Shown piece by piece: positions 1 through 64,000 of a stretch of 64,000 nucleotides of DNA. The position numbers and the translations under genes were made by a program. Under the pieces are notes generated by a model. The model was not told the origin of the DNA. It did not search any database and worked only from the letters and a program-made list of their open reading frames with translations. Numbering within the stretch: the first letter of the stretch is position 1; every line of letters begins with the position of its first letter. The stretch covers positions 1 through 64,000 of the forward strand of contig CAMYJU010000001.1 of NCBI GenBank assembly GCA_947258795.1. The letters are read 5' to 3'. Source of the stretch: an uncultured Gammaproteobacteria bacterium. Lineage in GTDB: Bacteria > Pseudomonadota > Gammaproteobacteria > DRJJ01.

Positions 1-61
1 TGGGTATCAGTGGTTCGTTCTGAGATTAAACAGCTAAGCTGATTGCTGACAGTCTGGGTGT

Positions 62-733
62 TTAGCCCGGGCTGTTCAGCAACTGTTCGTAAACATAGCC
101 GTGCAGGGCTATGATGCATTCCTTTTTCACATCCTGAAATTCGACACCATAGTAGTGCGCCAGTTTCTGCGGATCCTTTGCCGCCTCGACATGATGATTG
201 CGTATCACGGCGGACATATGCACGTGTTCACTGATGTCGGCGATACTGATACGCGTGGACATATAGATGTGCTCATTGACGTCACCGATCTGTTCGTTCA
301 TTTTTAGCAAGGCGCCCGAGGTGCTGATATTTTCAATCACTCCCGGGAGTGCATTGTCGATCTTTGACCAGTCCGCCCCGGCCTTGAAAACCGATACCAG
401 CAATTCTGACTGGGTGCGCAGCGATTTTCTGACTACAATGCTTTCCAGTTCCTCCGGGTATTCCAGATGTATGTAGGGATAGGGCTTGAGGCTCTGGGCC
501 AGTATTTTGGTGGTGAATGCAAACACATGGTTGCCGGACAACAGGCGGGCAATCAACATCTGTCCTTCACGCACCAGCATGATCTTGCCCTTGGTGCTCG
601 GGACGGTAACGATCAGGCTTTGTCTGGGTTGATAGCCGATCACATGGCAGGTGTGGCGCCGCTCCTGCTCATCACCGACGAACTGGAGCTGGATATGATC
701 GCCAACATGTAATTGCAAGTCTGAAGTGTCCAT
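62..733 (-). CDS. PilZ-domain protein, YcgR-like
   Basis: This 223-residue cytoplasmic protein probably binds cyclic di-GMP. The N-terminal half (about residues 5-95) resembles the PilZN/YcgR-N beta-barrel that precedes PilZ in flagellar-brake proteins. The PilZ half starts near residue 100 with the arginine pair R102 and R106 (VRKSLR) and has the second ligand motif NISTSG at 135-140, matching the usual [D/N]xSxxG. No membrane segment is seen. It lies 66 bp downstream of the histidine kinase gene on the same strand and is probably the last gene of an RR-HK-PilZ operon, which would link that two-component system to cyclic di-GMP. The family is clear. The output (flagellar motor, envelope or other) cannot be read from the sequence. 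Confidence 0.85.
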   Translation of the reverse strand: MDTSDLQLHVGDHIQLQFVGDEQERRHTCHVIGYQPRQSLIVTVPSTKGKIMLVREGQMLIARLLSGNHVFAFTTKILAQSLKPYPYIHLEYPEELESIVVRKSLRTQSELLVSVFKAGADWSKIDNALPGVIENISTSGALLKMNEQIGDVNEHIYMSTRISIADISEHVHMSAVIRNHHVEAAKDPQKLAHYYGVEFQDVKKECIIALHGYVYEQLLNSPG

Positions 734-799
734 TTATTTATTGTAACTTGTTCGTTTCAGGCCTGCATGCAGTATAGCGTGTGCCTTTTTACTGTGCAG

Positions 800-2935
800 T
801 TATTGTTGTACTCGTGGCAAGCTGATGGTGAAACAGACGCCTTGTTGGTCAGAGCGGTTATCTGCCTTGACCTGTCCATCATGAAACTCGGTAATCAGTC
901 GGACAATATACAATCCCAGTCCGAGATGCCCCTGTCTTTCTGCCTGTCTGTCCCGGTCTGTATTCCCTTCCCGGAATGAGACCATCGAATCGAACAGGTT
1001 GTCCCGTATCGACTCAGGCAGTGGCGGACCCTGGTTACAGACTGACAGCCTGACCAGCTGGTTTTCACAGGCCAGTTTCAGTTCGACCGCAGTGTCTTCC
1101 CGGACAAAATCCATTGCATTACTGACCAGTTTGTCCAGGCATTGCGATAGCAATTCCGGGTTGGCATTGACCATCGCGGGTTCCGGGCAGGGCTGTATGG
1201 CAAACTGCTGTCCGGCATACACTTGATGGTAGGCGCTGGCGCATTGTTCGATAAACCGGTTCAGTTCCAGTGGCTGTTTGTGTTGGCCTTGCAGGGACTG
1301 TTCCAGGCGTGCGGCCTCGCTCATGCGGGTAAGCAGGCCGCCAAGACGGTCAACACCATCGCGCGCGCGTTGCAGATAGGTCAGGGTGCTTGAATCTGCC
1401 TGGGTTTCATCAAGATTGTCCAGCGATGATCTGACGATCGTTAGCGGTGTGCGCAGTTCATGGGCCAGTTTGCCGGCCAGGGTTTCCAGGTAGCTGGTAT
1501 GCTGGTCCAGCCGCTTGACCACATGTGCAAAACTGCGCGACAGGTCACCAATCTCGTCATTGGCTGTCGAGGCCTGTATCTGTTTCTGGATGCGTCCATT
1601 CTGGTCGATGGCCAGGTCGGCATCCCGGCGCAGGCGGCGTATGCGTACAGACAAGCGGGTTGCATAGGCCAGCAGCACAACCAGTACGACCAGCAGACCG
1701 ACCAGAGAGGTATTGATGACATTGGCCAGCACGCGGTTCTGTAACAGCAGGATGCGACGGCTGGTCTGTTCCATCACCACGGCGCCACGAATACCCTGAG
1801 GGGTGTAGAGCGGGCTGGCGGCATTGAGGATGGCCTGGCTGCGTTGAGCAGCCGATTGCCAGCCACTGGCCGGTTTGCCGGAAAGTGCCTGGTTGATCTC
1901 CGGTCCTTTCAGGGTGGATGCGGCGATGCGCTGATCGGTCGGTGAGCCCGGCAGGCCCTCAAGCATCATGCGATACAGACCGTGTATAAACTGGCTGGTC
2001 CAGCTGCGCTGTTCCGGCTGATCCTTGCCCTGAAAAAGTTTGCCCGACACGGCCTGGACATTGCCATGCCGGTCAGTCACCCAGGTGCGCGAACGGGCCT
2101 CGGTGATATTTTCCAGCAGGCTCTCCAGTACCGGATCGGGGTGTATGATCAGCGGCAGTTTGGCGACCTGCCTGGAAACGGTATTACCGATGGCCAGCGG
2201 TTTTGTCAGTTCGCCGTCAGTGCCCATGGCGACATCAATCAGCCGGAAGCCGAGGCGGTTGCCGACCAGGGACACAGGCATCCGTAACTCAATCGCGTAG
2301 CCGTCATCGTTTTCCTGCCAGCTACCCTGGATCTGGAAATCCGCCTGTTCATGAATCGCTCCTGTATCGCTGCTGCGCAGCAGTTGGCGGGTGATAACGG
2401 TTCCGGGTGCCGAGGTCGCGATGCGGTAGTGTCTGAATTCACCCTCAGGGGTGACCAGTGACAGCAACAGATGATCATACAGCCTGCCGGGTTCGGTAGG
2501 GGATTGATAAACCAGCTGGCTGTCCTTGATCCTGAACACGGCATACAGGGCTTTACTGCGTCTGCCGAGCTGAAACTGTACCTGAGAGACACGATCTTCC
2601 TGCTTGCCGCGATACTGCATATAACGACTGGTGTATGGCAGCCAGTCATCGGTATAGCCATCCAGTTGTATCGGTGTATCGAGTTTGCGCAGGAATACGG
2701 TATTCTGCTGACCGTCAGTCCTGCCGGTGTTGCTACTGACAGCGGTCAGTGCAGGATGATCTTCCAGCAGTTTTGCGACTATGCGTGATTTTTCCAGCAA
2801 GGCCTGTTCGGCTGTCTGACGCAAATACTGCTCCAGGCTGCGTACGGACTGGTAACCCAGCCAGGGTATCAGCAGCAGGGTCAGGGCAACCAGGCCCAGC
2901 TGGGTACGCAGGCTGAATCGCGGTGGCCAGTTCAT
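800..2935 (-). CDS. pdsS: Sensor histidine kinase, dedicated-sortase-system type (PdsS-like)
   Basis: A 711-residue membrane histidine kinase. Residues about 12-30 form a first membrane segment. A long periplasmic region follows, with a CBM9/DOMON-like beta-sandwich at about 80-245 (it begins LDTPIQLDGYTDDW). A second membrane segment lies near 405-425, then a HAMP linker, the HisKA domain with phospho-acceptor His492 in LAHELRTPL, and an HATPase domain with N-box (LDKLVSNAMDF) and G-box (GLGLYIV). This architecture and length match the kinase of the proteobacterial dedicated sortase system, and the neighbouring regulator and PdsO-like gene agree. It is 17 bp downstream of the response regulator on the same strand. 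The sensed signal is unknown; the sandwich suggests a carbohydrate or envelope ligand (inference). Confidence 0.85.
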   Translation of the reverse strand: MNWPPRFSLRTQLGLVALTLLLIPWLGYQSVRSLEQYLRQTAEQALLEKSRIVAKLLEDHPALTAVSSNTGRTDGQQNTVFLRKLDTPIQLDGYTDDWLPYTSRYMQYRGKQEDRVSQVQFQLGRRSKALYAVFRIKDSQLVYQSPTEPGRLYDHLLLSLVTPEGEFRHYRIATSAPGTVITRQLLRSSDTGAIHEQADFQIQGSWQENDDGYAIELRMPVSLVGNRLGFRLIDVAMGTDGELTKPLAIGNTVSRQVAKLPLIIHPDPVLESLLENITEARSRTWVTDRHGNVQAVSGKLFQGKDQPEQRSWTSQFIHGLYRMMLEGLPGSPTDQRIAASTLKGPEINQALSGKPASGWQSAAQRSQAILNAASPLYTPQGIRGAVVMEQTSRRILLLQNRVLANVINTSLVGLLVVLVVLLAYATRLSVRIRRLRRDADLAIDQNGRIQKQIQASTANDEIGDLSRSFAHVVKRLDQHTSYLETLAGKLAHELRTPLTIVRSSLDNLDETQADSSTLTYLQRARDGVDRLGGLLTRMSEAARLEQSLQGQHKQPLELNRFIEQCASAYHQVYAGQQFAIQPCPEPAMVNANPELLSQCLDKLVSNAMDFVREDTAVELKLACENQLVRLSVCNQGPPLPESIRDNLFDSMVSFREGNTDRDRQAERQGHLGLGLYIVRLITEFHDGQVKADNRSDQQGVCFTISLPRVQQ

Positions 2936-2952
2936 GGAATACCCCGGTTCAT

Positions 2953-3651
2953 TCAGACGTCGGCGTTATGCCAGCGGTAGCCCATACCGTATACGGTATC
3001 GATTGCGTTGAAAGCGCTATCGGTTTTCTGGAACTTGCGTCGAATACGTTTGATATGTGAGGTTATGGTGGTGTCATCGACAACGATGTTGGCGGCCTCC
3101 ATTAACTGCTCGCGGTTCTTGACCTGGCCCGGGCGTCTGGCGATTGCATGTAATAACCAGAACTCGGTCACGGTCAGGTCGAGTGGTTCGTCACGCCAGG
3201 TCGCCAGTAAACGGGTGGTATCCAGTGTCAGTTCACCATGATGGATACAGGTGTCGCTTTCCTGAGCCTGTGTCAGGGCCTCCATTCTTCTGAACAGTGC
3301 CGCGATGCGTGCGAGCAGATGAGGCAGGCTGATGTCCTTGGTCAGGTAGTCATCCGCACCCAGTCGCAGGCCCGATATACTGTCCAGGTCGTTATCGCGT
3401 GCGGTCAAAAAGATGATCGGCAGGCTCGCGGACAGGCCACGCAGTTCACGGCACAGTTCGAACCCGGCCTCGGCGCCATCATCGAGGCTGATGTCCAACA
3501 GTACCAGGTCTGGTAATTGCTGATTAAACGCCTGCAAGGCCTGTTTGCTATCGCCATAGGCATGCACCCGGTATCCCTCGCGTTGAAATGCGTCGGAATA
3601 GTTATCCCGTATGGCCGGCTCATCTTCAACTATCGCAATGGTTCTCGACAT
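2953..3651 (-). CDS. pdsR: OmpR-family response regulator (PdsR-like)
   Basis: A 232-residue two-component response regulator. The receiver domain has the acidic pair in VEDE (residues 8-11), phospho-acceptor Asp53 in LLDISLDD, the switch threonine in FLTA (about 83) and the conserved lysine in LTKD (about 105). The C-terminal half (about 135-228) is a winged-helix DNA-binding domain (LTVTEFWLLHAIARRPGQV, then SHIKRIRRKF and GMGYRW). It is the first gene of the operon and is transcribed away from the PdsO-like gene. The 220 bp between the two start codons is the likely control region for both, but I see no convincing operator or promoter there. Assignment to the dedicated sortase system rests on the neighbours. 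Confidence 0.88.
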   Translation of the reverse strand: MSRTIAIVEDEPAIRDNYSDAFQREGYRVHAYGDSKQALQAFNQQLPDLVLLDISLDDGAEAGFELCRELRGLSASLPIIFLTARDNDLDSISGLRLGADDYLTKDISLPHLLARIAALFRRMEALTQAQESDTCIHHGELTLDTTRLLATWRDEPLDLTVTEFWLLHAIARRPGQVKNREQLMEAANIVVDDTTITSHIKRIRRKFQKTDSAFNAIDTVYGMGYRWHNADV

Positions 3652-3871
3652 ACTGCTATCCAGTTGTGTTTGGATAATTATACGGGTTTTAAGCTAATAC
3701 GACACAATTCGCCATAATTGCTCAGGATTCATCCCGGTTACGTTCCGTTGTGCGCCATGTTCAGGCGCTTTAATCAGTACTGTCAACAGCCGGCGCTGGT
3801 CTGGATACCTCAAACAGGATTGCCATGGATGGCGCGCTGGTACATCTAAACAACGAATCAGGAGTATTTGC

Positions 3872-4651
3872 ATGAACAACAGATTTTTTTCCTTACGCAA
3901 GACAGTACTGGCCATAGCCTTGATGGGTGGTCTGAATACAGTGACACAGGCGGGAGAGCCAGGATCGATGTACGCGCCTGTTACTTTCGAGCCGGTCAGG
4001 GATGATCAGGCTATTTCGGTCGGTATCGGTGCCGTGTTTGGGGCATTGCTCGGTGGTCCAGCCGGACTGGTCATCGGTATGGTCGGTATGAACGCGATGG
4101 ATGACTATCAACACCGGCAACAACAGCAGGCAGCACTAGCGACCGATACTGAATTCGAGTCTGGGCCTTCTGCTGACAGCCCTGTACAGACCGAGTCCCT
4201 GGCTGCTTTTGAAACCAGTGATGAGGATGTCACGCAGCTGGCCGCACTGGCCCAGCGTTCGGCCAGGCATCCGGACAGTTACCTGTCGCAGGCACTGGCA
4301 AGCCATTTTGAACAATGGATTCAGTTTCGTACCGGCAAGTCCGAGCTGGAGCCGCATCTGTATCAGCAACTTGCACGCTCGGCGGCATGGATGAACCAGA
4401 TGCCGTCCGTCCAGATCGAGTTACATGGTTTTACAGACCCGCGTGGTAACGACCAGGACAACCTGGCCCTGTCACGCGCCCGCCTGGACAGTGTCCGGCG
4501 TGCATTGATCGAAGGTGGTCTGGATCAGGCACGTATTACCGGTTTTGCGCATGGAGAGAGTCAGCCACTGTATAGCGGAAACGACGCGGAGGGAAATGAC
4601 TTCGAACGCCGTGTACTGATCAGTTTTCAGTTGCAGGGGCAGCCGTCATGA
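3872..4651 (+). CDS. pdsO: OmpA-like outer-membrane protein, PdsO-like
   Basis: A 259-residue envelope protein. An N-terminal signal peptide (to about residue 27, ending TQAG) is followed by a glycine-rich hydrophobic stretch near residues 50-70 that could insert in a membrane. A variable Gln-rich linker follows, then a C-terminal OmpA/MotB peptidoglycan-binding domain (about 150-255) with the motifs IELHGFTDPRG, LALSRARLDSVR and ERRVLIS. This layout fits the sortase-associated OmpA-like protein PdsO, which normally accompanies a kinase/regulator pair like the one next door, plus a sortase and its substrate. Neither of the latter lies in this window. The start has a good ribosome site (AGGAG, 8 bases upstream). 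The stop overlaps the next small gene as ATGA. Confidence 0.8.
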   Translation: MNNRFFSLRKTVLAIALMGGLNTVTQAGEPGSMYAPVTFEPVRDDQAISVGIGAVFGALLGGPAGLVIGMVGMNAMDDYQHRQQQQAALATDTEFESGPSADSPVQTESLAAFETSDEDVTQLAALAQRSARHPDSYLSQALASHFEQWIQFRTGKSELEPHLYQQLARSAAWMNQMPSVQIELHGFTDPRGNDQDNLALSRARLDSVRRALIEGGLDQARITGFAHGESQPLYSGNDAEGNDFERRVLISFQLQGQPS

Positions 4652-4803
4652 GCTGGATACAACCACTATCCGAGGATTTTCTGTATAGCGATCCGGAGGC
4701 CATTGCGACGGAGCTGTATCGTGTCCATACAGGTGAGCCGCAGACAACGGGGCAGCAAGTGTCTGATAGTCCAACGGATCAACAGCCGGAGGAAACAGCA
4801 TGA
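4648..4803 (+). CDS. Small hypothetical protein, coupled to pdsO
   Basis: A 51-residue reading frame whose ATG overlaps the pdsO stop as ATGA and whose own stop overlaps the next small gene, also as ATGA. The start is MSWIQPLSEDF and the C-terminal half is rich in Gln, Thr and Glu. There is no signal peptide or membrane segment. I do not recognise a family. The double ATGA overlap is the main reason to believe it is translated. An acidic soluble peptide made in step with PdsO is all that can be said. Confidence 0.5.
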   Translation: MSWIQPLSEDFLYSDPEAIATELYRVHTGEPQTTGQQVSDSPTDQQPEETA

Positions 4804-4943
4804 GCAAGCTGGATCAAACCCTGAGTCTGAACCTCAAAGGTCATGCCCTGCAAACTGCAGGGCGGGTCCTGTTGCTGGCTACATCCGCCGGTCTGTTCAC
4901 GTCTTTCCTGTTGATAGCAATCATCATGCAGATCGGCCTGTGA
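4800..4943 (+). CDS. Small single-pass membrane protein, coupled to pdsO
   Basis: A 47-residue frame starting MSKLDQTLSLNLKGH. One hydrophobic segment covers about residues 23-46 and runs to the C-terminus. The ATG overlaps the stop of the preceding 51-residue gene (ATGA), so the three frames pdsO, 51 aa and 47 aa form a chain of translational couplings. No family is recognised. Single-pass peptides encoded with an envelope protein often act as accessory subunits, but that is only a guess here. The next gene (PBP1b) starts 119 bases downstream. Confidence 0.5.
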   Translation: MSKLDQTLSLNLKGHALQTAGRVLLLATSAGLFTSFLLIAIIMQIGL

Positions 4944-5062
4944 TATTGACAGACTGTGCGCATATACCCGGATATCCTGCCTGCAATACCGTATAGTGCC
5001 GTTCTTTGACAGCATACGGACAGGCTGTTGTAATGAAGTCGCGACAGCAGGCGGAAAGGGTA

Positions 5063-7402
5063 ATGGCGAAAACACGTAAACGGGCAAGCGCTAAATCGGG
5101 TAAAAAAACGGCCAGACGTCGGCGTCGCAAGGCCGGTGGTTCACGCCTGCGTACCATACTGCGTGTATCGTTGATTGCACTGCTGGTCGGTTCGGTACTG
5201 GCGGCCCTGTATACGGTTTATCTTGACTACCGGATACGTGACCAGTTCGAAGGCAAGCGCTGGGCCTTGCCGGCACGGGTTTATGCCCGGCCACTCGAGC
5301 TTTATGCCGGTCTGAATCTGGCACAAAAGGAACTGGTTGCTGAATTGAAGCAGTTGCATTATCGACCCGTCAAACGGGTAGGGAGTCCCGGCACCTTTTC
5401 GGTCAAGGGTAGTCAGGTCGAGATACGTACCCGGCAATTCACCTTCTGGGACGGCAGTGAGCCCGAACGCCATGTGCGTATCCGTATCGGTGGCGGGGTC
5501 GTGCAGCAGATCAGGGACCTGGATAGCCGTGAGGGGGTCCCGCTGTTAAGACTGGACCCGGTGCTGTTTGCCAGTATCTATCCGGCCCACAATGAGGACC
5601 GTATCCTGGTCAAGCTCGACCAGGTACCGGAGACCCTGCTCAAGGCGTTGCTGGCGGTTGAGGACCGGCAGTTTTATCAGCACAGTGGCGTCGACATCAG
5701 GGCGATCGCGCGGGCACTCTGGGCCAATTTGCGTGCCGGCCGGGCTGTGCAGGGTGGCAGTACGCTGACCCAGCAACTGGTCAAGAACTACTTTCTGAGT
5801 AACAAGCGATCGCTCTGGCGCAAGTTGAACGAGGCCATCATGGCCATGTTGCTGGAATGGCATTATGACAAGCAGGAGATACTGGAGGCCTATCTGAACG
5901 AGGTCTATCTCGGCCAGGATGGCCAGCGCGCGGTACATGGTTTTGGTCTGGCCAGTCGCTTCTATTTCCAGCGACCTCTCAAGCGCCTGTCCCTGCACCA
6001 GTTTGCATTACTGGTCGGACTGGTCAAGGGCGCCTCATTTTATGACCCGCGGCGGTTTCCGAAACGGGCGAAAAAACGGCGTGACCTGGTGCTGGAGCAG
6101 ATGACTCTGCAGGGCCATATCAGCGATGCCCAGGCCGGCATCGCCAAACAGAAACCGCTGGGTGTCACGGCCGCGACACCTGGCAGTATCAGTCGCTATC
6201 CGGCCTTCCTGGACCTGGTGCGCCGACAGTTACGGCGTGACTATCGCGATGAGGACCTGATGTCGGAAGGACTGCGCATCTTTACAACCTTCGATCCGAT
6301 TATCCAGGCGCGCGCCGAGCAGGACTTCCGTAAATCCGTGGACTGGCTGGAACGCCAGCACCGCATCGAGGACAAACAGTTACAGGGTGCCGCGGTGATC
6401 ACGGATGTGCAGCAGGGTGAGATCGTGGCGATGATCGGCGGGCGTGATCCGAAGTTCGCCGGTTTTAACCGTGCGCTGGATGCGATTCGCCAGGTCGGCT
6501 CACTGGTTAAACCGGCCACCTATCTGGCCGCACTGCAGTCAGGTGACTATACCCTGGCCAGCATCCTGCAGGATCAGCCGATTGAACTGCTGAACGAGGA
6601 CGGCAGTATCTGGTCACCGAACAACTACGACAAGTTGTTTCGGGATACCGTACCCCTGTTTGCCGGCCTGGTGTATTCGCTGAACGTACCGTCGATACGC
6701 CTGGGTATGGAGGTCGGGCTTGATACTGTCAGCGAGACCCTGAATCAGCTCGGTATCATCAGGCCACTGAAGGCCTATCCATCGATGCTGCTGGGCGCGA
6801 TCGCGATGTCGCCACTGGAGATGGCGCAGGCCTACTATACGATTGCGGCCGGTGGTTTTTACAGTCCATTGCGGTCGATACGCGCTGTGCTGGATAACAG
6901 CGGTGAACCGCTTCAACGCTATGCACTGACGGTCCAGGCGCAGTTTGATCCGGTCCCGATATACCTGCTGAATGCCACCCTGCAACAGGTTGGGCGTATC
7001 GGTACTGCGCGTTCGCTGGCCTGGTCGTTCCCGGATGAACTGGGGTTGGCCGGCAAGACCGGCACCACCGATGATTTACGTGACAGCTGGTTTGCCGGCT
7101 ATTCCGGCAACTTCCTGACCGTGGTCTGGCTCGGTCGCGACGATAACGGCTCGATGGGGCTGACCGGGGCTACCGGTGCGCTGCGGGTCTGGAGCCGGAT
7201 TATGTCGCATCTGAAGCTGATCCCGTTTCAGCCGGATCTGCCGGAAGGGATCGAGTACTTCTGGATCGATCAGAAAAGCGGGCTTTTATCCGCACAGGGC
7301 TGTGAAGGTGCGGTACAATTACCCTTTATTATCGGTACCGAGCCTGATCAAGAGGCAGACTGCCTAAGCGATGAAGTCGACTTATTTAATGATTATGAGT
7401 AA
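5063..7402 (+). CDS. mrcB: Penicillin-binding protein 1B (bifunctional transglycosylase/transpeptidase)
   Basis: Class A PBP that polymerises lipid II and cross-links peptidoglycan at the inner membrane. From this ATG it is 779 residues: a very basic cytoplasmic tail, one membrane anchor (about 33-55), a UvrB-like/UB2H region, and the GT51 transglycosylase with catalytic Glu200 in VEDRQFYQHSG and the GGSTLTQQLVKN motif. The transpeptidase follows, with Ser480 in SLVK, SLN at 539-541 and KTGT starting at Lys665. The frame is open upstream to a TTG at 5006 and an ATG at 5033. I prefer 5063 because a GGAAAGG site precedes it. The short UB2H region fits an Lpo-type outer-membrane activator, and the next gene, overlapping by 8 bases, looks like one. 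Confidence 0.95.
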   Translation: MAKTRKRASAKSGKKTARRRRRKAGGSRLRTILRVSLIALLVGSVLAALYTVYLDYRIRDQFEGKRWALPARVYARPLELYAGLNLAQKELVAELKQLHYRPVKRVGSPGTFSVKGSQVEIRTRQFTFWDGSEPERHVRIRIGGGVVQQIRDLDSREGVPLLRLDPVLFASIYPAHNEDRILVKLDQVPETLLKALLAVEDRQFYQHSGVDIRAIARALWANLRAGRAVQGGSTLTQQLVKNYFLSNKRSLWRKLNEAIMAMLLEWHYDKQEILEAYLNEVYLGQDGQRAVHGFGLASRFYFQRPLKRLSLHQFALLVGLVKGASFYDPRRFPKRAKKRRDLVLEQMTLQGHISDAQAGIAKQKPLGVTAATPGSISRYPAFLDLVRRQLRRDYRDEDLMSEGLRIFTTFDPIIQARAEQDFRKSVDWLERQHRIEDKQLQGAAVITDVQQGEIVAMIGGRDPKFAGFNRALDAIRQVGSLVKPATYLAALQSGDYTLASILQDQPIELLNEDGSIWSPNNYDKLFRDTVPLFAGLVYSLNVPSIRLGMEVGLDTVSETLNQLGIIRPLKAYPSMLLGAIAMSPLEMAQAYYTIAAGGFYSPLRSIRAVLDNSGEPLQRYALTVQAQFDPVPIYLLNATLQQVGRIGTARSLAWSFPDELGLAGKTGTTDDLRDSWFAGYSGNFLTVVWLGRDDNGSMGLTGATGALRVWSRIMSHLKLIPFQPDLPEGIEYFWIDQKSGLLSAQGCEGAVQLPFIIGTEPDQEADCLSDEVDLFNDYE

Positions 7403-7934
7403 ATCAGCGATGCGGCCTGACCGGTTGCTGTTGCTGGGCGCTATTGTGAGTCTGGCAGCCTGTACTGCACAACTGCCTGTCACTGAACAAGATGCCCCAG
7501 TGGTTGAGGAGCGCAGTCAGTCGCTTGAGTCTGAACGGCAGACGGGTGAACAAAAGCCGGCCACTGCCAAAACCTATGCCTATCGAACACCCAGCAGTAG
7601 TGCGGGCCGTTCCGCGGTGGCCGATTTGCGTGAAAAGGCCCGCCTGCAAACAGACCAGGGCAAGCTGAACCAGGCGGCTGCCTTGCTGGAGCGCGCATTG
7701 CGTATCCAGCCGCGTGATGCCTTGCTATGGAACCAGTTGGCTGATATTCGGTTGCGCCAGAAGCGCTACCCGCAGGCCGAGTCTCTGGCGCGCAAATCCA
7801 TTAGCCTGGCCGGACAGCAAACCCGTTTAAAGGTGCGTAACTGGCGTATGATTGCTACCGCCAGGCAGCAGAGCGGCAATCCCGAAGGTGCAAAAAGGGC
7901 ATTGCGGCAGGCCGAGCAGCTATCCAATCAATAA
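7395..7934 (+). CDS. lpoP: TPR lipoprotein, probable PBP1b activator LpoP
   Basis: A 179-residue lipoprotein. The signal peptide ends in a lipobox (SLAAC, Cys23). A disordered, Glu/Gln/Thr-rich linker follows to about residue 65, then a tetratricopeptide domain (about 75-175) with motifs such as LNQAAALLERALRIQPRD and YPQAESLARKSISLAG. The gene overlaps the end of mrcB by 8 bases, so the two are probably co-translated. In Pseudomonas aeruginosa the TPR lipoprotein LpoP is encoded next to PBP1b and activates it from the outer membrane, replacing the unrelated enterobacterial LpoB. Fold, linker and position all match that. The function is inferred by this analogy. An upstream in-frame ATG at 7371 is less likely because it would add a tail before the signal peptide. 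Confidence 0.8.
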   Translation: MSKSAMRPDRLLLLGAIVSLAACTAQLPVTEQDAPVVEERSQSLESERQTGEQKPATAKTYAYRTPSSSAGRSAVADLREKARLQTDQGKLNQAAALLERALRIQPRDALLWNQLADIRLRQKRYPQAESLARKSISLAGQQTRLKVRNWRMIATARQQSGNPEGAKRALRQAEQLSNQ

Positions 7935-8032
7935 CTACCTTATTGTATATAACTTTAAGAATAAACCCTATTTTATTGATTCTAAATATAATACTATTGA
8001 ATTCATCAGGATAAGCCAGGGGTAGCTAGCGG

Positions 8033-8539
8033 GTGGGTCTGTATTCCGTTGACAAACTGATCTCCGAAGCACGTCGTGTTGCGGCGGAGTATCGTCGTGC
8101 GACCGGCAAGACCCTTGGCGGTATCAGCGGTGAGATCGCCGAAAACGATGCTGCGCGGCTGTTGAATCTGAAACTGAATACCAGTGGTGAGGGTGGTTAT
8201 AACGCGATTGGCCAGGGCAAGCGTAAAGGTCGCCGTATCCAGATCAAGGGACGGGCCATCTTTGACGAACGCAAGGGCGGCCAGCGCATCGGCCAACTCA
8301 AGCTGGAACAGGACTGGGACAGCGTGATGCTGGTACTGATGGATGAAAATTTCGAACCCTATGAAATCTACGAAGCCGTGCGCGAGGATATCGAACAGGA
8401 CATGGATGAGGCCCGTTCCAGCAAACGCAGCAGTCGCGGGGCGATGTCGATTTCGCGTTTTCGCAAGCTTGCAGGACTGGTCTGGTGCCGGGAGCAGGGC
8501 GAAATCGACGACGAGATCTGGGATAACCAGACTGACTGA
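8033..8539 (+). CDS. Conserved hypothetical protein, possible nuclease-like fold
   Basis: A 168-residue soluble protein with a GTG start and the stop overlapping yoaA as TGATG. I do not recognise a named family with confidence. Visible elements are an N-terminal helix, ISGEIAENDAARLL (about 34-47), GEGGYNAIG (about 53-61), GRRIQIKGR (about 67-75) and a basic Ser/Arg-rich tract near 125-140. The spacing Glu ... Asn/Asp ... xIK resembles the E, D and [E/Q]xK points of PD-(D/E)XK nuclease-like folds, but this is weak. Coupling to a DNA-repair helicase gene makes a nucleic-acid role reasonable. The AT-rich 98 bases upstream contain an exact TATAAT (7987-7992) without a convincing -35 box. Confidence 0.6.
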   Translation: MGLYSVDKLISEARRVAAEYRRATGKTLGGISGEIAENDAARLLNLKLNTSGEGGYNAIGQGKRKGRRIQIKGRAIFDERKGGQRIGQLKLEQDWDSVMLVLMDENFEPYEIYEAVREDIEQDMDEARSSKRSSRGAMSISRFRKLAGLVWCREQGEIDDEIWDNQTD

Positions 8540-10503
8540 TGCCGGCATCCTTTGCTTCACCCGTTTCTGAAACCACGCAACAATGGCTCGGCCAGGATGG
8601 CGAGTTCGCCCGCCATGTACCCGGTTTTGCAGTACGTGATGCACAATTGCACATGGCGTCCGGCGTCGAGCAGGCGCTGGACGAGCACGATACCCTGATC
8701 GTCGAGGCCGGTACCGGAACCGGCAAGACCTTTGCGTACCTGCTGCCGGCGTTGATGTCCGGGCGCAAGGTCATCGTGTCGACCGGTACGCGTAACCTGC
8801 AGGATCAGCTCTATCATCGCGACCTGCCGGTGGTACTGAAGACAGTGGGTCTGGGTGTGCGTACCGCGCTGTTGAAAGGACGTGCCAATTACCTATGTCG
8901 TTATCGCCTCGCCCGCGTGCTGGCAGACGGACGCCTGGGGGACCGCCGACAGGTTCAGGACCTGCAGGTCATCCAGAGCTGGGCCGGTCGTACCCGTCGT
9001 GGCGATATTGCCGAGCTGACCAGCATCCCCGAGAACTCTCCACTATGGCCGATGGTCACGTCGACTGCCGAGAACTGCCTGGGCACCGAGTGTGACGACT
9101 ATGCGCAGTGCCATGTCCTGCATGCGCGCCGGGCGGCACAGGAGTCTGACCTGGTGGTGGTCAATCATCATCTGTTCCTGGCAGACATGGTGCTGCGTGA
9201 GGAAGGTTTTGGCGAGGTCCTGCCCGGTACCGATGCGTATATCATGGACGAGGCCCACCAGTTACCTGAAATCGCCTCAAGTTTCTTTGGCCTGAACCTG
9301 AGCAGCCGGCAGTTGGCTGGACTGGTGCGTGATGTGCGTCTGGAGCATGTACGCGAGGCCGGCGACATGCAAGGGCTGCCAGACAGTGCCAACGTGCTGG
9401 AAAAGGCCGTGCGTGATATCCGCCTGCGTTTTGGTGGCGGCCAGGCAAGACTGAACTGGCCCGATGAATGCGACAGGGACGGTCATCTGCAAGCGATCAG
9501 GGGGCTGACCGATCCACTGGCGCAGCTGGACCAATGGCTGGAGATTGCTGCGCCGCGTTCACGTGGGTTGGACAATGCCTGGCGGCGTTGCAGTGCGATG
9601 CTGGAACGGCTCGGGATACTGACCGGTCAGATCGACGAGGATGTAATCCAGTGGATCGAGGTGCATCGCCACAGTTTTAGTCTGAATCGAACGCAGCTGG
9701 ATATCTCGGCACCGTTTTCGGAATATATGCAGTCACAGAACACCGCCTGGGTATTCACCTCGGCCACCCTGGCTGTTAACGGACAGTTCGATCATTTTGC
9801 CGGGCGGCTCGGTATTGCCGATGCACAGACCGCGGTCTATGACAGTCCGTTCGATTATCAGCACAATGCCCTGTTGTACATGCCCACCGCGATGCCGGAA
9901 CCCTCACAACCGGACTACACACATCGCGTGGTCGCGCTGGCCGAGCAGCTGGTCAATACCAGCAGGGGACGTACCTTTCTGTTGTTCACCAGTCATCGTG
10001 CATTGAAACTGGCTGCGGAAAAGCTCGGTGACCGGATCGACTACCCGGTACTGGTGCAGGGTGAGATGCCGCGTGCGGAACTGGTCAATCGTTTCAGTGA
10101 GCTGGGAAATGCCGTGTTGCTCGGTACCAGCAGTTTCTGGGAAGGGGTGGACGTGCGCGGTTCGGCATTGTCCTGTGTGCTGATCGACAAGTTGCCGTTT
10201 GCGTCGCCGGGTGACCCGGTACTGCAGGCGCGTATCGACCGCATCAAGGCGGCCGGTGGTAACGCGTTTACATCACTACAGTTACCCCAGGCGGTACTGA
10301 GCCTGAAGCAGGGGGTGGGCAGGTTGATACGCGATGTCCATGACCGCGGTGTGCTGGTGTTGTGTGATCCGCGCCTGACCGGTAAATCCTATGGTCGTCT
10401 GTTTCTGAACAGTCTGCCAAAAATGCCGATCACCAGGCAGTTTGAAGATGTAAAACAGTTTTTTGCGAATGAAACACAGACCGATGAAACTGCTTGCGAT
10501 TGA
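8539..10503 (+). CDS. yoaA: ATP-dependent DNA helicase, YoaA/DinG family
   Basis: A 654-residue XPD-like superfamily 2 helicase that unwinds damaged or structured DNA 5' to 3'. Walker A is EAGTGTGKT (56-64) and the DEAH box is at 237-240 (YIMDEAHQL). The four cysteines that ligate the iron-sulfur cluster are Cys120, Cys180, Cys185 and Cys191. The C-terminal helicase motifs include LFTSHRALK, LLGTSSFWEGVDV and QGVGRLIRD (arginine-finger motif VI). The length fits YoaA (about 640) rather than the longer DinG. In E. coli YoaA works with the polymerase III chi subunit in replication-fork repair. The ATG overlaps the upstream stop (TGATG) and the 3' end overlaps tsaB, so this is a tight operon. 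Confidence 0.93.
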   Translation: MPASFASPVSETTQQWLGQDGEFARHVPGFAVRDAQLHMASGVEQALDEHDTLIVEAGTGTGKTFAYLLPALMSGRKVIVSTGTRNLQDQLYHRDLPVVLKTVGLGVRTALLKGRANYLCRYRLARVLADGRLGDRRQVQDLQVIQSWAGRTRRGDIAELTSIPENSPLWPMVTSTAENCLGTECDDYAQCHVLHARRAAQESDLVVVNHHLFLADMVLREEGFGEVLPGTDAYIMDEAHQLPEIASSFFGLNLSSRQLAGLVRDVRLEHVREAGDMQGLPDSANVLEKAVRDIRLRFGGGQARLNWPDECDRDGHLQAIRGLTDPLAQLDQWLEIAAPRSRGLDNAWRRCSAMLERLGILTGQIDEDVIQWIEVHRHSFSLNRTQLDISAPFSEYMQSQNTAWVFTSATLAVNGQFDHFAGRLGIADAQTAVYDSPFDYQHNALLYMPTAMPEPSQPDYTHRVVALAEQLVNTSRGRTFLLFTSHRALKLAAEKLGDRIDYPVLVQGEMPRAELVNRFSELGNAVLLGTSSFWEGVDVRGSALSCVLIDKLPFASPGDPVLQARIDRIKAAGGNAFTSLQLPQAVLSLKQGVGRLIRDVHDRGVLVLCDPRLTGKSYGRLFLNSLPKMPITRQFEDVKQFFANETQTDETACD

Positions 10504-11170
10504 TACCACCCAGGCCGCCTGTTCGGCAGCCGTCTACCATGACGGCGAGATACAGGAACAGTATGTACTGGCACCGCGTGAACATGCGCAGCGGCTGTTA
10601 CCGATGCTGGATAGCGTACTGGCCGAGGCCGGTCTGTCTTTGAGCCAGCTCGATGCGCTGGCCTTTGCCTGCGGGCCGGGCAGCTTCACCGGTCTGCGTA
10701 TCGCGGCCGCTACCACCCAGGGGATTGCGCTGGCTCACGATCTGCCCGTGGTGCCGGTGTCATCGCTGGCCGGCCTGGCCCAGGGGGCATATCGTGAGCA
10801 TGGCTTTCACCGGATCCTGGCCGGCTTTGACGCACGTATGGAAGAGGTCTACTGGGGGGTATACCGTTATAACGATGCCGACACGGTAGTTGAAGCCGTT
10901 GTCGCTGACCAGGTCTGTGCGCCATCACAACTGGTGGCACCGTCGGGGTCAGAGCAATGGCAGGGCGTTGGGGATGCCTGGCAGTCATACCAGGACAGTC
11001 TGCAACAGCATTTTGCCGGCATGATCGACCAGGTCATTCCAAGTAACCGTGCCCTGCATGCGCAGGACATTGCCCGCCTCGCGGTCGTTGCCTATCAACA
11101 AGGGCAGGCCGTGGCCGCGGAACAGGCCCTGCCGGTCTACCTGCGCGACCGGGTCGCGCATCAGTCCTGA
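10484..11170 (+). CDS. tsaB: tRNA t6A biosynthesis protein TsaB
   Basis: A 228-residue ASKHA-fold protein that partners TsaD (with TsaE) to make threonylcarbamoyl-adenosine at position 37 of ANN-decoding tRNAs. The start MKLLAIDTTQAACS is the usual N-terminus of the family, and AFACGPGSFTGLRI carries the conserved GPGSFTGLR motif. I chose this ATG rather than in-frame upstream ones because it begins exactly at the conserved core. It overlaps the yoaA end by 20 bases, so expression is probably coupled; yoaA-tsaB adjacency is common in gammaproteobacteria. It converges on dapE, with a repeat-rich 66-base spacer between them. Confidence 0.93.
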   Translation: MKLLAIDTTQAACSAAVYHDGEIQEQYVLAPREHAQRLLPMLDSVLAEAGLSLSQLDALAFACGPGSFTGLRIAAATTQGIALAHDLPVVPVSSLAGLAQGAYREHGFHRILAGFDARMEEVYWGVYRYNDADTVVEAVVADQVCAPSQLVAPSGSEQWQGVGDAWQSYQDSLQQHFAGMIDQVIPSNRALHAQDIARLAVVAYQQGQAVAAEQALPVYLRDRVAHQS

Positions 11171-11176
11171 GTGTGT

Positions 11177-11220
11177 CAGACATCTGATGTCTGATATCTG
11201 CCATCTGATAAATGCCAGAT
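11177..11220. repeat. Inverted repeats between convergent tsaB and dapE
   Basis: Two back-to-back inverted repeats. CAGACATC-T-GATGTCTG (11177-11193) is a near-continuous 8 bp palindrome. ATCTGcCAT-7-ATGcCAGAT (11196-11220) pairs except for one C-C mismatch. The element ATCTG recurs through the segment. It lies between two genes that converge, so a bidirectional terminator is the simplest reading, but neither strand has a strong T-run. Confidence 0.45.
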
Positions 11221-11236
11221 CTTTATAGCGTGTGCT

Positions 11237-12731
<1,495 letters not shown>

Positions 12732-12736
12732 CTTAT

Positions 12737-13558
12737 TCAGATATCACGCAACAGTTCGTTGATACCGACCTTGCTGCGGGTCTTTTCATCGACCATTTTC
12801 ACAATTACCGCGCAGTACAGGCTGTACTTGCCATCGTCGGAGGGCAGATTGCCGGGAACGACCACGGCACCGGCCGGTACCCGGCCATACAGGATCTCGT
12901 CGGTCAGGCGGTTATAGATGCGTGTGCTCTGTCCGATATAGACGCCCATCGAAATCACTGCACCCTGTTCGACGATCACGCCTTCGACGACTTCCGAGCG
13001 GGCGCCAATGAAGCAGTTGTCTTCGATGATGGTCGGGCTGGCCTGCAACGGTTCCAGTACCCCGCCGATTCCGACGCCACCGGACAGGTGCACATTCTTG
13101 CCGATCTGTGCGCAGGAGCCGACTGTTGCCCAGGTATCGACCATGGTACCACTGTCGACATAGGCGCCGATGTTGACATAGGACGGCATCAGTACCGTGC
13201 CGGGTGCGATATAGGAACCCTTGCGCGCCGTCGCCGGGGGTACCACGCGCACACCGCCATCGCGGAAATCGCGCGAGTTACTATCGGCGTACTTGGACGG
13301 CACCTTGTCATAATAATTGGTAAAACCGCCTTTCATGAAATCATTGTCTTCGATACGGAAGTACAGCAACACGGCCTTCTTCAGCCATTCATTCACGACC
13401 CAGTTGCCTTCGATCTTCTCGGCAACACGTGCCATGCCGCTGTCGAGCTGGTCGATGCTTTCGAGGACGGCTTCCTTGACCTGCGTGTCGACATTGCGCG
13501 GGGTGATTTCGGCGCGATTTTCAAAGGCGGATTCAATAATGGACTGCAGGTCTGACAT
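12737..13558 (-). CDS. dapD: Tetrahydrodipicolinate N-succinyltransferase
   Basis: A 273-residue trimeric left-handed beta-helix acyltransferase. It transfers succinyl from succinyl-CoA to tetrahydrodipicolinate, the step before DapC. Length and ends match the E. coli enzyme. The hexapeptide-repeat helix covers about residues 105-235 ([30 protein letters not shown]). A strong ribosome site (GAGGG, 6-7 bases before ATG) supports the start. It lies between dapC (60 bases upstream) and yffB (5 bases downstream), all on one strand. Confidence 0.97.
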
Positions 13559-13618
13559 GATTTTCCCTCTGTTTTTTCAATACATAGCTGGATGGCTATT
13601 CTAATGGACTGGGCTGTA

Positions 13619-14818
13619 CTAGGCCAGTTGTTCTGTGTATCGTCGAATTCGCTTGGCTGCGTCGACACATTCATCCAGCGGCGCGACCAGTGCCATACGT
13701 ACCCGGTTCTGGCCCGGGTTGCCGCCAGCGGTGTCACGCGACAGGAAGCTGCCGGGCAGTACGGTGACATTTTCGCTGCCGTACAGGCCACGGGCAAAGT
13801 CGGTGTCGGCAATCGGAGTCTGTACCCACAAATAGAAACCGGCATCGGGTGACTGTAGTGGCAGTACCGGGCTCAGGATGTCGATCACCGCTTCAAACTT
13901 GGCGCGGTACAGTTCGCGGTTGGCCTGCACATGCTTTTCGTCCTGCCAGGCGCGGATGCTGGCAGCCTGCACGAATGGCGCCATCGCGCAGCCGTGGTAG
14001 GTGCGATAGAGCAGGAATTTTTCGATTAGCCGGGCATCACCGGCGACAAAGCCGGAGCGCAGGCCCGGCAGGTTGGAGCGCTTGGACAGGCTGTGGAATA
14101 CCAGGCAGCGGCTGAAATCATGGCGTCCGCTTGCAGCGGCGGCCTGTAACAGGCCCGGTGGTGGCCGGTTTTCATCCGGATAGATCTCGCTATAACACTC
14201 GTCGGAAACGATCACAAAATCGTGCCGATCAGCGAGTTCGATCAGTTTGAGCATGCCGTCGACCGGCATCACCGCACCACTGGGATTGCCCGGGCTGCAT
14301 AGATAGAACAGCTGGCAGCGTTGCCAGATCTGATCAGGTATGGCATCCAGGTCGGGCAGGAATCCGGTTTCCGCGTTGGTATTGCAGTACCAGGGCTCGG
14401 CACCGGCCAGGATCGCGGCCCCCTCATAGATCTGGTAGAACGGGTTCGGCATAATCACCAGCGGTTCGCGCGCACGGTCTACCAGGCATTGGGCGACCGC
14501 AAACAGGGCCTCGCGGGTGCCGTTGACCGGCAACACATGGGCATCGGCGGACAATGCCGTATCCTGTAACGCGAAGCGTTGCTTCAGCCAGGTGCTGATC
14601 GCCTCGCGCAGGCTGTCACTGCCGCGGGTCAGCGGGTAGCTGGACAGGCCATGCAGATGGCTGATCAGTTCCTCGGCCACAAATGAGGGTGCGGGATGCC
14701 CGGGTTCGCCGATCGACAGGGCAATATGTTCCCGATCGGCAGGCGGGTGGGTGCCGGCCTTGAGTTGTCTGAGTTTTTCAAACGGGTAGGGATGTAAATT
14801 GTCCAGGTCAGGATTCAT
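13619..14818 (-). CDS. dapC: Succinyldiaminopimelate transaminase
   Basis: A 399-residue fold-type I PLP aminotransferase. It converts N-succinyl-2-amino-6-ketopimelate to N-succinyl-diaminopimelate with glutamate. The PLP lysine lies in HSLSKRSNLPGLRSGF, the cofactor-binding Asp/Tyr region in FVIVSDECYSEIY, and the substrate-binding arginine in NRVRMALVAP. The N-terminus MNPDLDNLHPYPFEKLRQL is characteristic of proteobacterial DapC. It is the first gene of the dapC-dapD-yffB-dapE run, so the succinylase route is encoded nearly complete here. The upstream neighbour is divergent. Confidence 0.93.
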   Translation of the reverse strand: MNPDLDNLHPYPFEKLRQLKAGTHPPADREHIALSIGEPGHPAPSFVAEELISHLHGLSSYPLTRGSDSLREAISTWLKQRFALQDTALSADAHVLPVNGTREALFAVAQCLVDRAREPLVIMPNPFYQIYEGAAILAGAEPWYCNTNAETGFLPDLDAIPDQIWQRCQLFYLCSPGNPSGAVMPVDGMLKLIELADRHDFVIVSDECYSEIYPDENRPPPGLLQAAAASGRHDFSRCLVFHSLSKRSNLPGLRSGFVAGDARLIEKFLLYRTYHGCAMAPFVQAASIRAWQDEKHVQANRELYRAKFEAVIDILSPVLPLQSPDAGFYLWVQTPIADTDFARGLYGSENVTVLPGSFLSRDTAGGNPGQNRVRMALVAPLDECVDAAKRIRRYTEQLA

Positions 14819-14900
14819 ACGGCGGCCAGTGTGTGTTTGCGTGATATGCTAGTCGTCAAAATCAGGCAGTATAACAAAGGCATCGACCAGATTGGACACC

Positions 14901-15779
14901 ATGGACCCTAAATCAACGACCGTACTCCCGGTGCTCAGCCTGCTGGTGGCCGCGACCATGTGGGGCCTGTTCTGGTATCCGTTGCGTTACATGGAAAGCC
15001 ACGGCCTGTCCGGTGCCTGGGCCAGTCTGCTGATGTACACCGGTGCGCTGGTACTGGCCCTGCCATGGTTGCGGCGGTCATGGCCCGATTTGCGCAACTG
15101 GCCGGTACAGATGGCAATCGTGGCGCTGGCAACCGGCTGGACCAATGTCAGTTTTATCGTAGCGGTGATCAACGGCGAAGTGGTCAGGGTTATCCTGCTG
15201 TTTTACCTGTCACCACTGTGGACCGTGATTCTGGGTTGCTGGCTGCTCGGCGAGCGCCTGGATGCCGCCGCGGTGCTGATGCTGGTGCTGTCCATCGGTG
15301 GTGCGATGATTGTGTTATGGGACCCGAGCATCGGTGTGCCATGGCCCGGATCGGTGGCAGACTGGCTGGCGATTTCGTCCGGTATGACATTCGCGCTGGC
15401 CAATGTCAAACTGCGCAGCCTGCACCAGGCCACCCTGTACAGCAAGACCCTGATGTCATGGCTGGGTGTGGTGGTGGTTGCAGCGGTCTGGGTGCTGGCC
15501 ATCGATTACCGGTTGCCGGTGGTCGAATCTGATATCCTGTGGTTTGCGGCCGTGTTCGGAGTGATCATTGCGATTGTAACCCTGTCAGTCGTGTACGGGG
15601 TTTCGCACATGCCGGTACACCGCTCGGCGGTAATCATGCTGTTCGAGATCCTGGTCGGTGCGGTATCGGCACAGATCCTGACGAATGAAATCCTGCACTG
15701 GTATGAATGGCTGGGCGGGGCACTGATTGTGATCGCGGCGGTGATTGCGGCCTACGACCATATGAATGACAAAACATGA
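14901..15779 (+). CDS. DMT-superfamily transporter (EamA family)
   Basis: A 292-residue inner-membrane protein with about ten predicted helices arranged as two EamA repeats (roughly 12-145 and 155-285). It begins MDPKSTTVLPVLSLLVAATMWG. The conserved Glu in LLGERL and the small-residue-rich helix ends are typical of drug/metabolite exporters. The substrate cannot be deduced. The frame also opens with a TTG nine bases upstream; I prefer this ATG. Its stop overlaps the next gene as ATGA, so it is probably co-translated with the VOC protein. It is divergent from dapC. Confidence 0.88.
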   Translation: MDPKSTTVLPVLSLLVAATMWGLFWYPLRYMESHGLSGAWASLLMYTGALVLALPWLRRSWPDLRNWPVQMAIVALATGWTNVSFIVAVINGEVVRVILLFYLSPLWTVILGCWLLGERLDAAAVLMLVLSIGGAMIVLWDPSIGVPWPGSVADWLAISSGMTFALANVKLRSLHQATLYSKTLMSWLGVVVVAAVWVLAIDYRLPVVESDILWFAAVFGVIIAIVTLSVVYGVSHMPVHRSAVIMLFEILVGAVSAQILTNEILHWYEWLGGALIVIAAVIAAYDHMNDKT

Positions 15780-16153
15780 GTGAGATTTCCAATATACATC
15801 ATTGCAGTCTGCTGGTTAGTGATACCGGGCGGGCGTTGGATTTCTATCAGGGGGTGTTGGGTTTGACGGTGAACCCGGACCGTCCTGACCTGGGTTACCC
15901 TGGCGCCTGGTTGGATATTGGAGACATGCAGATTCACTTGCTGGAACTGCCGAATCCTGATCCGGTGACCGGTCGACCGGACCATGGTGGCCGCGACCGT
16001 CATCTGGCGCTGACGGTTAATAATGTCGATAAACTGAAGTCGGCGCTGGACCAGGCGGGATTGAACTATACACTGAGCCGCTCCGGGCGCAGCGCGTTGT
16101 TCTGTCGCGACCCGGATGGCAATGCGCTGGAGTTTATAGAAAGCACGCGTTAG
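15776..16153 (+). CDS. VOC-family (glyoxalase-like) protein
   Basis: A 125-residue single-domain vicinal-oxygen-chelate protein made of two beta-alpha-beta-beta-beta units. Possible metal ligands are His8/His9 (NIHHCSLLV), His55 (MQIHLLEL), a His in DRHLALTV and the C-terminal Glu in GNALEFIE. The pattern resembles small glyoxalase/fosfomycin-resistance-type enzymes, but the substrate is unknown. The ATG overlaps the transporter stop (ATGA), suggesting the two handle the same compound (inference). It ends 16 bases before the convergent glnD stop; no terminator is visible in between. Confidence 0.88.
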   Translation: MSEISNIHHCSLLVSDTGRALDFYQGVLGLTVNPDRPDLGYPGAWLDIGDMQIHLLELPNPDPVTGRPDHGGRDRHLALTVNNVDKLKSALDQAGLNYTLSRSGRSALFCRDPDGNALEFIESTR

Positions 16154-16169
16154 GGTTTGTATTCTGCGA

Positions 16170-18812
16170 TCACCGGGCTCGGTTATCCAGTTTATCCATA
16201 ATCGTGTCACGCAGGGCATCCAGCTGGTGCTGGTCAGTCAATGGCTGGTTTTTCATGTCGGTGATATCGAAGCTGTCTTCGGCCTGTGCACCGATGGTGG
16301 CAATGCGGGCGTTCTGTAGCAGTATGTGTTCCGCCATAAAGGCCTGACCGATGCCGGACAGAATGCCGGTGCGATCACGGGTGTTCACGGTCATGATAGT
16401 ACGTTCGTTATGTTCGTCCTGTGTGAACGTCACCGTGGTCGGGATATCGAAATGCTTGATCCGTCTGGGTATATGCCGTGCGATATTGACCGGTTCGTTG
16501 TCGACTTTATGCAGGCCGTCGTACAGGTGTTTTTGTATCGCATCCATGCGGTCCTGGCCCTGGATAATGCCGCCGTTTTCTTCCAGTACCTGGAAACTGT
16601 CCAGTGAATGCTTGCGCGAGGTCAGCACGATCCTGGCACCGACTACGTTCAGGCCCTCGTTTTCTATCAGGGCCGTGACGGCCGCAAACTGGTGATCCTT
16701 GACCGGACCATAGATCAGGATGTCGGTGCTGCCACGTTTGCGTGACGGGCGCAGGGACACCAGTGGTAATTCGTCCGTACTTGACTGTACAACATTCTGT
16801 GTATGCCAGGCAATGACCTCGGCATGATGGGACAGGAAGTAATCATCCGGCAGGTCCTGCCAGAATGTTTCTGCCTGTTCGATAGTAGTATTTTCCTTTA
16901 TCAATAGTGTAATGGCCTGTTCGCGGACTTTGGCTATTTGTTGCCTGTCACCCGCCTGTTTATCTGTGCCCTGTGTTAACAGACGCTTGCTGGAGTTATA
17001 AAGCTGTCTTAGCAAGGCATCTTTCCAGCTGTTCCAGCTCGCGGGGTTGGTCGCGCGCATATCGGCAACCGTGAGCAGATAGAGGTAATCCAGTCGTAGC
17101 AGGCTTTTCACCTGGTCGGTAAATTCACGCACCACTTCCGGATCACTGATGTCGCGTCTTTGAGCGGTAACTGACATTATCAGGTGTGATTTGACCAGCC
17201 ACGCGACCAGACCTGCATCCTGTCTATCAATGTTATGGGCCGTACAGAAGTTATAGGCATCCTGTGCGCCGAGTTCAGAGTGGTCACCACCACGACCCTT
17301 CGCAATGTCATGGAACAGACCGGCCAGGTAGAGTAATTCAGGTTTGGGCAGGTTGTTGATCAGACTGGAACACAACGGGAACTCGTCTTTGTACTCCGCT
17401 ACTGTGAAACGTCGCATATTGCGGATTACAAACAGGGTATGCTCGTCCACGGTATAGACATGGAACAGGTCGTACTGCATACGTCCGACGATATTTGCAA
17501 ACACCGGCATGTAGGCTGCCAGTATGCCATAGCGGTTCATACGACGCAGTTCATGTGTAAGCCCTTCGGGTTGTCTGAACAGTTCGATAAATAACTGTTT
17601 GGCCTTAGGGTCCTGCAGGAAGTCCTTGTTGATCAGATGCCTGGCCGAACGCGCCAGACGGATGGTGCCGGCACGCACACCTTTCAGTTCAGGATTGCCG
17701 GACATGATCAGAAACATTTCCAGCAATGCGGTGGGCTGTTGCTGGAACACCTGATCAGAGGTGACCTCCAGAAACCCCATTCTGGTCTGGAAGCGGTCGT
17801 TTACGGTAACCGGGTTGCCGGTCTGGCCATGCATCAGGATTTCCTCCTGGAATAGCTGTAACAGCATTTCATTCAGTCTTTCCAGCTCCATCACTGTGCG
17901 GTAGTAATGCTGCATGAACTGTTCGATGGCCAGGTTGTTGGCACCATCCTGATAGCCAAACTCGGTGGCCAGTGCACGCTGGTGATCAAACAACAGGCGG
18001 TCTTCACGTCGACCGGTCAGCTTGTGCAGTGCAAAACGGATACGCCAGAGCAGGTTCTGGCCCTCGATCAGGGTGTGGTATTCCGCTTCGGTCAGAAAGT
18101 CGTGCTCGACCAGGCTGTACAGGGTGGCTGTCTGGAAGTGACGCTTGGCCACCCAGCCGATCACCTGGATATCACGCAGCCCACCCGGTGATTCCTTGAT
18201 ATTGGGTTCCAGGTTGTAGGCCGTGTCATGGAACTTGTGGTAGCGTTGTTTCTGTTCGTCCCACTTGGCCTGGAAGAATTGATCGCTGGGCCAGAAGCGG
18301 TCCGGTCCGGTGACCTGTTTCATCTGCTCGAACAGTTTTTCAGGGCCATATAACAGGCGTGATTCGATCAGGTTGGTCTGAACCGTGATGTCCTTTTCCG
18401 CTTCGGTTGCACAGTCCTGGACGCTGCGTACACTGTGCCCGATATCCAGGCCTATATCCCAGAGGAAGGTCAGTACTGCCTGGATATGATCGTCCAGGGA
18501 CCGGTTATCGGCATCGGCCAGTAATATCATCAGGTCGATATCCGAAGCCGGATGCAGTTCTCCACGGCCATAGCCACCTACCGCTATTAGGGCGATATTG
18601 TCGGCATCCGTTGGAATATATTCAGACCAGGCCATGCGCAGGACATGGTCAATAAAACCGGCACGGGATTGAACCAGCTCTTCAATTGGCTGGTTGTCCG
18701 CAAAGGCCTGGTTTTGCAGTTCATCAAATTGTGCCAGGACCTTCTTGTAGCGAGGGACCATCGGGTCACTGCCATCAAGCTCATTGAGCAGCGTATTGGG
18801 TAGTAAATGCAT
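16170..18812 (-). CDS. glnD: Bifunctional PII uridylyltransferase / uridylyl-removing enzyme
   Basis: An 880-residue nitrogen sensor that uridylylates PII proteins when glutamine is low and removes UMP when it is high. The nucleotidyltransferase motif GGYGRGELHPASDIDL lies at 79-94. The HD hydrolase domain has His501-Asp502 (LFHDIAKGRGGDHSELG). Two ACT domains fill the C-terminus (about 690-770 and 805-878; NTRDRTGILSGIGQAF), where glutamine is sensed. All parts needed for both activities are intact, and the length is normal for the family. It lies 18 bases downstream of map on the same strand, the usual map-glnD order. Confidence 0.96.
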   Translation of the reverse strand: MHLLPNTLLNELDGSDPMVPRYKKVLAQFDELQNQAFADNQPIEELVQSRAGFIDHVLRMAWSEYIPTDADNIALIAVGGYGRGELHPASDIDLMILLADADNRSLDDHIQAVLTFLWDIGLDIGHSVRSVQDCATEAEKDITVQTNLIESRLLYGPEKLFEQMKQVTGPDRFWPSDQFFQAKWDEQKQRYHKFHDTAYNLEPNIKESPGGLRDIQVIGWVAKRHFQTATLYSLVEHDFLTEAEYHTLIEGQNLLWRIRFALHKLTGRREDRLLFDHQRALATEFGYQDGANNLAIEQFMQHYYRTVMELERLNEMLLQLFQEEILMHGQTGNPVTVNDRFQTRMGFLEVTSDQVFQQQPTALLEMFLIMSGNPELKGVRAGTIRLARSARHLINKDFLQDPKAKQLFIELFRQPEGLTHELRRMNRYGILAAYMPVFANIVGRMQYDLFHVYTVDEHTLFVIRNMRRFTVAEYKDEFPLCSSLINNLPKPELLYLAGLFHDIAKGRGGDHSELGAQDAYNFCTAHNIDRQDAGLVAWLVKSHLIMSVTAQRRDISDPEVVREFTDQVKSLLRLDYLYLLTVADMRATNPASWNSWKDALLRQLYNSSKRLLTQGTDKQAGDRQQIAKVREQAITLLIKENTTIEQAETFWQDLPDDYFLSHHAEVIAWHTQNVVQSSTDELPLVSLRPSRKRGSTDILIYGPVKDHQFAAVTALIENEGLNVVGARIVLTSRKHSLDSFQVLEENGGIIQGQDRMDAIQKHLYDGLHKVDNEPVNIARHIPRRIKHFDIPTTVTFTQDEHNERTIMTVNTRDRTGILSGIGQAFMAEHILLQNARIATIGAQAEDSFDITDMKNQPLTDQHQLDALRDTIMDKLDNRAR

Positions 18813-18830
18813 AAACAGGTATCGCTATGT

Positions 18831-19604
18831 TCAAGAAAAGGGTTCTTCTTCCGTGCGTTTGGTTAATACCTCGTGTCCGGTATCTGTCACCAGAATGGTA
18901 TGTTCCCACTGTGCTGATAGTTTGCGGTCCCTGGTCACCACGGTCCATTTGTCGCCCAGTACCTTGATCGCGGCCTTGCCGGCATTGACCATGGGTTCAA
19001 TGGTGAAGGTCATACCTGCCTGTAGTTCAACGCCGGTACCGGCCTTGCCATAGTGCAGCACCTGCGGGTCTTCATGGAACTCGCGACCGATACCGTGGCC
19101 GCAATATTCACGCACCACTGAAAAGTTTCTTGATTCAGCAATGGTCTGGATACGATGCCCGATATCACCCAGGTGCGCACCGGGGGCAACCAGTTCGATA
19201 CCGGCGCGCAGACAATCGTAACTGGTATCAATCAGTCGTTGGGCCATACGGCCTGTCTTGCCAACCACGAACATCTTGCTGGTATCGCCATGGAAACCGT
19301 CCTTGATCACCGTTATGTCGATATTGACGATATCACCATGCTTGAGCTTCTTGTCCCCCGGGATACCGTGGCAGACCTGGTGGTTGACCGAGGTGCAGAT
19401 GGATTTCGGAAAACCGTGGTAATTCAGTGGTGCCGGGATGGCCTGTTGATGATTGACGATATGGTCATGGCAGATCTGGTCCAGTTTGTCGGTGGTGACA
19501 CCCGGTTTGACGTGTTCCCCGATCATTTCCAGAACCTCTGCCGCCAGACGCCCGGCTACCCGCATTTTCTCGATTTCGTCCGCTGTCTTGATGGTGATTC
19601 CCAT
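18831..19604 (-). CDS. map: Methionine aminopeptidase, type I
   Basis: A 257-residue enzyme that removes the initiator methionine co-translationally. The pita-bread metal ligands are visible: His in NYHGFPKS, Asp pair in VNIDITVI and GDTSKMF, His in YCGHGIGREFHEDP, Glu in TIEPM and the final Glu in QWEHTILVTD. Length and ends match E. coli Map. An AAGGT ribosome site precedes the start. It is divergent from rpsB across a 245-base control region, a conserved map/rpsB arrangement. Confidence 0.96.
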   Translation of the reverse strand: MGITIKTADEIEKMRVAGRLAAEVLEMIGEHVKPGVTTDKLDQICHDHIVNHQQAIPAPLNYHGFPKSICTSVNHQVCHGIPGDKKLKHGDIVNIDITVIKDGFHGDTSKMFVVGKTGRMAQRLIDTSYDCLRAGIELVAPGAHLGDIGHRIQTIAESRNFSVVREYCGHGIGREFHEDPQVLHYGKAGTGVELQAGMTFTIEPMVNAGKAAIKVLGDKWTVVTRDRKLSAQWEHTILVTDTGHEVLTKRTEEEPFS

Positions 19605-19686
19605 AGTTACCTTAGTTAATTACTCAGTTATTTTGCTGGATTTCGCTGTATGATAAACCAGTTTGGCCACATTTTGCCTGATTTTA

Positions 19687-19715
19687 TTGTTGAACAGGCC
19701 CGGATATGGTATAAA
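19687..19715 (+). promoter_or_regulatory. Probable sigma-70 promoter of rpsB-tsf
   Basis: A -35-like TTGTTG (19687-19692), a 17-base spacer and TATAAA (19710-19715) preceded by TGG, giving an extended -10. A GC-rich discriminator (CGCGCGCG) follows directly, a feature of stringently controlled ribosomal-protein promoters. It lies about 135 bases upstream of rpsB. Confidence 0.65.
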
Positions 19716-19753
19716 TCGCGCGCGTTTTTCGCAAATTCACGCATGTGTCGGCA

Positions 19754-19849
19754 CATACGGTAGGGTGCCTGGTTCAGATATTCATCTATCCAGGTTGCTG
19801 TATGGGGCATATGCAAGATTAACCCTTTGAAATTACTGGAGAATTAACC
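19754..19849 (+). ncRNA. Structured rpsB leader, likely S2 autoregulatory element
   Basis: The leader folds by eye into a nested hairpin. CATAC (19754-19758) pairs with GTATG (19800-19804), CCTGG (19768-19772) with CCAGG (19790-19794), and AGAT (19776-19779) with ATCT (19784-19787). GGGG just after the stem (19804-19807) can face ACCC at 19822-19825 before the start codon, which would allow a pseudoknot. In E. coli the rpsB leader between map and rpsB (once annotated as t44 RNA) mediates S2 autoregulation. Position and general shape fit; I did not do a sequence-level match to that family. Confidence 0.5.
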
Positions 19850-20719
19850 ATGGCTAAAGTAACCATGCGGCAGATGCTGGAAGCGGGCGTACATTTTGGA
19901 CATCAGACCCGTTTTTGGAACCCTAAAATGGCACCATATATATTTGGTGCGCGCAGCAAGATCCATATCATCAATCTGGAATCGACGCTGCCAATGTATA
20001 ACGATGCGATCAATTTCCTTGGAAAACTGGCATCCAATCGTGGCCAGATCCTGTTTGTCGGTACCAAGCGTGCGGCACGCAACATCATTCAGGAACAGGC
20101 GGTAAAGGCCAGTATGCCTTACGTCAACCATCGCTGGCTGGGCGGTATGCTGACCAATTACAAGACCGTCAAGCAGTCGATCAAGCGTCTGAAAGATCTT
20201 GAAGCCATGGACGCAGACGGTTCGCTGCAACAGTTGAACAAAAAAGAAATCCTGATGCTCAAGCGCGAAGCCGAAAAGCTGGAGCGCAGTCTGGGTGGTA
20301 TCAAGGATATGAACGGTTTGCCCGATGCGCTGTTTGTGATTGATGTGGCGCATGAAAAAATCGCGGTTAACGAAGCGGTAAAACTGGGTATCCCCGTGAT
20401 TGCGGTGGTTGATACCAACAGTTCACCTGACAGCGTTGATTATGTCATCCCTGGTAATGATGACTCGATTCGTGCCATACAACTGTATGCAACCGGTGTT
20501 GCTGATGCGGTTATCGACGGCAAAAGCGCGATTCTGGAAACGGCTGGTGATGCGAACGATTTCGTAGAAGTGGAAGATGCCTCCGTGGAGCCGAAGAAAA
20601 AGGCGCGTACAAAGAAAGCTGCGGTCAAAAAGAAAGCCGATGCCAAGACAGAAGCAGAAGACAAACCTGCGTCTGACGCGAGTGATGATGAAGCGGAATC
20701 TGCTTCAGCATCAGAGTAA
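19850..20719 (+). CDS. rpsB: 30S ribosomal protein S2, with long charged C-terminal tail
   Basis: S2 of the small ribosomal subunit. The core (residues 1 to about 228) is typical: [37 protein letters not shown] and [18 protein letters not shown]. The total of 289 residues exceeds the E. coli length (241) by about 48. The extra tail (about 240-289) is low complexity, first Lys/Ala-rich ([19 protein letters not shown]), then Glu/Asp/Ser/Ala-rich. It is in frame, without a frameshift, and ends 40 bases before tsf. The start has a GGAGA ribosome site. Expression probably responds to the structured leader and the upstream promoter. Confidence 0.97.
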
Positions 20720-20759
20720 AGCGTACGGGCGATTGACATACAGACTAGGGTGAAAAGAT

Positions 20760-21635
20760 ATGGCTATTACAGCTTCAATGGTTAAGGAACTCCGTGATCG
20801 TACCGGCGCCGGTATGATGGAGTGTAAGAAGGCATTAACGGAGACCGGTGGCGACCTGGACGCGGCGATCGACCAGATGCGCAAGGCCGGTATGGCAAAG
20901 GCTGACAAGAAATCAGGTCGTGTTGCCGCAGAAGGTCTGCTGGCAATCGAGTTGTCTGATGAAGGTAAGGCTGCCGTTATCGCCGAAGTGAATTGTGAAA
21001 CAGACTTCGTTTCCAAGGGCGATGACTTCAAGGATTTTGTCAGTGGCGTTGCCAAAACCGCCCTGGTTGGTGATCCGGCGGATGTCGAAGCACTGTCATC
21101 GATGGCAATGGCCAATGGCGTCAGTGTCGAGGATACCCGCAAGGCACTGATTGCGAAACTGGGTGAAAACATCCAGGTGCGTCGTTTCGAGCGCCTGACG
21201 ACGGACAATACATTTGGTTCCTACATGCACGGTGTGCGCATCGGTGTGCTGGTGGAAATCAAGGGTGGTAATGAAGACCTGGCCAAGGACGTCTCTATGC
21301 ATATTGCTGCCACTCGTCCACTGTGTGTATCCGAAGCGGATGTACCGGCCGATGTTCTGGCCAAGGAAAAGGAAATCTTTGTAGCCCAGGCCAAGGAGAG
21401 TGGCAAGCCTGACAATATTATTGAAAAGATGGTCGAAGGCAGAATCCGCAAGTACCTGGCGGAAATTACCCTGCAGGGCCAGGCGTTTGTGAAAGACCCT
21501 GACCAGACGGTTGGCAAGTTGCTTGAAAGCAACGGTGCGGAGGTTGTCCGCTTTGTGCGTATGGAAGTGGGTGAAGGTATAGAGAAAAAATCCGAAAACT
21601 TTGCTGATGAAGTCATGGCACAAATTAATGACTGA
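20760..21635 (+). CDS. tsf: Elongation factor Ts
   Basis: A 291-residue guanine-nucleotide exchange factor for EF-Tu. The N-terminal UBA-like domain holds the signature LRDRTGAGMMECKKAL, the core has the second signature CETDFVSKGDDF, and dimerisation and coiled-coil regions follow. Length is normal (E. coli 283). It lies 40 bases after rpsB, the invariant rpsB-tsf unit. A hairpin downstream may separate it from pyrH. Confidence 0.97.
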   Translation: MAITASMVKELRDRTGAGMMECKKALTETGGDLDAAIDQMRKAGMAKADKKSGRVAAEGLLAIELSDEGKAAVIAEVNCETDFVSKGDDFKDFVSGVAKTALVGDPADVEALSSMAMANGVSVEDTRKALIAKLGENIQVRRFERLTTDNTFGSYMHGVRIGVLVEIKGGNEDLAKDVSMHIAATRPLCVSEADVPADVLAKEKEIFVAQAKESGKPDNIIEKMVEGRIRKYLAEITLQGQAFVKDPDQTVGKLLESNGAEVVRFVRMEVGEGIEKKSENFADEVMAQIND

Positions 21636-21655
21636 CCGGTTTTCGGTATCCGGGT

Positions 21656-21686
21656 CCGGAGTCTGTCGGCTCCGGGTCCTTTATTT
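21656..21686 (+). terminator. Hairpin after tsf, possible attenuating terminator
   Basis: CCGGAG (21656-21661), an eight-base loop and CTCCGG (21670-21675) form a perfect stem, extendable by GG/CC pairs outside two mismatches. GTCCTTTATTT follows, a weak T-rich tail. It lies between tsf and pyrH and would allow partial termination, consistent with more S2/EF-Ts than UMP kinase. Confidence 0.5.
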
Positions 21687-21728
21687 ACGGAAATCCGACA
21701 TAAAACATTCCGGGAGATAACAAGAATA

Positions 21729-22454
21729 ATGTCCGATACCAGTGCCAGTCCCAGATACAAAAGGGTATTACTCAAATTAAGTGGTGAAGCCTTGATGGGG
21801 GATGGTGATTACGGTATTGACCCCTCCGTTATCAACCGTATTGCAGAAGAAATAGGCCAACTCGTTAATACAGGTATACAGGTTGGCCTGGTTATTGGCG
21901 GAGGCAACATTTTTCGTGGCGCCGGTCTCGCTGAAGCAGGTATGGAGCGTGTGTCAGGTGACCACATGGGCATGCTGGCCACCGTCATGAACGCACTGGC
22001 GATGCAGGATGCACTCGAAAAGCACGGTTTCAATGCACGCGTTATGTCCGCCCTGAGCATACACCAGGTTTGTGAAGATTATATCCGCCGCAGGGCTATC
22101 CGCCATCTGGAGAAAGGCAGGGTGGTCCTGTTTGCCGCAGGCACCGGAAACCCGTTTTTCACGACTGATTCCGCAGCCAGTTTACGTGCAATCGAAATCA
22201 ATGCTGATGTGGTGATCAAGGCAACCAAGGTCGATGGTGTTTATTCGGCAGACCCTGTCAAGGACCCGAATGCGGTCAAGTACGAACGCTTGTCCTTTGA
22301 CGAAGTACTGCAGAAAAAACTTCAGGTGATGGATGCAACAGCAATTGTTTTGTGTCGTGACCATGGAATGAGTTTGAAGGTTTTCAATATTAACGATCAT
22401 GGTCACCTGTTCCGGCTTGTGATGGGTGAGCCGGTTGGCACCGTGGTGGAATGA
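21729..22454 (+). CDS. pyrH: UMP kinase
   Basis: A 241-residue hexameric amino-acid-kinase-fold enzyme that phosphorylates UMP to UDP. Family motifs are [53 protein letters not shown] and [12 protein letters not shown]. The length equals that of E. coli PyrH. It sits in the conserved tsf-pyrH-frr order; frr starts 8 bases after its stop. Confidence 0.97.
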
Positions 22455-22462
22455 GGTCAGGC

Positions 22463-23020
22463 ATGATAGAAGAAATTACACAGGATGCTGAAGTGCGTAT
22501 GGGCAAGAGTGTGGAATCGCTCAAGCTTGAGTTGAGCAAGATTCGTACCGGTCGCGCCCATCCAAGTCTGCTGGATCATGTCACGGTCGATTATTACGGC
22601 AGTGAAGTGCCACTAAAACAGGTTGCCAACATCAATACAGAGGATGCCAGGACGCTTTCGATCACGCCCTGGGAGAAGCCTATGGTACAGGCGATCGAAA
22701 AGGCGATCATGAAATCCGATCTGGGGCTGAACCCATCATCGGCCGGTGCCGTTATCCGTATCCCGATGCCGCCGTTAACCGAAGAGCGGCGCAAGGACCT
22801 GGTGCGTCTGGTCAAGCAGGAAGGTGAGGGCGCGCGTGTCGCGATACGTAATATTCGCCGGGATGCAAACAGTGATTTCAAGGACCTGGTCAAGGAAAAG
22901 GAGATATCCGAGGATGACGAGCGCCGTGCACAGGATAGCATACAGAAACTGACAGATAGATACGTAGCGGATGTCGAAAAATTATTACAGGCAAAGGAAG
23001 CCGAATTAATGGAGGTCTGA
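22463..23020 (+). CDS. frr: Ribosome recycling factor
   Basis: A 185-residue tRNA-shaped factor that, with EF-G, splits post-termination ribosomes. Motifs are [41 protein letters not shown] and the C-terminal [17 protein letters not shown]. This ATG gives exactly the standard family length and has GAGG eight bases upstream. An in-frame ATG at 22451 would overlap pyrH. Confidence 0.97.
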
Positions 23021-23049
23021 GGTTTAGCCCGATCCCGGATACCTTCTCC

Positions 23050-23799
23050 ATGGAACCTGATATATCAGCATCTGATCAGTTACCGCGTCATGTTGCAATC
23101 ATTATGGATGGCAACGGACGCTGGGCCAAACAGCGCAATCAGGCGCGTCATGCCGGACATCGTGCCGGTGTCGAAGCCACCCGGGCTATTATCGAGGACT
23201 GTGTGCGCAGAGGGGTATCCTGTCTGACCCTGTTCGCATTTTCCAGTGAGAACTGGCAGCGTCCGAAGCAGGAGGTTTCACTACTTATGGAGTTGTTTGT
23301 GCAGTCCCTGAAAAAGGAAATGGGTAAATTGAACGATAATGGTGTTTGTGTCCGTTTTATCGGTGACCGTTCAGCATTTTCCGCCCGCCTGCAAAAACAG
23401 ATTAATGCTGCGGAGCAGCTCACCCGGGATAACAATGTACTGACGCTGAGTATTGCGGCCAATTACGGGGGTCGATGGGATATCACCCAGGCAGCACGAA
23501 AAGTCGCAGAAAAAATCGAAGCAGGCGAGTTCAAGGCAGCCGATCTGACCGAACAGCATTTGTCTGCTGCGATGAGTCTTGCCGATCTCCCACCACCGGA
23601 TCTCTTTATACGTACTGGTGGTGAAAAACGCATCAGTAACTTTCTGCTATGGCAGCTGGCCTATACCGAGTTGTACTTTACTGATGTGCTATGGCCCGAT
23701 TTTAACCAGGACTGTTATCATGATGCGCTCGCGTTTTATACTCGGCGTGAACGCCGGTTTGGTAAAACCAGTGAACAGATCACAAAGGTGCAAGGCTGA
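23050..23799 (+). CDS. uppS: Undecaprenyl diphosphate synthase
   Basis: A 249-residue cis-prenyltransferase making C55-PP from FPP and IPP, the carrier-lipid precursor for peptidoglycan and LPS. The catalytic Asp is in IIMDGNGRWAKQR, with conserved HxxG (AGHRAG), SSENWQRP and the C-terminal DLFIRTGGEKRISNFLLWQ, FTDVLWPDF and the RERRFGKT motif. Its stop overlaps the cdsA start as TGATG, so uppS-cdsA are translationally coupled. It follows frr by 29 bases, as is usual in the group. Confidence 0.97.
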   Translation: MEPDISASDQLPRHVAIIMDGNGRWAKQRNQARHAGHRAGVEATRAIIEDCVRRGVSCLTLFAFSSENWQRPKQEVSLLMELFVQSLKKEMGKLNDNGVCVRFIGDRSAFSARLQKQINAAEQLTRDNNVLTLSIAANYGGRWDITQAARKVAEKIEAGEFKAADLTEQHLSAAMSLADLPPPDLFIRTGGEKRISNFLLWQLAYTELYFTDVLWPDFNQDCYHDALAFYTRRERRFGKTSEQITKVQG

Positions 23800-24629
23800 T
23801 GCTGAATAAACGGGTAATTTCCGCCGCGATTATGATTCCGTTGTTCGTGCTGGCTGTGTTAAAGCTGGACTCTTCCTGGTTTGCCGGTCTGCTGGCAATC
23901 TTTGTGTTACTGGCCATCTGGGAATGGGGTGACCTGTCCGGCCTGAGCGGCCCGGTCGCGAAACTTATTTACTGCCTTATAACTGCCGGAATACTGTTAT
24001 GGCTGTACCTGGGCAGGTCTGACCCGGGGCTGACGCGGCTGATGTTGATGATCGGTCTGGCCTGGTGGCTGCTGGTGCTGGCGTGGCTGGCACTGTCGAA
24101 ACCGGATGCCGGTATGTCTCCGGCTGACCGTTTCTATAAGCCGCTGGCCGGTCTACTGGTGTTGCTACCGGCCTGGTATGCACTGGTGATATTGCATGAA
24201 CAGGCATTGTCGCATGGGGCGGCCTGGGTGCTATATATATTCGTACTGGTCTGGCTGGCGGATATTGGCGCCTATTTTGCAGGCAAGCGATTCGGTCGCA
24301 ACAAGCTCGCGCCCAGGCTGAGCCCGGGCAAGACCTGGGAAGGGGTGGCCGGTGGTTTGTTGGCCGTTGGTGTGTATGCCGCGGTTGTCGCCATCTGGCG
24401 CGATCTGGCACTTCAACAGGCTGGAATGTTTGTGCTGTTCAGTGTGCTGGTTGCGTTGTTATCAGTGGCTGGCGATTTGTTCGAGAGCCTGTTCAAACGT
24501 CAGGCTGGTATGAAGGACAGTAGTAAGCTGATTCCGGGCCATGGCGGCGTGATGGACCGGATCGACAGCCTGACCGCAGCGGCCCCATTATATGTAAGTG
24601 GTATGTTATGGCTGGGTCTGGGCAGTTAA
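23799..24629 (+). CDS. cdsA: Phosphatidate cytidylyltransferase
   Basis: A 276-residue inner-membrane enzyme forming CDP-diacylglycerol from phosphatidate and CTP, the entry to all phospholipids. It has about eight predicted membrane helices. The signature is at the C-terminal end: [18 protein letters not shown], then [16 protein letters not shown] with the conserved acidic and Gly residues. The start overlaps uppS and the 3' end overlaps dxr by 22 bases, so uppS-cdsA-dxr are tightly packed. Confidence 0.95.
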
Positions 24630-25801
24630 GCGGTATTACCGTGCTGGGGTCGACTGGCAGTATTGGTGTCAGCACCCTGGATGTGATCAGCAGGCATCCT
24701 GATCGCTACCAGGTGGTTGCCTTAACCGCAAACAGTGACGATGCCGGCTTGCTGGAACAGTGCCGGCAATGGCGGCCGCATTATGCAGTCATGGCAGATG
24801 ATCAGGCTGCCGAACGCCTGCTGCAGAATGTTAAAAAGGAAGGGCTGGAAACAACAGTCATGTCTGGCGCCGATGCCCTGGAACAGGTTGCGGCACTGGA
24901 TGCGGTCGAAACAGTGGTTGCGGCCATCGTCGGTGCGGCCGGTCTGAAACCGACCCTTGCGGCGGCCAGGGCCGGCAAGCGTATCCTGCTGGCAAACAAG
25001 GAAGCCCTGGTCATGTCAGGCCGCATCCTGATGGATGAAGTTGAACAAAATAATGCGGTATTGTTGCCGGTCGATAGTGAACATAATGCCATTTTTCAGT
25101 GTCTACCTGTCAATGGTGCACAAAACCTGGCGCAGGGGGGGGTGGAGAAAATCCTGTTGACTGCATCGGGAGGACCTTTCCGGACTACGCCGGTCGAGAT
25201 GCTGGAAAATGTGACCCCTGAACAGGCGGTCACGCATCCGAACTGGGATATGGGGCGGAAGATATCGGTGGATTCGGCCACCATGATGAACAAGGGGCTT
25301 GAGGTGATCGAGGCCTGCTGGTTGTTTGATATCGAACCGCAACGGATACAGGTGGTGATACACCCGCAAAGCGTTATTCATTCCATGGTTTCATATATAG
25401 ATGGATCGGTACTGGCACAGCTCGGCAACCCGGATATGCGTACACCGATAGCCCATACATTGGCATGGCCGGAACGTATCGACTCCGGTGTACAGGCGCT
25501 GGACATTTTTGAGATAGGGCATCTTGATTTCGAGGCGCCCGACCATGAGCGCTTTCCTTGCCTGGAACTGGCATACCAGGCAATCGAACAGGGAGGTACG
25601 GCGCCGGCCGTGCTGAATGCCGCCAATGAAGTGGCGGTTAACAGTTTTCTGGGTCATAAATTACCTTTTCAGGGGATTGCCAGGGTCATCAGGTACAGTC
25701 TGGAGCAAGCCAGTTTCACTGATGTTGAAACCCTGGAACAGGTACTGTCAGCAGATCGGCAGGCACGTGAACTGGCCACTGAATATATCGCAAGGCTATA
25801 G
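24608..25801 (+). CDS. dxr: 1-deoxy-D-xylulose 5-phosphate reductoisomerase
   Basis: A 397-residue NADPH-dependent enzyme of the MEP isoprenoid pathway, making 2-C-methyl-D-erythritol 4-phosphate. The Rossmann motif is [15 protein letters not shown]. The conserved [12 protein letters not shown], metal site [13 protein letters not shown], flexible loop near [23 protein letters not shown] and C-terminal helix region are all present. The ATG lies inside the end of cdsA (22-base overlap). Together with uppS this supplies polyprenyl carrier lipid. Confidence 0.96.
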
Positions 25802-25821
25802 GGTAAACAGGCAAGAGTCTT

Positions 25822-27183
25822 ATGGGATCGATACTTTATTACGCGCTGTCTTTCGTTGTTGCATTGGCTATTTTGATAGCGGTACACGAGTTTGGTCATT
25901 ACTGGGTGGCGCGCCGACTTGGCGTCAAGGTGCTGAGGTTTTCGATCGGCTTTGGCAAACCTTTGTATAGCTGGCGTTCCAAAAATGGTGAGACAGAATA
26001 TACGCTGGCCAGTATCCCCTTGGGTGGTTATGTGCGCATGCTGGATGAGCGCGAGGGAGAGGTGAAACAGGAGGAACTGCACCGCGCCTTTAATCGCAAG
26101 CCTCTGTCCACCCGGGTTGCTGTTGTGTCTGCCGGCCCACTATTCAATTTCCTGTTTGCGATCTTCGCTTTCTGGCTGATCTATCTGAGCGGTGTGCCTG
26201 GAATTAAGCCGGTCGTCGGCACGGTCATATCCGACACGCCGGCCGCCATGGCCGGTTTGCAGAATCATGACGTCATACTGGCGGTGGCAGGAGAGCCGGT
26301 TGATACCTGGCAATCAACCAGGCTGGCCCTGTTTCAGGCGGCCTTGCGCGGCGAACGGGTCAATATCCGGGTACGCACCGCCTCTGGTGGTGAAGTCAAC
26401 ACACAGCTGGACACCGGTGTACTGGAAAAACCGATCGATGCCACGCTGCTGTTTGACAAGCTCGGGCTGCAGCCCTGGTCACCCCCCGCGTTGCTGGGCA
26501 AGGTGATTGCAAAAGGACCGGCGGACCAGGCCGGGCTACGCGAGGGCGATCTGATCCTGAAGGTCGATGACCAGCCGGTTTCCAACTGGCTGGACTGGGT
26601 ACAGTTTATCAGGGCCCGCCCGGACGAGGTTTTGACTGTTCATTTTTTACGCCAGGGATCAGAGCAGCTTACCCGGGTGACACCTGAGGCCAGCCAGGCG
26701 GGAGGTACCCGCATCGGCCGGGTCGGGGTCGAACTTGGTCAACGTGAAGTTGACCAGTACCGTGCATTACGTGTCGTGGTTCAATACAGCCCGCTTGAGG
26801 CGATCCAGGCCGGTATTGTAAAAACATGGGATATGTCAGTGCTCATGCTTCGAGTTCTTGGTAGAATAGTGCTCGGTGATGCGTCACTAAAAAATATAAG
26901 CGGGCCATTGAGTATTGCGGAAATGGCCGGCAAGACGGCCAGTCTGGGGTGGTTGTCATTTGTGTCGTTTCTGGCGATAGTCAGTGTCAGCCTGGGTGTA
27001 TTGAATCTGCTTCCCATTCCGATACTGGATGGCGGGCACCTGCTGTATTATCTGGTTGAATTTGTTACCGGCAAGCCGGTATCGGAGCGCGCAATGGCGA
27101 TTGGTCAGCAGATTGGTATCAGTATGCTGCTGGCATTGATGGTGCTCGCGTTTTACAACGATTTGTCACGCTTGTTTGGATAG
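25822..27183 (+). CDS. rseP: Site-2 intramembrane protease RseP
   Basis: A 453-residue M50 intramembrane zinc protease. The zinc motif HEFGH is at 22-26 in the first membrane helix, and the third ligand is in LNLLPIPILDGGHLLYY near the C-terminus. Two PDZ domains lie in the periplasmic loop (about 125-190 and 205-285; the second contains KGPADQAGLREGDLI). In E. coli RseP cleaves RseA to release sigma-E and also removes signal-peptide remnants. Its place directly before bamA and skp fits outer-membrane stress control. It starts 20 bases after dxr. Confidence 0.96.
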   Translation: MGSILYYALSFVVALAILIAVHEFGHYWVARRLGVKVLRFSIGFGKPLYSWRSKNGETEYTLASIPLGGYVRMLDEREGEVKQEELHRAFNRKPLSTRVAVVSAGPLFNFLFAIFAFWLIYLSGVPGIKPVVGTVISDTPAAMAGLQNHDVILAVAGEPVDTWQSTRLALFQAALRGERVNIRVRTASGGEVNTQLDTGVLEKPIDATLLFDKLGLQPWSPPALLGKVIAKGPADQAGLREGDLILKVDDQPVSNWLDWVQFIRARPDEVLTVHFLRQGSEQLTRVTPEASQAGGTRIGRVGVELGQREVDQYRALRVVVQYSPLEAIQAGIVKTWDMSVLMLRVLGRIVLGDASLKNISGPLSIAEMAGKTASLGWLSFVSFLAIVSVSLGVLNLLPIPILDGGHLLYYLVEFVTGKPVSERAMAIGQQIGISMLLALMVLAFYNDLSRLFG

Positions 27184-27225
27184 CCTGGCCAGTAGACATA
27201 AGAACTGAGTGATAGTGATAAAATA

Positions 27226-29508
27226 ATGAAACGAACCTGGTTGGCAGTGCTGATATGGATAATGAGCAGTACTGCGTGGGCTTTTGAGCCATTTACAGTC
27301 AAGGATATCCGTGTTGAGGGTCTTCAGCGTATTTCTCCCGGTACGGTGTTCAACTACCTGCCGATACAGGTGGGAGACTCGCTGGATGTAGCTGCCAGCA
27401 GAAGGGCGATCCGTGCGTTGTTCAAGACCGGTTTTTTCAAGGATGTTCGCCTGGAGCGTGATGACGATATCGTGGTGGTGGTCGTCGATGAGCGGCCATC
27501 GATTGCTTCAATCGATCTGTCCGGAAACAAGGATATTGACTCAGAAGAGTTGCTGGAGGGTCTGAAGCAGATCGGAATGGCAGAGGGACGTGTGTATAAC
27601 CGCTCTCTGCTGGAGAAGGTCAGGCAGGAATTACATCGTCAGTACTATAGTAACGGCAAGTACGGCGTAAAAATAAAAATGGAAGCCGCGCCGCTTGAAC
27701 GTAACCGTGTCGCGGTAAGCATTGAGATTTCCGAAGGCAAGGTCGCCAAGATCCAGCAAATCAATATCGTCGGTAACAAGGTGTTTGACGATGAGGAACT
27801 TCTGGATGAGTTTCAGTTAAGCACCCCTACCCTATTTTCTTTTTATACGTCAAATGACCAGTATTCCAGGCGGAAACTGTCAGGTGATCTGGAAACGCTG
27901 AAATCATATTACCTTGACCGCGGTTATATCAACTTCCGGATACGTTCAACGCAGGTGACCATTACACCTGACAAGAAATCGATTTACATCACGGTCAATG
28001 TTGAAGAGGGTGAGCAGTACAAGGTTTCCGAAATCAGGGTGGCGGGTAAACTGGTCGTGCCGGTCGAAACACTGGAAGCACTGGTTAAAATTGGTCCTGG
28101 TAATATCTTTTCCCGCAAAAAGGTAGCTGAGTCGACACGTCTGATCAATGACGTCATGGGAGAGGATGGCTATGCATTTGCCAATATCAATACCGTGCCT
28201 GATATTGACGATGAGAAGCGTACGGTCAAACTGACCTTCTTTATCGATCCGGGTAAGCGTGTATATGTCCGGCGTATCAGTATGTTCGGGAACAATCGTA
28301 CCGCAGATGTTGTCTTAAGACGTGAGATGAGACAGATGGAAGGCGGCTGGTTTTCAACCAAGCAGGTCAATCGTTCACGTGAGCGCCTGGAGAAACTGGG
28401 TTACTTTACCTCGGTTAACGTCGAGACGCCGGCTGTACCGGGCACCAATGACCAGATCGATGTCAACTATACGGTGGTGGAAAACCCATCCGGTAACTTC
28501 CTGGCCAGTCTCGGCTATTCGCAGACCGGCGGTGTCGTGCTGGGATTCAGTATAAACGAGAACAACTTTCTGGGTACGGGAAAACGCGTAGGCCTGACTT
28601 TTAATAACAGTGATGTCAATCAGGTCTACAGGCTCAGCTATTCCAATCCCTATCATACGATCGATGGTGTCAGCAGGGGATTCTTTGCGACCTATCGCGA
28701 AACTGACGCCTCCGAGGCGAACCTGGCCCGCTACACGACAGACGAGGCAGTGCTGGGCGCCACATACGGAATTCCACTTAGTGAATATGCCCGGATCAGG
28801 GCAGGTTTTGATGTTGGCCGGACGACGCTGAATGCGACCGAGAGTTCCTCGACCGAGGTGCTGGATTTTATCGCTGCAAGCGGGGATGAATACGATACAA
28901 TAGGGCTGAATATGAGATGGTCCTATGATACGCGTAACCGGGCCATATTCGCGGATAAGGGTCTGACCCATAGCGTGTCACTGGAAGTATCGGTACCTGA
29001 TAGCGACCTGGAATATTACAAGATAGGTTATTACCACCAACGCTTTGTCCCATTGTTCAAATCCTGGACCTTGTCCATGAAGGGGGACATTGGTTATGGT
29101 GATGGCTACGGGAATAGCAATGAATTACCGTTCTTCAAGAACTATTTTGCCGGCGGTACAAGATCAGTCAGGGGGTATGAAGACAATAGCCTGGGTCCCA
29201 GGGATTCACAGAATAATGCGATTGGCGGTTCGATGAAGGTAGCGGGTTCTCTGGAACTGTTGTTTCCGACACCATTTACCAAACAGGAAAGTAAATCGGT
29301 TCAGCTAAGCGCATTCGCTGATGGAGGCAATGTATATGAGGGCTATGAAGATTTTTCGGCCGATGACCTGCGTTATTCAGTAGGTGTTGCGGCAACCTGG
29401 TTATCACCATTGGGGCCCCTGAAATTCAGCCTGGCTTACCCGATAAACGATCAGGATGAAGATGATACCCAGGTGTTTCAGTTTTCATTCGGTGGTAACC
29501 TGTTCTAA
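27226..29508 (+). CDS. bamA: Outer-membrane assembly factor BamA
   Basis: A 760-residue Omp85 protein, the core of the BAM complex that folds beta-barrels into the outer membrane. The signal peptide ends near residue 19 (TAWA). Five POTRA domains cover about 22-422. The 16-stranded barrel follows, with the conserved loop-6 VRGY motif near residue 648 (GGTRSVRGYEDNSLGP) and a C-terminal aromatic end (FGGNLF) that serves as the BAM recognition signal. Neighbours rseP and skp are the usual partners. Confidence 0.97.
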   Translation: MKRTWLAVLIWIMSSTAWAFEPFTVKDIRVEGLQRISPGTVFNYLPIQVGDSLDVAASRRAIRALFKTGFFKDVRLERDDDIVVVVVDERPSIASIDLSGNKDIDSEELLEGLKQIGMAEGRVYNRSLLEKVRQELHRQYYSNGKYGVKIKMEAAPLERNRVAVSIEISEGKVAKIQQINIVGNKVFDDEELLDEFQLSTPTLFSFYTSNDQYSRRKLSGDLETLKSYYLDRGYINFRIRSTQVTITPDKKSIYITVNVEEGEQYKVSEIRVAGKLVVPVETLEALVKIGPGNIFSRKKVAESTRLINDVMGEDGYAFANINTVPDIDDEKRTVKLTFFIDPGKRVYVRRISMFGNNRTADVVLRREMRQMEGGWFSTKQVNRSRERLEKLGYFTSVNVETPAVPGTNDQIDVNYTVVENPSGNFLASLGYSQTGGVVLGFSINENNFLGTGKRVGLTFNNSDVNQVYRLSYSNPYHTIDGVSRGFFATYRETDASEANLARYTTDEAVLGATYGIPLSEYARIRAGFDVGRTTLNATESSSTEVLDFIAASGDEYDTIGLNMRWSYDTRNRAIFADKGLTHSVSLEVSVPDSDLEYYKIGYYHQRFVPLFKSWTLSMKGDIGYGDGYGNSNELPFFKNYFAGGTRSVRGYEDNSLGPRDSQNNAIGGSMKVAGSLELLFPTPFTKQESKSVQLSAFADGGNVYEGYEDFSADDLRYSVGVAATWLSPLGPLKFSLAYPINDQDEDDTQVFQFSFGGNLF

Positions 29509-29586
29509 TCATAATAAGGGCGGCAATCCCGGCCAATTTGTGAGAAAATACATCACGGAGCTTTTCTGGATATAGTGAGACAGACT

Positions 29587-30093
29587 ATGCGTTATCTACA
29601 TAAATTTATGATATTAGGACTTTTATCGGCAGTGACGGGTCTGACATATGCTGAGGCCAAAATCGCATTTGTCGACGTTGCCAAGGTCCTCGAGCAGGCA
29701 CCTCAGGCAATAGCCGCGAACAAGCGCCTGGAGAAGGAGTTCGAGCCCAGGAATCGATCCCTGATCGCCTTACGCAAAGAGCTTCGCAAGCAGGAAGACA
29801 AGCTGGCGCGCGATGGTGTCACCATGAGTGATTCCCAGTTACGTCGTCTGGAGCGTGATATCCGTGATCGCAAGCGCGAAATCAAACGTGCCCAGGAAGA
29901 CTACCGTGAAGACCTGAACCTGCGGCGTAATGAAGAACTGCGTAAACTGCAAAAAAGGGTATACAAGGCAATTGTAGACCTGGCCAAGGCACGTGGCTAT
30001 CACGCTGTGTATGGTGATGGTGTGATATATGCCGCAGACAATATCAATATTACGAAAGATATACTGGCAGAGCTTGCCAAGGCGATCAAATAG
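29587..30093 (+). CDS. skp: Periplasmic chaperone Skp/OmpH
   Basis: A 168-residue periplasmic chaperone that carries unfolded outer-membrane proteins to BAM. A signal peptide ends near TYA (residue 22). A mostly helical, highly charged coiled-coil region follows (about 50-125; RKELRKQEDKLARDG, RDRKREIKRAQEDYR), then the short beta body AIVDLAKARGYHAVYGDG. The frame also opens with a GTG 12 bases upstream; neither has a strong ribosome site, and I prefer the ATG. It sits between bamA and lpxD as in E. coli. Confidence 0.93.
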   Translation: MRYLHKFMILGLLSAVTGLTYAEAKIAFVDVAKVLEQAPQAIAANKRLEKEFEPRNRSLIALRKELRKQEDKLARDGVTMSDSQLRRLERDIRDRKREIKRAQEDYREDLNLRRNEELRKLQKRVYKAIVDLAKARGYHAVYGDGVIYAADNINITKDILAELAKAIK

Positions 30094-30120
30094 CGCTGTT
30101 ATCTGATCCGGATCTGATGC

Positions 30121-31152
30121 ATGCAAGCCCAACTGACAGAACTGGCGGCGCTGGTTGATGGTCGGCTTGTCGGAGAAGACTGCGCAATAAACAAGGTGAA
30201 TACCCTGCAGGATGCCGAGCCGGGTTCGATCAGTTTTCTTTCTAACTACAAATACAAGAAATTTCTGTCAGATACCCGAGCCTCTGCAGTAATCATCGAC
30301 AGCTCTGTTATCGATGACTGTCCAGTAGCCAGTATCGTTGTCGATAATCCTTATCTGGCCTTCGCCAGAATTTCAGCTTTTCTTAATCCAGGCCCTGAAA
30401 TAGAACCGGGCATACATCCTTCGGCTGTAATTGATCCTGTGGCTGAAGTGGATGCTAGCGCCTGGGTGGGTCCGGGTGCAGTCATCGAAAAACACGCTGT
30501 CATTAGGCCGGGTTGCGTGATCGGACCTGGTAGCGTTGTGCAGCGACATGCGCATGTCGGTGAGCGGACGCATCTGGTTGCCAATGTGGTACTGTGCCAC
30601 CATGTCGAGATCGGATCGGATTGTTTGCTGCATCCTGGTGTGGTCATTGGCTCAGACGGGTTTGGTATCGCCAATGACAGGGGTTCATGGGTAAAGGTGC
30701 CACAGCTCGGTACGGTCGTGATCGGGGATAATGTCGAGATCGGCTCGAACACCACGATAGACCGTGGCGCATTGGGAAACACGGTTCTGGGGAATGGCGT
30801 CAAACTGGATAACCAGATACAAGTTGCACATAATGTGACTATCGGGGCGCATACCGCGATAGCAGCATGCACGGGCATATCGGGCAGTACCCGAATTGGA
30901 GAACATTGCGCGATTGGCGGCGCAGTCGGTATAGTGGGTCACCTGGATATTGCTGACCATGTTCAGTTGACGGCTATGAGTCTGGTGACCAAAAGCATCA
31001 ACAAGCCTGGACTCTATTCTTCCGGTATGTCGGCTATGCCAAACAGTAACTGGAATAAAAATTATGTCAGATACCGCAAGCTGGATGAGATGAGCAATCG
31101 AATTCGAGATCTGGAAAAACAGATCAGACAACTGGTGGAATCAAGTGAGTAG
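30121..31152 (+). CDS. lpxD: UDP-3-O-acylglucosamine N-acyltransferase LpxD
   Basis: A 343-residue trimeric left-handed beta-helix acyltransferase, the third step of lipid A synthesis, N-acylating UDP-3-O-acyl-glucosamine from acyl-ACP. The N-terminal uridine-binding domain (GSISFLSNYKYKKFL) precedes hexapeptide repeats over about 105-310. The catalytic His region is LDNQIQVAHNVTIG. A C-terminal helix (RIRDLEKQIRQLVESS) completes the ACP-binding end. It is followed after 3 bases by fabZ. Confidence 0.96.
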   Translation: MQAQLTELAALVDGRLVGEDCAINKVNTLQDAEPGSISFLSNYKYKKFLSDTRASAVIIDSSVIDDCPVASIVVDNPYLAFARISAFLNPGPEIEPGIHPSAVIDPVAEVDASAWVGPGAVIEKHAVIRPGCVIGPGSVVQRHAHVGERTHLVANVVLCHHVEIGSDCLLHPGVVIGSDGFGIANDRGSWVKVPQLGTVVIGDNVEIGSNTTIDRGALGNTVLGNGVKLDNQIQVAHNVTIGAHTAIAACTGISGSTRIGEHCAIGGAVGIVGHLDIADHVQLTAMSLVTKSINKPGLYSSGMSAMPNSNWNKNYVRYRKLDEMSNRIRDLEKQIRQLVESSE

Positions 31153-31155
31153 TTT

Positions 31156-31599
31156 ATGAGTGACACTGATATCAATGAGATAATGAAGCTGTTGCCACAC
31201 AGGTATCCTTTCCTGCTGGTGGATAAAATATTGGAAATGGACCAGGGCAAGTCGCTTATTGCGGTCAAGAATGTCACAATCAATGAACCATTTTTCCAGG
31301 GGCATTTCCCGCATCGACCCGTCATGCCGGCTGTGCTGATGCTCGAGGCGCTGGCACAGACCAGTGGCTTGCTGGCCTACAAGACCGGAGAGTTAAGGCC
31401 AAAGGAAGAATCCATCTATTATTTTGCCGGTATCGACAAGGCGCGTTTCAAGCGCCCGGTAGGGCCGGGTGATCAGCTAATACTCAAGGTTGATCTGGTT
31501 AAGAGAAAAAGGAACATCTGGGTGTTTAACGGGGTGGCATCTGTGGATGGTGAGGTTGCCGCTTCAGCCGAACTGATGTGTGCTGAGCAAGAAATCTGA
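31156..31599 (+). CDS. fabZ: 3-hydroxyacyl-ACP dehydratase FabZ
   Basis: A 147-residue hot-dog-fold dehydratase of fatty-acid elongation. The catalytic His lies in [20 protein letters not shown] and the catalytic Glu in the same helix (MLEALAQ). [11 protein letters not shown] is the conserved N-terminus. It competes with LpxA/LpxD for 3-hydroxyacyl-ACP, and the lpxD-fabZ-lpxA order is standard. It is 3 bases after lpxD and 3 bases before lpxA. Confidence 0.97.
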
Positions 31600-31602
31600 C
31601 AC

Positions 31603-32373
31603 GTGATTCATAAGCTGGCAATCGTTGACGACAAGGCAAGTCTGGCTGATGATGTCGAGGTCGGCCCATACAGTATCATCGGTGAAAATGTAAGCATAGG
31701 CGCCGGCTCGGTAATCGGACCCCATGTAGTGATAAAGGGGCCAACCGAAATAGGTAAAAACAACAAGATATACCAGTTCAGTTCCATAGGTGGAGACCCT
31801 CAGGACAAGAAGTATGCGGGAGAGGAAACCCTGCTGACCATCGGCGATAACAATGTTATCCGTGAGAGTTGTACGATCAGTCGAGGCACAATCCAGGGAG
31901 GGGGAGTCACCCGTCTCGGGAGCGATAACTGGATTATGGCATATGTGCACATCGCACACGATTGCCTGGTAGGTGACAATACCATTTTTGCCAATGCCGC
32001 TACGCTCGCCGGTCATGTGACCATCGAGGATTACGCGATACTCGGTGGATTTAGCAATATCCATCAATTCTGCCGAGTTGGCGCGCACAGTTTCCTGGCC
32101 ATGTCATCTATCGTGGCGATGGATGTGCCGCCTTACGTGATGGCGGCGGGCCACAATGCCGAGCCCTATGGCATCAATACGGAAGGCCTGAAAAGACGTG
32201 GTTTTAGTAAGGAGGCCATACAGGCAATTCGCAGAGCCTACAAGATACTCTACAAATCCGGTATGAAGCTTACTGATGCAATCAATGAGATATCGAAAAT
32301 GGCGAAAACGCATCCCGAGCTCGAGATGTTGACGGAATTTCTGGGCAACAGTGAGCGCGGGGTTATCCGTTAG
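31603..32373 (+). CDS. lpxA: UDP-N-acetylglucosamine acyltransferase LpxA
   Basis: A 256-residue trimeric beta-helix enzyme for the first step of lipid A synthesis. It starts at GTG ([20 protein letters not shown]). Hexapeptide repeats run to about residue 190. The catalytic His is in [13 protein letters not shown], and [19 protein letters not shown] is the family signature before the C-terminal helices. In most gammaproteobacteria the next gene is lpxB; here rnhB follows within about 30 bases, so lpxB must be elsewhere. Confidence 0.96.
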
Positions 32374-32404
32374 TATTGTAAGCTGCAGGGCAAGTCGTTT
32401 AGTT

Positions 32405-33013
32405 GTGTATTACACCAAAGATCAAATCAGAACGTTTATAGACCAACAGCAAGGCAGTTATGCTGGTGTGGATGAGGCCGGGCGCGGGCCGCTGGCCGGT
32501 CCGGTTGTTGCGGCTGCCGTCATACTTGATCCTGAATACCGGATTCAGGGTCTGGCCGACTCCAAAAAACTCACCGAGAAAAAACGTATTCACCTCGAAA
32601 ATGAAATCAGGCAGCACGCTACGGCATGGGCAATTGGTCGGGCCGACGTTGAAGAAATAGACAGTCTGAATATTTTACGAGCCAGCATGCTGGCCATGAG
32701 TCGCGCCTTGACTGCGCTTGAGTGTGCTCCTGATTTCGTTCTTGTTGATGGGAACAAGGTTCCGGAATGTAATTGTTCTGTCTACCCGGTTATAAAAGGG
32801 GATCAGTTGGTTGATGCCATCAGCGCGGCATCAATACTGGCCAAACAGGAACGTGACAGGGAGCTTTGCAGCCTGCATGAGCGATATCCCGAATACGGTT
32901 TTGCAAAACACAAGGGGTATCCAACGCGCATGCACATGGAGGCATTGGATAAATATGGTGTATCTCCAGTGCACAGATTGTCATTCGCCCCGGTCAGACG
33001 GGCGCAAAAGTAA
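32405..33013 (+). CDS. rnhB: Ribonuclease HII
   Basis: A 202-residue endonuclease that cuts at ribonucleotides in DNA and degrades RNA-DNA hybrids. The DEXGRGP motif is [21 protein letters not shown], with [10 protein letters not shown], a catalytic Asp in VLVDGNKVP, and [20 protein letters not shown]. The frame extends upstream to a GTG at 32351 inside lpxA. I prefer the GTG at 32405, which gives the usual family length; confidence in the exact start is moderate. The typical downstream neighbour dnaE is displaced by about 28.6 kb of inserted DNA. Confidence 0.94.
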
Positions 33014-33033
33014 TTATCGGTCAGCCAGGTCAT

Positions 33034-33270
33034 TTATTGGCTTGAGGCACATCTGTGCATCGCGCCAGCATGCAGGCCAAGCTCTTTACGTAATATCTTG
33101 ATCGAGCCGGGAGCCTTGATGGCCAGCTTTACTGTGCCTGCTTCCTTGTATTTTACCGATATACTGATGGGTCCCTGGGAGAACAGTTCTTTCACTGTCA
33201 TGTCAGGGTTAACTTGATCGTCGGGGAAAATCAGTACAGACTCACCAGACTTCCTGTCCAGTATCAACAT
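33034..33270 (-). CDS. CsrA-family RNA-binding protein, RsmN/RsmF-like architecture
   Basis: A 78-residue post-transcriptional regulator. The N-terminus MLILDRKSGESVLIF matches CsrA strands 1-2, TVKLAIKAP strand 4 and SIKILRKEL strand 5, with Arg61 at the place of the RNA-binding Arg44 of CsrA. Unlike canonical CsrA (about 61 residues), about 15 residues containing a likely short helix (TVKELF) are inserted after strand 2. That is the arrangement of Pseudomonas RsmN/RsmF. It is transcribed away from the T6SS genes and converges on rnhB. Its ribosome site (AAAAGGAG, 6 bases before ATG) lies in a GGA-loop hairpin, suggesting autoregulation. The RNA target proposal is inference; family membership is well supported. 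Confidence 0.85.
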   Translation of the reverse strand: MLILDRKSGESVLIFPDDQVNPDMTVKELFSQGPISISVKYKEAGTVKLAIKAPGSIKILRKELGLHAGAMHRCASSQ

Positions 33271-33271
33271 G

Positions 33272-33286
33272 CGAAACTCCTTTTCG
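33272..33286 (-). promoter_or_regulatory. GGA-loop hairpin over the csrA-like gene's own ribosome site
   Basis: On the minus strand CGAAA-AGGAG-TTTCG forms a perfect 5 bp stem with the Shine-Dalgarno AGGAG as the loop, ending one base before the ATG. GGA exposed in a short hairpin loop over a ribosome site is the classical CsrA-binding arrangement. Confidence 0.6.
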
Positions 33287-33299
33287 TTTTATGTATGAC

Positions 33300-33346
33300 T
33301 TATGCTATCAGCATACAACACAGTTATGCCGTATACAAGTTATGCC
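33300..33346. repeat. Three TTATGC repeats and a palindrome upstream of the csrA-like gene
   Basis: TTATGC occurs at 33300, 33324 and 33340. The last two are part of an exact GTTATGCC repeat with 16-base period; the first is part of the palindrome TATGCT-ATC-AGCATA (33301-33315). They lie 30-76 bases upstream of the csrA-like start, where an operator would be expected. No transcription factor can be named. Confidence 0.35.
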
Positions 33347-33684
33347 TTTATTGTCACACAGGCGTATCGCTGCATAAAGCGATTAATGGGCCTTGATGGT
33401 TTCAGGGCTTTGGTTAATGGCCCGGATGATGCGACCTGCAGATGTAGATCGAATGCGCTCCGGTAGTGACTCATACCACAAGATGAAATATAACGCCGGA
33501 TAACTCAGATTTTTTTAGTATTACCTATATGCAGAGCTTGTCTGGTGCAGATCCTGATATGTGTCTACTCGTCGTATGCAATACTGTATTTTGTTGTACT
33601 GTACGCTCTAAGCTGCTGATAGTCATATAAGTTCATATACCTTATATATGCCCCGTATTGCAATGTTCGTATTCCGTATAATAC

Positions 33685-33712
33685 TTGTCACATGTTGAAT
33701 GTTTTGTATAAT
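33685..33712 (+). promoter_or_regulatory. Probable sigma-70 promoter of the T6SS operon
   Basis: TTGTCA (33685-33690, five of six matches), a 16-base spacer and a perfect TATAAT (33707-33712). Transcription would start near 33719, giving tssA a leader of about 185 bases. That leader holds four visible hairpins: CGGG/CCCG (33743-33758), TGAAAC/GTTTCA (33776-33795) and the two GGA-loop hairpins listed next. The rest of the 634-base csrA-tssA gap (33347-33684) is AT-rich, with nothing else I can name. Confidence 0.6.
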
Positions 33713-33816
33713 CGACATCAGGCATCAAGAAAATATTGCAATCGGGCTGGCAAACCCGTAAGTTTTATGCCATTATGAAACTGCAGGCGGTTTCAGGTTA
33801 GGAATAAAATCGCTGA

Positions 33817-33831
33817 ACAAAAGGAATTTGT
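33817..33831 (+). promoter_or_regulatory. GGA-loop hairpin in the tssA leader
   Basis: ACAAA-AGGAA-TTTGT: a perfect 5 bp stem with GGA in the pentaloop, 74 bases before the tssA start codon. It has the same geometry as the hairpin over the csrA-like gene's own start, and is a candidate upstream CsrA-family binding site. Confidence 0.5.
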
Positions 33832-33887
33832 AGCTGTATCGGGAAAGCACATGAACGTGCAATGACGATACGGTAGCGGCAAGACAA

Positions 33888-33899
33888 CACAAGGATGTG
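33888..33899 (+). promoter_or_regulatory. CsrA-type hairpin over the tssA ribosome site
   Basis: CACA-AGGA-TGTG: a perfect 4 bp stem with AGGA as tetraloop, which is also the Shine-Dalgarno of tssA. ACAAGGATGT (33889-33898) matches ten consecutive positions of the CsrA consensus RUACARGGAUGU. Binding here would block ribosome access to tssA. Confidence 0.65.
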
Positions 33900-33904
33900 A
33901 GATC

Positions 33905-35008
33905 ATGAATAAGGCTGTACGCCTGGACATAGAAGCTTTGTTGGCTCCAATCGATACGGAGTTCCCAACAGGCAGTGACCTCAGAGAAGATAACTCCCCC
34001 ACATCTGACTACCGGGTATTGCGTGATGCGCGTACGCTTGCGCGCAATAATGAGCGTAGTGCGCTGGCTAATGGTGAAAACTATTTCATTAATGCACATG
34101 ACTGGGAGCCGATACTGGAGCTGGCTCCGGCAATCATTCAGGGCAAAAGCAAGGATATTGAAGTAGCCACATGGCTGATAGAAGCCCTGACGCGGGTGCA
34201 TGGTTTTCATGGGCTTGGCTCGGGTTTCAGTTTAATGCGCCAGTTAATCGAGCAGTATGGATCAGGTCTCCACCCGTTGCCGGATGAAGACGGTATAGCT
34301 TCGCAGCTTACCTCGCTGATAGGCCTGAATGGATTTGGTGGTGAAGGGACACTTATTGCCCCTATACGATCCGTTTATCTGACTGGCGATGATGGCACTT
34401 CGGTAGGGCCATTTGCTGCCTGGCAATGTGAGCAGGCGTTTGAACTCGAGAGGCTATCTGATCCGGCAAAACGAGAAGCCCGGATAGCGCAGGGTGCAGT
34501 TTCCAGACCGGACATAGACCAGGCTGTAAGTGAAACACCGGACAAATTTTTTCAGAATGTCTATGATCAGCTGAATAACGCCATAGCGGAATACAGCACA
34601 TTTCAGGAAGTTCTCAACGAATATTGCAAGGATGACCCGCAACCGACATCCAAGATTATGGAAAACCTGGAGGGCTGTCTGCAAACAATCCATTACATTG
34701 CGGCAGATAAAATCCGGATCGAAGATGAAGATGAAGTGCAGGAGGACACAGGGAAGTCGTCCGGCAAGCGGAACAAGCTGGAAAACAAGTTTTCAATCGA
34801 TACACGGGAAGCGGCACTTAGTGCATTAAGGGATGTCTCGGCATACTTTCGCAGAACCGAACCTCACTCACCTATTTCCTATGCGATTGAACAAGCGGTT
34901 TACTGGAGTCAGCTTCCACTGCCTGCGCTGATCCAGGAACTGATTCCGGACGAGAATGCTCGTAGTAAATATCAAAACCTAACCGGGATCCGTAATGTCG
35001 GAGACTAA
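33905..35008 (+). CDS. tssA: T6SS protein TssA (ImpA N-terminal family)
   Basis: A 367-residue cytoplasmic T6SS protein that caps and primes sheath/tube assembly at the baseplate. The N-terminal ImpA_N domain is evident (about 8-130): [34 protein letters not shown] and [20 protein letters not shown]. The C-terminal part carries a charged linker ([19 protein letters not shown], about 278-297) followed by a conserved helical end ([31 protein letters not shown]). It is the first gene of tssA-B-C and has a strong ribosome site inside a CsrA-type hairpin, so its translation is probably the control point. Confidence 0.93.
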
Positions 35009-35058
35009 AAGCAGGGTCTAATCACTTAAACGATAGTCAAAAGAAGGAGTCAGTAGAT

Positions 35059-35562
35059 ATGGAAAGCATACATGATAAACTGAGACGAGTGCGCAAGCCT
35101 CGTGTACATATCAGTTATGAAGTGGAAACAGAAGGAGCTGTTGCGCAGAAAGAACTCCCGTTTGTAGTAGGTGTGATGGGTGATTTTTCCGGTGACCCGA
35201 CTTCCCCGCTGAAATCACTGAAGGACCGTCGCTTTGTTCAGATCGATCGCGACAACTTCAACAGTGTTCTGGCCAGTATGACCCCTGGCGTAAACATGAA
35301 AGTGAGGAATATCCTTCAGGATGATGATAGTGAGTTTGCGGTTAACCTCAAATTCGAAACCATGGATGATTTTGAGCCAGCTGCAATCGTTAACCAGGTG
35401 GAGCCGCTTAAGAAGTTGATGGAAACGCGGAACAAACTTCGTGATCTGTCAACCAAGGCGGACCGCTCGGAAGACCTGGAAGATATCATCGAGAAAGTTT
35501 TAAACAACAAGACCGATCTGGATGAACTGGCAGAAGCGGTTGGCGCAGAGCAAGGAGAATAA
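35059..35562 (+). CDS. tssB: T6SS contractile sheath small subunit TssB (VipA/ImpB)
   Basis: A 167-residue protein that co-assembles with TssC into the contractile sheath. Family motifs are [31 protein letters not shown] and [18 protein letters not shown] conserved hydrophobic helix near the C-terminus ([19 protein letters not shown]) interacts with TssC/ClpV in characterised systems. The length is typical. It has an AAGGAG ribosome site, lies 50 bases after tssA and ends two bases before tssC. Confidence 0.96.
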
Positions 35563-35564
35563 TC

Positions 35565-37040
35565 GTGAGTGACGCACTAGAAACCAATACCGAGGCGGCC
35601 GGTGAAGCACAGGCTATATCCCTGCTTGATCAGGCCGTTGTTGCAACCAAACAAACCGAAGCGGACGAAGCGCAGGAATTACTTAAAACACTGACCGAGC
35701 AGGCGCTGAATGGAACAGTTACGTGGAACAAGAATATTACTGTAACCTTTCGCAAGGCCATTGATTCTATTGACACGCTTATCAGTAAACAATTGCGTGA
35801 GATCATGCACAATGAGGATTTTCAGAAGCTGGAAGGCAGCTGGCGTGGACTGCATTATCTGGTATCAAATACTGAAACCAGTACCACACTGCGCCTGAAG
35901 ATGATGAATGTCAGCAAGAAGGAAGCAGCCAAGGATCTTTCCAAGGCAGTAGAGTTTGATCAGAGCCAGATTTTCAAGAAAATCTATGAAGGTGAATTCG
36001 GATCACCGGGTGGAGAACCTTATGGTGCGATGATCGGTGATTATGAATTTACCAGTCATCCTGACGACATCGAGCTGCTCAGCAACATGTCGAATGTCGC
36101 TGCGGCAGCATTTTGCCCGTTTATGGCGGCCTCTGACCCAAGCCTGTTCGGGTTTGATGATTGGACAGAACTGTCAAAGCCGCGCGATCTGGCCAAGATA
36201 TTCGATTCGGCAGAATACGTGAAATGGCGTTCATTCCGGGATTCAGAGGATTCCCGTTTCGTTGCCCTGACCATGCCGCGTGTACTGTCACGTCTACCCT
36301 ATGGTAAGGAAACCAGTCCGATTGAGGAATTCGACTACGAGGAGATGGACGACAGCCGTCAGCCTGAGGGCCAGGATTATTGCTGGTCCAATGCTGCATA
36401 CGTGCTGGGCGCCAGGTTGACCAACGCGTTTGCGCAGTTCGGCTGGTGTACGGCGATCCGTGGTGCAGAAGGAGGCGGCCGGGTAGATGATCTGCCGGTA
36501 CACCTTACCACTTCGGATAATGGTGATATCGATATGCGTTGCCCTACCGAGGTGGCTATTACTGATCGTCGTGAAGCGGAACTGAGTGGGCTTGGATTTA
36601 TGCCTTTGTCTCACTACAAGAATACAGATTATGCTGTTTTCTTCGGTGGTCAGACTACCCAGAAAGCGCAGAAATACGATACACCCGAGGCTACAGCCAA
36701 CGCAGCTATCTCTGCACGACTTCCCTATATTATGGCAACCTCGCGTATTGCGCACTACCTCAAGGTCATGGCGCGTGACAAGATTGGTAGTTTCATGGAA
36801 GCGCCAGACATGGAGCACTGGCTCAATCGCTGGATTAACAATTATGTTAACGCCAGTGAAGAGGGTGGCCAGGAAATGCGTGCTAAATACCCGTTGGCCG
36901 AAGCCAAAATACAGGTTACACCTGTTCCGGGTCAGCCTGGCTCTTACAATGCGGTAGCCTGGCTGCGCCCATGGCTGCAAATGGAAGAGTTGACTACCTC
37001 TCTGCGTATGGTTGCACGTATACCGGAGATCAGCAGCTGA
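35565..37040 (+). CDS. tssC: T6SS contractile sheath large subunit TssC (VipB/ImpC)
   Basis: A 491-residue sheath subunit, starting at GTG with AAGGAGAA upstream. Motifs are [71 protein letters not shown] and the C-terminal [11 protein letters not shown] and [18 protein letters not shown]. The length matches canonical TssC, and its pairing with tssB marks it as the main sheath protein. A second TssC-family gene follows after a strong stem-loop. Confidence 0.97.
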
Positions 37041-37056
37041 CAGTAAAGTAAATGCG

Positions 37057-37114
37057 GGCGGATTTTTCCGGTTGATACAATTATCCGTGATATCAGAGAC
37101 CGGGAAAGTCCGCC
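37057..37114 (+). promoter_or_regulatory. Long stem-loop between tssC and the second tssC
   Basis: GGCGGA-TTTTT-CCGG (37057-37071) pairs along 15 positions with CCGG-GAAAG-TCCGCC (37100-37114), with 13 Watson-Crick and two G-U pairs in RNA. The 28-base loop can close further through TGATA/TATCA. No T-run follows, so it is not a classical terminator. It starts 17 bases after the tssC stop and may stabilise the tssABC message or limit read-through. The rest of the 241-base gap shows nothing clear. Confidence 0.6.
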
Positions 37115-37281
37115 AGTCATTCAGTTGTTAGTCAGCAGAAGGAGAGGAGTGACTAATTGAGATAAACAATACCACCGGATAATCGATAAAAGACTTGAAT
37201 ACAATACATCATGGAGGATGATCGTATATAGCCTTGCCAGACAAGTACCGCAAATACAGGGCCTATATATGACCAAGCAGT

Positions 37282-38829
37282 ATGCTGAATAACGAAACAA
37301 ATCAGGCGACAAAAGATGTGCAAAACCTGGGCGGCGTAATGTTTGAGAAGGGTGCGTCGCCTGCTGGAATACTGTCGCTGAAAAATGCGTTTTCTTCCAT
37401 GGTTGATGCCCTTGACGTCGAATCCATTACCAGGCACTGGCTAAAGCATGTTCTTGCTTCCAGTCCCAGAACAAAAGAACATACGAAAGCCTTGATCGAA
37501 AAGGCAATAACAGACATTGATAATCTGCTATCACAGCAGGTCGACGCTATCCTTCATCATAAATCATTCCAGAAAATCGAAGCTAGCTGGCGCAGTCTGC
37601 ATTATCTGGTAGATACAGAGGCGGAGTATGATGAAGAACTGACCGTCAAGATCAAGGTGCTTAATATTAGCTGGGAAGAACTTGCCAACGATGTTTCCCG
37701 TGCCATCGAGTTTGATCAGAGTCAGACGTTTCACAGGATCTATAGTGACGAGTTTGATATGCCAGGTGGTGAACCCTTCGGCGTGATGCTTGGAGATTAT
37801 GAGGTCTCACACAGGGCCAGACCTGGTGTATTCGTTAGTGATATAGAGGTCTTGAGCGATGTTTCCCAGATTGCAACAGCTGCATTATGTCCGTTTATAG
37901 TAAATGCAAGCCACAGGCTGTTCGGTCTGGATGAGTACCGTGAACTGGGTCAACATCCGGCCATTGGATCAATTTTTGATCAGAAAGAATACATCAAGTG
38001 GAGAAGTATGCGGCAACAGGAGGATATGCGTTTTATCGGTATAACACTCCCTAATATCCTGATGCGTGAGCCGTATCAATATGATGGCACGCGCGCAGAA
38101 GGGTTTATATATAAAGAAAGACTAAACAATACTGATAGTGATTTTCTTTGGGGTCATGCATGTTATGCGTTCGGCGGTGTGCTGATCAGGGCCTTTGCCA
38201 ACACAGGCTGGTTTGCCGATATTCGGGGTGGCGTGCACAGCTTTGGAGAAGGTGGTGCTGTGCGTAACCTGCTCTATGCGAGGCATGATCTGGATACAAA
38301 AGGTATTGCAGCAAGACCGGCAAGCAATGTGCAGATTCATGATTATCTTGAACGTGAACTGAGTGATACAGGGTTTATACCGCTATGCAGTTATCACAGT
38401 GCAGAACACAGTGTTTTCTTCAATAACAACTCCTTGCATGAGCCGCCACAGTACGACTCGGAAATCGCCACTGTGAATGCCAGGTTGTCCGCAATGATCC
38501 AGTACATGTTGTGCGTCTCCCGTTTCGGTCATTTCATCAAGGTTATGGCGAGAGACAAGATAGGTTCGTTTATTACGGCCAACGAATGCCAGCGTATGCT
38601 ACAGGACTGGCTGAACGGTTATACCACATCCAGTGAGGGTACCTCTGAGGAACTCAAGGCTCGCTATCCACTGGCGGCATGCAAGGTGGATGTCAAGGAG
38701 CTGGCCGGACGACCTGGTTATTTTACCTGTGTCGTTCATCTGCAACCCCATTTTCAACTTGATCAACTCGTCTCAAGCATACGCCTGGTAACAGAGCTTG
38801 CAGTGGGAACTAATACAGGAAGTAACTAA
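37282..38829 (+). CDS. Second TssC-family protein (ImpD-like, TssC2)
   Basis: A 515-residue paralogue of TssC. It keeps the family core: [69 protein letters not shown] and CVVHLQPHFQLDQLVSSIRLV. Its N-terminus is about 25 residues longer and clearly different, and many surface positions differ from tssC. Side-by-side TssC genes are known from imp-type clusters of Rhizobium and Agrobacterium (ImpC/ImpD). Its exact job is not established; a minor sheath component or cap is possible. No strong ribosome site is visible upstream of the ATG. Confidence 0.9.
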   Translation: MLNNETNQATKDVQNLGGVMFEKGASPAGILSLKNAFSSMVDALDVESITRHWLKHVLASSPRTKEHTKALIEKAITDIDNLLSQQVDAILHHKSFQKIEASWRSLHYLVDTEAEYDEELTVKIKVLNISWEELANDVSRAIEFDQSQTFHRIYSDEFDMPGGEPFGVMLGDYEVSHRARPGVFVSDIEVLSDVSQIATAALCPFIVNASHRLFGLDEYRELGQHPAIGSIFDQKEYIKWRSMRQQEDMRFIGITLPNILMREPYQYDGTRAEGFIYKERLNNTDSDFLWGHACYAFGGVLIRAFANTGWFADIRGGVHSFGEGGAVRNLLYARHDLDTKGIAARPASNVQIHDYLERELSDTGFIPLCSYHSAEHSVFFNNNSLHEPPQYDSEIATVNARLSAMIQYMLCVSRFGHFIKVMARDKIGSFITANECQRMLQDWLNGYTTSSEGTSEELKARYPLAACKVDVKELAGRPGYFTCVVHLQPHFQLDQLVSSIRLVTELAVGTNTGSN

Positions 38830-38830
38830 T

Positions 38831-39640
38831 ATGACAACAGCTAACAGTTATTATCAACAGGGAAATCTGCCATTTGCCATCAGGGAACTGGGCAGGGAGC
38901 TGAGTAAAAATCCGAATGATGCAGCAAAAAGAACTTTCTTTGCCGAACTATTATGTATCAGTGGTGATCTTGAGCGGGCCGATGCGCAACTCGACACACT
39001 GGCTAGCCTGGAGCCGGAAAAGGCGTTGACTATAGGAACCTGGCGTCAGTTGATCAGGGCGGCCAAGGCCAGAAAGGATGTGTATGAACATGGGCGTACG
39101 CCTGAACTGGTAGATGATGCCACCGAGCAAATCAAATGTCTGCTGAATACACAAATAAGCCTGCGAGAAAATGACATAACGTCAGCTGAAGCACAGACAC
39201 GTGAGATGGAAAACAGTCGAAATCCCTGTGCAGCTGTCGTAAACGGAACAAATGTCGACGATGTCCGCGATCTGGATGATACCTGTTCAGGTATGCTCGA
39301 GGTCATGGCGGCCAATGGTCAATACTACTGGGTGGATTTCTCACAAATCAGCACACTTGAATTCGAGCCGCCAGAGCGCCCATTGGACCTGCTCTGGCGC
39401 AAGGCATCCATAGTTTTGCGAAACGGTACAGAAGGAGAAGTGTTTGTTCCTTCAATATACGCAACTCCGACAGAGGATGATGAGGCATTACTAGGAAGAA
39501 GAACAGACTGGCTTGATGAATCCGGACTGGTGCGCGGCCTTGGACAACGGAACTGGCTGGCAGGCGATCAAGCCATCCCTATTCTTGAGATAGAAAGTAT
39601 CGAGTTTACAACTGATTCGACTGGAGTTGTGGAGCACTGA
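38831..39640 (+). CDS. tagJ: T6SS accessory protein TagJ (ImpE family)
   Basis: A 269-residue cytoplasmic accessory protein. The N-terminal half is tetratricopeptide-like (YYQQGNLPFAIRELGRELSK, ELLCISGDLERADAQLDTLA). The C-terminal ImpE domain has MLEVMAANGQYYWVDFSQIS, PLDLLWRKASIVLRNGTEGEV and the late EDDEALLGRRTDWLDES. In Pseudomonas aeruginosa TagJ binds the sheath subunit TssB and influences ClpV-dependent disassembly. It starts one base after tssC2, with AGGA about ten bases upstream; an in-frame TTG at 38798 inside tssC2 is rejected. Its presence places the cluster with HSI-1/imp-like systems. Confidence 0.92.
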   Translation: MTTANSYYQQGNLPFAIRELGRELSKNPNDAAKRTFFAELLCISGDLERADAQLDTLASLEPEKALTIGTWRQLIRAAKARKDVYEHGRTPELVDDATEQIKCLLNTQISLRENDITSAEAQTREMENSRNPCAAVVNGTNVDDVRDLDDTCSGMLEVMAANGQYYWVDFSQISTLEFEPPERPLDLLWRKASIVLRNGTEGEVFVPSIYATPTEDDEALLGRRTDWLDESGLVRGLGQRNWLAGDQAIPILEIESIEFTTDSTGVVEH

Positions 39641-39641
39641 T

Positions 39642-40139
39642 ATGCCACGTATCAGAAGTCATCAACCGATTATGCCGTCCTTGCTGGACAGGTTGATTGA
39701 TGAAAGCCCGCATCAGGCTTTCGAAGTTGTCAAGTCTACCAATGTTTTGCTTGATAAATACAGAAAAAGTATACGCAGGGACCTGGAAAACCTGTTGAAT
39801 ACACGCCTGTACAGACAATCAGAGCTGAGCGCATATCCTGAGCTTGATAAATCAGTTGTCAATTATGGCTTGTCTGATTTTAGTACGGTTCAGTTTGGAT
39901 CGGCTGATCACCGTGAGATGTTTCGTGCATCGCTTGAAGAGGCGATAGCAAAATACGAGACACGTTTTAAATGGGTTCGTGTGGAGATTAACCAGGTTGG
40001 AGATGAAAAGGAACGAACCCTGTATCTAAAGATTAATGCATTACTGATAGTGGAGCCGGACCCTGTTCCGGTATTGTACGATTCGCGCATTAGCGCATTG
40101 GACCGTGCTGTTACATTAAGAGAGTTGCAAAATGGATGA
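39642..40139 (+). CDS. tssE: T6SS baseplate protein TssE (gp25-like)
   Basis: A 165-residue baseplate wedge subunit related to phage T4 gp25. Family features are PSLLDRLIDESP at the N-terminus, SIRRDLENLLNTR and NYGLSDFSTVQF, with the conserved gp25-type EAIAKYETRFKWVRVEI and the strand LYLKINALLIVEPDPVPVLYDS. The ATG follows the tagJ stop by one base and has TGGAG seven bases upstream. It overlaps tssF by 8 bases, indicating coupled translation of the baseplate genes. Confidence 0.94.
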   Translation: MPRIRSHQPIMPSLLDRLIDESPHQAFEVVKSTNVLLDKYRKSIRRDLENLLNTRLYRQSELSAYPELDKSVVNYGLSDFSTVQFGSADHREMFRASLEEAIAKYETRFKWVRVEINQVGDEKERTLYLKINALLIVEPDPVPVLYDSRISALDRAVTLRELQNG

Positions 40140-41964
40140 AGTATTGCTTTCCTATTATAATCGCGAGTTGTCCTATATTCGCAAGATGGGCGCGGAATTC
40201 GCAGATCAACATCCCAAGATTGCGGGGCGGCTTCGGCTGGACAAGGATACAGTAGAGGACCCACATGTTTCGCGCCTGATTGAATCATTTGCTTTTTTGA
40301 CCGCACGCATCAGACATACACTGGATGACAGTTTTCCAGAGCTTACCGAAGCATTAATGGGAGTGCTGTATCCGGACTATCATGCACCGGTACCATCAAT
40401 GAGTGTCGTTAATTTCAGCCTGCTGCCCGAGTTTACCGAAAATCGCAAAATTGCCAGTGATACCATGCTGGTAACTGATTCGAACCCGCTAGGCCAGTGT
40501 TACTACAGGACAGTCGATGAGGTTGATGTCTATCCGCTTAGAATAATGGATACCCAGTTCAACAGCCAGCCTTACAAAGCGCCGGCTTTGCCATCAAAGT
40601 ATACTGAGATACATGGTGCCAACCAGGCAGTCATGCGCATCAGTATTCATGCCGAGCCAGGAACGACTATTTCAGAAATATCACCTGCACAGCTGCAGTT
40701 CTATATCAATGGTCAGCCGCAGCTAACTGGAAAATTATATGAGATGTTGTTGACCCAAGTGACCGGAATGGCATTGGCCAGGGGGCCGGATGATCCCAAT
40801 ACACGGTTTCTCCCAGCGGAAAGGCTGAAATCGTGCGGCCTGAATGATGACAAGTCGGCCATTCCTGTCGATGGGCGTTCGTCACTGGCACATCGGCTAC
40901 TTACTGAATATTTCGCATTCCCCGAGAAATTCATGTTTGTGGAGATAAATGAGCTTGAGAATCTCTGGTCCTCGTTTGAGGAGCAGGCTTATTTGTACAT
41001 CTATTTCAAGCAAACACATCCCGAAATGGTACAGGGGGTTTCAGGCACTACCATGATCCTGGGTTGTGCCCCTGTTGTAAACCTGTTCGAGCAGCCCACT
41101 GAAAGTATACCGGCAGATGAAATCGGCGTTGAGGCGAAACTCAGTGTTGACGCCACACATGCACAATGTGCGGATATACATACGTTAATGCGGGTTTATG
41201 CGCGTAACCAGGATGGAAAGTGTGTCGACCTGCAGCCGTTTTATGGGTCACATCGTAGTACTGAAAAGGATACTGACGCTATTTACTGGAATGCCCGTCG
41301 TGAGACGAGCCATTGGTACAATGGCCGAATCAGCCACGGCATAGATACTTATCTTGCATTTGTAGATTCAGCATTTACTGTTTCTGATCCGGATGGAGAC
41401 TGGATTATCAACGCTGATGCACTTTGTACCAATCGTGACCTTCCGGACAAGCTCCCTTTTGGTCCGGATCAGCCTGGACTGAACTTTCTGGACGGTGGTG
41501 CCGGCGTGCGTATGAAATGCATGACTGCGCCAACATCCACTATTCAGCCGAAGCTGGATGATGCAACTCGATGGCAGTTGATTACACAGTTATCATTGCA
41601 GCATTTTACCTGCAGTGATGGCATGGATGTCCTGAAGGAAACCCTGCATCTGTACAATTTTAGCAGTGCTCCCGATACCCGGGCACTGATAGACGGCATT
41701 ACCGGGATGGAATCGGAGTTAACAACGGCGAGGATAGTGCAGCAGGGCAGGGCTGCTATTTGCCAGGGAACCTGTATTACTCTCGAACTTGATGAGCATC
41801 AGTATAGCGGTAGCGGGATATATCTGTTCACCGAAATTTTAAGCGAGTTTTTCGCACAATACTGTACGATCAATACATTTGTTCAGCTGAATGTAAAGAT
41901 CAAACAAAGACCAGGAAACATGATTGAATGGCCGCCACGGACAGGAAAAAGAGTGCTGATGTAA
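40132..41964 (+). CDS. tssF: T6SS baseplate protein TssF (ImpG/VasA)
   Basis: A 610-residue baseplate wedge protein. It begins MDEVLLSYYNRELSYIRKMG, followed by FADQHPKIAGRLRL and VSRLIESFAFLTARIRHTLDD, the standard TssF N-terminus. ALMGVLYPDYHAPVPSMSV and the mid-protein region LTEYFAFPEKFMFVEI are also family signatures. Length is normal. It overlaps tssE (8 bases) and tssG (37 bases). Confidence 0.96.
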   Translation: MDEVLLSYYNRELSYIRKMGAEFADQHPKIAGRLRLDKDTVEDPHVSRLIESFAFLTARIRHTLDDSFPELTEALMGVLYPDYHAPVPSMSVVNFSLLPEFTENRKIASDTMLVTDSNPLGQCYYRTVDEVDVYPLRIMDTQFNSQPYKAPALPSKYTEIHGANQAVMRISIHAEPGTTISEISPAQLQFYINGQPQLTGKLYEMLLTQVTGMALARGPDDPNTRFLPAERLKSCGLNDDKSAIPVDGRSSLAHRLLTEYFAFPEKFMFVEINELENLWSSFEEQAYLYIYFKQTHPEMVQGVSGTTMILGCAPVVNLFEQPTESIPADEIGVEAKLSVDATHAQCADIHTLMRVYARNQDGKCVDLQPFYGSHRSTEKDTDAIYWNARRETSHWYNGRISHGIDTYLAFVDSAFTVSDPDGDWIINADALCTNRDLPDKLPFGPDQPGLNFLDGGAGVRMKCMTAPTSTIQPKLDDATRWQLITQLSLQHFTCSDGMDVLKETLHLYNFSSAPDTRALIDGITGMESELTTARIVQQGRAAICQGTCITLELDEHQYSGSGIYLFTEILSEFFAQYCTINTFVQLNVKIKQRPGNMIEWPPRTGKRVLM

Positions 41965-42971
41965 GTTCGGCACGACTGGCGAGTGTCAAACGTCTGGGCA
42001 ACGGCAGCCTTTTCAGGCTGGTGCGATCGCTCGAGCGCTATAATGCCTATGATTCAAGGCCCGAACCACATTCCAGGATCGGTAGCGACAGTGCACCTGC
42101 CGACGAGGCTGTCAGGTTCCATGCTGTGCATCATTTCGGTTTCACATCAAGTGAAGTGGAAAATATCCTGCAGCGTACCGGGATACTTGGTGCATGTGAT
42201 GTTTATGATATCGATATCAGTAATATGGGTCTAACCGGTCCGACCGGTGTATTACCCAGTCACTATACACAACTGGTGCAACAACGTATCAAGGAGCATG
42301 ACTATTCACTGTCTGATTTTCTTGATTTGTTCAATCATCGGTTAATCTCACTGTACTATCGGGCCTGGGTAAAATACCGCCTGGCTATCGAGTTCGAAGA
42401 TCACCGCTCACAGGATAAGCCATCACCGGCAACCAGAGCCATGCAGAGCCTGGCCGGGCAATATTCCGGTAAATATTACGAAACACCTCTGTATTATGGC
42501 GGGCATTTTGCAAGATCTTCACGTTCTGCGGCCTCCTTACAGGGGATATTACAGGATTATCTGCAACACGGTGTTGCTATCGACTCTTTTTGCGGCCAAT
42601 GGTTACAGATCAAACCTCGCGACCAGTCCATGATAGGCAGGATGGGGTTTGGTCAAAACAACCGCCTGGGCGACGGTGTTTTGCTAGGCCAGCGAGTATG
42701 GGATGTGCAAAGTAAATGTCGTATCAGAATTGGACCGATCAGTTATGAACAACATGAACAGTTGCTGCCGGATACACAGGCGTTTGTCAACATGGAACGG
42801 CTGATCAAGGCCTATATCCCTTCCCATATACTGGTTGAATTGAACTTTATTATCGAGGATGAGGATATCAAGAGCCAAAGACCTTTGGGCAATAACCTGA
42901 GGTTGGGATGGAATGCCTGGTTAAACTGCAATAATAAACAAAAAAGACAAGCAATTATATGGCTAAAATAA
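41928..42971 (+). CDS. tssG: T6SS baseplate protein TssG (ImpH/VasB)
   Basis: A 347-residue baseplate protein that forms the wedge with two TssF copies. The N-terminal region LFRLVRSLERYNA and RFHAVHHFGFTSSEVENI, the GLTGPTGVLPSHYTQLVQQR motif and DFLDLFNHRLISLYYRAWVKYR are diagnostic. The ATG lies 37 bases inside tssF. This early start gives a short basic N-terminal tail. clpV follows after 66 bases. Confidence 0.95.
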   Translation: MAATDRKKSADVSSARLASVKRLGNGSLFRLVRSLERYNAYDSRPEPHSRIGSDSAPADEAVRFHAVHHFGFTSSEVENILQRTGILGACDVYDIDISNMGLTGPTGVLPSHYTQLVQQRIKEHDYSLSDFLDLFNHRLISLYYRAWVKYRLAIEFEDHRSQDKPSPATRAMQSLAGQYSGKYYETPLYYGGHFARSSRSAASLQGILQDYLQHGVAIDSFCGQWLQIKPRDQSMIGRMGFGQNNRLGDGVLLGQRVWDVQSKCRIRIGPISYEQHEQLLPDTQAFVNMERLIKAYIPSHILVELNFIIEDEDIKSQRPLGNNLRLGWNAWLNCNNKQKRQAIIWLK

Positions 42972-43037
42972 GCGGTCATCGTGCGATCAGGCGCAGGATG
43001 TTGGATACGGAAGTCAAATATTATATATGGAGCGATT

Positions 43038-45752
43038 ATGGAATTTGATCAGTTAGTAAAGCGTATGTCCGAAGAATGCAGGGACTTGTTTGAAAATGCT
43101 GTGGCGACCGCGTCTTCTCGATCACATTTTTATGTAGATATAGAGCACTGGTTCTGGCAGGTACTGGAAAAGCGCGAAAACGAGATTGTCCCGGTACTGA
43201 TGCATTTTGATATTTCAGAAGAAATACTTGCAGATGACTTGCAAAATGCATTCGAGGCTATGAAAACCGGTAATGAAGGCTTTCCGAAGATCTCGCCGGA
43301 TATCGCTCGTTTGTTGTTTGAGGCATGGATGATCGCATCAACACAGTTTTCATCACTGGAAATACGGTCAGTGCATATCCTGCTGGCCCTGCTGGAAAAT
43401 GACGTATTACGTTTGCGCACCGTGAAAATCTCTCCGTGCTTGCAGGTGCTGCATGGGGACGATATCCGTAGCCAGTGTGCAGCCCTGCTTGAGCAAAGCA
43501 AACCGGTACAGGCAGAGTCAGACACAGGTGGCAATATGACAAAAACGCCAGCACTGGACCAGTTTACGATAGACCTGACAGCTGAAGCCAGGGCCGGAAA
43601 AATCGATCCTGTACTGGGCCGGGACAATGAAATACGGCAAATGATCGATATTCTGTGCAGGCGCAGACAGAATAATCCAATACTGACCGGCGAGGCCGGT
43701 GTCGGTAAAACTGCCGTCGTCGAGGGACTGGCACAGCGCATCGCGACAGGGGATGTGCCTGACAGTTTACAGAATGTTTCACTCCGAAGTCTTGATATGG
43801 GTCTGCTCCAGGCTGGTGCGGGTGTCAAGGGTGAGTTTGAAAATCGTCTCAAGAATGTCATCAAGGAAGTACAGAAATCACCCAGGCCGGTAATCATGTT
43901 TATTGATGAAGCGCATACCCTGATCGGTGCCGGCAATCAGGCCGGTGCAGGTGATGCTGCCAATTTGCTCAAGCCTGCACTCGCGCGTGGCGAATTGCGT
44001 ACCATCGCTGCAACAACCTGGGCTGAATATAAAAAGTATGTTGAAACCGATGCAGCACTGACCAGGCGCTTTCAGGTGGTCAAGATTGATGAACCGGATG
44101 AGCAGCAGGCCATTATCATGTTACGAAGCATGGTTGATATGCTGGAGGGGCATCATGGTGTGGTGATACTGGATGAAGCTGTTGTCAGTGCTGTTACCTT
44201 GTCTCAGCGCTATATCTCTGGAAGACAGTTGCCTGATAAGTGCGTGAGTCTGCTTGATACCGCCTGCGCGCGCGTAAACCTGGGATTGCGTACAACCCCG
44301 GCATCGATTGAAAACCGGGAACGGATGATCGACAGTCTGAATACCGAAATTACAAGGATTAAAAGAGAGCAGGCCAGTGGCTACGATCACGAGGAAAGCA
44401 TCACGGAACTGGAAGTAAAGAAAGTGTTTATCGAGGCAGAGCGCAGCTCGCTGGAAAGCTGCTGGCAGGAGGCAAAGGATCTGATACAGCGTATATCTTC
44501 CCTGCGTCGCGAAATCGAACAGGGTCATATCGATTTGAATGATACAGATCAGGAACAGGAAGTATCGACAGATGAGCAAAGCAGGCAGACGGTTGTCCTG
44601 AAAGAAAAAAGACAGCAGCTGGTTGGCCTGCGTAAACAGCTTGCCGAACTGCAGACGGATACGACCATGATGTACGAGTGTGTTGATTCCCAGGTTATCG
44701 CAGAAGTAGTGGCAGACTGGACCGGTATCCCGGTTGGTCGTATGCAATCAGATGAAATCAAGAACGTGCTTTCCTTGCAAAAACACCTGGAGGAGCGTGT
44801 GATAGGGCAGTCTCATGCGCTGGACCTGATTGCCAGGCACATGCATACAGCACGAGCCAAATTGACTGATCCGCGCAGGCCGCTGGGTGTGTTTATGCTG
44901 GTCGGGCCCAGCGGTATCGGCAAGACGGAAACGGCCCTGGCGCTGGCAGAACGGCTTTATGGCTCGGAACGCAATATTACGACTATCAATATGTCCGAGT
45001 TCAAGGAGGAACACAAGGTATCCCTGTTAATGGGATCTCCCCCGGGTTACGTCGGTTATGGTGAGGGCGGCTTGCTCACCGAGGCGGTCAGGCGTAAGCC
45101 CTATAGTGTTGTTTTGCTTGATGAAATTGAGAAGGCACACCCCGGGGTACAGGATATTTTCTACCAGGTGTTTGACAAGGGTGTGCTGCGTGACGGGGAA
45201 GGCCGGGATATCGATTTCAAGAATACGGTTATTATTATGACCAGCAATACGGCCAGTGAACAGATCGAAAAGCTTTGTCAGGACCCGGATACGAGACCGG
45301 CCCCCGAGGCCATGGTTGATGCGATTGCCCCAATGTTACGAGAGGTTTACAAACCGGCATTCCTCGGTCGGATCAATGTTATTCCGTATTACTCGCTGGA
45401 TGAAAAGGCACTTGGGAATATTGCCCGTATCCAGCTGGATGCGATAAAACAACGGGTTCATCAGAATTATCAAACAGAGCTCAAGTACAGCAGTCGGCTT
45501 ATTGATCATATTATTTCCCAATGTCAGCAATCGGATACCGGTGCGCGCCAGATCAATACGGTATTGACCAATACCCTGTTACCGGATTTGTCTGAAACAA
45601 TTCTGAAACATATGGCAAAAGACAAGCCGGTTGACAGGATAGAAGTCGGAATATCTAAAGAGTCGGATTTTGAGATAAAAATAAGGCAGAGAACTCGCCG
45701 TAAAACGACAACAAAAGCGAAGCAGAATACGATTACCAAACAGCAAAAATAG
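43038..45752 (+). CDS. clpV: T6SS sheath-recycling ATPase ClpV (TssH)
   Basis: A 904-residue double-ring AAA+ ATPase of the ClpB/ClpV family that disassembles contracted sheaths. Parts in order are an N-domain (about 1-150), the first AAA module with Walker A GEAGVGKT (Lys224) and Walker B VIMFIDEAHTL, a coiled-coil region (about 420-560), then the second module with GPSGIGKTE (Lys629) and VVLLDEIEKAHPGVQDIF. The last 20 residues are strongly basic, Lys/Thr-rich and probably disordered. The ATG has a GGAGC site upstream; earlier in-frame starts lack one. It is followed by a 307-base gap before hcp. Confidence 0.96.
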   Translation: MEFDQLVKRMSEECRDLFENAVATASSRSHFYVDIEHWFWQVLEKRENEIVPVLMHFDISEEILADDLQNAFEAMKTGNEGFPKISPDIARLLFEAWMIASTQFSSLEIRSVHILLALLENDVLRLRTVKISPCLQVLHGDDIRSQCAALLEQSKPVQAESDTGGNMTKTPALDQFTIDLTAEARAGKIDPVLGRDNEIRQMIDILCRRRQNNPILTGEAGVGKTAVVEGLAQRIATGDVPDSLQNVSLRSLDMGLLQAGAGVKGEFENRLKNVIKEVQKSPRPVIMFIDEAHTLIGAGNQAGAGDAANLLKPALARGELRTIAATTWAEYKKYVETDAALTRRFQVVKIDEPDEQQAIIMLRSMVDMLEGHHGVVILDEAVVSAVTLSQRYISGRQLPDKCVSLLDTACARVNLGLRTTPASIENRERMIDSLNTEITRIKREQASGYDHEESITELEVKKVFIEAERSSLESCWQEAKDLIQRISSLRREIEQGHIDLNDTDQEQEVSTDEQSRQTVVLKEKRQQLVGLRKQLAELQTDTTMMYECVDSQVIAEVVADWTGIPVGRMQSDEIKNVLSLQKHLEERVIGQSHALDLIARHMHTARAKLTDPRRPLGVFMLVGPSGIGKTETALALAERLYGSERNITTINMSEFKEEHKVSLLMGSPPGYVGYGEGGLLTEAVRRKPYSVVLLDEIEKAHPGVQDIFYQVFDKGVLRDGEGRDIDFKNTVIIMTSNTASEQIEKLCQDPDTRPAPEAMVDAIAPMLREVYKPAFLGRINVIPYYSLDEKALGNIARIQLDAIKQRVHQNYQTELKYSSRLIDHIISQCQQSDTGARQINTVLTNTLLPDLSETILKHMAKDKPVDRIEVGISKESDFEIKIRQRTRRKTTTKAKQNTITKQQK

Positions 45753-46059
45753 CGGGTATGTATTGCCATATTATTCTTGGATGTTTTGGAAAAATATGAG
45801 AAGATTCAGGCACAGGTTGTCATAGTGATAACAGTCTGTACAAGTCACATGAAGTGACTTGAAGGAATCTCTGATAAGGTCAGGACGACATGGAAAGATT
45901 ATCAATACCAGCAGCTTATACATATCTTCATGTGAACCCGGGCTCGCAAGCGGGCAGGTCGGGATATTACATCTGGATTTGCCTGGATGATAGCAACCAT
46001 TCACCTGGCATTATTGGCGATAACAAAAATGTGAAACCACCAACACAAGGAAGATAGAT
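45753..46059 (+). promoter_or_regulatory. clpV-hcp gap with palindrome and hcp leader
   Basis: A 307-base gap without a convincing gene. A perfect 8 bp inverted repeat, CAAGTCAC-ATGAA-GTGACTTG, spans 45841-45861. It partly overlaps the -10 of a weak candidate promoter (TTGTCA at 45817, 16-base spacer, TACAAG at 45839), so it could be an operator or a 5' stem-loop. The ribosome site of hcp is in CAACACAAGGA (46041-46051), the same 11 bases as before tssA. No sigma-54 site was found. Confidence 0.45.
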
Positions 46060-46548
46060 ATGTCTATATTTATGCAAATGCCGGGAGTCCAGGGAGAGTC
46101 AGGGGATTCCAACCACAAAAACTGGATGGATCTGGAGTCCATGCAGTGGGGTGTTGATCGTCAGATTACCTCCGGTACCTCTACGATCAATGACAGGGAA
46201 TCATCAAATGCTGTGATCAGCGACTTGCACCTGGTTCGTAAAATGGATAGTGCTACACCGCCTATATTTATTGAATCCTGTTGTGGCAAGGGCAAGGAAA
46301 TCATCATTCATTTGACCAAAACCGGTAGCGGGTCAGGAGCAGACGTTTATATGGAATATAAACTGAAAAATGCCTTAATCAGTTCATACAATGTCAGTGG
46401 TGATTCGCAGGACACTGATCGTCCTATGGAGCATCTCACCATCAGCTTCATCGACGCCGAGGTGAAATATACTCCGTATGATGAAGATGGTAACGCACTG
46501 GCTGCGATTGCTGTAGGCTTTGATACGGCAACTAACACCAAGCGCTAG
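46060..46548 (+). CDS. hcp: T6SS tube protein Hcp (TssD)
   Basis: A 162-residue Hcp1-family protein that forms the inner hexameric tube and is secreted. It starts MSIFMQMPGVQGESGDSNHK. The conserved WMDLESMQWGVDRQ, ISDLHLVRKMDSATPP, KGKEIIIHLTKTG and YKLKNALISSYNVSG regions follow, and HLTISFIDAEVKYTPY closes the barrel. Length is typical. It is separated from clpV by a regulatory gap and ends at a strong terminator, so it is probably its own transcription unit, as expected for a very abundant protein. Confidence 0.97.
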   Translation: MSIFMQMPGVQGESGDSNHKNWMDLESMQWGVDRQITSGTSTINDRESSNAVISDLHLVRKMDSATPPIFIESCCGKGKEIIIHLTKTGSGSGADVYMEYKLKNALISSYNVSGDSQDTDRPMEHLTISFIDAEVKYTPYDEDGNALAAIAVGFDTATNTKR

Positions 46549-46558
46549 TGGCCTGTGG

Positions 46559-46592
46559 CAGGCAGGGGCTGCAAGCTCCTGCCTGTTTTTTT
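46559..46592 (+). terminator. Strong rho-independent terminator after hcp
   Basis: A 12 bp stem starting CAGGCAGG at 46559 and ending CCTGCCTG (one G-U pair inside, loop GCA), followed directly by seven T residues. It starts 11 bases after the hcp stop. Confidence 0.92.
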
Positions 46593-46631
46593 ATTGAATA
46601 TTTATCAGCATTTGGGCACACAGTATCCTGG

Positions 46632-48626
46632 TCAGGGTCTGCCATATGACGGGCTTTGCAAGGTTCTGGCTGTTCTGTTAAGCCTGCGTGCCTCTTTGGC
46701 CTTGATGCCCTTGCGCTTGTAGTACCTGGCCTTGCTTTTGAATTGTTCTGCCAGTGATTTCCTTGCAGCGCTCAGTGGCGGGTAGTCATAAGGCATACGT
46801 TTGCCATACTCATCCATTTGTACTTTCAGCCGATATAGCCGTTTATTACCCCAGGTGTTCTTGATCTTTTTGCTGATCGTGCTGAAATAGGGTGACCAGA
46901 AATGAGCTGCAGCCAGGCTTGGATAGTCCCTTTTCTGTGAATTCTTGTCCAGTTCATAAGCGGCAAGCGCCTGTGCCGCCTCGATCTGCAGGGGATCAAT
47001 TTTCAAATTGCTTCTGAATGGCTCCGGAATATTCATGTCCAGCCTGTTCCGGAAGCTGTCGATCTGGTTGATACGAAGGAAATCAAACTTTTTGTAGGCA
47101 GTGTTCATTTCCGTCACCAGTTTGCTGTAGACATGCTTTTCCGGCTCCGGCACACTGATATCCAGTTTGTCCATTTTATTTCGCAATAACAGCAGTTCTG
47201 CAACATCATCCGGGTTATAGCGCGTCTCATTCCATAACTCATGGTAACTGATAATCAGTGCATCACCGTATTCATGTTGTTCCCGGTTAATCAGATTTTC
47301 GAGTTCAACCAGGCGTGCCGAGTCAGGATATAACTGTTTGATTTTATCTATGCTGGCATTCATAGCGGGAAAATCAGGTACGGCGCCAGTATTGAGCAGC
47401 TTGTGTTTGATCTCGTCGCTGATTTCAGCAATGATGCCTGGCCTCAGTTCCAGATAGGCTGTATTTTTATAGAGATCAGCCAGTTTATTGATCCTGTTAA
47501 ATTCCTGTATGCGTTTTGATATGGGCTGTTGTTTTAAATACTGGATCAGCTGCAGGGCATGTGTTTGATCCTGGGTGGACGAGGCCAGTAAATTGTCCTG
47601 CGCAATACGTGTCTGGATAGCATCTGCTACATGCAGTACGGCATAGGACATTGTGCAGAGCAATGCCAGAATCAACAGTATGCCTGTCCACACATGACGG
47701 GTGTAGCGGAATAAGGTAGTAAACCGCTTAATACTGGTATAACGCTGTTCCTGTTTGAAAGACAAGGCCTTTTTGAGGACCTGCCACTGCCAGAAATTTA
47801 TCTTTCGGGGCCGTTGTGCGCTGATATTCCTTTGTTCAGCAATATCAGCAGCGACGCGATTGAAGGGGTGTTGCCCATTGAGCATTTCATACAATGTACA
47901 GGCAAACGAGAAAACATCATCAGTGCTGGTGGCAACCTGGTCTCTCAGGGTTTCCGGGCTTGCGTAGATTGGTGTAAAACCGGAATAGTCGGTTTCTCTG
48001 GTCTGTGCGGATAATGCTGTTTTACCACTATCTGGCCGGGCAGTACCAAAATCAATTACCTTGATCATACCCTCTGTGGTGATAATGATATTACCTGGTT
48101 TGATGTCGGAATGTATCACTCCCTGACAGTGTGCGTGATGTATTGCATCAGCAGCAGGTACAGCAATTTCCAAGGCTTGCCGGTAATCAAGCCGATTCCC
48201 GACACTGCGCGCCAGTCGTTGTGAAAGCGGTTCGCCATTGAGATATTCCATGGACACAAAGCAATACTGTTCATCGCAATCGTAGTCGTAAACCCTGATG
48301 ATGTTAGGGTGACAGAGGTTTCTGGTAGTCAGGGCTTCGTGTAATGTAATACCGGAGGCTGTATCTGTATCATGCAGATGCTGATTACTGACTTTCAGTA
48401 CAATTTCCCCGTAGCTGTCACTTTCATGTATGGTAGCCAGCAGATCACGTGCCTTGTATATATTACTGGTGCCACCTGTGGCAATCAGGCTGGTTAACAG
48501 ATAGCGGTCTTTAAGGACCGTACCTTTTGGCAGGGAGGAATTAAGGTGCTCAGATCTGTCGCGGGGACGCGCCAGGGTGGCAGGTTCAGCAACTGCGGGG
48601 TTTATGGGGGTTCCATCCCTGGTCAT
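46632..48626 (-). CDS. ppkA: T6SS Ser/Thr protein kinase (PpkA-like)
   Basis: A 664-residue transmembrane Hanks-type kinase. The kinase domain covers about residues 38-300: glycine loop ATGGTSNIYKAR, Lys78 in IVLKVSN, catalytic loop HSDIKPGN (172-179), IDFGTA and YASPE. One membrane segment lies at about 312-334. The roughly 330-residue periplasmic part is helical and charged, and I see no von Willebrand domain of the kind in P. aeruginosa PpkA. It probably phosphorylates Fha and TssL, opposed by PppA. I choose the second ATG (48626), which has AGGG six bases upstream; the first is at 48632. It is convergent with hcp and divergent from fha. Confidence 0.88.
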   Translation of the reverse strand: MTRDGTPINPAVAEPATLARPRDRSEHLNSSLPKGTVLKDRYLLTSLIATGGTSNIYKARDLLATIHESDSYGEIVLKVSNQHLHDTDTASGITLHEALTTRNLCHPNIIRVYDYDCDEQYCFVSMEYLNGEPLSQRLARSVGNRLDYRQALEIAVPAADAIHHAHCQGVIHSDIKPGNIIITTEGMIKVIDFGTARPDSGKTALSAQTRETDYSGFTPIYASPETLRDQVATSTDDVFSFACTLYEMLNGQHPFNRVAADIAEQRNISAQRPRKINFWQWQVLKKALSFKQEQRYTSIKRFTTLFRYTRHVWTGILLILALLCTMSYAVLHVADAIQTRIAQDNLLASSTQDQTHALQLIQYLKQQPISKRIQEFNRINKLADLYKNTAYLELRPGIIAEISDEIKHKLLNTGAVPDFPAMNASIDKIKQLYPDSARLVELENLINREQHEYGDALIISYHELWNETRYNPDDVAELLLLRNKMDKLDISVPEPEKHVYSKLVTEMNTAYKKFDFLRINQIDSFRNRLDMNIPEPFRSNLKIDPLQIEAAQALAAYELDKNSQKRDYPSLAAAHFWSPYFSTISKKIKNTWGNKRLYRLKVQMDEYGKRMPYDYPPLSAARKSLAEQFKSKARYYKRKGIKAKEARRLNRTARTLQSPSYGRP

Positions 48627-48627
48627 A

Positions 48628-48639
48628 TACATCCCTGTA
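48628..48639 (-). promoter_or_regulatory. CsrA-type hairpin over the ppkA ribosome site
   Basis: On the minus strand TACA-GGGA-TGTA forms a perfect stem with GGGA in the loop, directly before the preferred ppkA start. CTACAGGGATGT matches 11 of 12 positions of the CsrA consensus. A second hairpin, AGATGG-TATTGA-CCATCT, abuts it upstream (48639-48656). Confidence 0.65.
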
Positions 48640-48656
48640 GATGGTCAATACCATCT

Positions 48657-48952
48657 TATGCAAATTCCGCCTCAGCAAGTATACTGAACTGTGGGCGCGA
48701 AATTAACCATATAAAAAATAAGCTTGATATTACAGCTCGTATTATTATAGTACTAGCTATAGGGTTATATTAACAGTACTGCTTTCACGTTAGCAGATAG
48801 TACTTGCACGTATTTTGCAGATTGTTATTATTGACACAAGGATGAACTGCACGCACTGACCGTAATTGGAAACCGGTCGGCAGTATTGATGCGTGACAGT
48901 GTGGCAACGCAAACTTCAGGCTATAGGTTTGCGCGCATACATGGAGGTAATT
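48657..48952. promoter_or_regulatory. Divergent ppkA / fha control region
   Basis: AT-rich divergent region of about 300 bases with no gene. On the + strand TTGCAC (48814), a 16-base spacer and TATTAT (48836 minus about 10) form a weak promoter candidate. ACACAAGGATGA (48834-48845) matches 10 of 12 CsrA consensus positions and would lie at the 5' end of the fha leader. fha itself has an ordinary GGAGG site. Confidence 0.35.
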
Positions 48953-50224
48953 ATGCAAGGGAATCAAGGCGTAGCCGGTATTGTAAACCAGAATCCTGGT
49001 ACAGCAGGGAATCTCAAACTGGAGTTAATCAATCTCCAGGGAACCTATCAAGACCAGCAACCTGAGTTCATATTCGATGAGCAAGGTGGAGTTATCGGGC
49101 GCGGCAGTGACTGTGACTGGATCCTGCGTTGTACCCGCCGTTTAATATCACGTCACCATGCCATCATCAGTTATATTGACGGCCAGTATTATATACAAGA
49201 TGCAAGTTCCAATGGTATTACCCTGAATGATTCGAGCGAACCGCTTCCGCAGGGTATGTGCACACCATTACAGCAGGGTGACATTTTTTTTGTCGGTGAC
49301 CTGTCGATACGTGCCAGCCTGATCTCTGAGGACGAACTTTCAGGGGGGCAGCATGGTACTCCGCATTTTATCGAGTCAACAGTTATAGAGGCTCAGGATA
49401 ACCACAGGCATGCCGTTAGTGAGATGCCTGCAGTGCGTCTTGCTGAAGTGGTACAGCATGGTCAGGACAGGATTCCACGTCAAACTGCCGAGCTGGGTTC
49501 ACCCGAGGATCATTTCGAACCGCCGAGTGCGATTATTCCCGACAACTGGGATCTTGACCTGTCCGCACAGTCCAGGACGCCGGCTGACGCAATCGAAAAG
49601 CCTGCGGCCAGTCCGTTCAAGGCGCATCATTCCCTGTTTGATGCGCTGCTTTCAGGTATGGGTATACCCGGAATGGCAACCAGTCACACGCTCAGCCCGG
49701 ACGCGATGGAAGCGCTGGGTCGTTGCCTTCGTATCAGCATTGAAGGTTTGTCAAAGCTACATGAAGGGCACAATGATATCGAAAGCTCATTGTTGCATGA
49801 AAAACTGTCTATTGATCAGTCGACACCTGTAGAAAGCATCTCCAGGCTTGCGCCGTTTGTTGACCAGTTACTGAAGTCTGACAAGCAGTCGGCAGATGAT
49901 TTGTTATCACAGCTCAGGGAGAATTATGCTGATCTGGTCGGTCAGCAGGCCGCGGTTATTGATTGCCTGGGTAAAGTCGGCGGAATTGTGGCGGAACAGT
50001 TTGACCCGGAACGGATAGAAAATGCGTTTAAACGGTACCAGGCCCAGCAGGCTAAAAGCCGCAGATGGTATCACTTGTTCTTTCGGTCGGGAATCAGGAA
50101 ACGCTATCATGCCTTCTTCGAGGTCTATTTCAAGCTTCGCAAACGTGAAACAGAGCGAGCCCTCAAGTGTGTGTTTGGACAACGTTTTCTGGTCTTTTAT
50201 GCCGGGCGTCTGCGAGGGAAATAG
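48953..50224 (+). CDS. fha: T6SS FHA-domain protein (Fha/TagH/ImpI)
   Basis: A 423-residue cytoplasmic scaffold that reads phosphothreonine. The FHA domain is at about 20-110: GGVIGRGSDCDW (Arg50), RRLISRHHAII (Ser66, Arg67, His69) and DASSNGITLND (Asn87), the standard phosphopeptide-binding residues. A variable linker follows, then a conserved T6SS C-terminal domain (about 225-423; DALLSGMGIPGMA, ending in a basic KLRKRETERALKCVFG). With PpkA, PppA and TagF it forms the threonine-phosphorylation switch known from P. aeruginosa HSI-1. The ATG with GGAGG six bases upstream is clearly better than the earlier in-frame ATG at 48893. Confidence 0.93.
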   Translation: MQGNQGVAGIVNQNPGTAGNLKLELINLQGTYQDQQPEFIFDEQGGVIGRGSDCDWILRCTRRLISRHHAIISYIDGQYYIQDASSNGITLNDSSEPLPQGMCTPLQQGDIFFVGDLSIRASLISEDELSGGQHGTPHFIESTVIEAQDNHRHAVSEMPAVRLAEVVQHGQDRIPRQTAELGSPEDHFEPPSAIIPDNWDLDLSAQSRTPADAIEKPAASPFKAHHSLFDALLSGMGIPGMATSHTLSPDAMEALGRCLRISIEGLSKLHEGHNDIESSLLHEKLSIDQSTPVESISRLAPFVDQLLKSDKQSADDLLSQLRENYADLVGQQAAVIDCLGKVGGIVAEQFDPERIENAFKRYQAQQAKSRRWYHLFFRSGIRKRYHAFFEVYFKLRKRETERALKCVFGQRFLVFYAGRLRGK

Positions 50225-50270
50225 TAAACATACTGTAACATGGAAGCTTACAGTCAGATAACAGGGATGA

Positions 50271-50915
50271 ATGATTATGCGTACAGGATGGACAAACAGA
50301 TCTAGGACAAGCCGGGGAGCAGGTGCATACATACTGGTGGTGCTTACTGCGTTGATGAGCGTCGGATGCGAATCATCAATGAAAGTCATCAAGAAGCATA
50401 TTCCTTTCATGGAGCCCGATACCAATATTACGCTGACATTGGCGGCCTCATCGGATATCAATCCCGATACAAGAGGTGAAGCCTCTCCGCTTAATGTAAA
50501 AACCTATCTGCTGTCAGAGCGTACCACTTTCGATAACCTGGGCTTTGAAGCTGCGCTGGACGAAGCGGATGTCCTGCTGAGTGATCAGTTGCTGTCCAGG
50601 AAGGAATATATTTTTCAGCCCAAGGAGTCTATCCAGTATTCAATCAAGCTGGGTAAGGAGTCTAAATTTATTGCAGTCATCGCAGCCTATCGGGATGTCG
50701 ATCAGTCAAAGTGGAAACTGGTGTTGCCTGTAGACAGCGAGGACCCGGAAGACCAGACAGTCAGTCTGGGTAAGAACTCGGTAGTGCTGGCGCAAAACAC
50801 CGAAAAGGATGAGCAGGAAGATAATACTATCGATGCCGTAGAGGATGGCGCAACAGACAAGATCCAGGAGAAAACAGGGGAACTTGTTGAAAGCAGGCTG
50901 GAAAGCGCATTTTGA
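50271..50915 (+). CDS. tssJ: T6SS outer-membrane lipoprotein TssJ
   Basis: A 214-residue lipoprotein that anchors the TssLM membrane complex in the outer membrane. The signal peptide ends in a lipobox, LMSVGC (Cys33). A transthyretin-like beta-sandwich follows (ITLTLAASSDINPDTRGEASP, LNVKTYLLSERTTFDNLGF, EYIFQPKESIQYSIKL, FIAVIAAYRDVDQSKWK). The last 45 residues are an acidic extension not typical of the family. The start could be this ATG or the one six bases on. ACAGGGATG, a partial CsrA-consensus match, sits at the ribosome site (50261-50269). Confidence 0.93.
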   Translation: MIMRTGWTNRSRTSRGAGAYILVVLTALMSVGCESSMKVIKKHIPFMEPDTNITLTLAASSDINPDTRGEASPLNVKTYLLSERTTFDNLGFEAALDEADVLLSDQLLSRKEYIFQPKESIQYSIKLGKESKFIAVIAAYRDVDQSKWKLVLPVDSEDPEDQTVSLGKNSVVLAQNTEKDEQEDNTIDAVEDGATDKIQEKTGELVESRLESAF

Positions 50916-50946
50916 TAGTCCGGAATAACAGGGAGAGTTGAGTAAA

Positions 50947-52287
50947 ATGACATTGAACAACAAGGTAGCCTGGCTGGAAAGCCAGTATTTGCATCCGCAT
51001 CATTTCCAGCAACAGGAACGATATCTGGAAAGCAGCATTCAGGACCGGTGTAATCCGATTCGTTCCTACGTCTGGGGATTTCTGAACATTGATATAGACA
51101 AGGCGGTTCTGGCGGACGGGCGTTTTTCGGTAACCGCAGCGGAAGGCGTGATGCCGGATGGTACAACCTTCAGGTTTCCGGCGGGCTCCGTTCCACCCGA
51201 GGCGCTGGTGGTGCCCGAGCATACCAAGGACACCCTGATTTATCTTGTCTTGCCCCGCTACCAGGCAGGTACACGTCATCTTGATCTTGAAGGAGACAAT
51301 ACTGCAATTGCCCGCTATCGTCTGCATTCCGCAGACGTTTATGATTACAGCACAGACAGTTCTAACGCGATTACAGTAGAAATGGCGGCCTTGCACTGCC
51401 GTCTTGCGCTGGAACATGAGGACCTGGGTGGCTATACATCGTTACCGGTTGCGCGAATCAGGGAGGTTACCCAGGAAGGTGCGGTGATACTGGACAAACA
51501 GCATATTGCACCAATGCTAGCGGTCAGGCATGAAGCGACGCTAATTAATTACCTCAAGGATGTAATCGGGCTGTTGCAACAGCGTGGTGAAGCGCTGGCC
51601 ATACGTTTTATCGCATCCAACCAGGCCAGTGGATCCTCGGCTATTGCTGATTTCATGTTATTGCAACTGATCAATGGATATGAGCCGCGTTTTCGACATA
51701 TGGCTACCATCAGTATGTTGCATCCCGAGGCACTGTATACAGAGATGCTGGGCCTGATGGGAGAATTATCAACCTTCAGTACCAATGGCAAAAGACCAAT
51801 CGAGATACCACCTTATAACCACGCGGACCTGTATAGTTGTTTTCAGCCGCTGATGGACAATCTCAGCAAGCATCTCAGTGCGGTACTCGAACAGACCGCC
51901 ATATCCTTACCGGTTGAAGAACGGCAATATGGTATTCGTGTATCCCGTATTTCTGATCGCTCCATGCTCAGGCAGTGTCGTTTCATTCTGGCGGCCAAGG
52001 CAGACGTACCTACTGAATCGATACGTGCACAGTTACCATCACATATGAAGATAAGTTCGGTTGAGAATATCCGCGACCTGGTCAATAACCAGTTGCCAGG
52101 CGTTGCAATCTCGGAGTTGCCTGTTGCCCCGAGAGAAATTCCCTATCATGCCGGCTGTGTGTATTTCGAGCTGGATTCAGGTGATGAGCATTGGGTGCAA
52201 CTGAAAAACTCTGGCGGGTTTGCGTTTCATGTGGCCGGAGAATTCCCGAACCTGGAACTGGAATTCTGGGCTATCAGGATAGCATAG
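50947..52287 (+). CDS. tssK: T6SS baseplate protein TssK (ImpJ/VasE)
   Basis: A 446-residue trimeric adaptor linking the baseplate to the membrane complex. The N-terminus KVAWLESQYLHPHHFQQQER is diagnostic, followed by YVWGFLNIDIDKAVLADGRF and TFRFPAG. The C-terminal region YHAGCVYFELDSGDEHWVQL and FAFHVAGEFPNLELEFWAI is also typical. I choose the ATG with GGGAGAG nine bases upstream; the frame also opens with a TTG at 50938 that sits too close to that site. The ribosome site is part of ACAGGGA (50928-50934). Confidence 0.95.
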   Translation: MTLNNKVAWLESQYLHPHHFQQQERYLESSIQDRCNPIRSYVWGFLNIDIDKAVLADGRFSVTAAEGVMPDGTTFRFPAGSVPPEALVVPEHTKDTLIYLVLPRYQAGTRHLDLEGDNTAIARYRLHSADVYDYSTDSSNAITVEMAALHCRLALEHEDLGGYTSLPVARIREVTQEGAVILDKQHIAPMLAVRHEATLINYLKDVIGLLQQRGEALAIRFIASNQASGSSAIADFMLLQLINGYEPRFRHMATISMLHPEALYTEMLGLMGELSTFSTNGKRPIEIPPYNHADLYSCFQPLMDNLSKHLSAVLEQTAISLPVEERQYGIRVSRISDRSMLRQCRFILAAKADVPTESIRAQLPSHMKISSVENIRDLVNNQLPGVAISELPVAPREIPYHAGCVYFELDSGDEHWVQLKNSGGFAFHVAGEFPNLELEFWAIRIA

Positions 52288-52316
52288 GGATCAAACAACA
52301 AACTCAGGAAACAATC

Positions 52317-52394
52317 ATGGATGAGATAACTGTGAACAAACTGTCAGTTGACTGGCAGGTAACGGCAATCGCTTTATACCAGGCCAGGGTGTAA
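52317..52394 (+). CDS. Possible 25-residue leader peptide between tssK and tssL
   Basis: A short frame MDEITVNKLSVDWQVTAIAL... ends 8 bases before tssL. It has no clear ribosome site and no recognised family. It fills the 115-base gap between tssK and tssL and could be a coupling leader, or simply chance. Confidence 0.2.
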   Translation: MDEITVNKLSVDWQVTAIALYQARV

Positions 52395-52402
52395 TTGGTA
52401 TC

Positions 52403-53803
52403 ATGGCTATCGGCAAGGGATTTGCACGTCCTAACCCGGGTGGGCGTAGTGAACGTTCACCTGAATCGAACAGTTCTACTCGTGGTACAGACAGTACCAT
52501 CATCCGGCCCCGTCCGGGCGGTAGCAAGGCGGTCGTGCCACTGGTTACGAACGATGGCAGTGACGAAAACACGATAATTCGTCCCCGCAAGACCAGGAGA
52601 AGGTCTCCGCTGGTACTCAGCAAGGTCAATGGCTTCAGCAAGAATCCGCTGGTTAGCGCCGCAGCAACCCTGTTGTCACTGGTTTCGCAGATACGCAGCC
52701 TGGAAGGAAATATCGATGTAGGCATGATGCATCAGCAGGTTATTCAGCTGGTCCATAAATTTACCCAATCACTGGAACGGAAGGATATCGACCAACAGCT
52801 TGCCGGCAAGTCGCGATATGTGTTGTGTTCGTTAATTGACGAGACCGTACTGAATACCCCATGGGGTGAGCACAGTATCTGGAGCCAGAAGAGTCTGCTT
52901 AGCGTTTTTCATCACGAGACCTATGGTGGTGAAAAATTTTACAGGATAGTTGATGATGCCCTGAATGCGTCACGCAAGGACTATCAGTTGCTGGAGCTGT
53001 TGTATTTGTGCCTGTCGCTCGGATTCATGGGTAAATACAGGATTGATCCGCAAGGGCTGGTCAAGTGTGAGAAAGTCAGGTCGGATGTTTATCACGTATT
53101 ACACAACGGTCTGGATAACTACAAAAACGAACTGTCGGTCAACATATCGACCGCGAGCACTATCAGGCAGCGTCTGCACAGCTTCTTGCCGGTCTGGGTC
53201 TATTCTGCACTGTTGGGGCTGGCGGCATTCGGGATATTTACCTACCTGCTGATTGAGCTGAACAAGAGTACAGATCAATTGCAGACTGATCTTGCTGCAC
53301 TGACGCCGTCTCCGGTTGAGCCGGTCCTGGCTGTTGCAAAAGTTCGGCCTGAGGTGCTGAGGCTGCGTGAACTGCTTGCGCCGGAAATTGACCGGGGGGT
53401 AGTGAGGGTGGATGACTACAAGACCAGGATATCTGTCGTTTTGCAGGCAGAAGAATTGTTTGGTTCCGGAAGTACAGAAATTAACGGGGCCTTTTACCCG
53501 ATACTGGACAAGATATCCAAGGCACTGGAAGCTATCGATGACCCTGGACGGGGTCGCATTGTTGTGTCTGGTCATACTGACAGTATCGCGATTCGTACAC
53601 CGAGGTTTCCTTCAAACTGGCATTTGTCGCTTGCCAGGGCGAGTGCGGTTGTTAAATACATGAGTGTATCCGCATTTCTTAATGGCAGATTGTTGCCGGA
53701 GGGGAGGGCAGACACGGAGCCGGTTGCATCAAATGATACACCGGAAGGACGTGCGAAAAATCGCCGTGTTGCTATCGACATCTCTTATATGGACAGTATG
53801 TAG
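52403..53803 (+). CDS. tssL: T6SS membrane protein TssL with OmpA-like domain
   Basis: A 466-residue inner-membrane component of the TssJLM complex. The N-terminal 70 residues are disordered and contain TIIRPR twice (Thr32 and Thr57), possible PpkA targets read by Fha. The DotU/TssL cytoplasmic domain covers about 75-255 (SRYVLCSLIDETVLNTPWG, LSVFHHETYGGEKFY, LGFMGKYRI). One membrane segment lies at about 263-286. A C-terminal OmpA/MotB peptidoglycan-binding domain (about 350-460; IVVSGHTDSIAI, LSLARASAVVKY, AKNRRVAI) makes this the evolved, anchored form. tssM follows after 32 bases. Confidence 0.95.
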   Translation: MAIGKGFARPNPGGRSERSPESNSSTRGTDSTIIRPRPGGSKAVVPLVTNDGSDENTIIRPRKTRRRSPLVLSKVNGFSKNPLVSAAATLLSLVSQIRSLEGNIDVGMMHQQVIQLVHKFTQSLERKDIDQQLAGKSRYVLCSLIDETVLNTPWGEHSIWSQKSLLSVFHHETYGGEKFYRIVDDALNASRKDYQLLELLYLCLSLGFMGKYRIDPQGLVKCEKVRSDVYHVLHNGLDNYKNELSVNISTASTIRQRLHSFLPVWVYSALLGLAAFGIFTYLLIELNKSTDQLQTDLAALTPSPVEPVLAVAKVRPEVLRLRELLAPEIDRGVVRVDDYKTRISVVLQAEELFGSGSTEINGAFYPILDKISKALEAIDDPGRGRIVVSGHTDSIAIRTPRFPSNWHLSLARASAVVKYMSVSAFLNGRLLPEGRADTEPVASNDTPEGRAKNRRVAIDISYMDSM

Positions 53804-53824
53804 AACGGAACAAGAACATCAGAG

Positions 53825-53839
53825 GTACAGGGACTGTGC
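53825..53839 (+). promoter_or_regulatory. GGA-loop hairpin covering the tssM start codon
   Basis: GTACAG-GGA-CTGTGC: a six-pair stem (one U-G pair) with GGA as triloop. The tssM GTG lies in the 3' arm. GTACAGGGA matches the first nine positions of the CsrA consensus. A three-base loop is tighter than usual CsrA sites. Confidence 0.5.
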
Positions 53840-56800
53840 TAAAAAGGATTTTTATATTTCTGACCCGGCGTTGGGTGCTTGCCTTCATTGGTATTGTGGC
53901 CATCTCCTTATTGATCTGGTTTGTAGGACCGTTGATCGCGATTGCGGACTACAAGCCTCTGGCATCTGAAGGTGTCAGGGCATTGACCATCTTTGTGCTC
54001 CTGATTCTGTGGGGACTGAATAATTTGCGCGTCAGGTCAGCGGATCGAAAAACAGACAAAAAGTTTTCCGAGCAACTGCTGAAAAATAACAAACCCGGGA
54101 AGAAGGTGGCCACAGTTCGAGACAGAGAGGCCATCGCAGAGGAGGAAGTGCTGGGTAAGCGTCTGCGTTCGGCGATCAAAACCCTGCAGGGCTCAAGACT
54201 GGCGAGGGGTAAAAAACTGTATCAATTACCATGGTACGTGATTATCGGCGCACCGGGCTCAGGCAAGACCACGGCACTGAAAAATTCGGGTATGCAGTTT
54301 CCATTACAGCCGCATATGGGTGAAGGTCCGGTCAAAGGTGCGGGTGGCACCCGGTACTGTGACTGGTGGTTTACCGATGAGGCAGTCATTATCGATACTG
54401 CCGGGCGATATACCACCCAGGATAACCCGAAAAAGACTGACAGCCACGCATGGCTGGGGTTTCTCGGTTTGTTGAAAAAGACCCGTCCGAAACGGCCACT
54501 GAACGGAATTATTATCACGATCAGCATACTCGATATTCTGCAGAAGACACCGACGCAGCAAGCGTTACAGGCAGTATCAATCAAGCGCCGTATACAGGAG
54601 CTGAATGAACATCTGGGCATGAGTCTGCCGGTATATGTGCTTTTTACCAAGGTAGACATGATCGCCGGATTCAGCCCGTTTTTTGCGGACCTGGAACCGG
54701 AAGATCGTGAGCAGATGTGGGGTATTTCTTTCAGGGCGGGCAAGGCAGTCAGGACAAAGGAGACGCTTGATAAATTTGAACAGGAATACCGTACACTGAT
54801 AGCCCGTTCATATGACCGGGTGGTCAATCGCCTGAATGTCGAGAATGATCCCCAGCGCAGGGCAATGATCTATGAATTTCCTCACCAGATGCATGCCATG
54901 GGCAACAAGATACATGCGTTTCTGAAAGAGATTTTCATGCCTAACCAGTTTGAACAGCCAGTCTTGCTGCGTGGCACTTACTTCCTGAGTGGTACCCAGT
55001 CATCTGTACCGGCGTCCTGGGTATCGGGTGTACTGCCACCTGAATACAGTTCGGCTCCTCCGGTTACACTTGCCCAGACAGAACCCAAAAGCTTTTTTAT
55101 CAAGCAGTTGTTCAAGAGCATGATTTTTGCCGAGGAAGACCTGGCAACCATCAACTCCCGTATAAACAGGCGATATCGCTGGACATATCGTGCAGCGGTA
55201 ACGGCAGTTACAGCATTATTCAGTATGGGGGCCTATGCCTGGTATACCAGTTACGAGAAAAACAACGAGTACGTCACTGCAGTGTACAAGGATATTGATG
55301 AATACACCGAGGTAACCAGGAGCGGCCTGGGTAAAAAAATTGACTGGAACGTGCTGGCTGGAGGACTGAATGTACTCAGGGGTTTGCCTACCGGGTACGA
55401 TAAAGACCCTGATGACTACGACACGGAAATGGGGTTTGGCCTGTATCAGGGCTATAAGGTCGGGGCCCAGGCCAGAAATACCTATCTTAAGGCGCTGAAA
55501 CTGCATTTCATGCCGGCATTGACCAATATGCTGTTGGGCCGTATGGATATGGCCGGAAGCAATGATGAACTGCTGTACGAGTCTCTCAGGTTCTACCTGA
55601 TGCTGTATAACCCGGACAAAATGGATTCCGAGACATTTACTATATGGACTGATGCCTTGTGGGAAAGGGAATTAAAAACCGCAAACAGGGTGCTTCTCAG
55701 AAAAATCCTGAACGAACACCTGGCGATCGCGCTCACAGAGCAGGTCCCACCTCCTGCAATTGACAGCAAAAGAGTCAAACTGGCGCGTGAGCAGCTGGTC
55801 AACACGCCCCTGGATGTCAGATTGTACAGGCGCCTGAAGAATGACTATATGCAGGAGCATCGCGGCCAGTTTAGTGTAGAACTGGTTCTCGGTAAAAAAG
55901 CGGATATGCTATTCTATCGGCAGAGTGGCAAGCCGCTGTCTGAAGGTATTCCGGAACTGTTTACCTACAAGGGATTTCATGCCGGTTTTAATATCCAGAA
56001 CAAAAAACTGGCACAACGTCTCGCAGATGAGCGCTGGATATACGGCGATGCGGAGCATGAAACTTTTTCCGAAGCGGACGTAAATGCGATCAGCAAGCGT
56101 GTACAGGAATATTACTTTGATGAATATATTTCCCGCTGGAATGCATTGCTGGGTGACATGGTGTTAAGATCATTCAATACGGCCAATCAGGGAAGTAATA
56201 TTGTTCGCCTGCTTGCCAGTGCTGATGCACCTCTGGTAGTACTTCTGAAAAAAGTTCGCAAGCATACTGCGCTGTCGGAACTGCCTGCCTCCGCTGACTC
56301 TGCAAAGCATATTGCCAATGCGGTATCGGAATCCAGCTCCAAACTGTCTACAGAAAAACGACGGCTGGAAAGACTGGTTCCAAAATCGGGTAAAAAGTCA
56401 CGGGTCAGGTTGCCGGGACAGGAAGTCAGCGACGCTTTTGCGGAGCTTAATGACTATGTCAATGAAACTGATGGCATGCCGCTTTCGCAGCTGCAACTGG
56501 CGATCAAGGATTTGAACAAATATTTCAAGAATCTGGCATTTGCCAATAATTTTAAGCAGGCGGCATTTGAGGCGAATCGTTCATCAGACCAGGGTGGCGG
56601 CAGTATCAAGCCGGTCCTGTTTGCTATCAGCGAGGCACCTGCCGTTGTGCAGACGTGGTTCAGGTCACTGGGTAAGGACAGTCGCAGGGTGACAGCGGTT
56701 GCCTCGCATGGATTTATTAATAACGCCTGGCGTGATGAGATCGTCAGTTTTTTTGACAAGGCGATCAAGGGTCGATATCCCCTGGATATGAAAAGCAGCA

Positions 56801-57399
56801 AACAGGTACAGATGGATGATTTTGTAGAATTCTTTGGCCCCGGTGGCATGATGGACGTCTATTTCGATAAATATATCAAGTCCTATGTCGATACCAATGG
56901 TGGTAAATGGCGTCTGAAACGCAAGGGGTTGTCCAGAGAGACATTAAGAGTCTTCGAACGTGCACGGCGTATACAAGAGGCATATTTCTCAGGTAGACAG
57001 AAGACCCCGAAGGTTAAATTTATACTGAAGCCGTATTCCCTGGACAAGGTGGCGACACAGTCATTACTGGATATCATGGGTGTCCAGGTCAGGTACAAGC
57101 ACGGGCCTGTAAGATCCTATCCGGTTGTCTGGCCAGGCACTGAAAAAACCAACACCGATTTCACATTGATGCTTGCCAGTAAGGGGACGCCGCTGAGCAA
57201 GCGACTCGAAGGCGAATGGGGCTGGTTCAGGCTGATGGATGAATATGCCAGGATAGAGAAAGTACATGATCGTGACGAACTGTTGATAACCTTCAAGTTG
57301 AAAGGCGTCAGGGCTCAATATGTTTTGCAACCACAGAGTACCGTTAATCCGTTTACCAATACTGATATACGTGGTTTCGCGCTCCCGACACGACTATGA
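53836..57399 (+). CDS. tssM: T6SS inner-membrane protein TssM (IcmF)
   Basis: A 1187-residue trans-envelope protein linking TssL to TssJ. It starts at GTG. Two membrane helices lie near residues 13-38 and 48-62, a cytoplasmic NTPase-like domain has an intact Walker A, GAPGSGKTT (138-146, Lys144), and VIIDTAGRY. A third membrane helix is at about 450-470. The long periplasmic region has the IcmF-related domain and a C-terminal beta domain (FKLKGVRAQYVLQPQSTVNPF) that contacts TssJ. Not all TssM proteins retain Walker A, so ATP binding is plausible here. Its end overlaps tagF by 4 bases (ATGA). Confidence 0.96.
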   Translation: MLKRIFIFLTRRWVLAFIGIVAISLLIWFVGPLIAIADYKPLASEGVRALTIFVLLILWGLNNLRVRSADRKTDKKFSEQLLKNNKPGKKVATVRDREAIAEEEVLGKRLRSAIKTLQGSRLARGKKLYQLPWYVIIGAPGSGKTTALKNSGMQFPLQPHMGEGPVKGAGGTRYCDWWFTDEAVIIDTAGRYTTQDNPKKTDSHAWLGFLGLLKKTRPKRPLNGIIITISILDILQKTPTQQALQAVSIKRRIQELNEHLGMSLPVYVLFTKVDMIAGFSPFFADLEPEDREQMWGISFRAGKAVRTKETLDKFEQEYRTLIARSYDRVVNRLNVENDPQRRAMIYEFPHQMHAMGNKIHAFLKEIFMPNQFEQPVLLRGTYFLSGTQSSVPASWVSGVLPPEYSSAPPVTLAQTEPKSFFIKQLFKSMIFAEEDLATINSRINRRYRWTYRAAVTAVTALFSMGAYAWYTSYEKNNEYVTAVYKDIDEYTEVTRSGLGKKIDWNVLAGGLNVLRGLPTGYDKDPDDYDTEMGFGLYQGYKVGAQARNTYLKALKLHFMPALTNMLLGRMDMAGSNDELLYESLRFYLMLYNPDKMDSETFTIWTDALWERELKTANRVLLRKILNEHLAIALTEQVPPPAIDSKRVKLAREQLVNTPLDVRLYRRLKNDYMQEHRGQFSVELVLGKKADMLFYRQSGKPLSEGIPELFTYKGFHAGFNIQNKKLAQRLADERWIYGDAEHETFSEADVNAISKRVQEYYFDEYISRWNALLGDMVLRSFNTANQGSNIVRLLASADAPLVVLLKKVRKHTALSELPASADSAKHIANAVSESSSKLSTEKRRLERLVPKSGKKSRVRLPGQEVSDAFAELNDYVNETDGMPLSQLQLAIKDLNKYFKNLAFANNFKQAAFEANRSSDQGGGSIKPVLFAISEAPAVVQTWFRSLGKDSRRVTAVASHGFINNAWRDEIVSFFDKAIKGRYPLDMKSSKQVQMDDFVEFFGPGGMMDVYFDKYIKSYVDTNGGKWRLKRKGLSRETLRVFERARRIQEAYFSGRQKTPKVKFILKPYSLDKVATQSLLDIMGVQVRYKHGPVRSYPVVWPGTEKTNTDFTLMLASKGTPLSKRLEGEWGWFRLMDEYARIEKVHDRDELLITFKLKGVRAQYVLQPQSTVNPFTNTDIRGFALPTRL

Positions 57400-58169
57400 C
57401 AGAAATTAACGAACATTGCGGACTATTCGGGAAATTGCCACAACAGGCCGATTTTGTCAGTCACCATTTGAGTGAGGAGTATACCGACTACTGGCATTCA
57501 TGGCTGCAGTCTTCGATGAGTGTCAGTCGTGAGCAGCTTGGCGATGACTGGCTGAACTATTACCTGACCAGTCCGGTTTGGCGATTTGCCCTGTCGCCGG
57601 GGATATGCAGCCCGCATGCGATGACAGGCGTACTTATTCCGAGTATGGATGAGGTCGGGCGTTATTTTCCATTGACGCTTACGCACGCCGGTTCACATCA
57701 GGTCTGGGATGCCTGGCTGAATGGAGAGGAATGGTTTGATTCCGTGGAACAAGTGATACTCTCCGCGCTGGACGAAAACATATCCTATACAGGACTGGTG
57801 GAGTCTGTTGAGTCCATGGAGACACCGGAGTTTCCGGGTTTACCGCAGTACCAGACGCAGTTTTCCCTGACCGGTATTGACAAGGCATTTATGGTTCCCG
57901 TGTCAGATAACAACGCGAACGGAGAGATGATGGCCGCCTTGCTGGACAAGACCTATTCACGTCTGCTGGGAAGCTACAGCCTGTGGTGGACTAAGGGGTC
58001 TGAACATGTTGAGCCCTGTTTGCTGATCAGTTCCAATTTACCATCCGCTGGCCAGTTTGCCGCCATGTTTGATGGAGACTGGCAACAATGGGGCTGGTCA
58101 TCCGAGCAGGTCGTTAAATCCACTGCCGGTCAGAATGATGATGTATCCATGGTGAACAACAATGAGTGA
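57396..58169 (+). CDS. tagF: T6SS regulator TagF (ImpM family)
   Basis: A 257-residue cytoplasmic protein. The ImpM/SciT N-terminal domain is clear: GLFGKLPQQADFVSHHL, LTSPVWRFALSPGICSP and GVLIPSMDEVGRYFPLTL. The C-terminal half, WWTKGSEHVEPCLLISSNLPS, is also typical. In P. aeruginosa TagF represses the T6SS independently of phosphorylation by sequestering Fha. The ATG overlaps the tssM stop (ATGA), and the end overlaps pppA by 8 bases. Some clusters fuse TagF with PppA; here they are separate but coupled. Confidence 0.94.
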   Translation: MTEINEHCGLFGKLPQQADFVSHHLSEEYTDYWHSWLQSSMSVSREQLGDDWLNYYLTSPVWRFALSPGICSPHAMTGVLIPSMDEVGRYFPLTLTHAGSHQVWDAWLNGEEWFDSVEQVILSALDENISYTGLVESVESMETPEFPGLPQYQTQFSLTGIDKAFMVPVSDNNANGEMMAALLDKTYSRLLGSYSLWWTKGSEHVEPCLLISSNLPSAGQFAAMFDGDWQQWGWSSEQVVKSTAGQNDDVSMVNNNE

Positions 58170-58890
58170 ATCAGGCTGCTATGTAATCTCAACCGGGTTG
58201 ACGGATGTGGGTTGTGTCCGTTCACGGAACGAAGATGCCTTTCTGGAAATGCCCGAGTCCGGTATATGGTGCGTTGCGGATGGTATGGGTGGACATCATG
58301 CCGGGGATGTTGCAAGTCAGCATATTATTCAGGCGCTGTACAGTCTCGGTCTGGAGTATCAGGGTCCGGAACTGACCGGTAGGGTCAGGGACGTACTGCA
58401 ACAGGTTAATTCAGAACTGATTGAACACGCCCGTTCCATTGGCCCGGAATCCATAGTCGGTAGTACGGTTGTGGTGCTGGTACTGGAAGGCGAAAACTAT
58501 CATTGTTACTGGACCGGGGATAGTCGCTGCTATCTGTGGCGTGATGCTTGTCTACACTGCCTGACACGTGATCATACACTGGTTTCGGAGGCAGTGGCCG
58601 ACGGACATATGACCCGGGACGAGGCCGTCCAGCATCCCAGGAGTAACGTATTGACCAGGGCGATCGGGGCATACGAAGATGTCATTGTCGAAATGGAGTC
58701 CGGACTTATTTTCGAGGGTGATACCTTTTTATTATGTACGGATGGTCTGACCAAGGTATTTACTGATCATATGATAGCCGAGCGTCTGCAATATCAGCGA
58801 CCTGAGCAGGTAAACAGACAGTTAATCGATGAGGCCCTGGCGCTTGGTGCGAGCGACAATATCACTTCAGTAATGCTCTCAATAGACTAG
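58162..58890 (+). CDS. pppA: T6SS PP2C-type Ser/Thr phosphatase PppA
   Basis: A 242-residue metal-dependent phosphatase that reverses PpkA phosphorylation and resets T6SS firing. PP2C motifs are all present: VRSRNEDAF, CVADGMGGHHAGDVAS, GSTVVVLVLEG, WTGDSRCYLWRD, LTRDHTLV, LLCTDGLTKVF and GASDNITSVML. Metal-binding aspartates lie in ADGMGG, CTDG and SDN. It overlaps tagF by 8 bases. A 103-base leader with two ATACAAGGA elements separates it from vgrG. Confidence 0.95.
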   Translation: MSESGCYVISTGLTDVGCVRSRNEDAFLEMPESGIWCVADGMGGHHAGDVASQHIIQALYSLGLEYQGPELTGRVRDVLQQVNSELIEHARSIGPESIVGSTVVVLVLEGENYHCYWTGDSRCYLWRDACLHCLTRDHTLVSEAVADGHMTRDEAVQHPRSNVLTRAIGAYEDVIVEMESGLIFEGDTFLLCTDGLTKVFTDHMIAERLQYQRPEQVNRQLIDEALALGASDNITSVMLSID

Positions 58891-58920
58891 AGAATGATAT
58901 TGGTAAAGCCAATATATTAG

Positions 58921-58985
58921 ATACAAGGAACAGTCGGGCGTCTGCCAGAAAAGGCAGTCGGCCTGCAAGCAATATAATACAAGGA
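58921..58985 (+). promoter_or_regulatory. Two CsrA-type sites flanking a hairpin before vgrG
   Basis: ATACAAGGA occurs at 58921-58929 and again at 58977-58985, where it supplies the vgrG ribosome site. Both match the first nine positions of RUACARGGAUGU exactly. Between them CTGCC-AGAAAA-GGCAG (58942-58957) forms a hairpin. Two sites bridged by one CsrA dimer is a known repression mode. Confidence 0.55.
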
Positions 58986-58993
58986 GCCGTAAT

Positions 58994-60769
58994 ATGTCTG
59001 GTGCCAGCGAACCCACATCACAAACAGGTCGTCTTATCGGTCTTCAAACAGTCCTGGGGGATGACATACTAGTCCCGGTAAAAATTAGCGGAACAGAGAA
59101 CATGTCCGCCTTGTTTCACTATACGCTGGATGTTTTTTCCGATACGCGCCATGACCTGCAGGCAAAAGACCTGGTCGGGACACCGGCGACGTTCGTCCTG
59201 AGACAGACGGACAAGACCCTTCGATATTTTAACGGCTATATAGAATCGCTGGTATCGATAGGTGTACAAAGGGCAGGCCAGCAGAGCACCTACAGGCTGA
59301 CCATGATCCCATGGCTGGGTTTTCTGGAAAAAGCCAGTAATTGCAGGATATTCCAGGAAAAAAGCATCCCAGATATCCTGAAGAAGGTATTCGAGCCTTA
59401 TTCAATCAAGAATTTTAAAACCAGGCTAACCGGTACCCATCCCAAGCATGCCTATATCGTTCAATATCATGAGACGGATTTTGCCTTTGTGCAGAGACTG
59501 ATGCGCCGTGAGGGGATTGCCTATTATTTTACACATGCCAATGGCGCGCATACCATGCATCTCGTCGATTCGGCAACATCATTGCCGAAGCTTGCGCCAC
59601 AGGACAAGTTGTATCTGCACTCCGGCACCAATACCCAGGAACATCTGACATCCTGGGAGCATGCTAGCCAGTTTGTAACTGGCAAGTATCGCCAGAAGGC
59701 GTACAACTACAAAAACCCCAGTGACGAACTAAAGGTTGAAACCGAGGTCAAGGGGGATACCAGCCAGGTGCCCCGTGTGCTCGACCTGAAGCATTACCGT
59801 TATAACGTGGACTATAACAGGACTGTGACAGGCAATAGCGATACCGCGCTTAGACGGAATGAAGAGGCCGAACGTGACCGTTCAATACGGGCGGCAGGTC
59901 ACTATCGTCATTTACAAGTAGGTCATGTCTTTACAGCGGATACGATTCCAAGCAGTGCAAAATGGGATGATTCCGGCAAGAGTTTTGCAATTACCGGTGT
60001 GGAATGGACTGCGATGGATCATTCACACAGCAGTCAGTCTTCCAGTCAGGGTAGTGGCAGTTTCACCATGAATTTCAGTGCGATCAGAAAAGGTGGCCTG
60101 ATTGCACCGGTAGCCAGGGATGCGCCACGTATATACGGTATGCAGACAGCGGTGGTAAACGGGCCACCAGGAACCGAGCTTCATACCGATTCACTGGGTC
60201 GTATTTGCGTCCATTTTCACTGGGATGAGCGACCCAAAACATTCCGCAATGGTGAGACCAGTTGCTGGTTGCGGGTCATGCAGCCAATGGCAGGAAACGG
60301 ATTTGGCGGCCAATTCACACCGCGTGTTGGTCAGGAAGTCGTTATTGCTTTTGAAGATGGAAACCCGAACCGGCCTTTCGTAATCGGTACCCTTTACCAT
60401 GGGGAACATGCGCCGCCCTATGTGGACGGCGGTACCCTCGGTCCCGGTACGCGTAACGGTGTCAAAACACGTTCAACCATGGGTGGTGGCGCCTCTAATT
60501 ACAATGAACTGTATTTTGAAGACAAGAAAGGCCAGGAGCAGGTTTTTCTGCAGGCAGAAAAAAACTTCGACGTTAATGTCAAAAACAACGAGAAACACAC
60601 CATCAAGAAGGACCTGGGTTATACCGTAGGGAAAAATGAAAAACACAAGGTAGGCAAAGAGGCGGTGATCGAGGCGGGCAAGCGTATCGTCTTGAAGGTC
60701 GGCGGTTCAACCATCACCATTACCTCCTCGTCAATTGATATCAAGAGTCCGACGGTCAATATCAACTAG
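58994..60769 (+). CDS. vgrG: T6SS spike protein VgrG (TssI)
   Basis: A 591-residue trimeric puncturing spike. The gp27-like part covers about 1-370: GRLIGLQTVLGDDILVPVKI, FHYTLDVFS, YHETDFAFVQRLMRREGIAYYF. The gp5/OB-fold follows: GPPGTELHTDSLGRICVHFHW, VMQPMAGNGFGGQFTPRVGQE and FEDGNPNRPFVIGTLYH. The C-terminal strand-repeat needle ends with ITITSSSIDIKSPTVNIN. The protein stops there, with no extra effector domain. No PAAR, adaptor (DUF4123/EagR) or effector gene follows; a hairpin and a convergent small membrane gene come next. Confidence 0.96.
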   Translation: MSGASEPTSQTGRLIGLQTVLGDDILVPVKISGTENMSALFHYTLDVFSDTRHDLQAKDLVGTPATFVLRQTDKTLRYFNGYIESLVSIGVQRAGQQSTYRLTMIPWLGFLEKASNCRIFQEKSIPDILKKVFEPYSIKNFKTRLTGTHPKHAYIVQYHETDFAFVQRLMRREGIAYYFTHANGAHTMHLVDSATSLPKLAPQDKLYLHSGTNTQEHLTSWEHASQFVTGKYRQKAYNYKNPSDELKVETEVKGDTSQVPRVLDLKHYRYNVDYNRTVTGNSDTALRRNEEAERDRSIRAAGHYRHLQVGHVFTADTIPSSAKWDDSGKSFAITGVEWTAMDHSHSSQSSSQGSGSFTMNFSAIRKGGLIAPVARDAPRIYGMQTAVVNGPPGTELHTDSLGRICVHFHWDERPKTFRNGETSCWLRVMQPMAGNGFGGQFTPRVGQEVVIAFEDGNPNRPFVIGTLYHGEHAPPYVDGGTLGPGTRNGVKTRSTMGGGASNYNELYFEDKKGQEQVFLQAEKNFDVNVKNNEKHTIKKDLGYTVGKNEKHKVGKEAVIEAGKRIVLKVGGSTITITSSSIDIKSPTVNIN

Positions 60770-60795
60770 CGACGTGAATAACAAACAGGCTGGCA

Positions 60796-60816
60796 CAACC
60801 AGGGCTTGCCTGGTTG
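60796..60816. terminator. Hairpin after vgrG, possible bidirectional terminator
   Basis: CAACCAGG-GCTTG-CCTGGTTG: a perfect 8 bp stem between the stops of vgrG and the convergent small membrane gene. T-tracts are weak on both strands. Confidence 0.55.
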
Positions 60817-60833
60817 CACCGGTTTGATTTGTG

Positions 60834-61175
60834 TTAAAGCAGACTACGTCTTGTACGGAAGCCGGAAGGTCTCATTATCTGGCGCATCATCGTTGCCGCA
60901 GCACGCACCAGCAGACAATAACCCAGTACAATGAAGCTGGATTCAATGCTGACTGCCTTTAACTGCAGTAGTGTCAGGATCGGATAGTTACTGAGGCCAG
61001 CCATATCCAGTACTAGTAGCGCAATGCTATTGGCGAGGATGGCAAGGATGCCCCAAACCATATAATAGGAAGCGGGCATACCATTACGGGACGGGTTTCT
61101 TGCAAATCCGCAGTAAGCAAATAACAGGAAAAAAACAGCCAGTAGGATTACCTGCTCGAAATGAATGGCGCTCAT
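60834..61175 (-). CDS. Small membrane protein, unknown
   Basis: A 113-residue protein with three or four predicted membrane segments (about 6-23, 37-58, 64-78 and 80-95) and a basic C-terminus (MRQIMRPSGFRTRRSLL). I recognise no family. It converges on vgrG and is divergent from dnaE. A short multi-helix protein next to vgrG might suggest an immunity protein, but no toxin partner is visible and the strand is opposite, so it may equally be unrelated. It marks the right-hand edge of the T6SS insertion. Confidence 0.55.
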   Translation of the reverse strand: MSAIHFEQVILLAVFFLLFAYCGFARNPSRNGMPASYYMVWGILAILANSIALLVLDMAGLSNYPILTLLQLKAVSIESSFIVLGYCLLVRAAATMMRQIMRPSGFRTRRSLL

Positions 61176-61644
61176 TATTATTGTTCCCCCAGAAACAGAA
61201 AACGCATGTGTTTAATTGGTTTTTATTCAATCAGTTTTATGTAATCAGGATTGATGTCAGTGATTGCCTGACTGATAAAGCACGCGTATCCCAATTCTTC
61301 TTATTTTAGTATTATTTTTTTTCTTGCGTATAAATTAGCCGAAATCCAGGCACTATGCAAATACATATATAAGTTAATGATTTTAGGGTGCTTTGTTTCT
61401 GCAGTATAAAATAATAAAGAAAAAACAAAGAGATAGCATAAACCTGGGTGTATAGAAATTATCCAGAAATAAAAGTACGACCTTAGAACCTGAATCTAAT
61501 TACCCGATAACTAAACAGAAATTACCAACCGGGGTTTCGACGGTTTATCGTCAGTCAACACAGGGAAACTGACTGGATAGTCAACAGGTTTTGTCGATTA
61601 TAGTGGTGTTTTTCTATATCCGTGCTGGCATACAATAGGCCCAT
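61176..61644. other. AT-rich intergenic region before dnaE
   Basis: A 469-base region without a gene and clearly more AT-rich than its surroundings. Small inverted repeats are visible: GTCAG/CTGAC (around 61257-61273), GACG/CGTC (61539-61552) and CAGTCA/TGACTG (61552-61575). A -10-like TACAAT lies at 61631-61636, just before dnaE, without a good -35. No insertion-sequence ends, integrase or tRNA were seen, so there is no direct sign of how the T6SS block entered. Confidence 0.4.
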
Positions 61645-64000
61645 ATGTCGTCCTCGTTTATACACTTACATCTTCATAGCGAATACTCCCTGGTTGATGG
61701 ATTAATCCGTATCAAGGATCTGGTACGCAGTTGCGTAGACAAGGGTATGCCCGCTGTGGCGATCACTGACCAGTCCAACATGTTTGTCATGGTCAAGTTT
61801 TACAAGGCCGCGCTGGCGGCCGGGATCAAGCCGGTGATCGGCGTTGATGTCCGGGTACAGAACGAGCATGAAACCGAGCAACCCTATCGCATGGTGTTGT
61901 TATGTCGTAACCAAACAGGTTATCTGAACCTGACCAGGCTGGTATCGGAAAGTTACCTGCATGGACAGCATCGCGGCATACCGATGCTCGAGCGAAGCTG
62001 GCTGGAGCAGCATGCCGAGGGATTGATCGCCCTGTCAGGCGCCAGGCAAGGCGATGTCGGCCGAGCCTTACTGACCGGTAGAAAAGACCTGGCTGAACAG
62101 TATGCACAACACTGGGCGCAGGTATTCCCGGACTCCTATTACCTGGAAGTGCAGCGTACCGGACGTGCCGGCGATGAAGAGATCGTGCATGAATCGGTCA
62201 GCCTGGCAGAAAAGCTATCCTTACCGGTGGTGGCAACCAATGATGTGCATTTTATCCGGCCGGAAGAGTTCGCCGCTCATGAAACCAGGGTCTGTATCCA
62301 TGATGGCCGCACCCTGGACGACAAGCGGCGGCCGAAGTTGTACAGCGCTGAGCAATACCTGAAGTCGCCGGAGGAAATGCAGGAGCTGTTCCAGGACCTG
62401 CCGGAGGCGTTGGAGAATACAGTGGAAATTGCAAGGCGTTGCAATGTCAGTCTGTCACTGGGTAAAAACTATCTTCCCGACTTTCCGGTGCCGGAGGGTA
62501 TGGATGTCAATTCCTTCCTGACTGAAGAGTCGTACAAGGGATTGGATAACAGGCTGAAGGTCATACTCGAAAACAGCACGGATGACATCGAGACGCAACG
62601 CAAAATCTATGCAGAGCGTCTGCAATACGAGCTGGACGTGATTATCCAGATGGGTTTTCCGGGCTACTTCCTGATTGTTGCGGATTTTATCCGCTGGGCG
62701 AAAAATAACGCGATCCCGGTCGGTCCGGGCCGTGGCTCGGGCGCCGGTTCGCTGGTGGCCTACGCCCTGGATATTACCGACCTGGACCCGCTCAAATACG
62801 ATCTGCTGTTCGAACGATTCCTGAATCCTGAGCGTGTATCCATGCCGGATTTCGACGTCGACTTCTGTATGGAACAGCGTGACCGGGTAATCGAGTATGT
62901 GGCTGACTATTACGGTCGCGAAAAGGTATCGCAAATCATCACTTATGGCACCATGGCTGCGAAGGCGGTGGTGCGTGATGTCGGACGTGTGCTCGGGCAC
63001 CAGTATGGTTTCGTCGATCGTATCGCCAAGTTGATACCTTTTGAAATCGGCATGACCCTGGAAAAGGCCATCGACCAGGAAGACGAGCTGGCCAGACTGG
63101 TCGAAGACGATGAAGAGGTCCGCAGTTTGTGGGACCTGGCCAGTATGCTGGAAGGTGTTGCACGTAATGCCGGCAAGCATGCGGGTGGCGTGGTCATTGC
63201 ACCCTCACGCCTGACCGACTTTACCGCGCTTTATTGCGAGCAGGGTGGTAGTAACCTGGTGACCCAGTTCGACAAGGATGACGTCGAGGCGGTTGGATTG
63301 GTGAAGTTCGATTTTCTCGGTCTGCGCACCCTGACCATCATTGACTGGGCTGTGCAAACCGTCAATCAGCGCCGTGAACTGGAAAATCTCGAGCCGATCG
63401 ATATCGGTCGCATCGACCTGGAAGACAAACAGTCGTTTGAACTATTAAAACGCTACGCGACAACAGCGGTATTCCAGCTTGAGTCCAGCGGCATGAAGGA
63501 CCTGATCAAGCGCCTGCAACCGGACACCTTCGAGGATATTGTTGCACTGGTCGCGCTGTTCCGGCCGGGGCCGTTGCAGTCCGGTATGGTGGACGACTTC
63601 ATCGCACGTAAACACGGCGCCAAGGTGGTTTATCCGCACCCTGACCTGGAGCCTATACTGAAACCGACCTATGGGGTGATCCTGTACCAGGAGCAGGTCA
63701 TGCAGATCGCCCAGGTGCTGGCCGGCTACACACTCGGTGGTGCGGATATGCTACGCCGTGCAATGGGCAAGAAAAAGCCCGAAGAAATGGCAAAGCAGCG
63801 TTCTATCTTTACCGAAGGGTCAAAGGAGCGCGGCGTAGAAGAGAAAACCGCGACCGGCATTTTCGATTTGATGGAAAAATTTGCCGGGTATGGTTTCAAC
63901 AAGTCACACTCGGCTGCCTATGCACTGGTATCGTTCCAGACCATCTGGCTGAAGGCGCACTACCCGGCGGCATTCATGGCGGCGGTATTGTCATCGGACA
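61645..64000 (+). CDS. dnaE: DNA polymerase III alpha subunit (partial, runs off the window)
   Basis: The replicative polymerase catalytic subunit. The first 785 codons are present and the frame is open at the window end. The N-terminal PHP domain begins [21 protein letters not shown]. The polymerase active site includes [20 protein letters not shown] and the catalytic aspartates of [13 protein letters not shown] (from residue 401), with [21 protein letters not shown] and [12 protein letters not shown] following. Near the edge [20 protein letters not shown] and [28 protein letters not shown] are typical DnaE. In most gammaproteobacteria it follows rnhB closely; here the T6SS lies between. Confidence 0.97.

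Follow-up and report, generated by a model that had tools for sequence, protein, structure and literature searches.

What does a second, rearranged member of the CsrA family do beside a type VI secretion system (T6SS)? The question is raised by a gammaproteobacterial DNA stretch of 64,000 nucleotides (hereafter the window), in which a short ORF lies between rnhB and a set of T6SS genes. An earlier note on this DNA had taken the ORF for an RsmN/RsmF-type CsrA gene and its product for a dedicated regulator of the neighboring T6SS. Here, we analyzed the protein, its locus in related genomes, and the leaders of the T6SS genes. The features discussed are collected in Table 1.

Table 1. Features of the csrA variant locus and of related units (window positions unless another locus is named)
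Feature	Position	Strand	Evidence
rnhB, conserved neighbor of the csrA variant	32351..33013	+	Pfam; near the variant in 8/8 genomes of the clade
RsmN/RsmF-type CsrA-family gene, 78 aa	33034..33270	-	PF02599, profile search, fold match, purifying selection
CGAAA-AGGAG-UUUCG, SD of the variant in a hairpin loop; candidate autoregulatory site	33272..33286	-	5-bp stem, also in G001
Conserved block GGGCTGGCAAACCCGTAAG...TGCCATTAT in the csrA-tssA spacer	33744..33776	+	Alignment with G001, spacer otherwise diverged
CACA-AGGA-UGUG hairpin at the tssA SD, candidate CsrA site	33888..33899	+	11/12 match to SELEX consensus RUACARGGAUGU
tssA (ImpA_N), first T6SS gene	33905..35008	+	Pfam
T6SS cluster tssABC1C2-tagJ-EFG-clpV-hcp-kinase-fha-tssJKLM-tagF-pppA-vgrG, filling the rnhB-dnaE interval	33905..60769	+	
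ACAAGGA at the hcp SD	46045..46051	+	Kept in G001
T6SS Ser/Thr kinase gene	46632-48632	-	Kinase Pfam
UAC-AGGGAU-GUA at the start of the T6SS Ser/Thr kinase gene	48628..48639	-	Site scan
ACAGGGA at the tssJ SD	50261..50267	+	ORF scan
ACAGGGA at the tssK SD	50928..50934	+	ORF scan
ACAGGGA at the tssM SD, in a GGA-loop hairpin	53827..53833	+	ORF scan
ACAAGGA at the vgrG SD	58979..58985	+	Lost in G001
CN-hydrolase/C39 - Ser/Thr kinase - csrA variant units of G290, G044, G184	L028:9934-13178, L029:9894-13008, L030:9881-12987		

The ORF Encodes an RsmN/RsmF-Type Protein of the CsrA Family

The product of the ORF matches the Pfam CsrA model with 42 bits (cut-off 27), while its scores of 36 and 31 bits against the NCBIfam csrA equivalog models TIGR00202 and NF002469 stay below the respective cut-offs of 70.1 and 73. 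Such sub-threshold scores are expected because the variant bears an insert, and it is not a canonical CsrA. The insert comprises 17 residues (DDQVNPDMTVKELFSQG, about residues 17-33) between strands 2 and 3 and aligns with the insert of RsmN/RsmF with one gap. In the AlphaFold2 model of the monomer (mean pLDDT 76) a helix is predicted at residues 26-29, within the insert and ahead of the next strand, whereby this helix is short and of moderate confidence. The description given in the earlier note, of a CsrA-family protein with Arg61 and extra residues with a likely helix between strands 2 and 3, is thus borne out. A profile search with 19 insert-bearing relatives ranked RsmF (4k59) and RsmN (4kji) first (2.6e-11 and 3.2e-11, 46 bits) and aligned both of them through the insert, whereas canonical CsrAs were recovered only as two pieces flanking it. 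RsmN/RsmF were also the best matches when the model was compared to the PDB with Foldseek (probability 0.97-0.99, next match 0.28), so that profile and fold both agree with the assignment to this type. Designed TIM barrels, which came out above CsrA in a single-sequence PDB search, are repeat artefacts, and the profile search was used instead.

The features that define RsmN (PMC3791407) were checked singly. The insert and the helix are present, as are the equivalents of RsmN Arg62 (Arg61 in the variant) and of the Arg8-Glu64 salt-bridge residues (R6 and E63, which do not vary within the rnhB-linked clade described below). Across the 19 relatives, whose alignment spans the insert, I14, F30, and R61 are invariant, and the insert region has the common motif P-x-M-T-V-x-E-L-F-x-x-G-P-I. 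The Gly-Ile pair that closes the inserted helix on its C-terminal side, which was reported for the ten Pseudomonas proteins (PMC3791407), is absent; the variant has G33-P34-I35 with Pro for Gly, and it is therefore called RsmN-type here rather than RsmN. Perhaps the Gly-Ile feature is not essential to the type. The C terminus of RsmN/RsmF is truncated and lacks the canonical helix; for the variant, no such helix is predicted, and the model has a turn of 3 residues (66-68) with disorder beyond. The variant differs from P. aeruginosa RsmN/RsmF in one extra insert residue and in a 14-residue unconserved tail. It also differs in gene place, since P. aeruginosa rsmN is located between PA5183 and PA5184 (PMC3791407). 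Orthology to Pseudomonas rsmN is not indicated, as the locus differs and RsmN falls outside the rnhB-linked clade in a short-sequence tree, there with weak support. With the canonical proteins RsmA, RsmE, and CsrA the variant shares the key RNA-contacting arginine and the expected ANGGA-type target, but these proteins lack the insert and form a domain-swapped dimer. The RsmN/RsmF type is characterized by a dimer that is not domain-swapped and by binding to ANGGAN hairpins.

In comparison to the sister species (G001, MAG HyVt-414), residues 1-68 of the variant are conserved and a tail of ~10-14 residues is not. The 68 codons compared between the window genome (G000) and G001 contain 22 synonymous and 8 non-synonymous differences; therefore, the gene is under purifying selection and the protein is maintained. 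On this sequence evidence, the ORF is a real gene for an RsmN/RsmF-type CsrA-family protein. A second, canonical csrA, for which the earlier note had suggested a search, is present as well, as the 3.36-Mb, 97% complete genome holds exactly one further PF02599 match (C26:26411, 91 bits). Therefore, the variant is not the sole CsrA of the cell.

The Variant Gene Stays With rnhB and Adjoins Two Unrelated T6SSs

As the earlier note had stated, the variant gene lies beside tssA and is divergent from it. The two genes are separated by 634 bp, and the variant gene is convergent with rnhB. Past the T6SS cluster, dnaE starts at 61645. The conserved block of the csrA-tssA spacer is a possible promoter of the T6SS operon, with putative -35 and -10 elements at a spacing of about 17 bp. 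No RNA family or riboswitch was recognized in this spacer, the sole match (E 0.25) being far under the gathering score. Elsewhere in the window, an ordinary t44 RNA (RF00127, 19720-19823) precedes an ORF at 19850. Within the cluster, two tandem VipB/TssC sheath genes (35565-37040 and 37282-38829) are 42% identical over the aligned part, an arrangement that also occurs in several further genomes of the class.

Matches to the variant were found in 18 of 369 sampled genomes of the gammaproteobacterial class, distributed over many families. The eight closest ones, the window's own and seven others with 87-49% identity, are all located near rnhB and belong to G000, G001, G090, G002, G159, G044, G184, and G290 (the rnhB-linked clade). 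A single-protein scan of genome contigs was too narrow and found the sister MAG HyVt-414 alone; order-level searches around G044, G090, and G002 yielded zero new orthologs because those orders contain few genomes, and a class sample around G310 comprised almost the same set.

TssC and the rnhB-linked variant occur together in three genomes (G000, G001, and G090), and in all three the T6SS is adjacent to the variant gene. Two unrelated T6SSs are involved. G000 and G001 carry the system of the window with the divergent adjacency kept, while the system of G090 differs from it (22-25% identity for tssK/L/M, 42% for TssC). The end of the interval is common to the window genome, G090, and G002 (a 112-115 aa protein, dnaE, and accA), and G001 shares that protein and dnaE. 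The T6SSs thus occupy the stretch from rnhB to dnaE behind the variant gene.

TssC was not found in G002, G159, G044, G184, G290, and G284. The first five of these carry rnhB-linked orthologs, a finding that the earlier note itself had named as refuting its proposal; therefore, the gene is not T6SS-specific. The survey for co-occurrence, which the note had also put forward, gave no excess, with TssC in 4 of the 18 genomes with insert-type csrA compared to 70 of the 369 overall. Around the insert-type CsrA genes outside the rnhB-linked clade (L032-L044), there was no match to the T6SS proteins of the window. Lone TagF-domain genes without TssC were observed in G002 (L026:10438-11499, divergent from the csrA variant) and in G159 (L162:8392-9408), in the latter case near the end of another contig that also has a Ser/Thr-kinase-like gene; it is possible that these are T6SS remnants or cases of reuse. 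In G044, G184, and G290, genes for a CN-hydrolase/C39 peptidase and a Ser/Thr kinase form a unit with the csrA variant, which is followed by Tad-pilus genes. The wider survey also returned a 150-aa protein of G132 (L018:1252-1701) in which an insert-type CsrA is joined to a Cro/C1-type helix-turn-helix domain, an RNA- and DNA-binding regulator in one chain, as well as eight insert-type CsrA profile matches in the 4.5-Mb genome G370 (L120 and others) and three in G310.

CsrA-Type Sites Accumulate at the Shine-Dalgarno Sequences of the T6SS Genes

The sequence ACARGGA forms the core of the SELEX consensus for CsrA. It is present at Shine-Dalgarno (SD) spacing in seven of the 19 T6SS ORFs (tssA, hcp, kinase, tssJ, tssK, tssM, and vgrG) compared to four among 343 ORFs outside the T6SS (Fisher p about 1e-7), whereby the motif had been spotted in the tssA leader before testing, though it is the published consensus. 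The scan covered 438 kb, made up of contig C1 together with 100 kb from C2 and 20 kb from C26, and used the longest ORFs with mechanically called starts, allowing in-frame starts within the first 45 codons. AGGA alone at the SD is not enriched in T6SS ORFs. When only ORFs with any ANGGA-type SD were considered, ACARGGA was found in 7 of 13 T6SS ORFs and in 4 of 70 others (p about 1e-4). Therefore, the enrichment exceeds mere SD strength. Among 184 T6SS genes from clusters in 20 further gammaproteobacterial genomes, a single one has ACARGGA at the SD (p about 1.5e-7), and the site load is therefore not a property of T6SSs generally.

A genome scan with ACANGGATGT yielded 50 sites. Only those at tssA and the T6SS kinase gene are placed at SD spacing ahead of a long ORF with a credible start, and the only two correctly placed ACANGGAUGU sites of the genome are located there as well. 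The tssA SD (ACACAAGGAUGUGA) has its AGGA in the loop of a CACA/UGUG stem. The 14 bases at this site (ACACAAGGATGTGA) are identical in G001, including flanks beyond the SD, in a spacer that has otherwise diverged, and the hairpin is part of the MFE fold in both genomes. The T6SS of G001 has an additional site at tssB. In that of G090 only one leader, tssC, has ACARGGA. Stems of at least 3 bp are more frequent among the leaders of T6SS genes (5/19) than among other leaders (25/330); several leader stems have just 3-4 bp, with individual p values of 0.02-0.3 in flank shuffling. Hairpin strength alone was dropped as a discriminator, the whole-leader fold energies being not unusual. The informative feature of the T6SS leaders is the ACARGGA context.

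The Leader of the Variant Gene Carries a Candidate Autoregulatory Hairpin

The SD of the variant gene itself is located in a hairpin loop. In the eight rnhB-linked orthologs AAGGAG is constant, whereas the flanks change pairwise (CGAA/UUCG, UGAA/UUCA, GAA/UUC, and GGA/UCC). In the six orthologs other than those of the window genome and G001, the stems have 3-4 bp with changed sequence in five cases and 2 bp in the sixth. This pattern is based on four lineages with individually weak stems (p 0.015-0.31), and the whole-leader MFE fails to single out the hairpin. In G290, G044, and G184 (L028-L030), the first gene of the csrA variant unit is led by UUAAC[ANGGA..]GUUAA (TTAAC[ANGGA..]GTTAA in the DNA), in which N is A, U, or G and the 5-bp stem is unchanged. 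This looks like the pattern of a CsrA site in which the specified bases alone are held.

Discussion

Taken together, our data suggest that the T6SS is held back at translation by the RsmN-type protein, the ordinary CsrA, or both. There is a known precedent for such control, as RsmN and RsmA of P. aeruginosa repress the T6SS genes tssA1 and fha1 (PMC3791407, PMC6061880). For fha1 this occurs via an SD hairpin with AAGGA, and Hcp1 is secreted by the double mutant (PMC6061880). The same mechanism explains the present locus best. We favor, with a probability of roughly 60%, that the RsmN-type protein represses both the T6SS and itself at translation and shares its sites with canonical CsrA. A dimer of the variant would bind the GGA loops at the SDs of tssA, kinase, hcp, tssJ/K/M, and vgrG and block ribosome entry, so that the T6SS would be switched off post-transcriptionally until the RsmN-type protein has been titrated away or depleted. 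Through the hairpin at the SD of its gene, the variant would also repress its own translation. Canonical CsrA very probably binds the same T6SS leader sites, so that the two proteins would act side by side with a division of labor, much as fha1/tssA1 are under the joint control of RsmA and RsmN. In favor of this mechanism we count the RsmN type of the protein, the site excess, the conservation of the tssA and hcp sites, the adjacency to two unrelated T6SSs, the L028-L030 hairpin, and the P. aeruginosa precedent; against it count that canonical CsrA could suffice, that the variant occurs without TssC, that G090 has a single such leader, and that the vgrG site is lost in G001.

It might also be that canonical CsrA alone controls the T6SS and that the RsmN-type gene is an ordinary housekeeping neighbor of rnhB, beside which the T6SS came to lie by chance. 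The canonical gene does exist in the genome, orthologs of the variant adjoin rnhB in the absence of a T6SS, and there is no genome-wide co-occurrence. Against it, the sites are nearly absent from other T6SSs of the class (1/184). Moreover, the adjacency arose with two unrelated T6SSs, a lone TagF is located there in G002, and in G044, G184, and G290 the variant is also part of a unit with a CsrA-type hairpin. We regard this explanation as unlikely, though it deserves some weight. That the sites are merely strong SDs of a horizontally acquired operon, with no regulatory meaning, would agree with the commonness of AGGA-type SDs and with the lack of enrichment of AGGA alone, but the enrichment needs the ACA context, it persists among ORFs with ANGGA-type SDs, and in the tssA leader the conservation extends into the flanks past the SD, which renders this reading improbable.

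A further alternative, in which the variant serves this T6SS exclusively and moves along with it, could account for the divergent adjacency retained in the sister species and for the strong sites in the T6SS leaders. Here, it was already weakened by the five TssC-less genomes that keep the gene, and the constant neighbor is rnhB and not the T6SS; we therefore consider it very improbable. Thus, from the proposal of the earlier note, the link to the T6SS and a probable action on it stand, whereas the dedication does not: the variant probably regulates this T6SS without being devoted to it.

For a CsrA paralog whose gene adjoins a secretion system, Legionella CsrT is a precedent (cited in PMC7366521); as the citing paper describes it, CsrT is encoded next to a set of type IV secretion system (T4SS) genes. 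According to that account CsrT belongs to a conjugative T4SS on mobile elements, whereas the gene described here encodes an RsmN-type fold and lies with a T6SS at a chromosomal rnhB-dnaE locus. In the open literature we found no report of a CsrA paralog beside a T6SS, which is a weak negative. RsmN has been described as the product of a gene duplication in pseudomonads with homologs within Pseudomonas (PMC3791407), whereas insert-type CsrAs occur in 18 of the 369 gammaproteobacterial genomes and in many families, and one insert-type clade sits at a fixed locus that received two different T6SSs. A bolder extension of the favored mechanism, which we hold to be rather unlikely as a whole, is that the RsmN-type CsrA, set beside rnhB, acts as a local translational gatekeeper, and that unrelated T6SSs and, in another lineage, the kinase unit near the Tad-pilus genes settled there and their leaders evolved CsrA sites. 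If the T6SS is held off by a local RsmN-type protein via dense leader sites, the locus would offer a compact case for the role of a second, rearranged CsrA as compared to the global CsrA, and the prediction is confined to a few RNA hairpins. If the gatekeeper reading is true as well, the T6SS would be paired with a linked translational repressor that limits itself and is distinct from the global CsrA.
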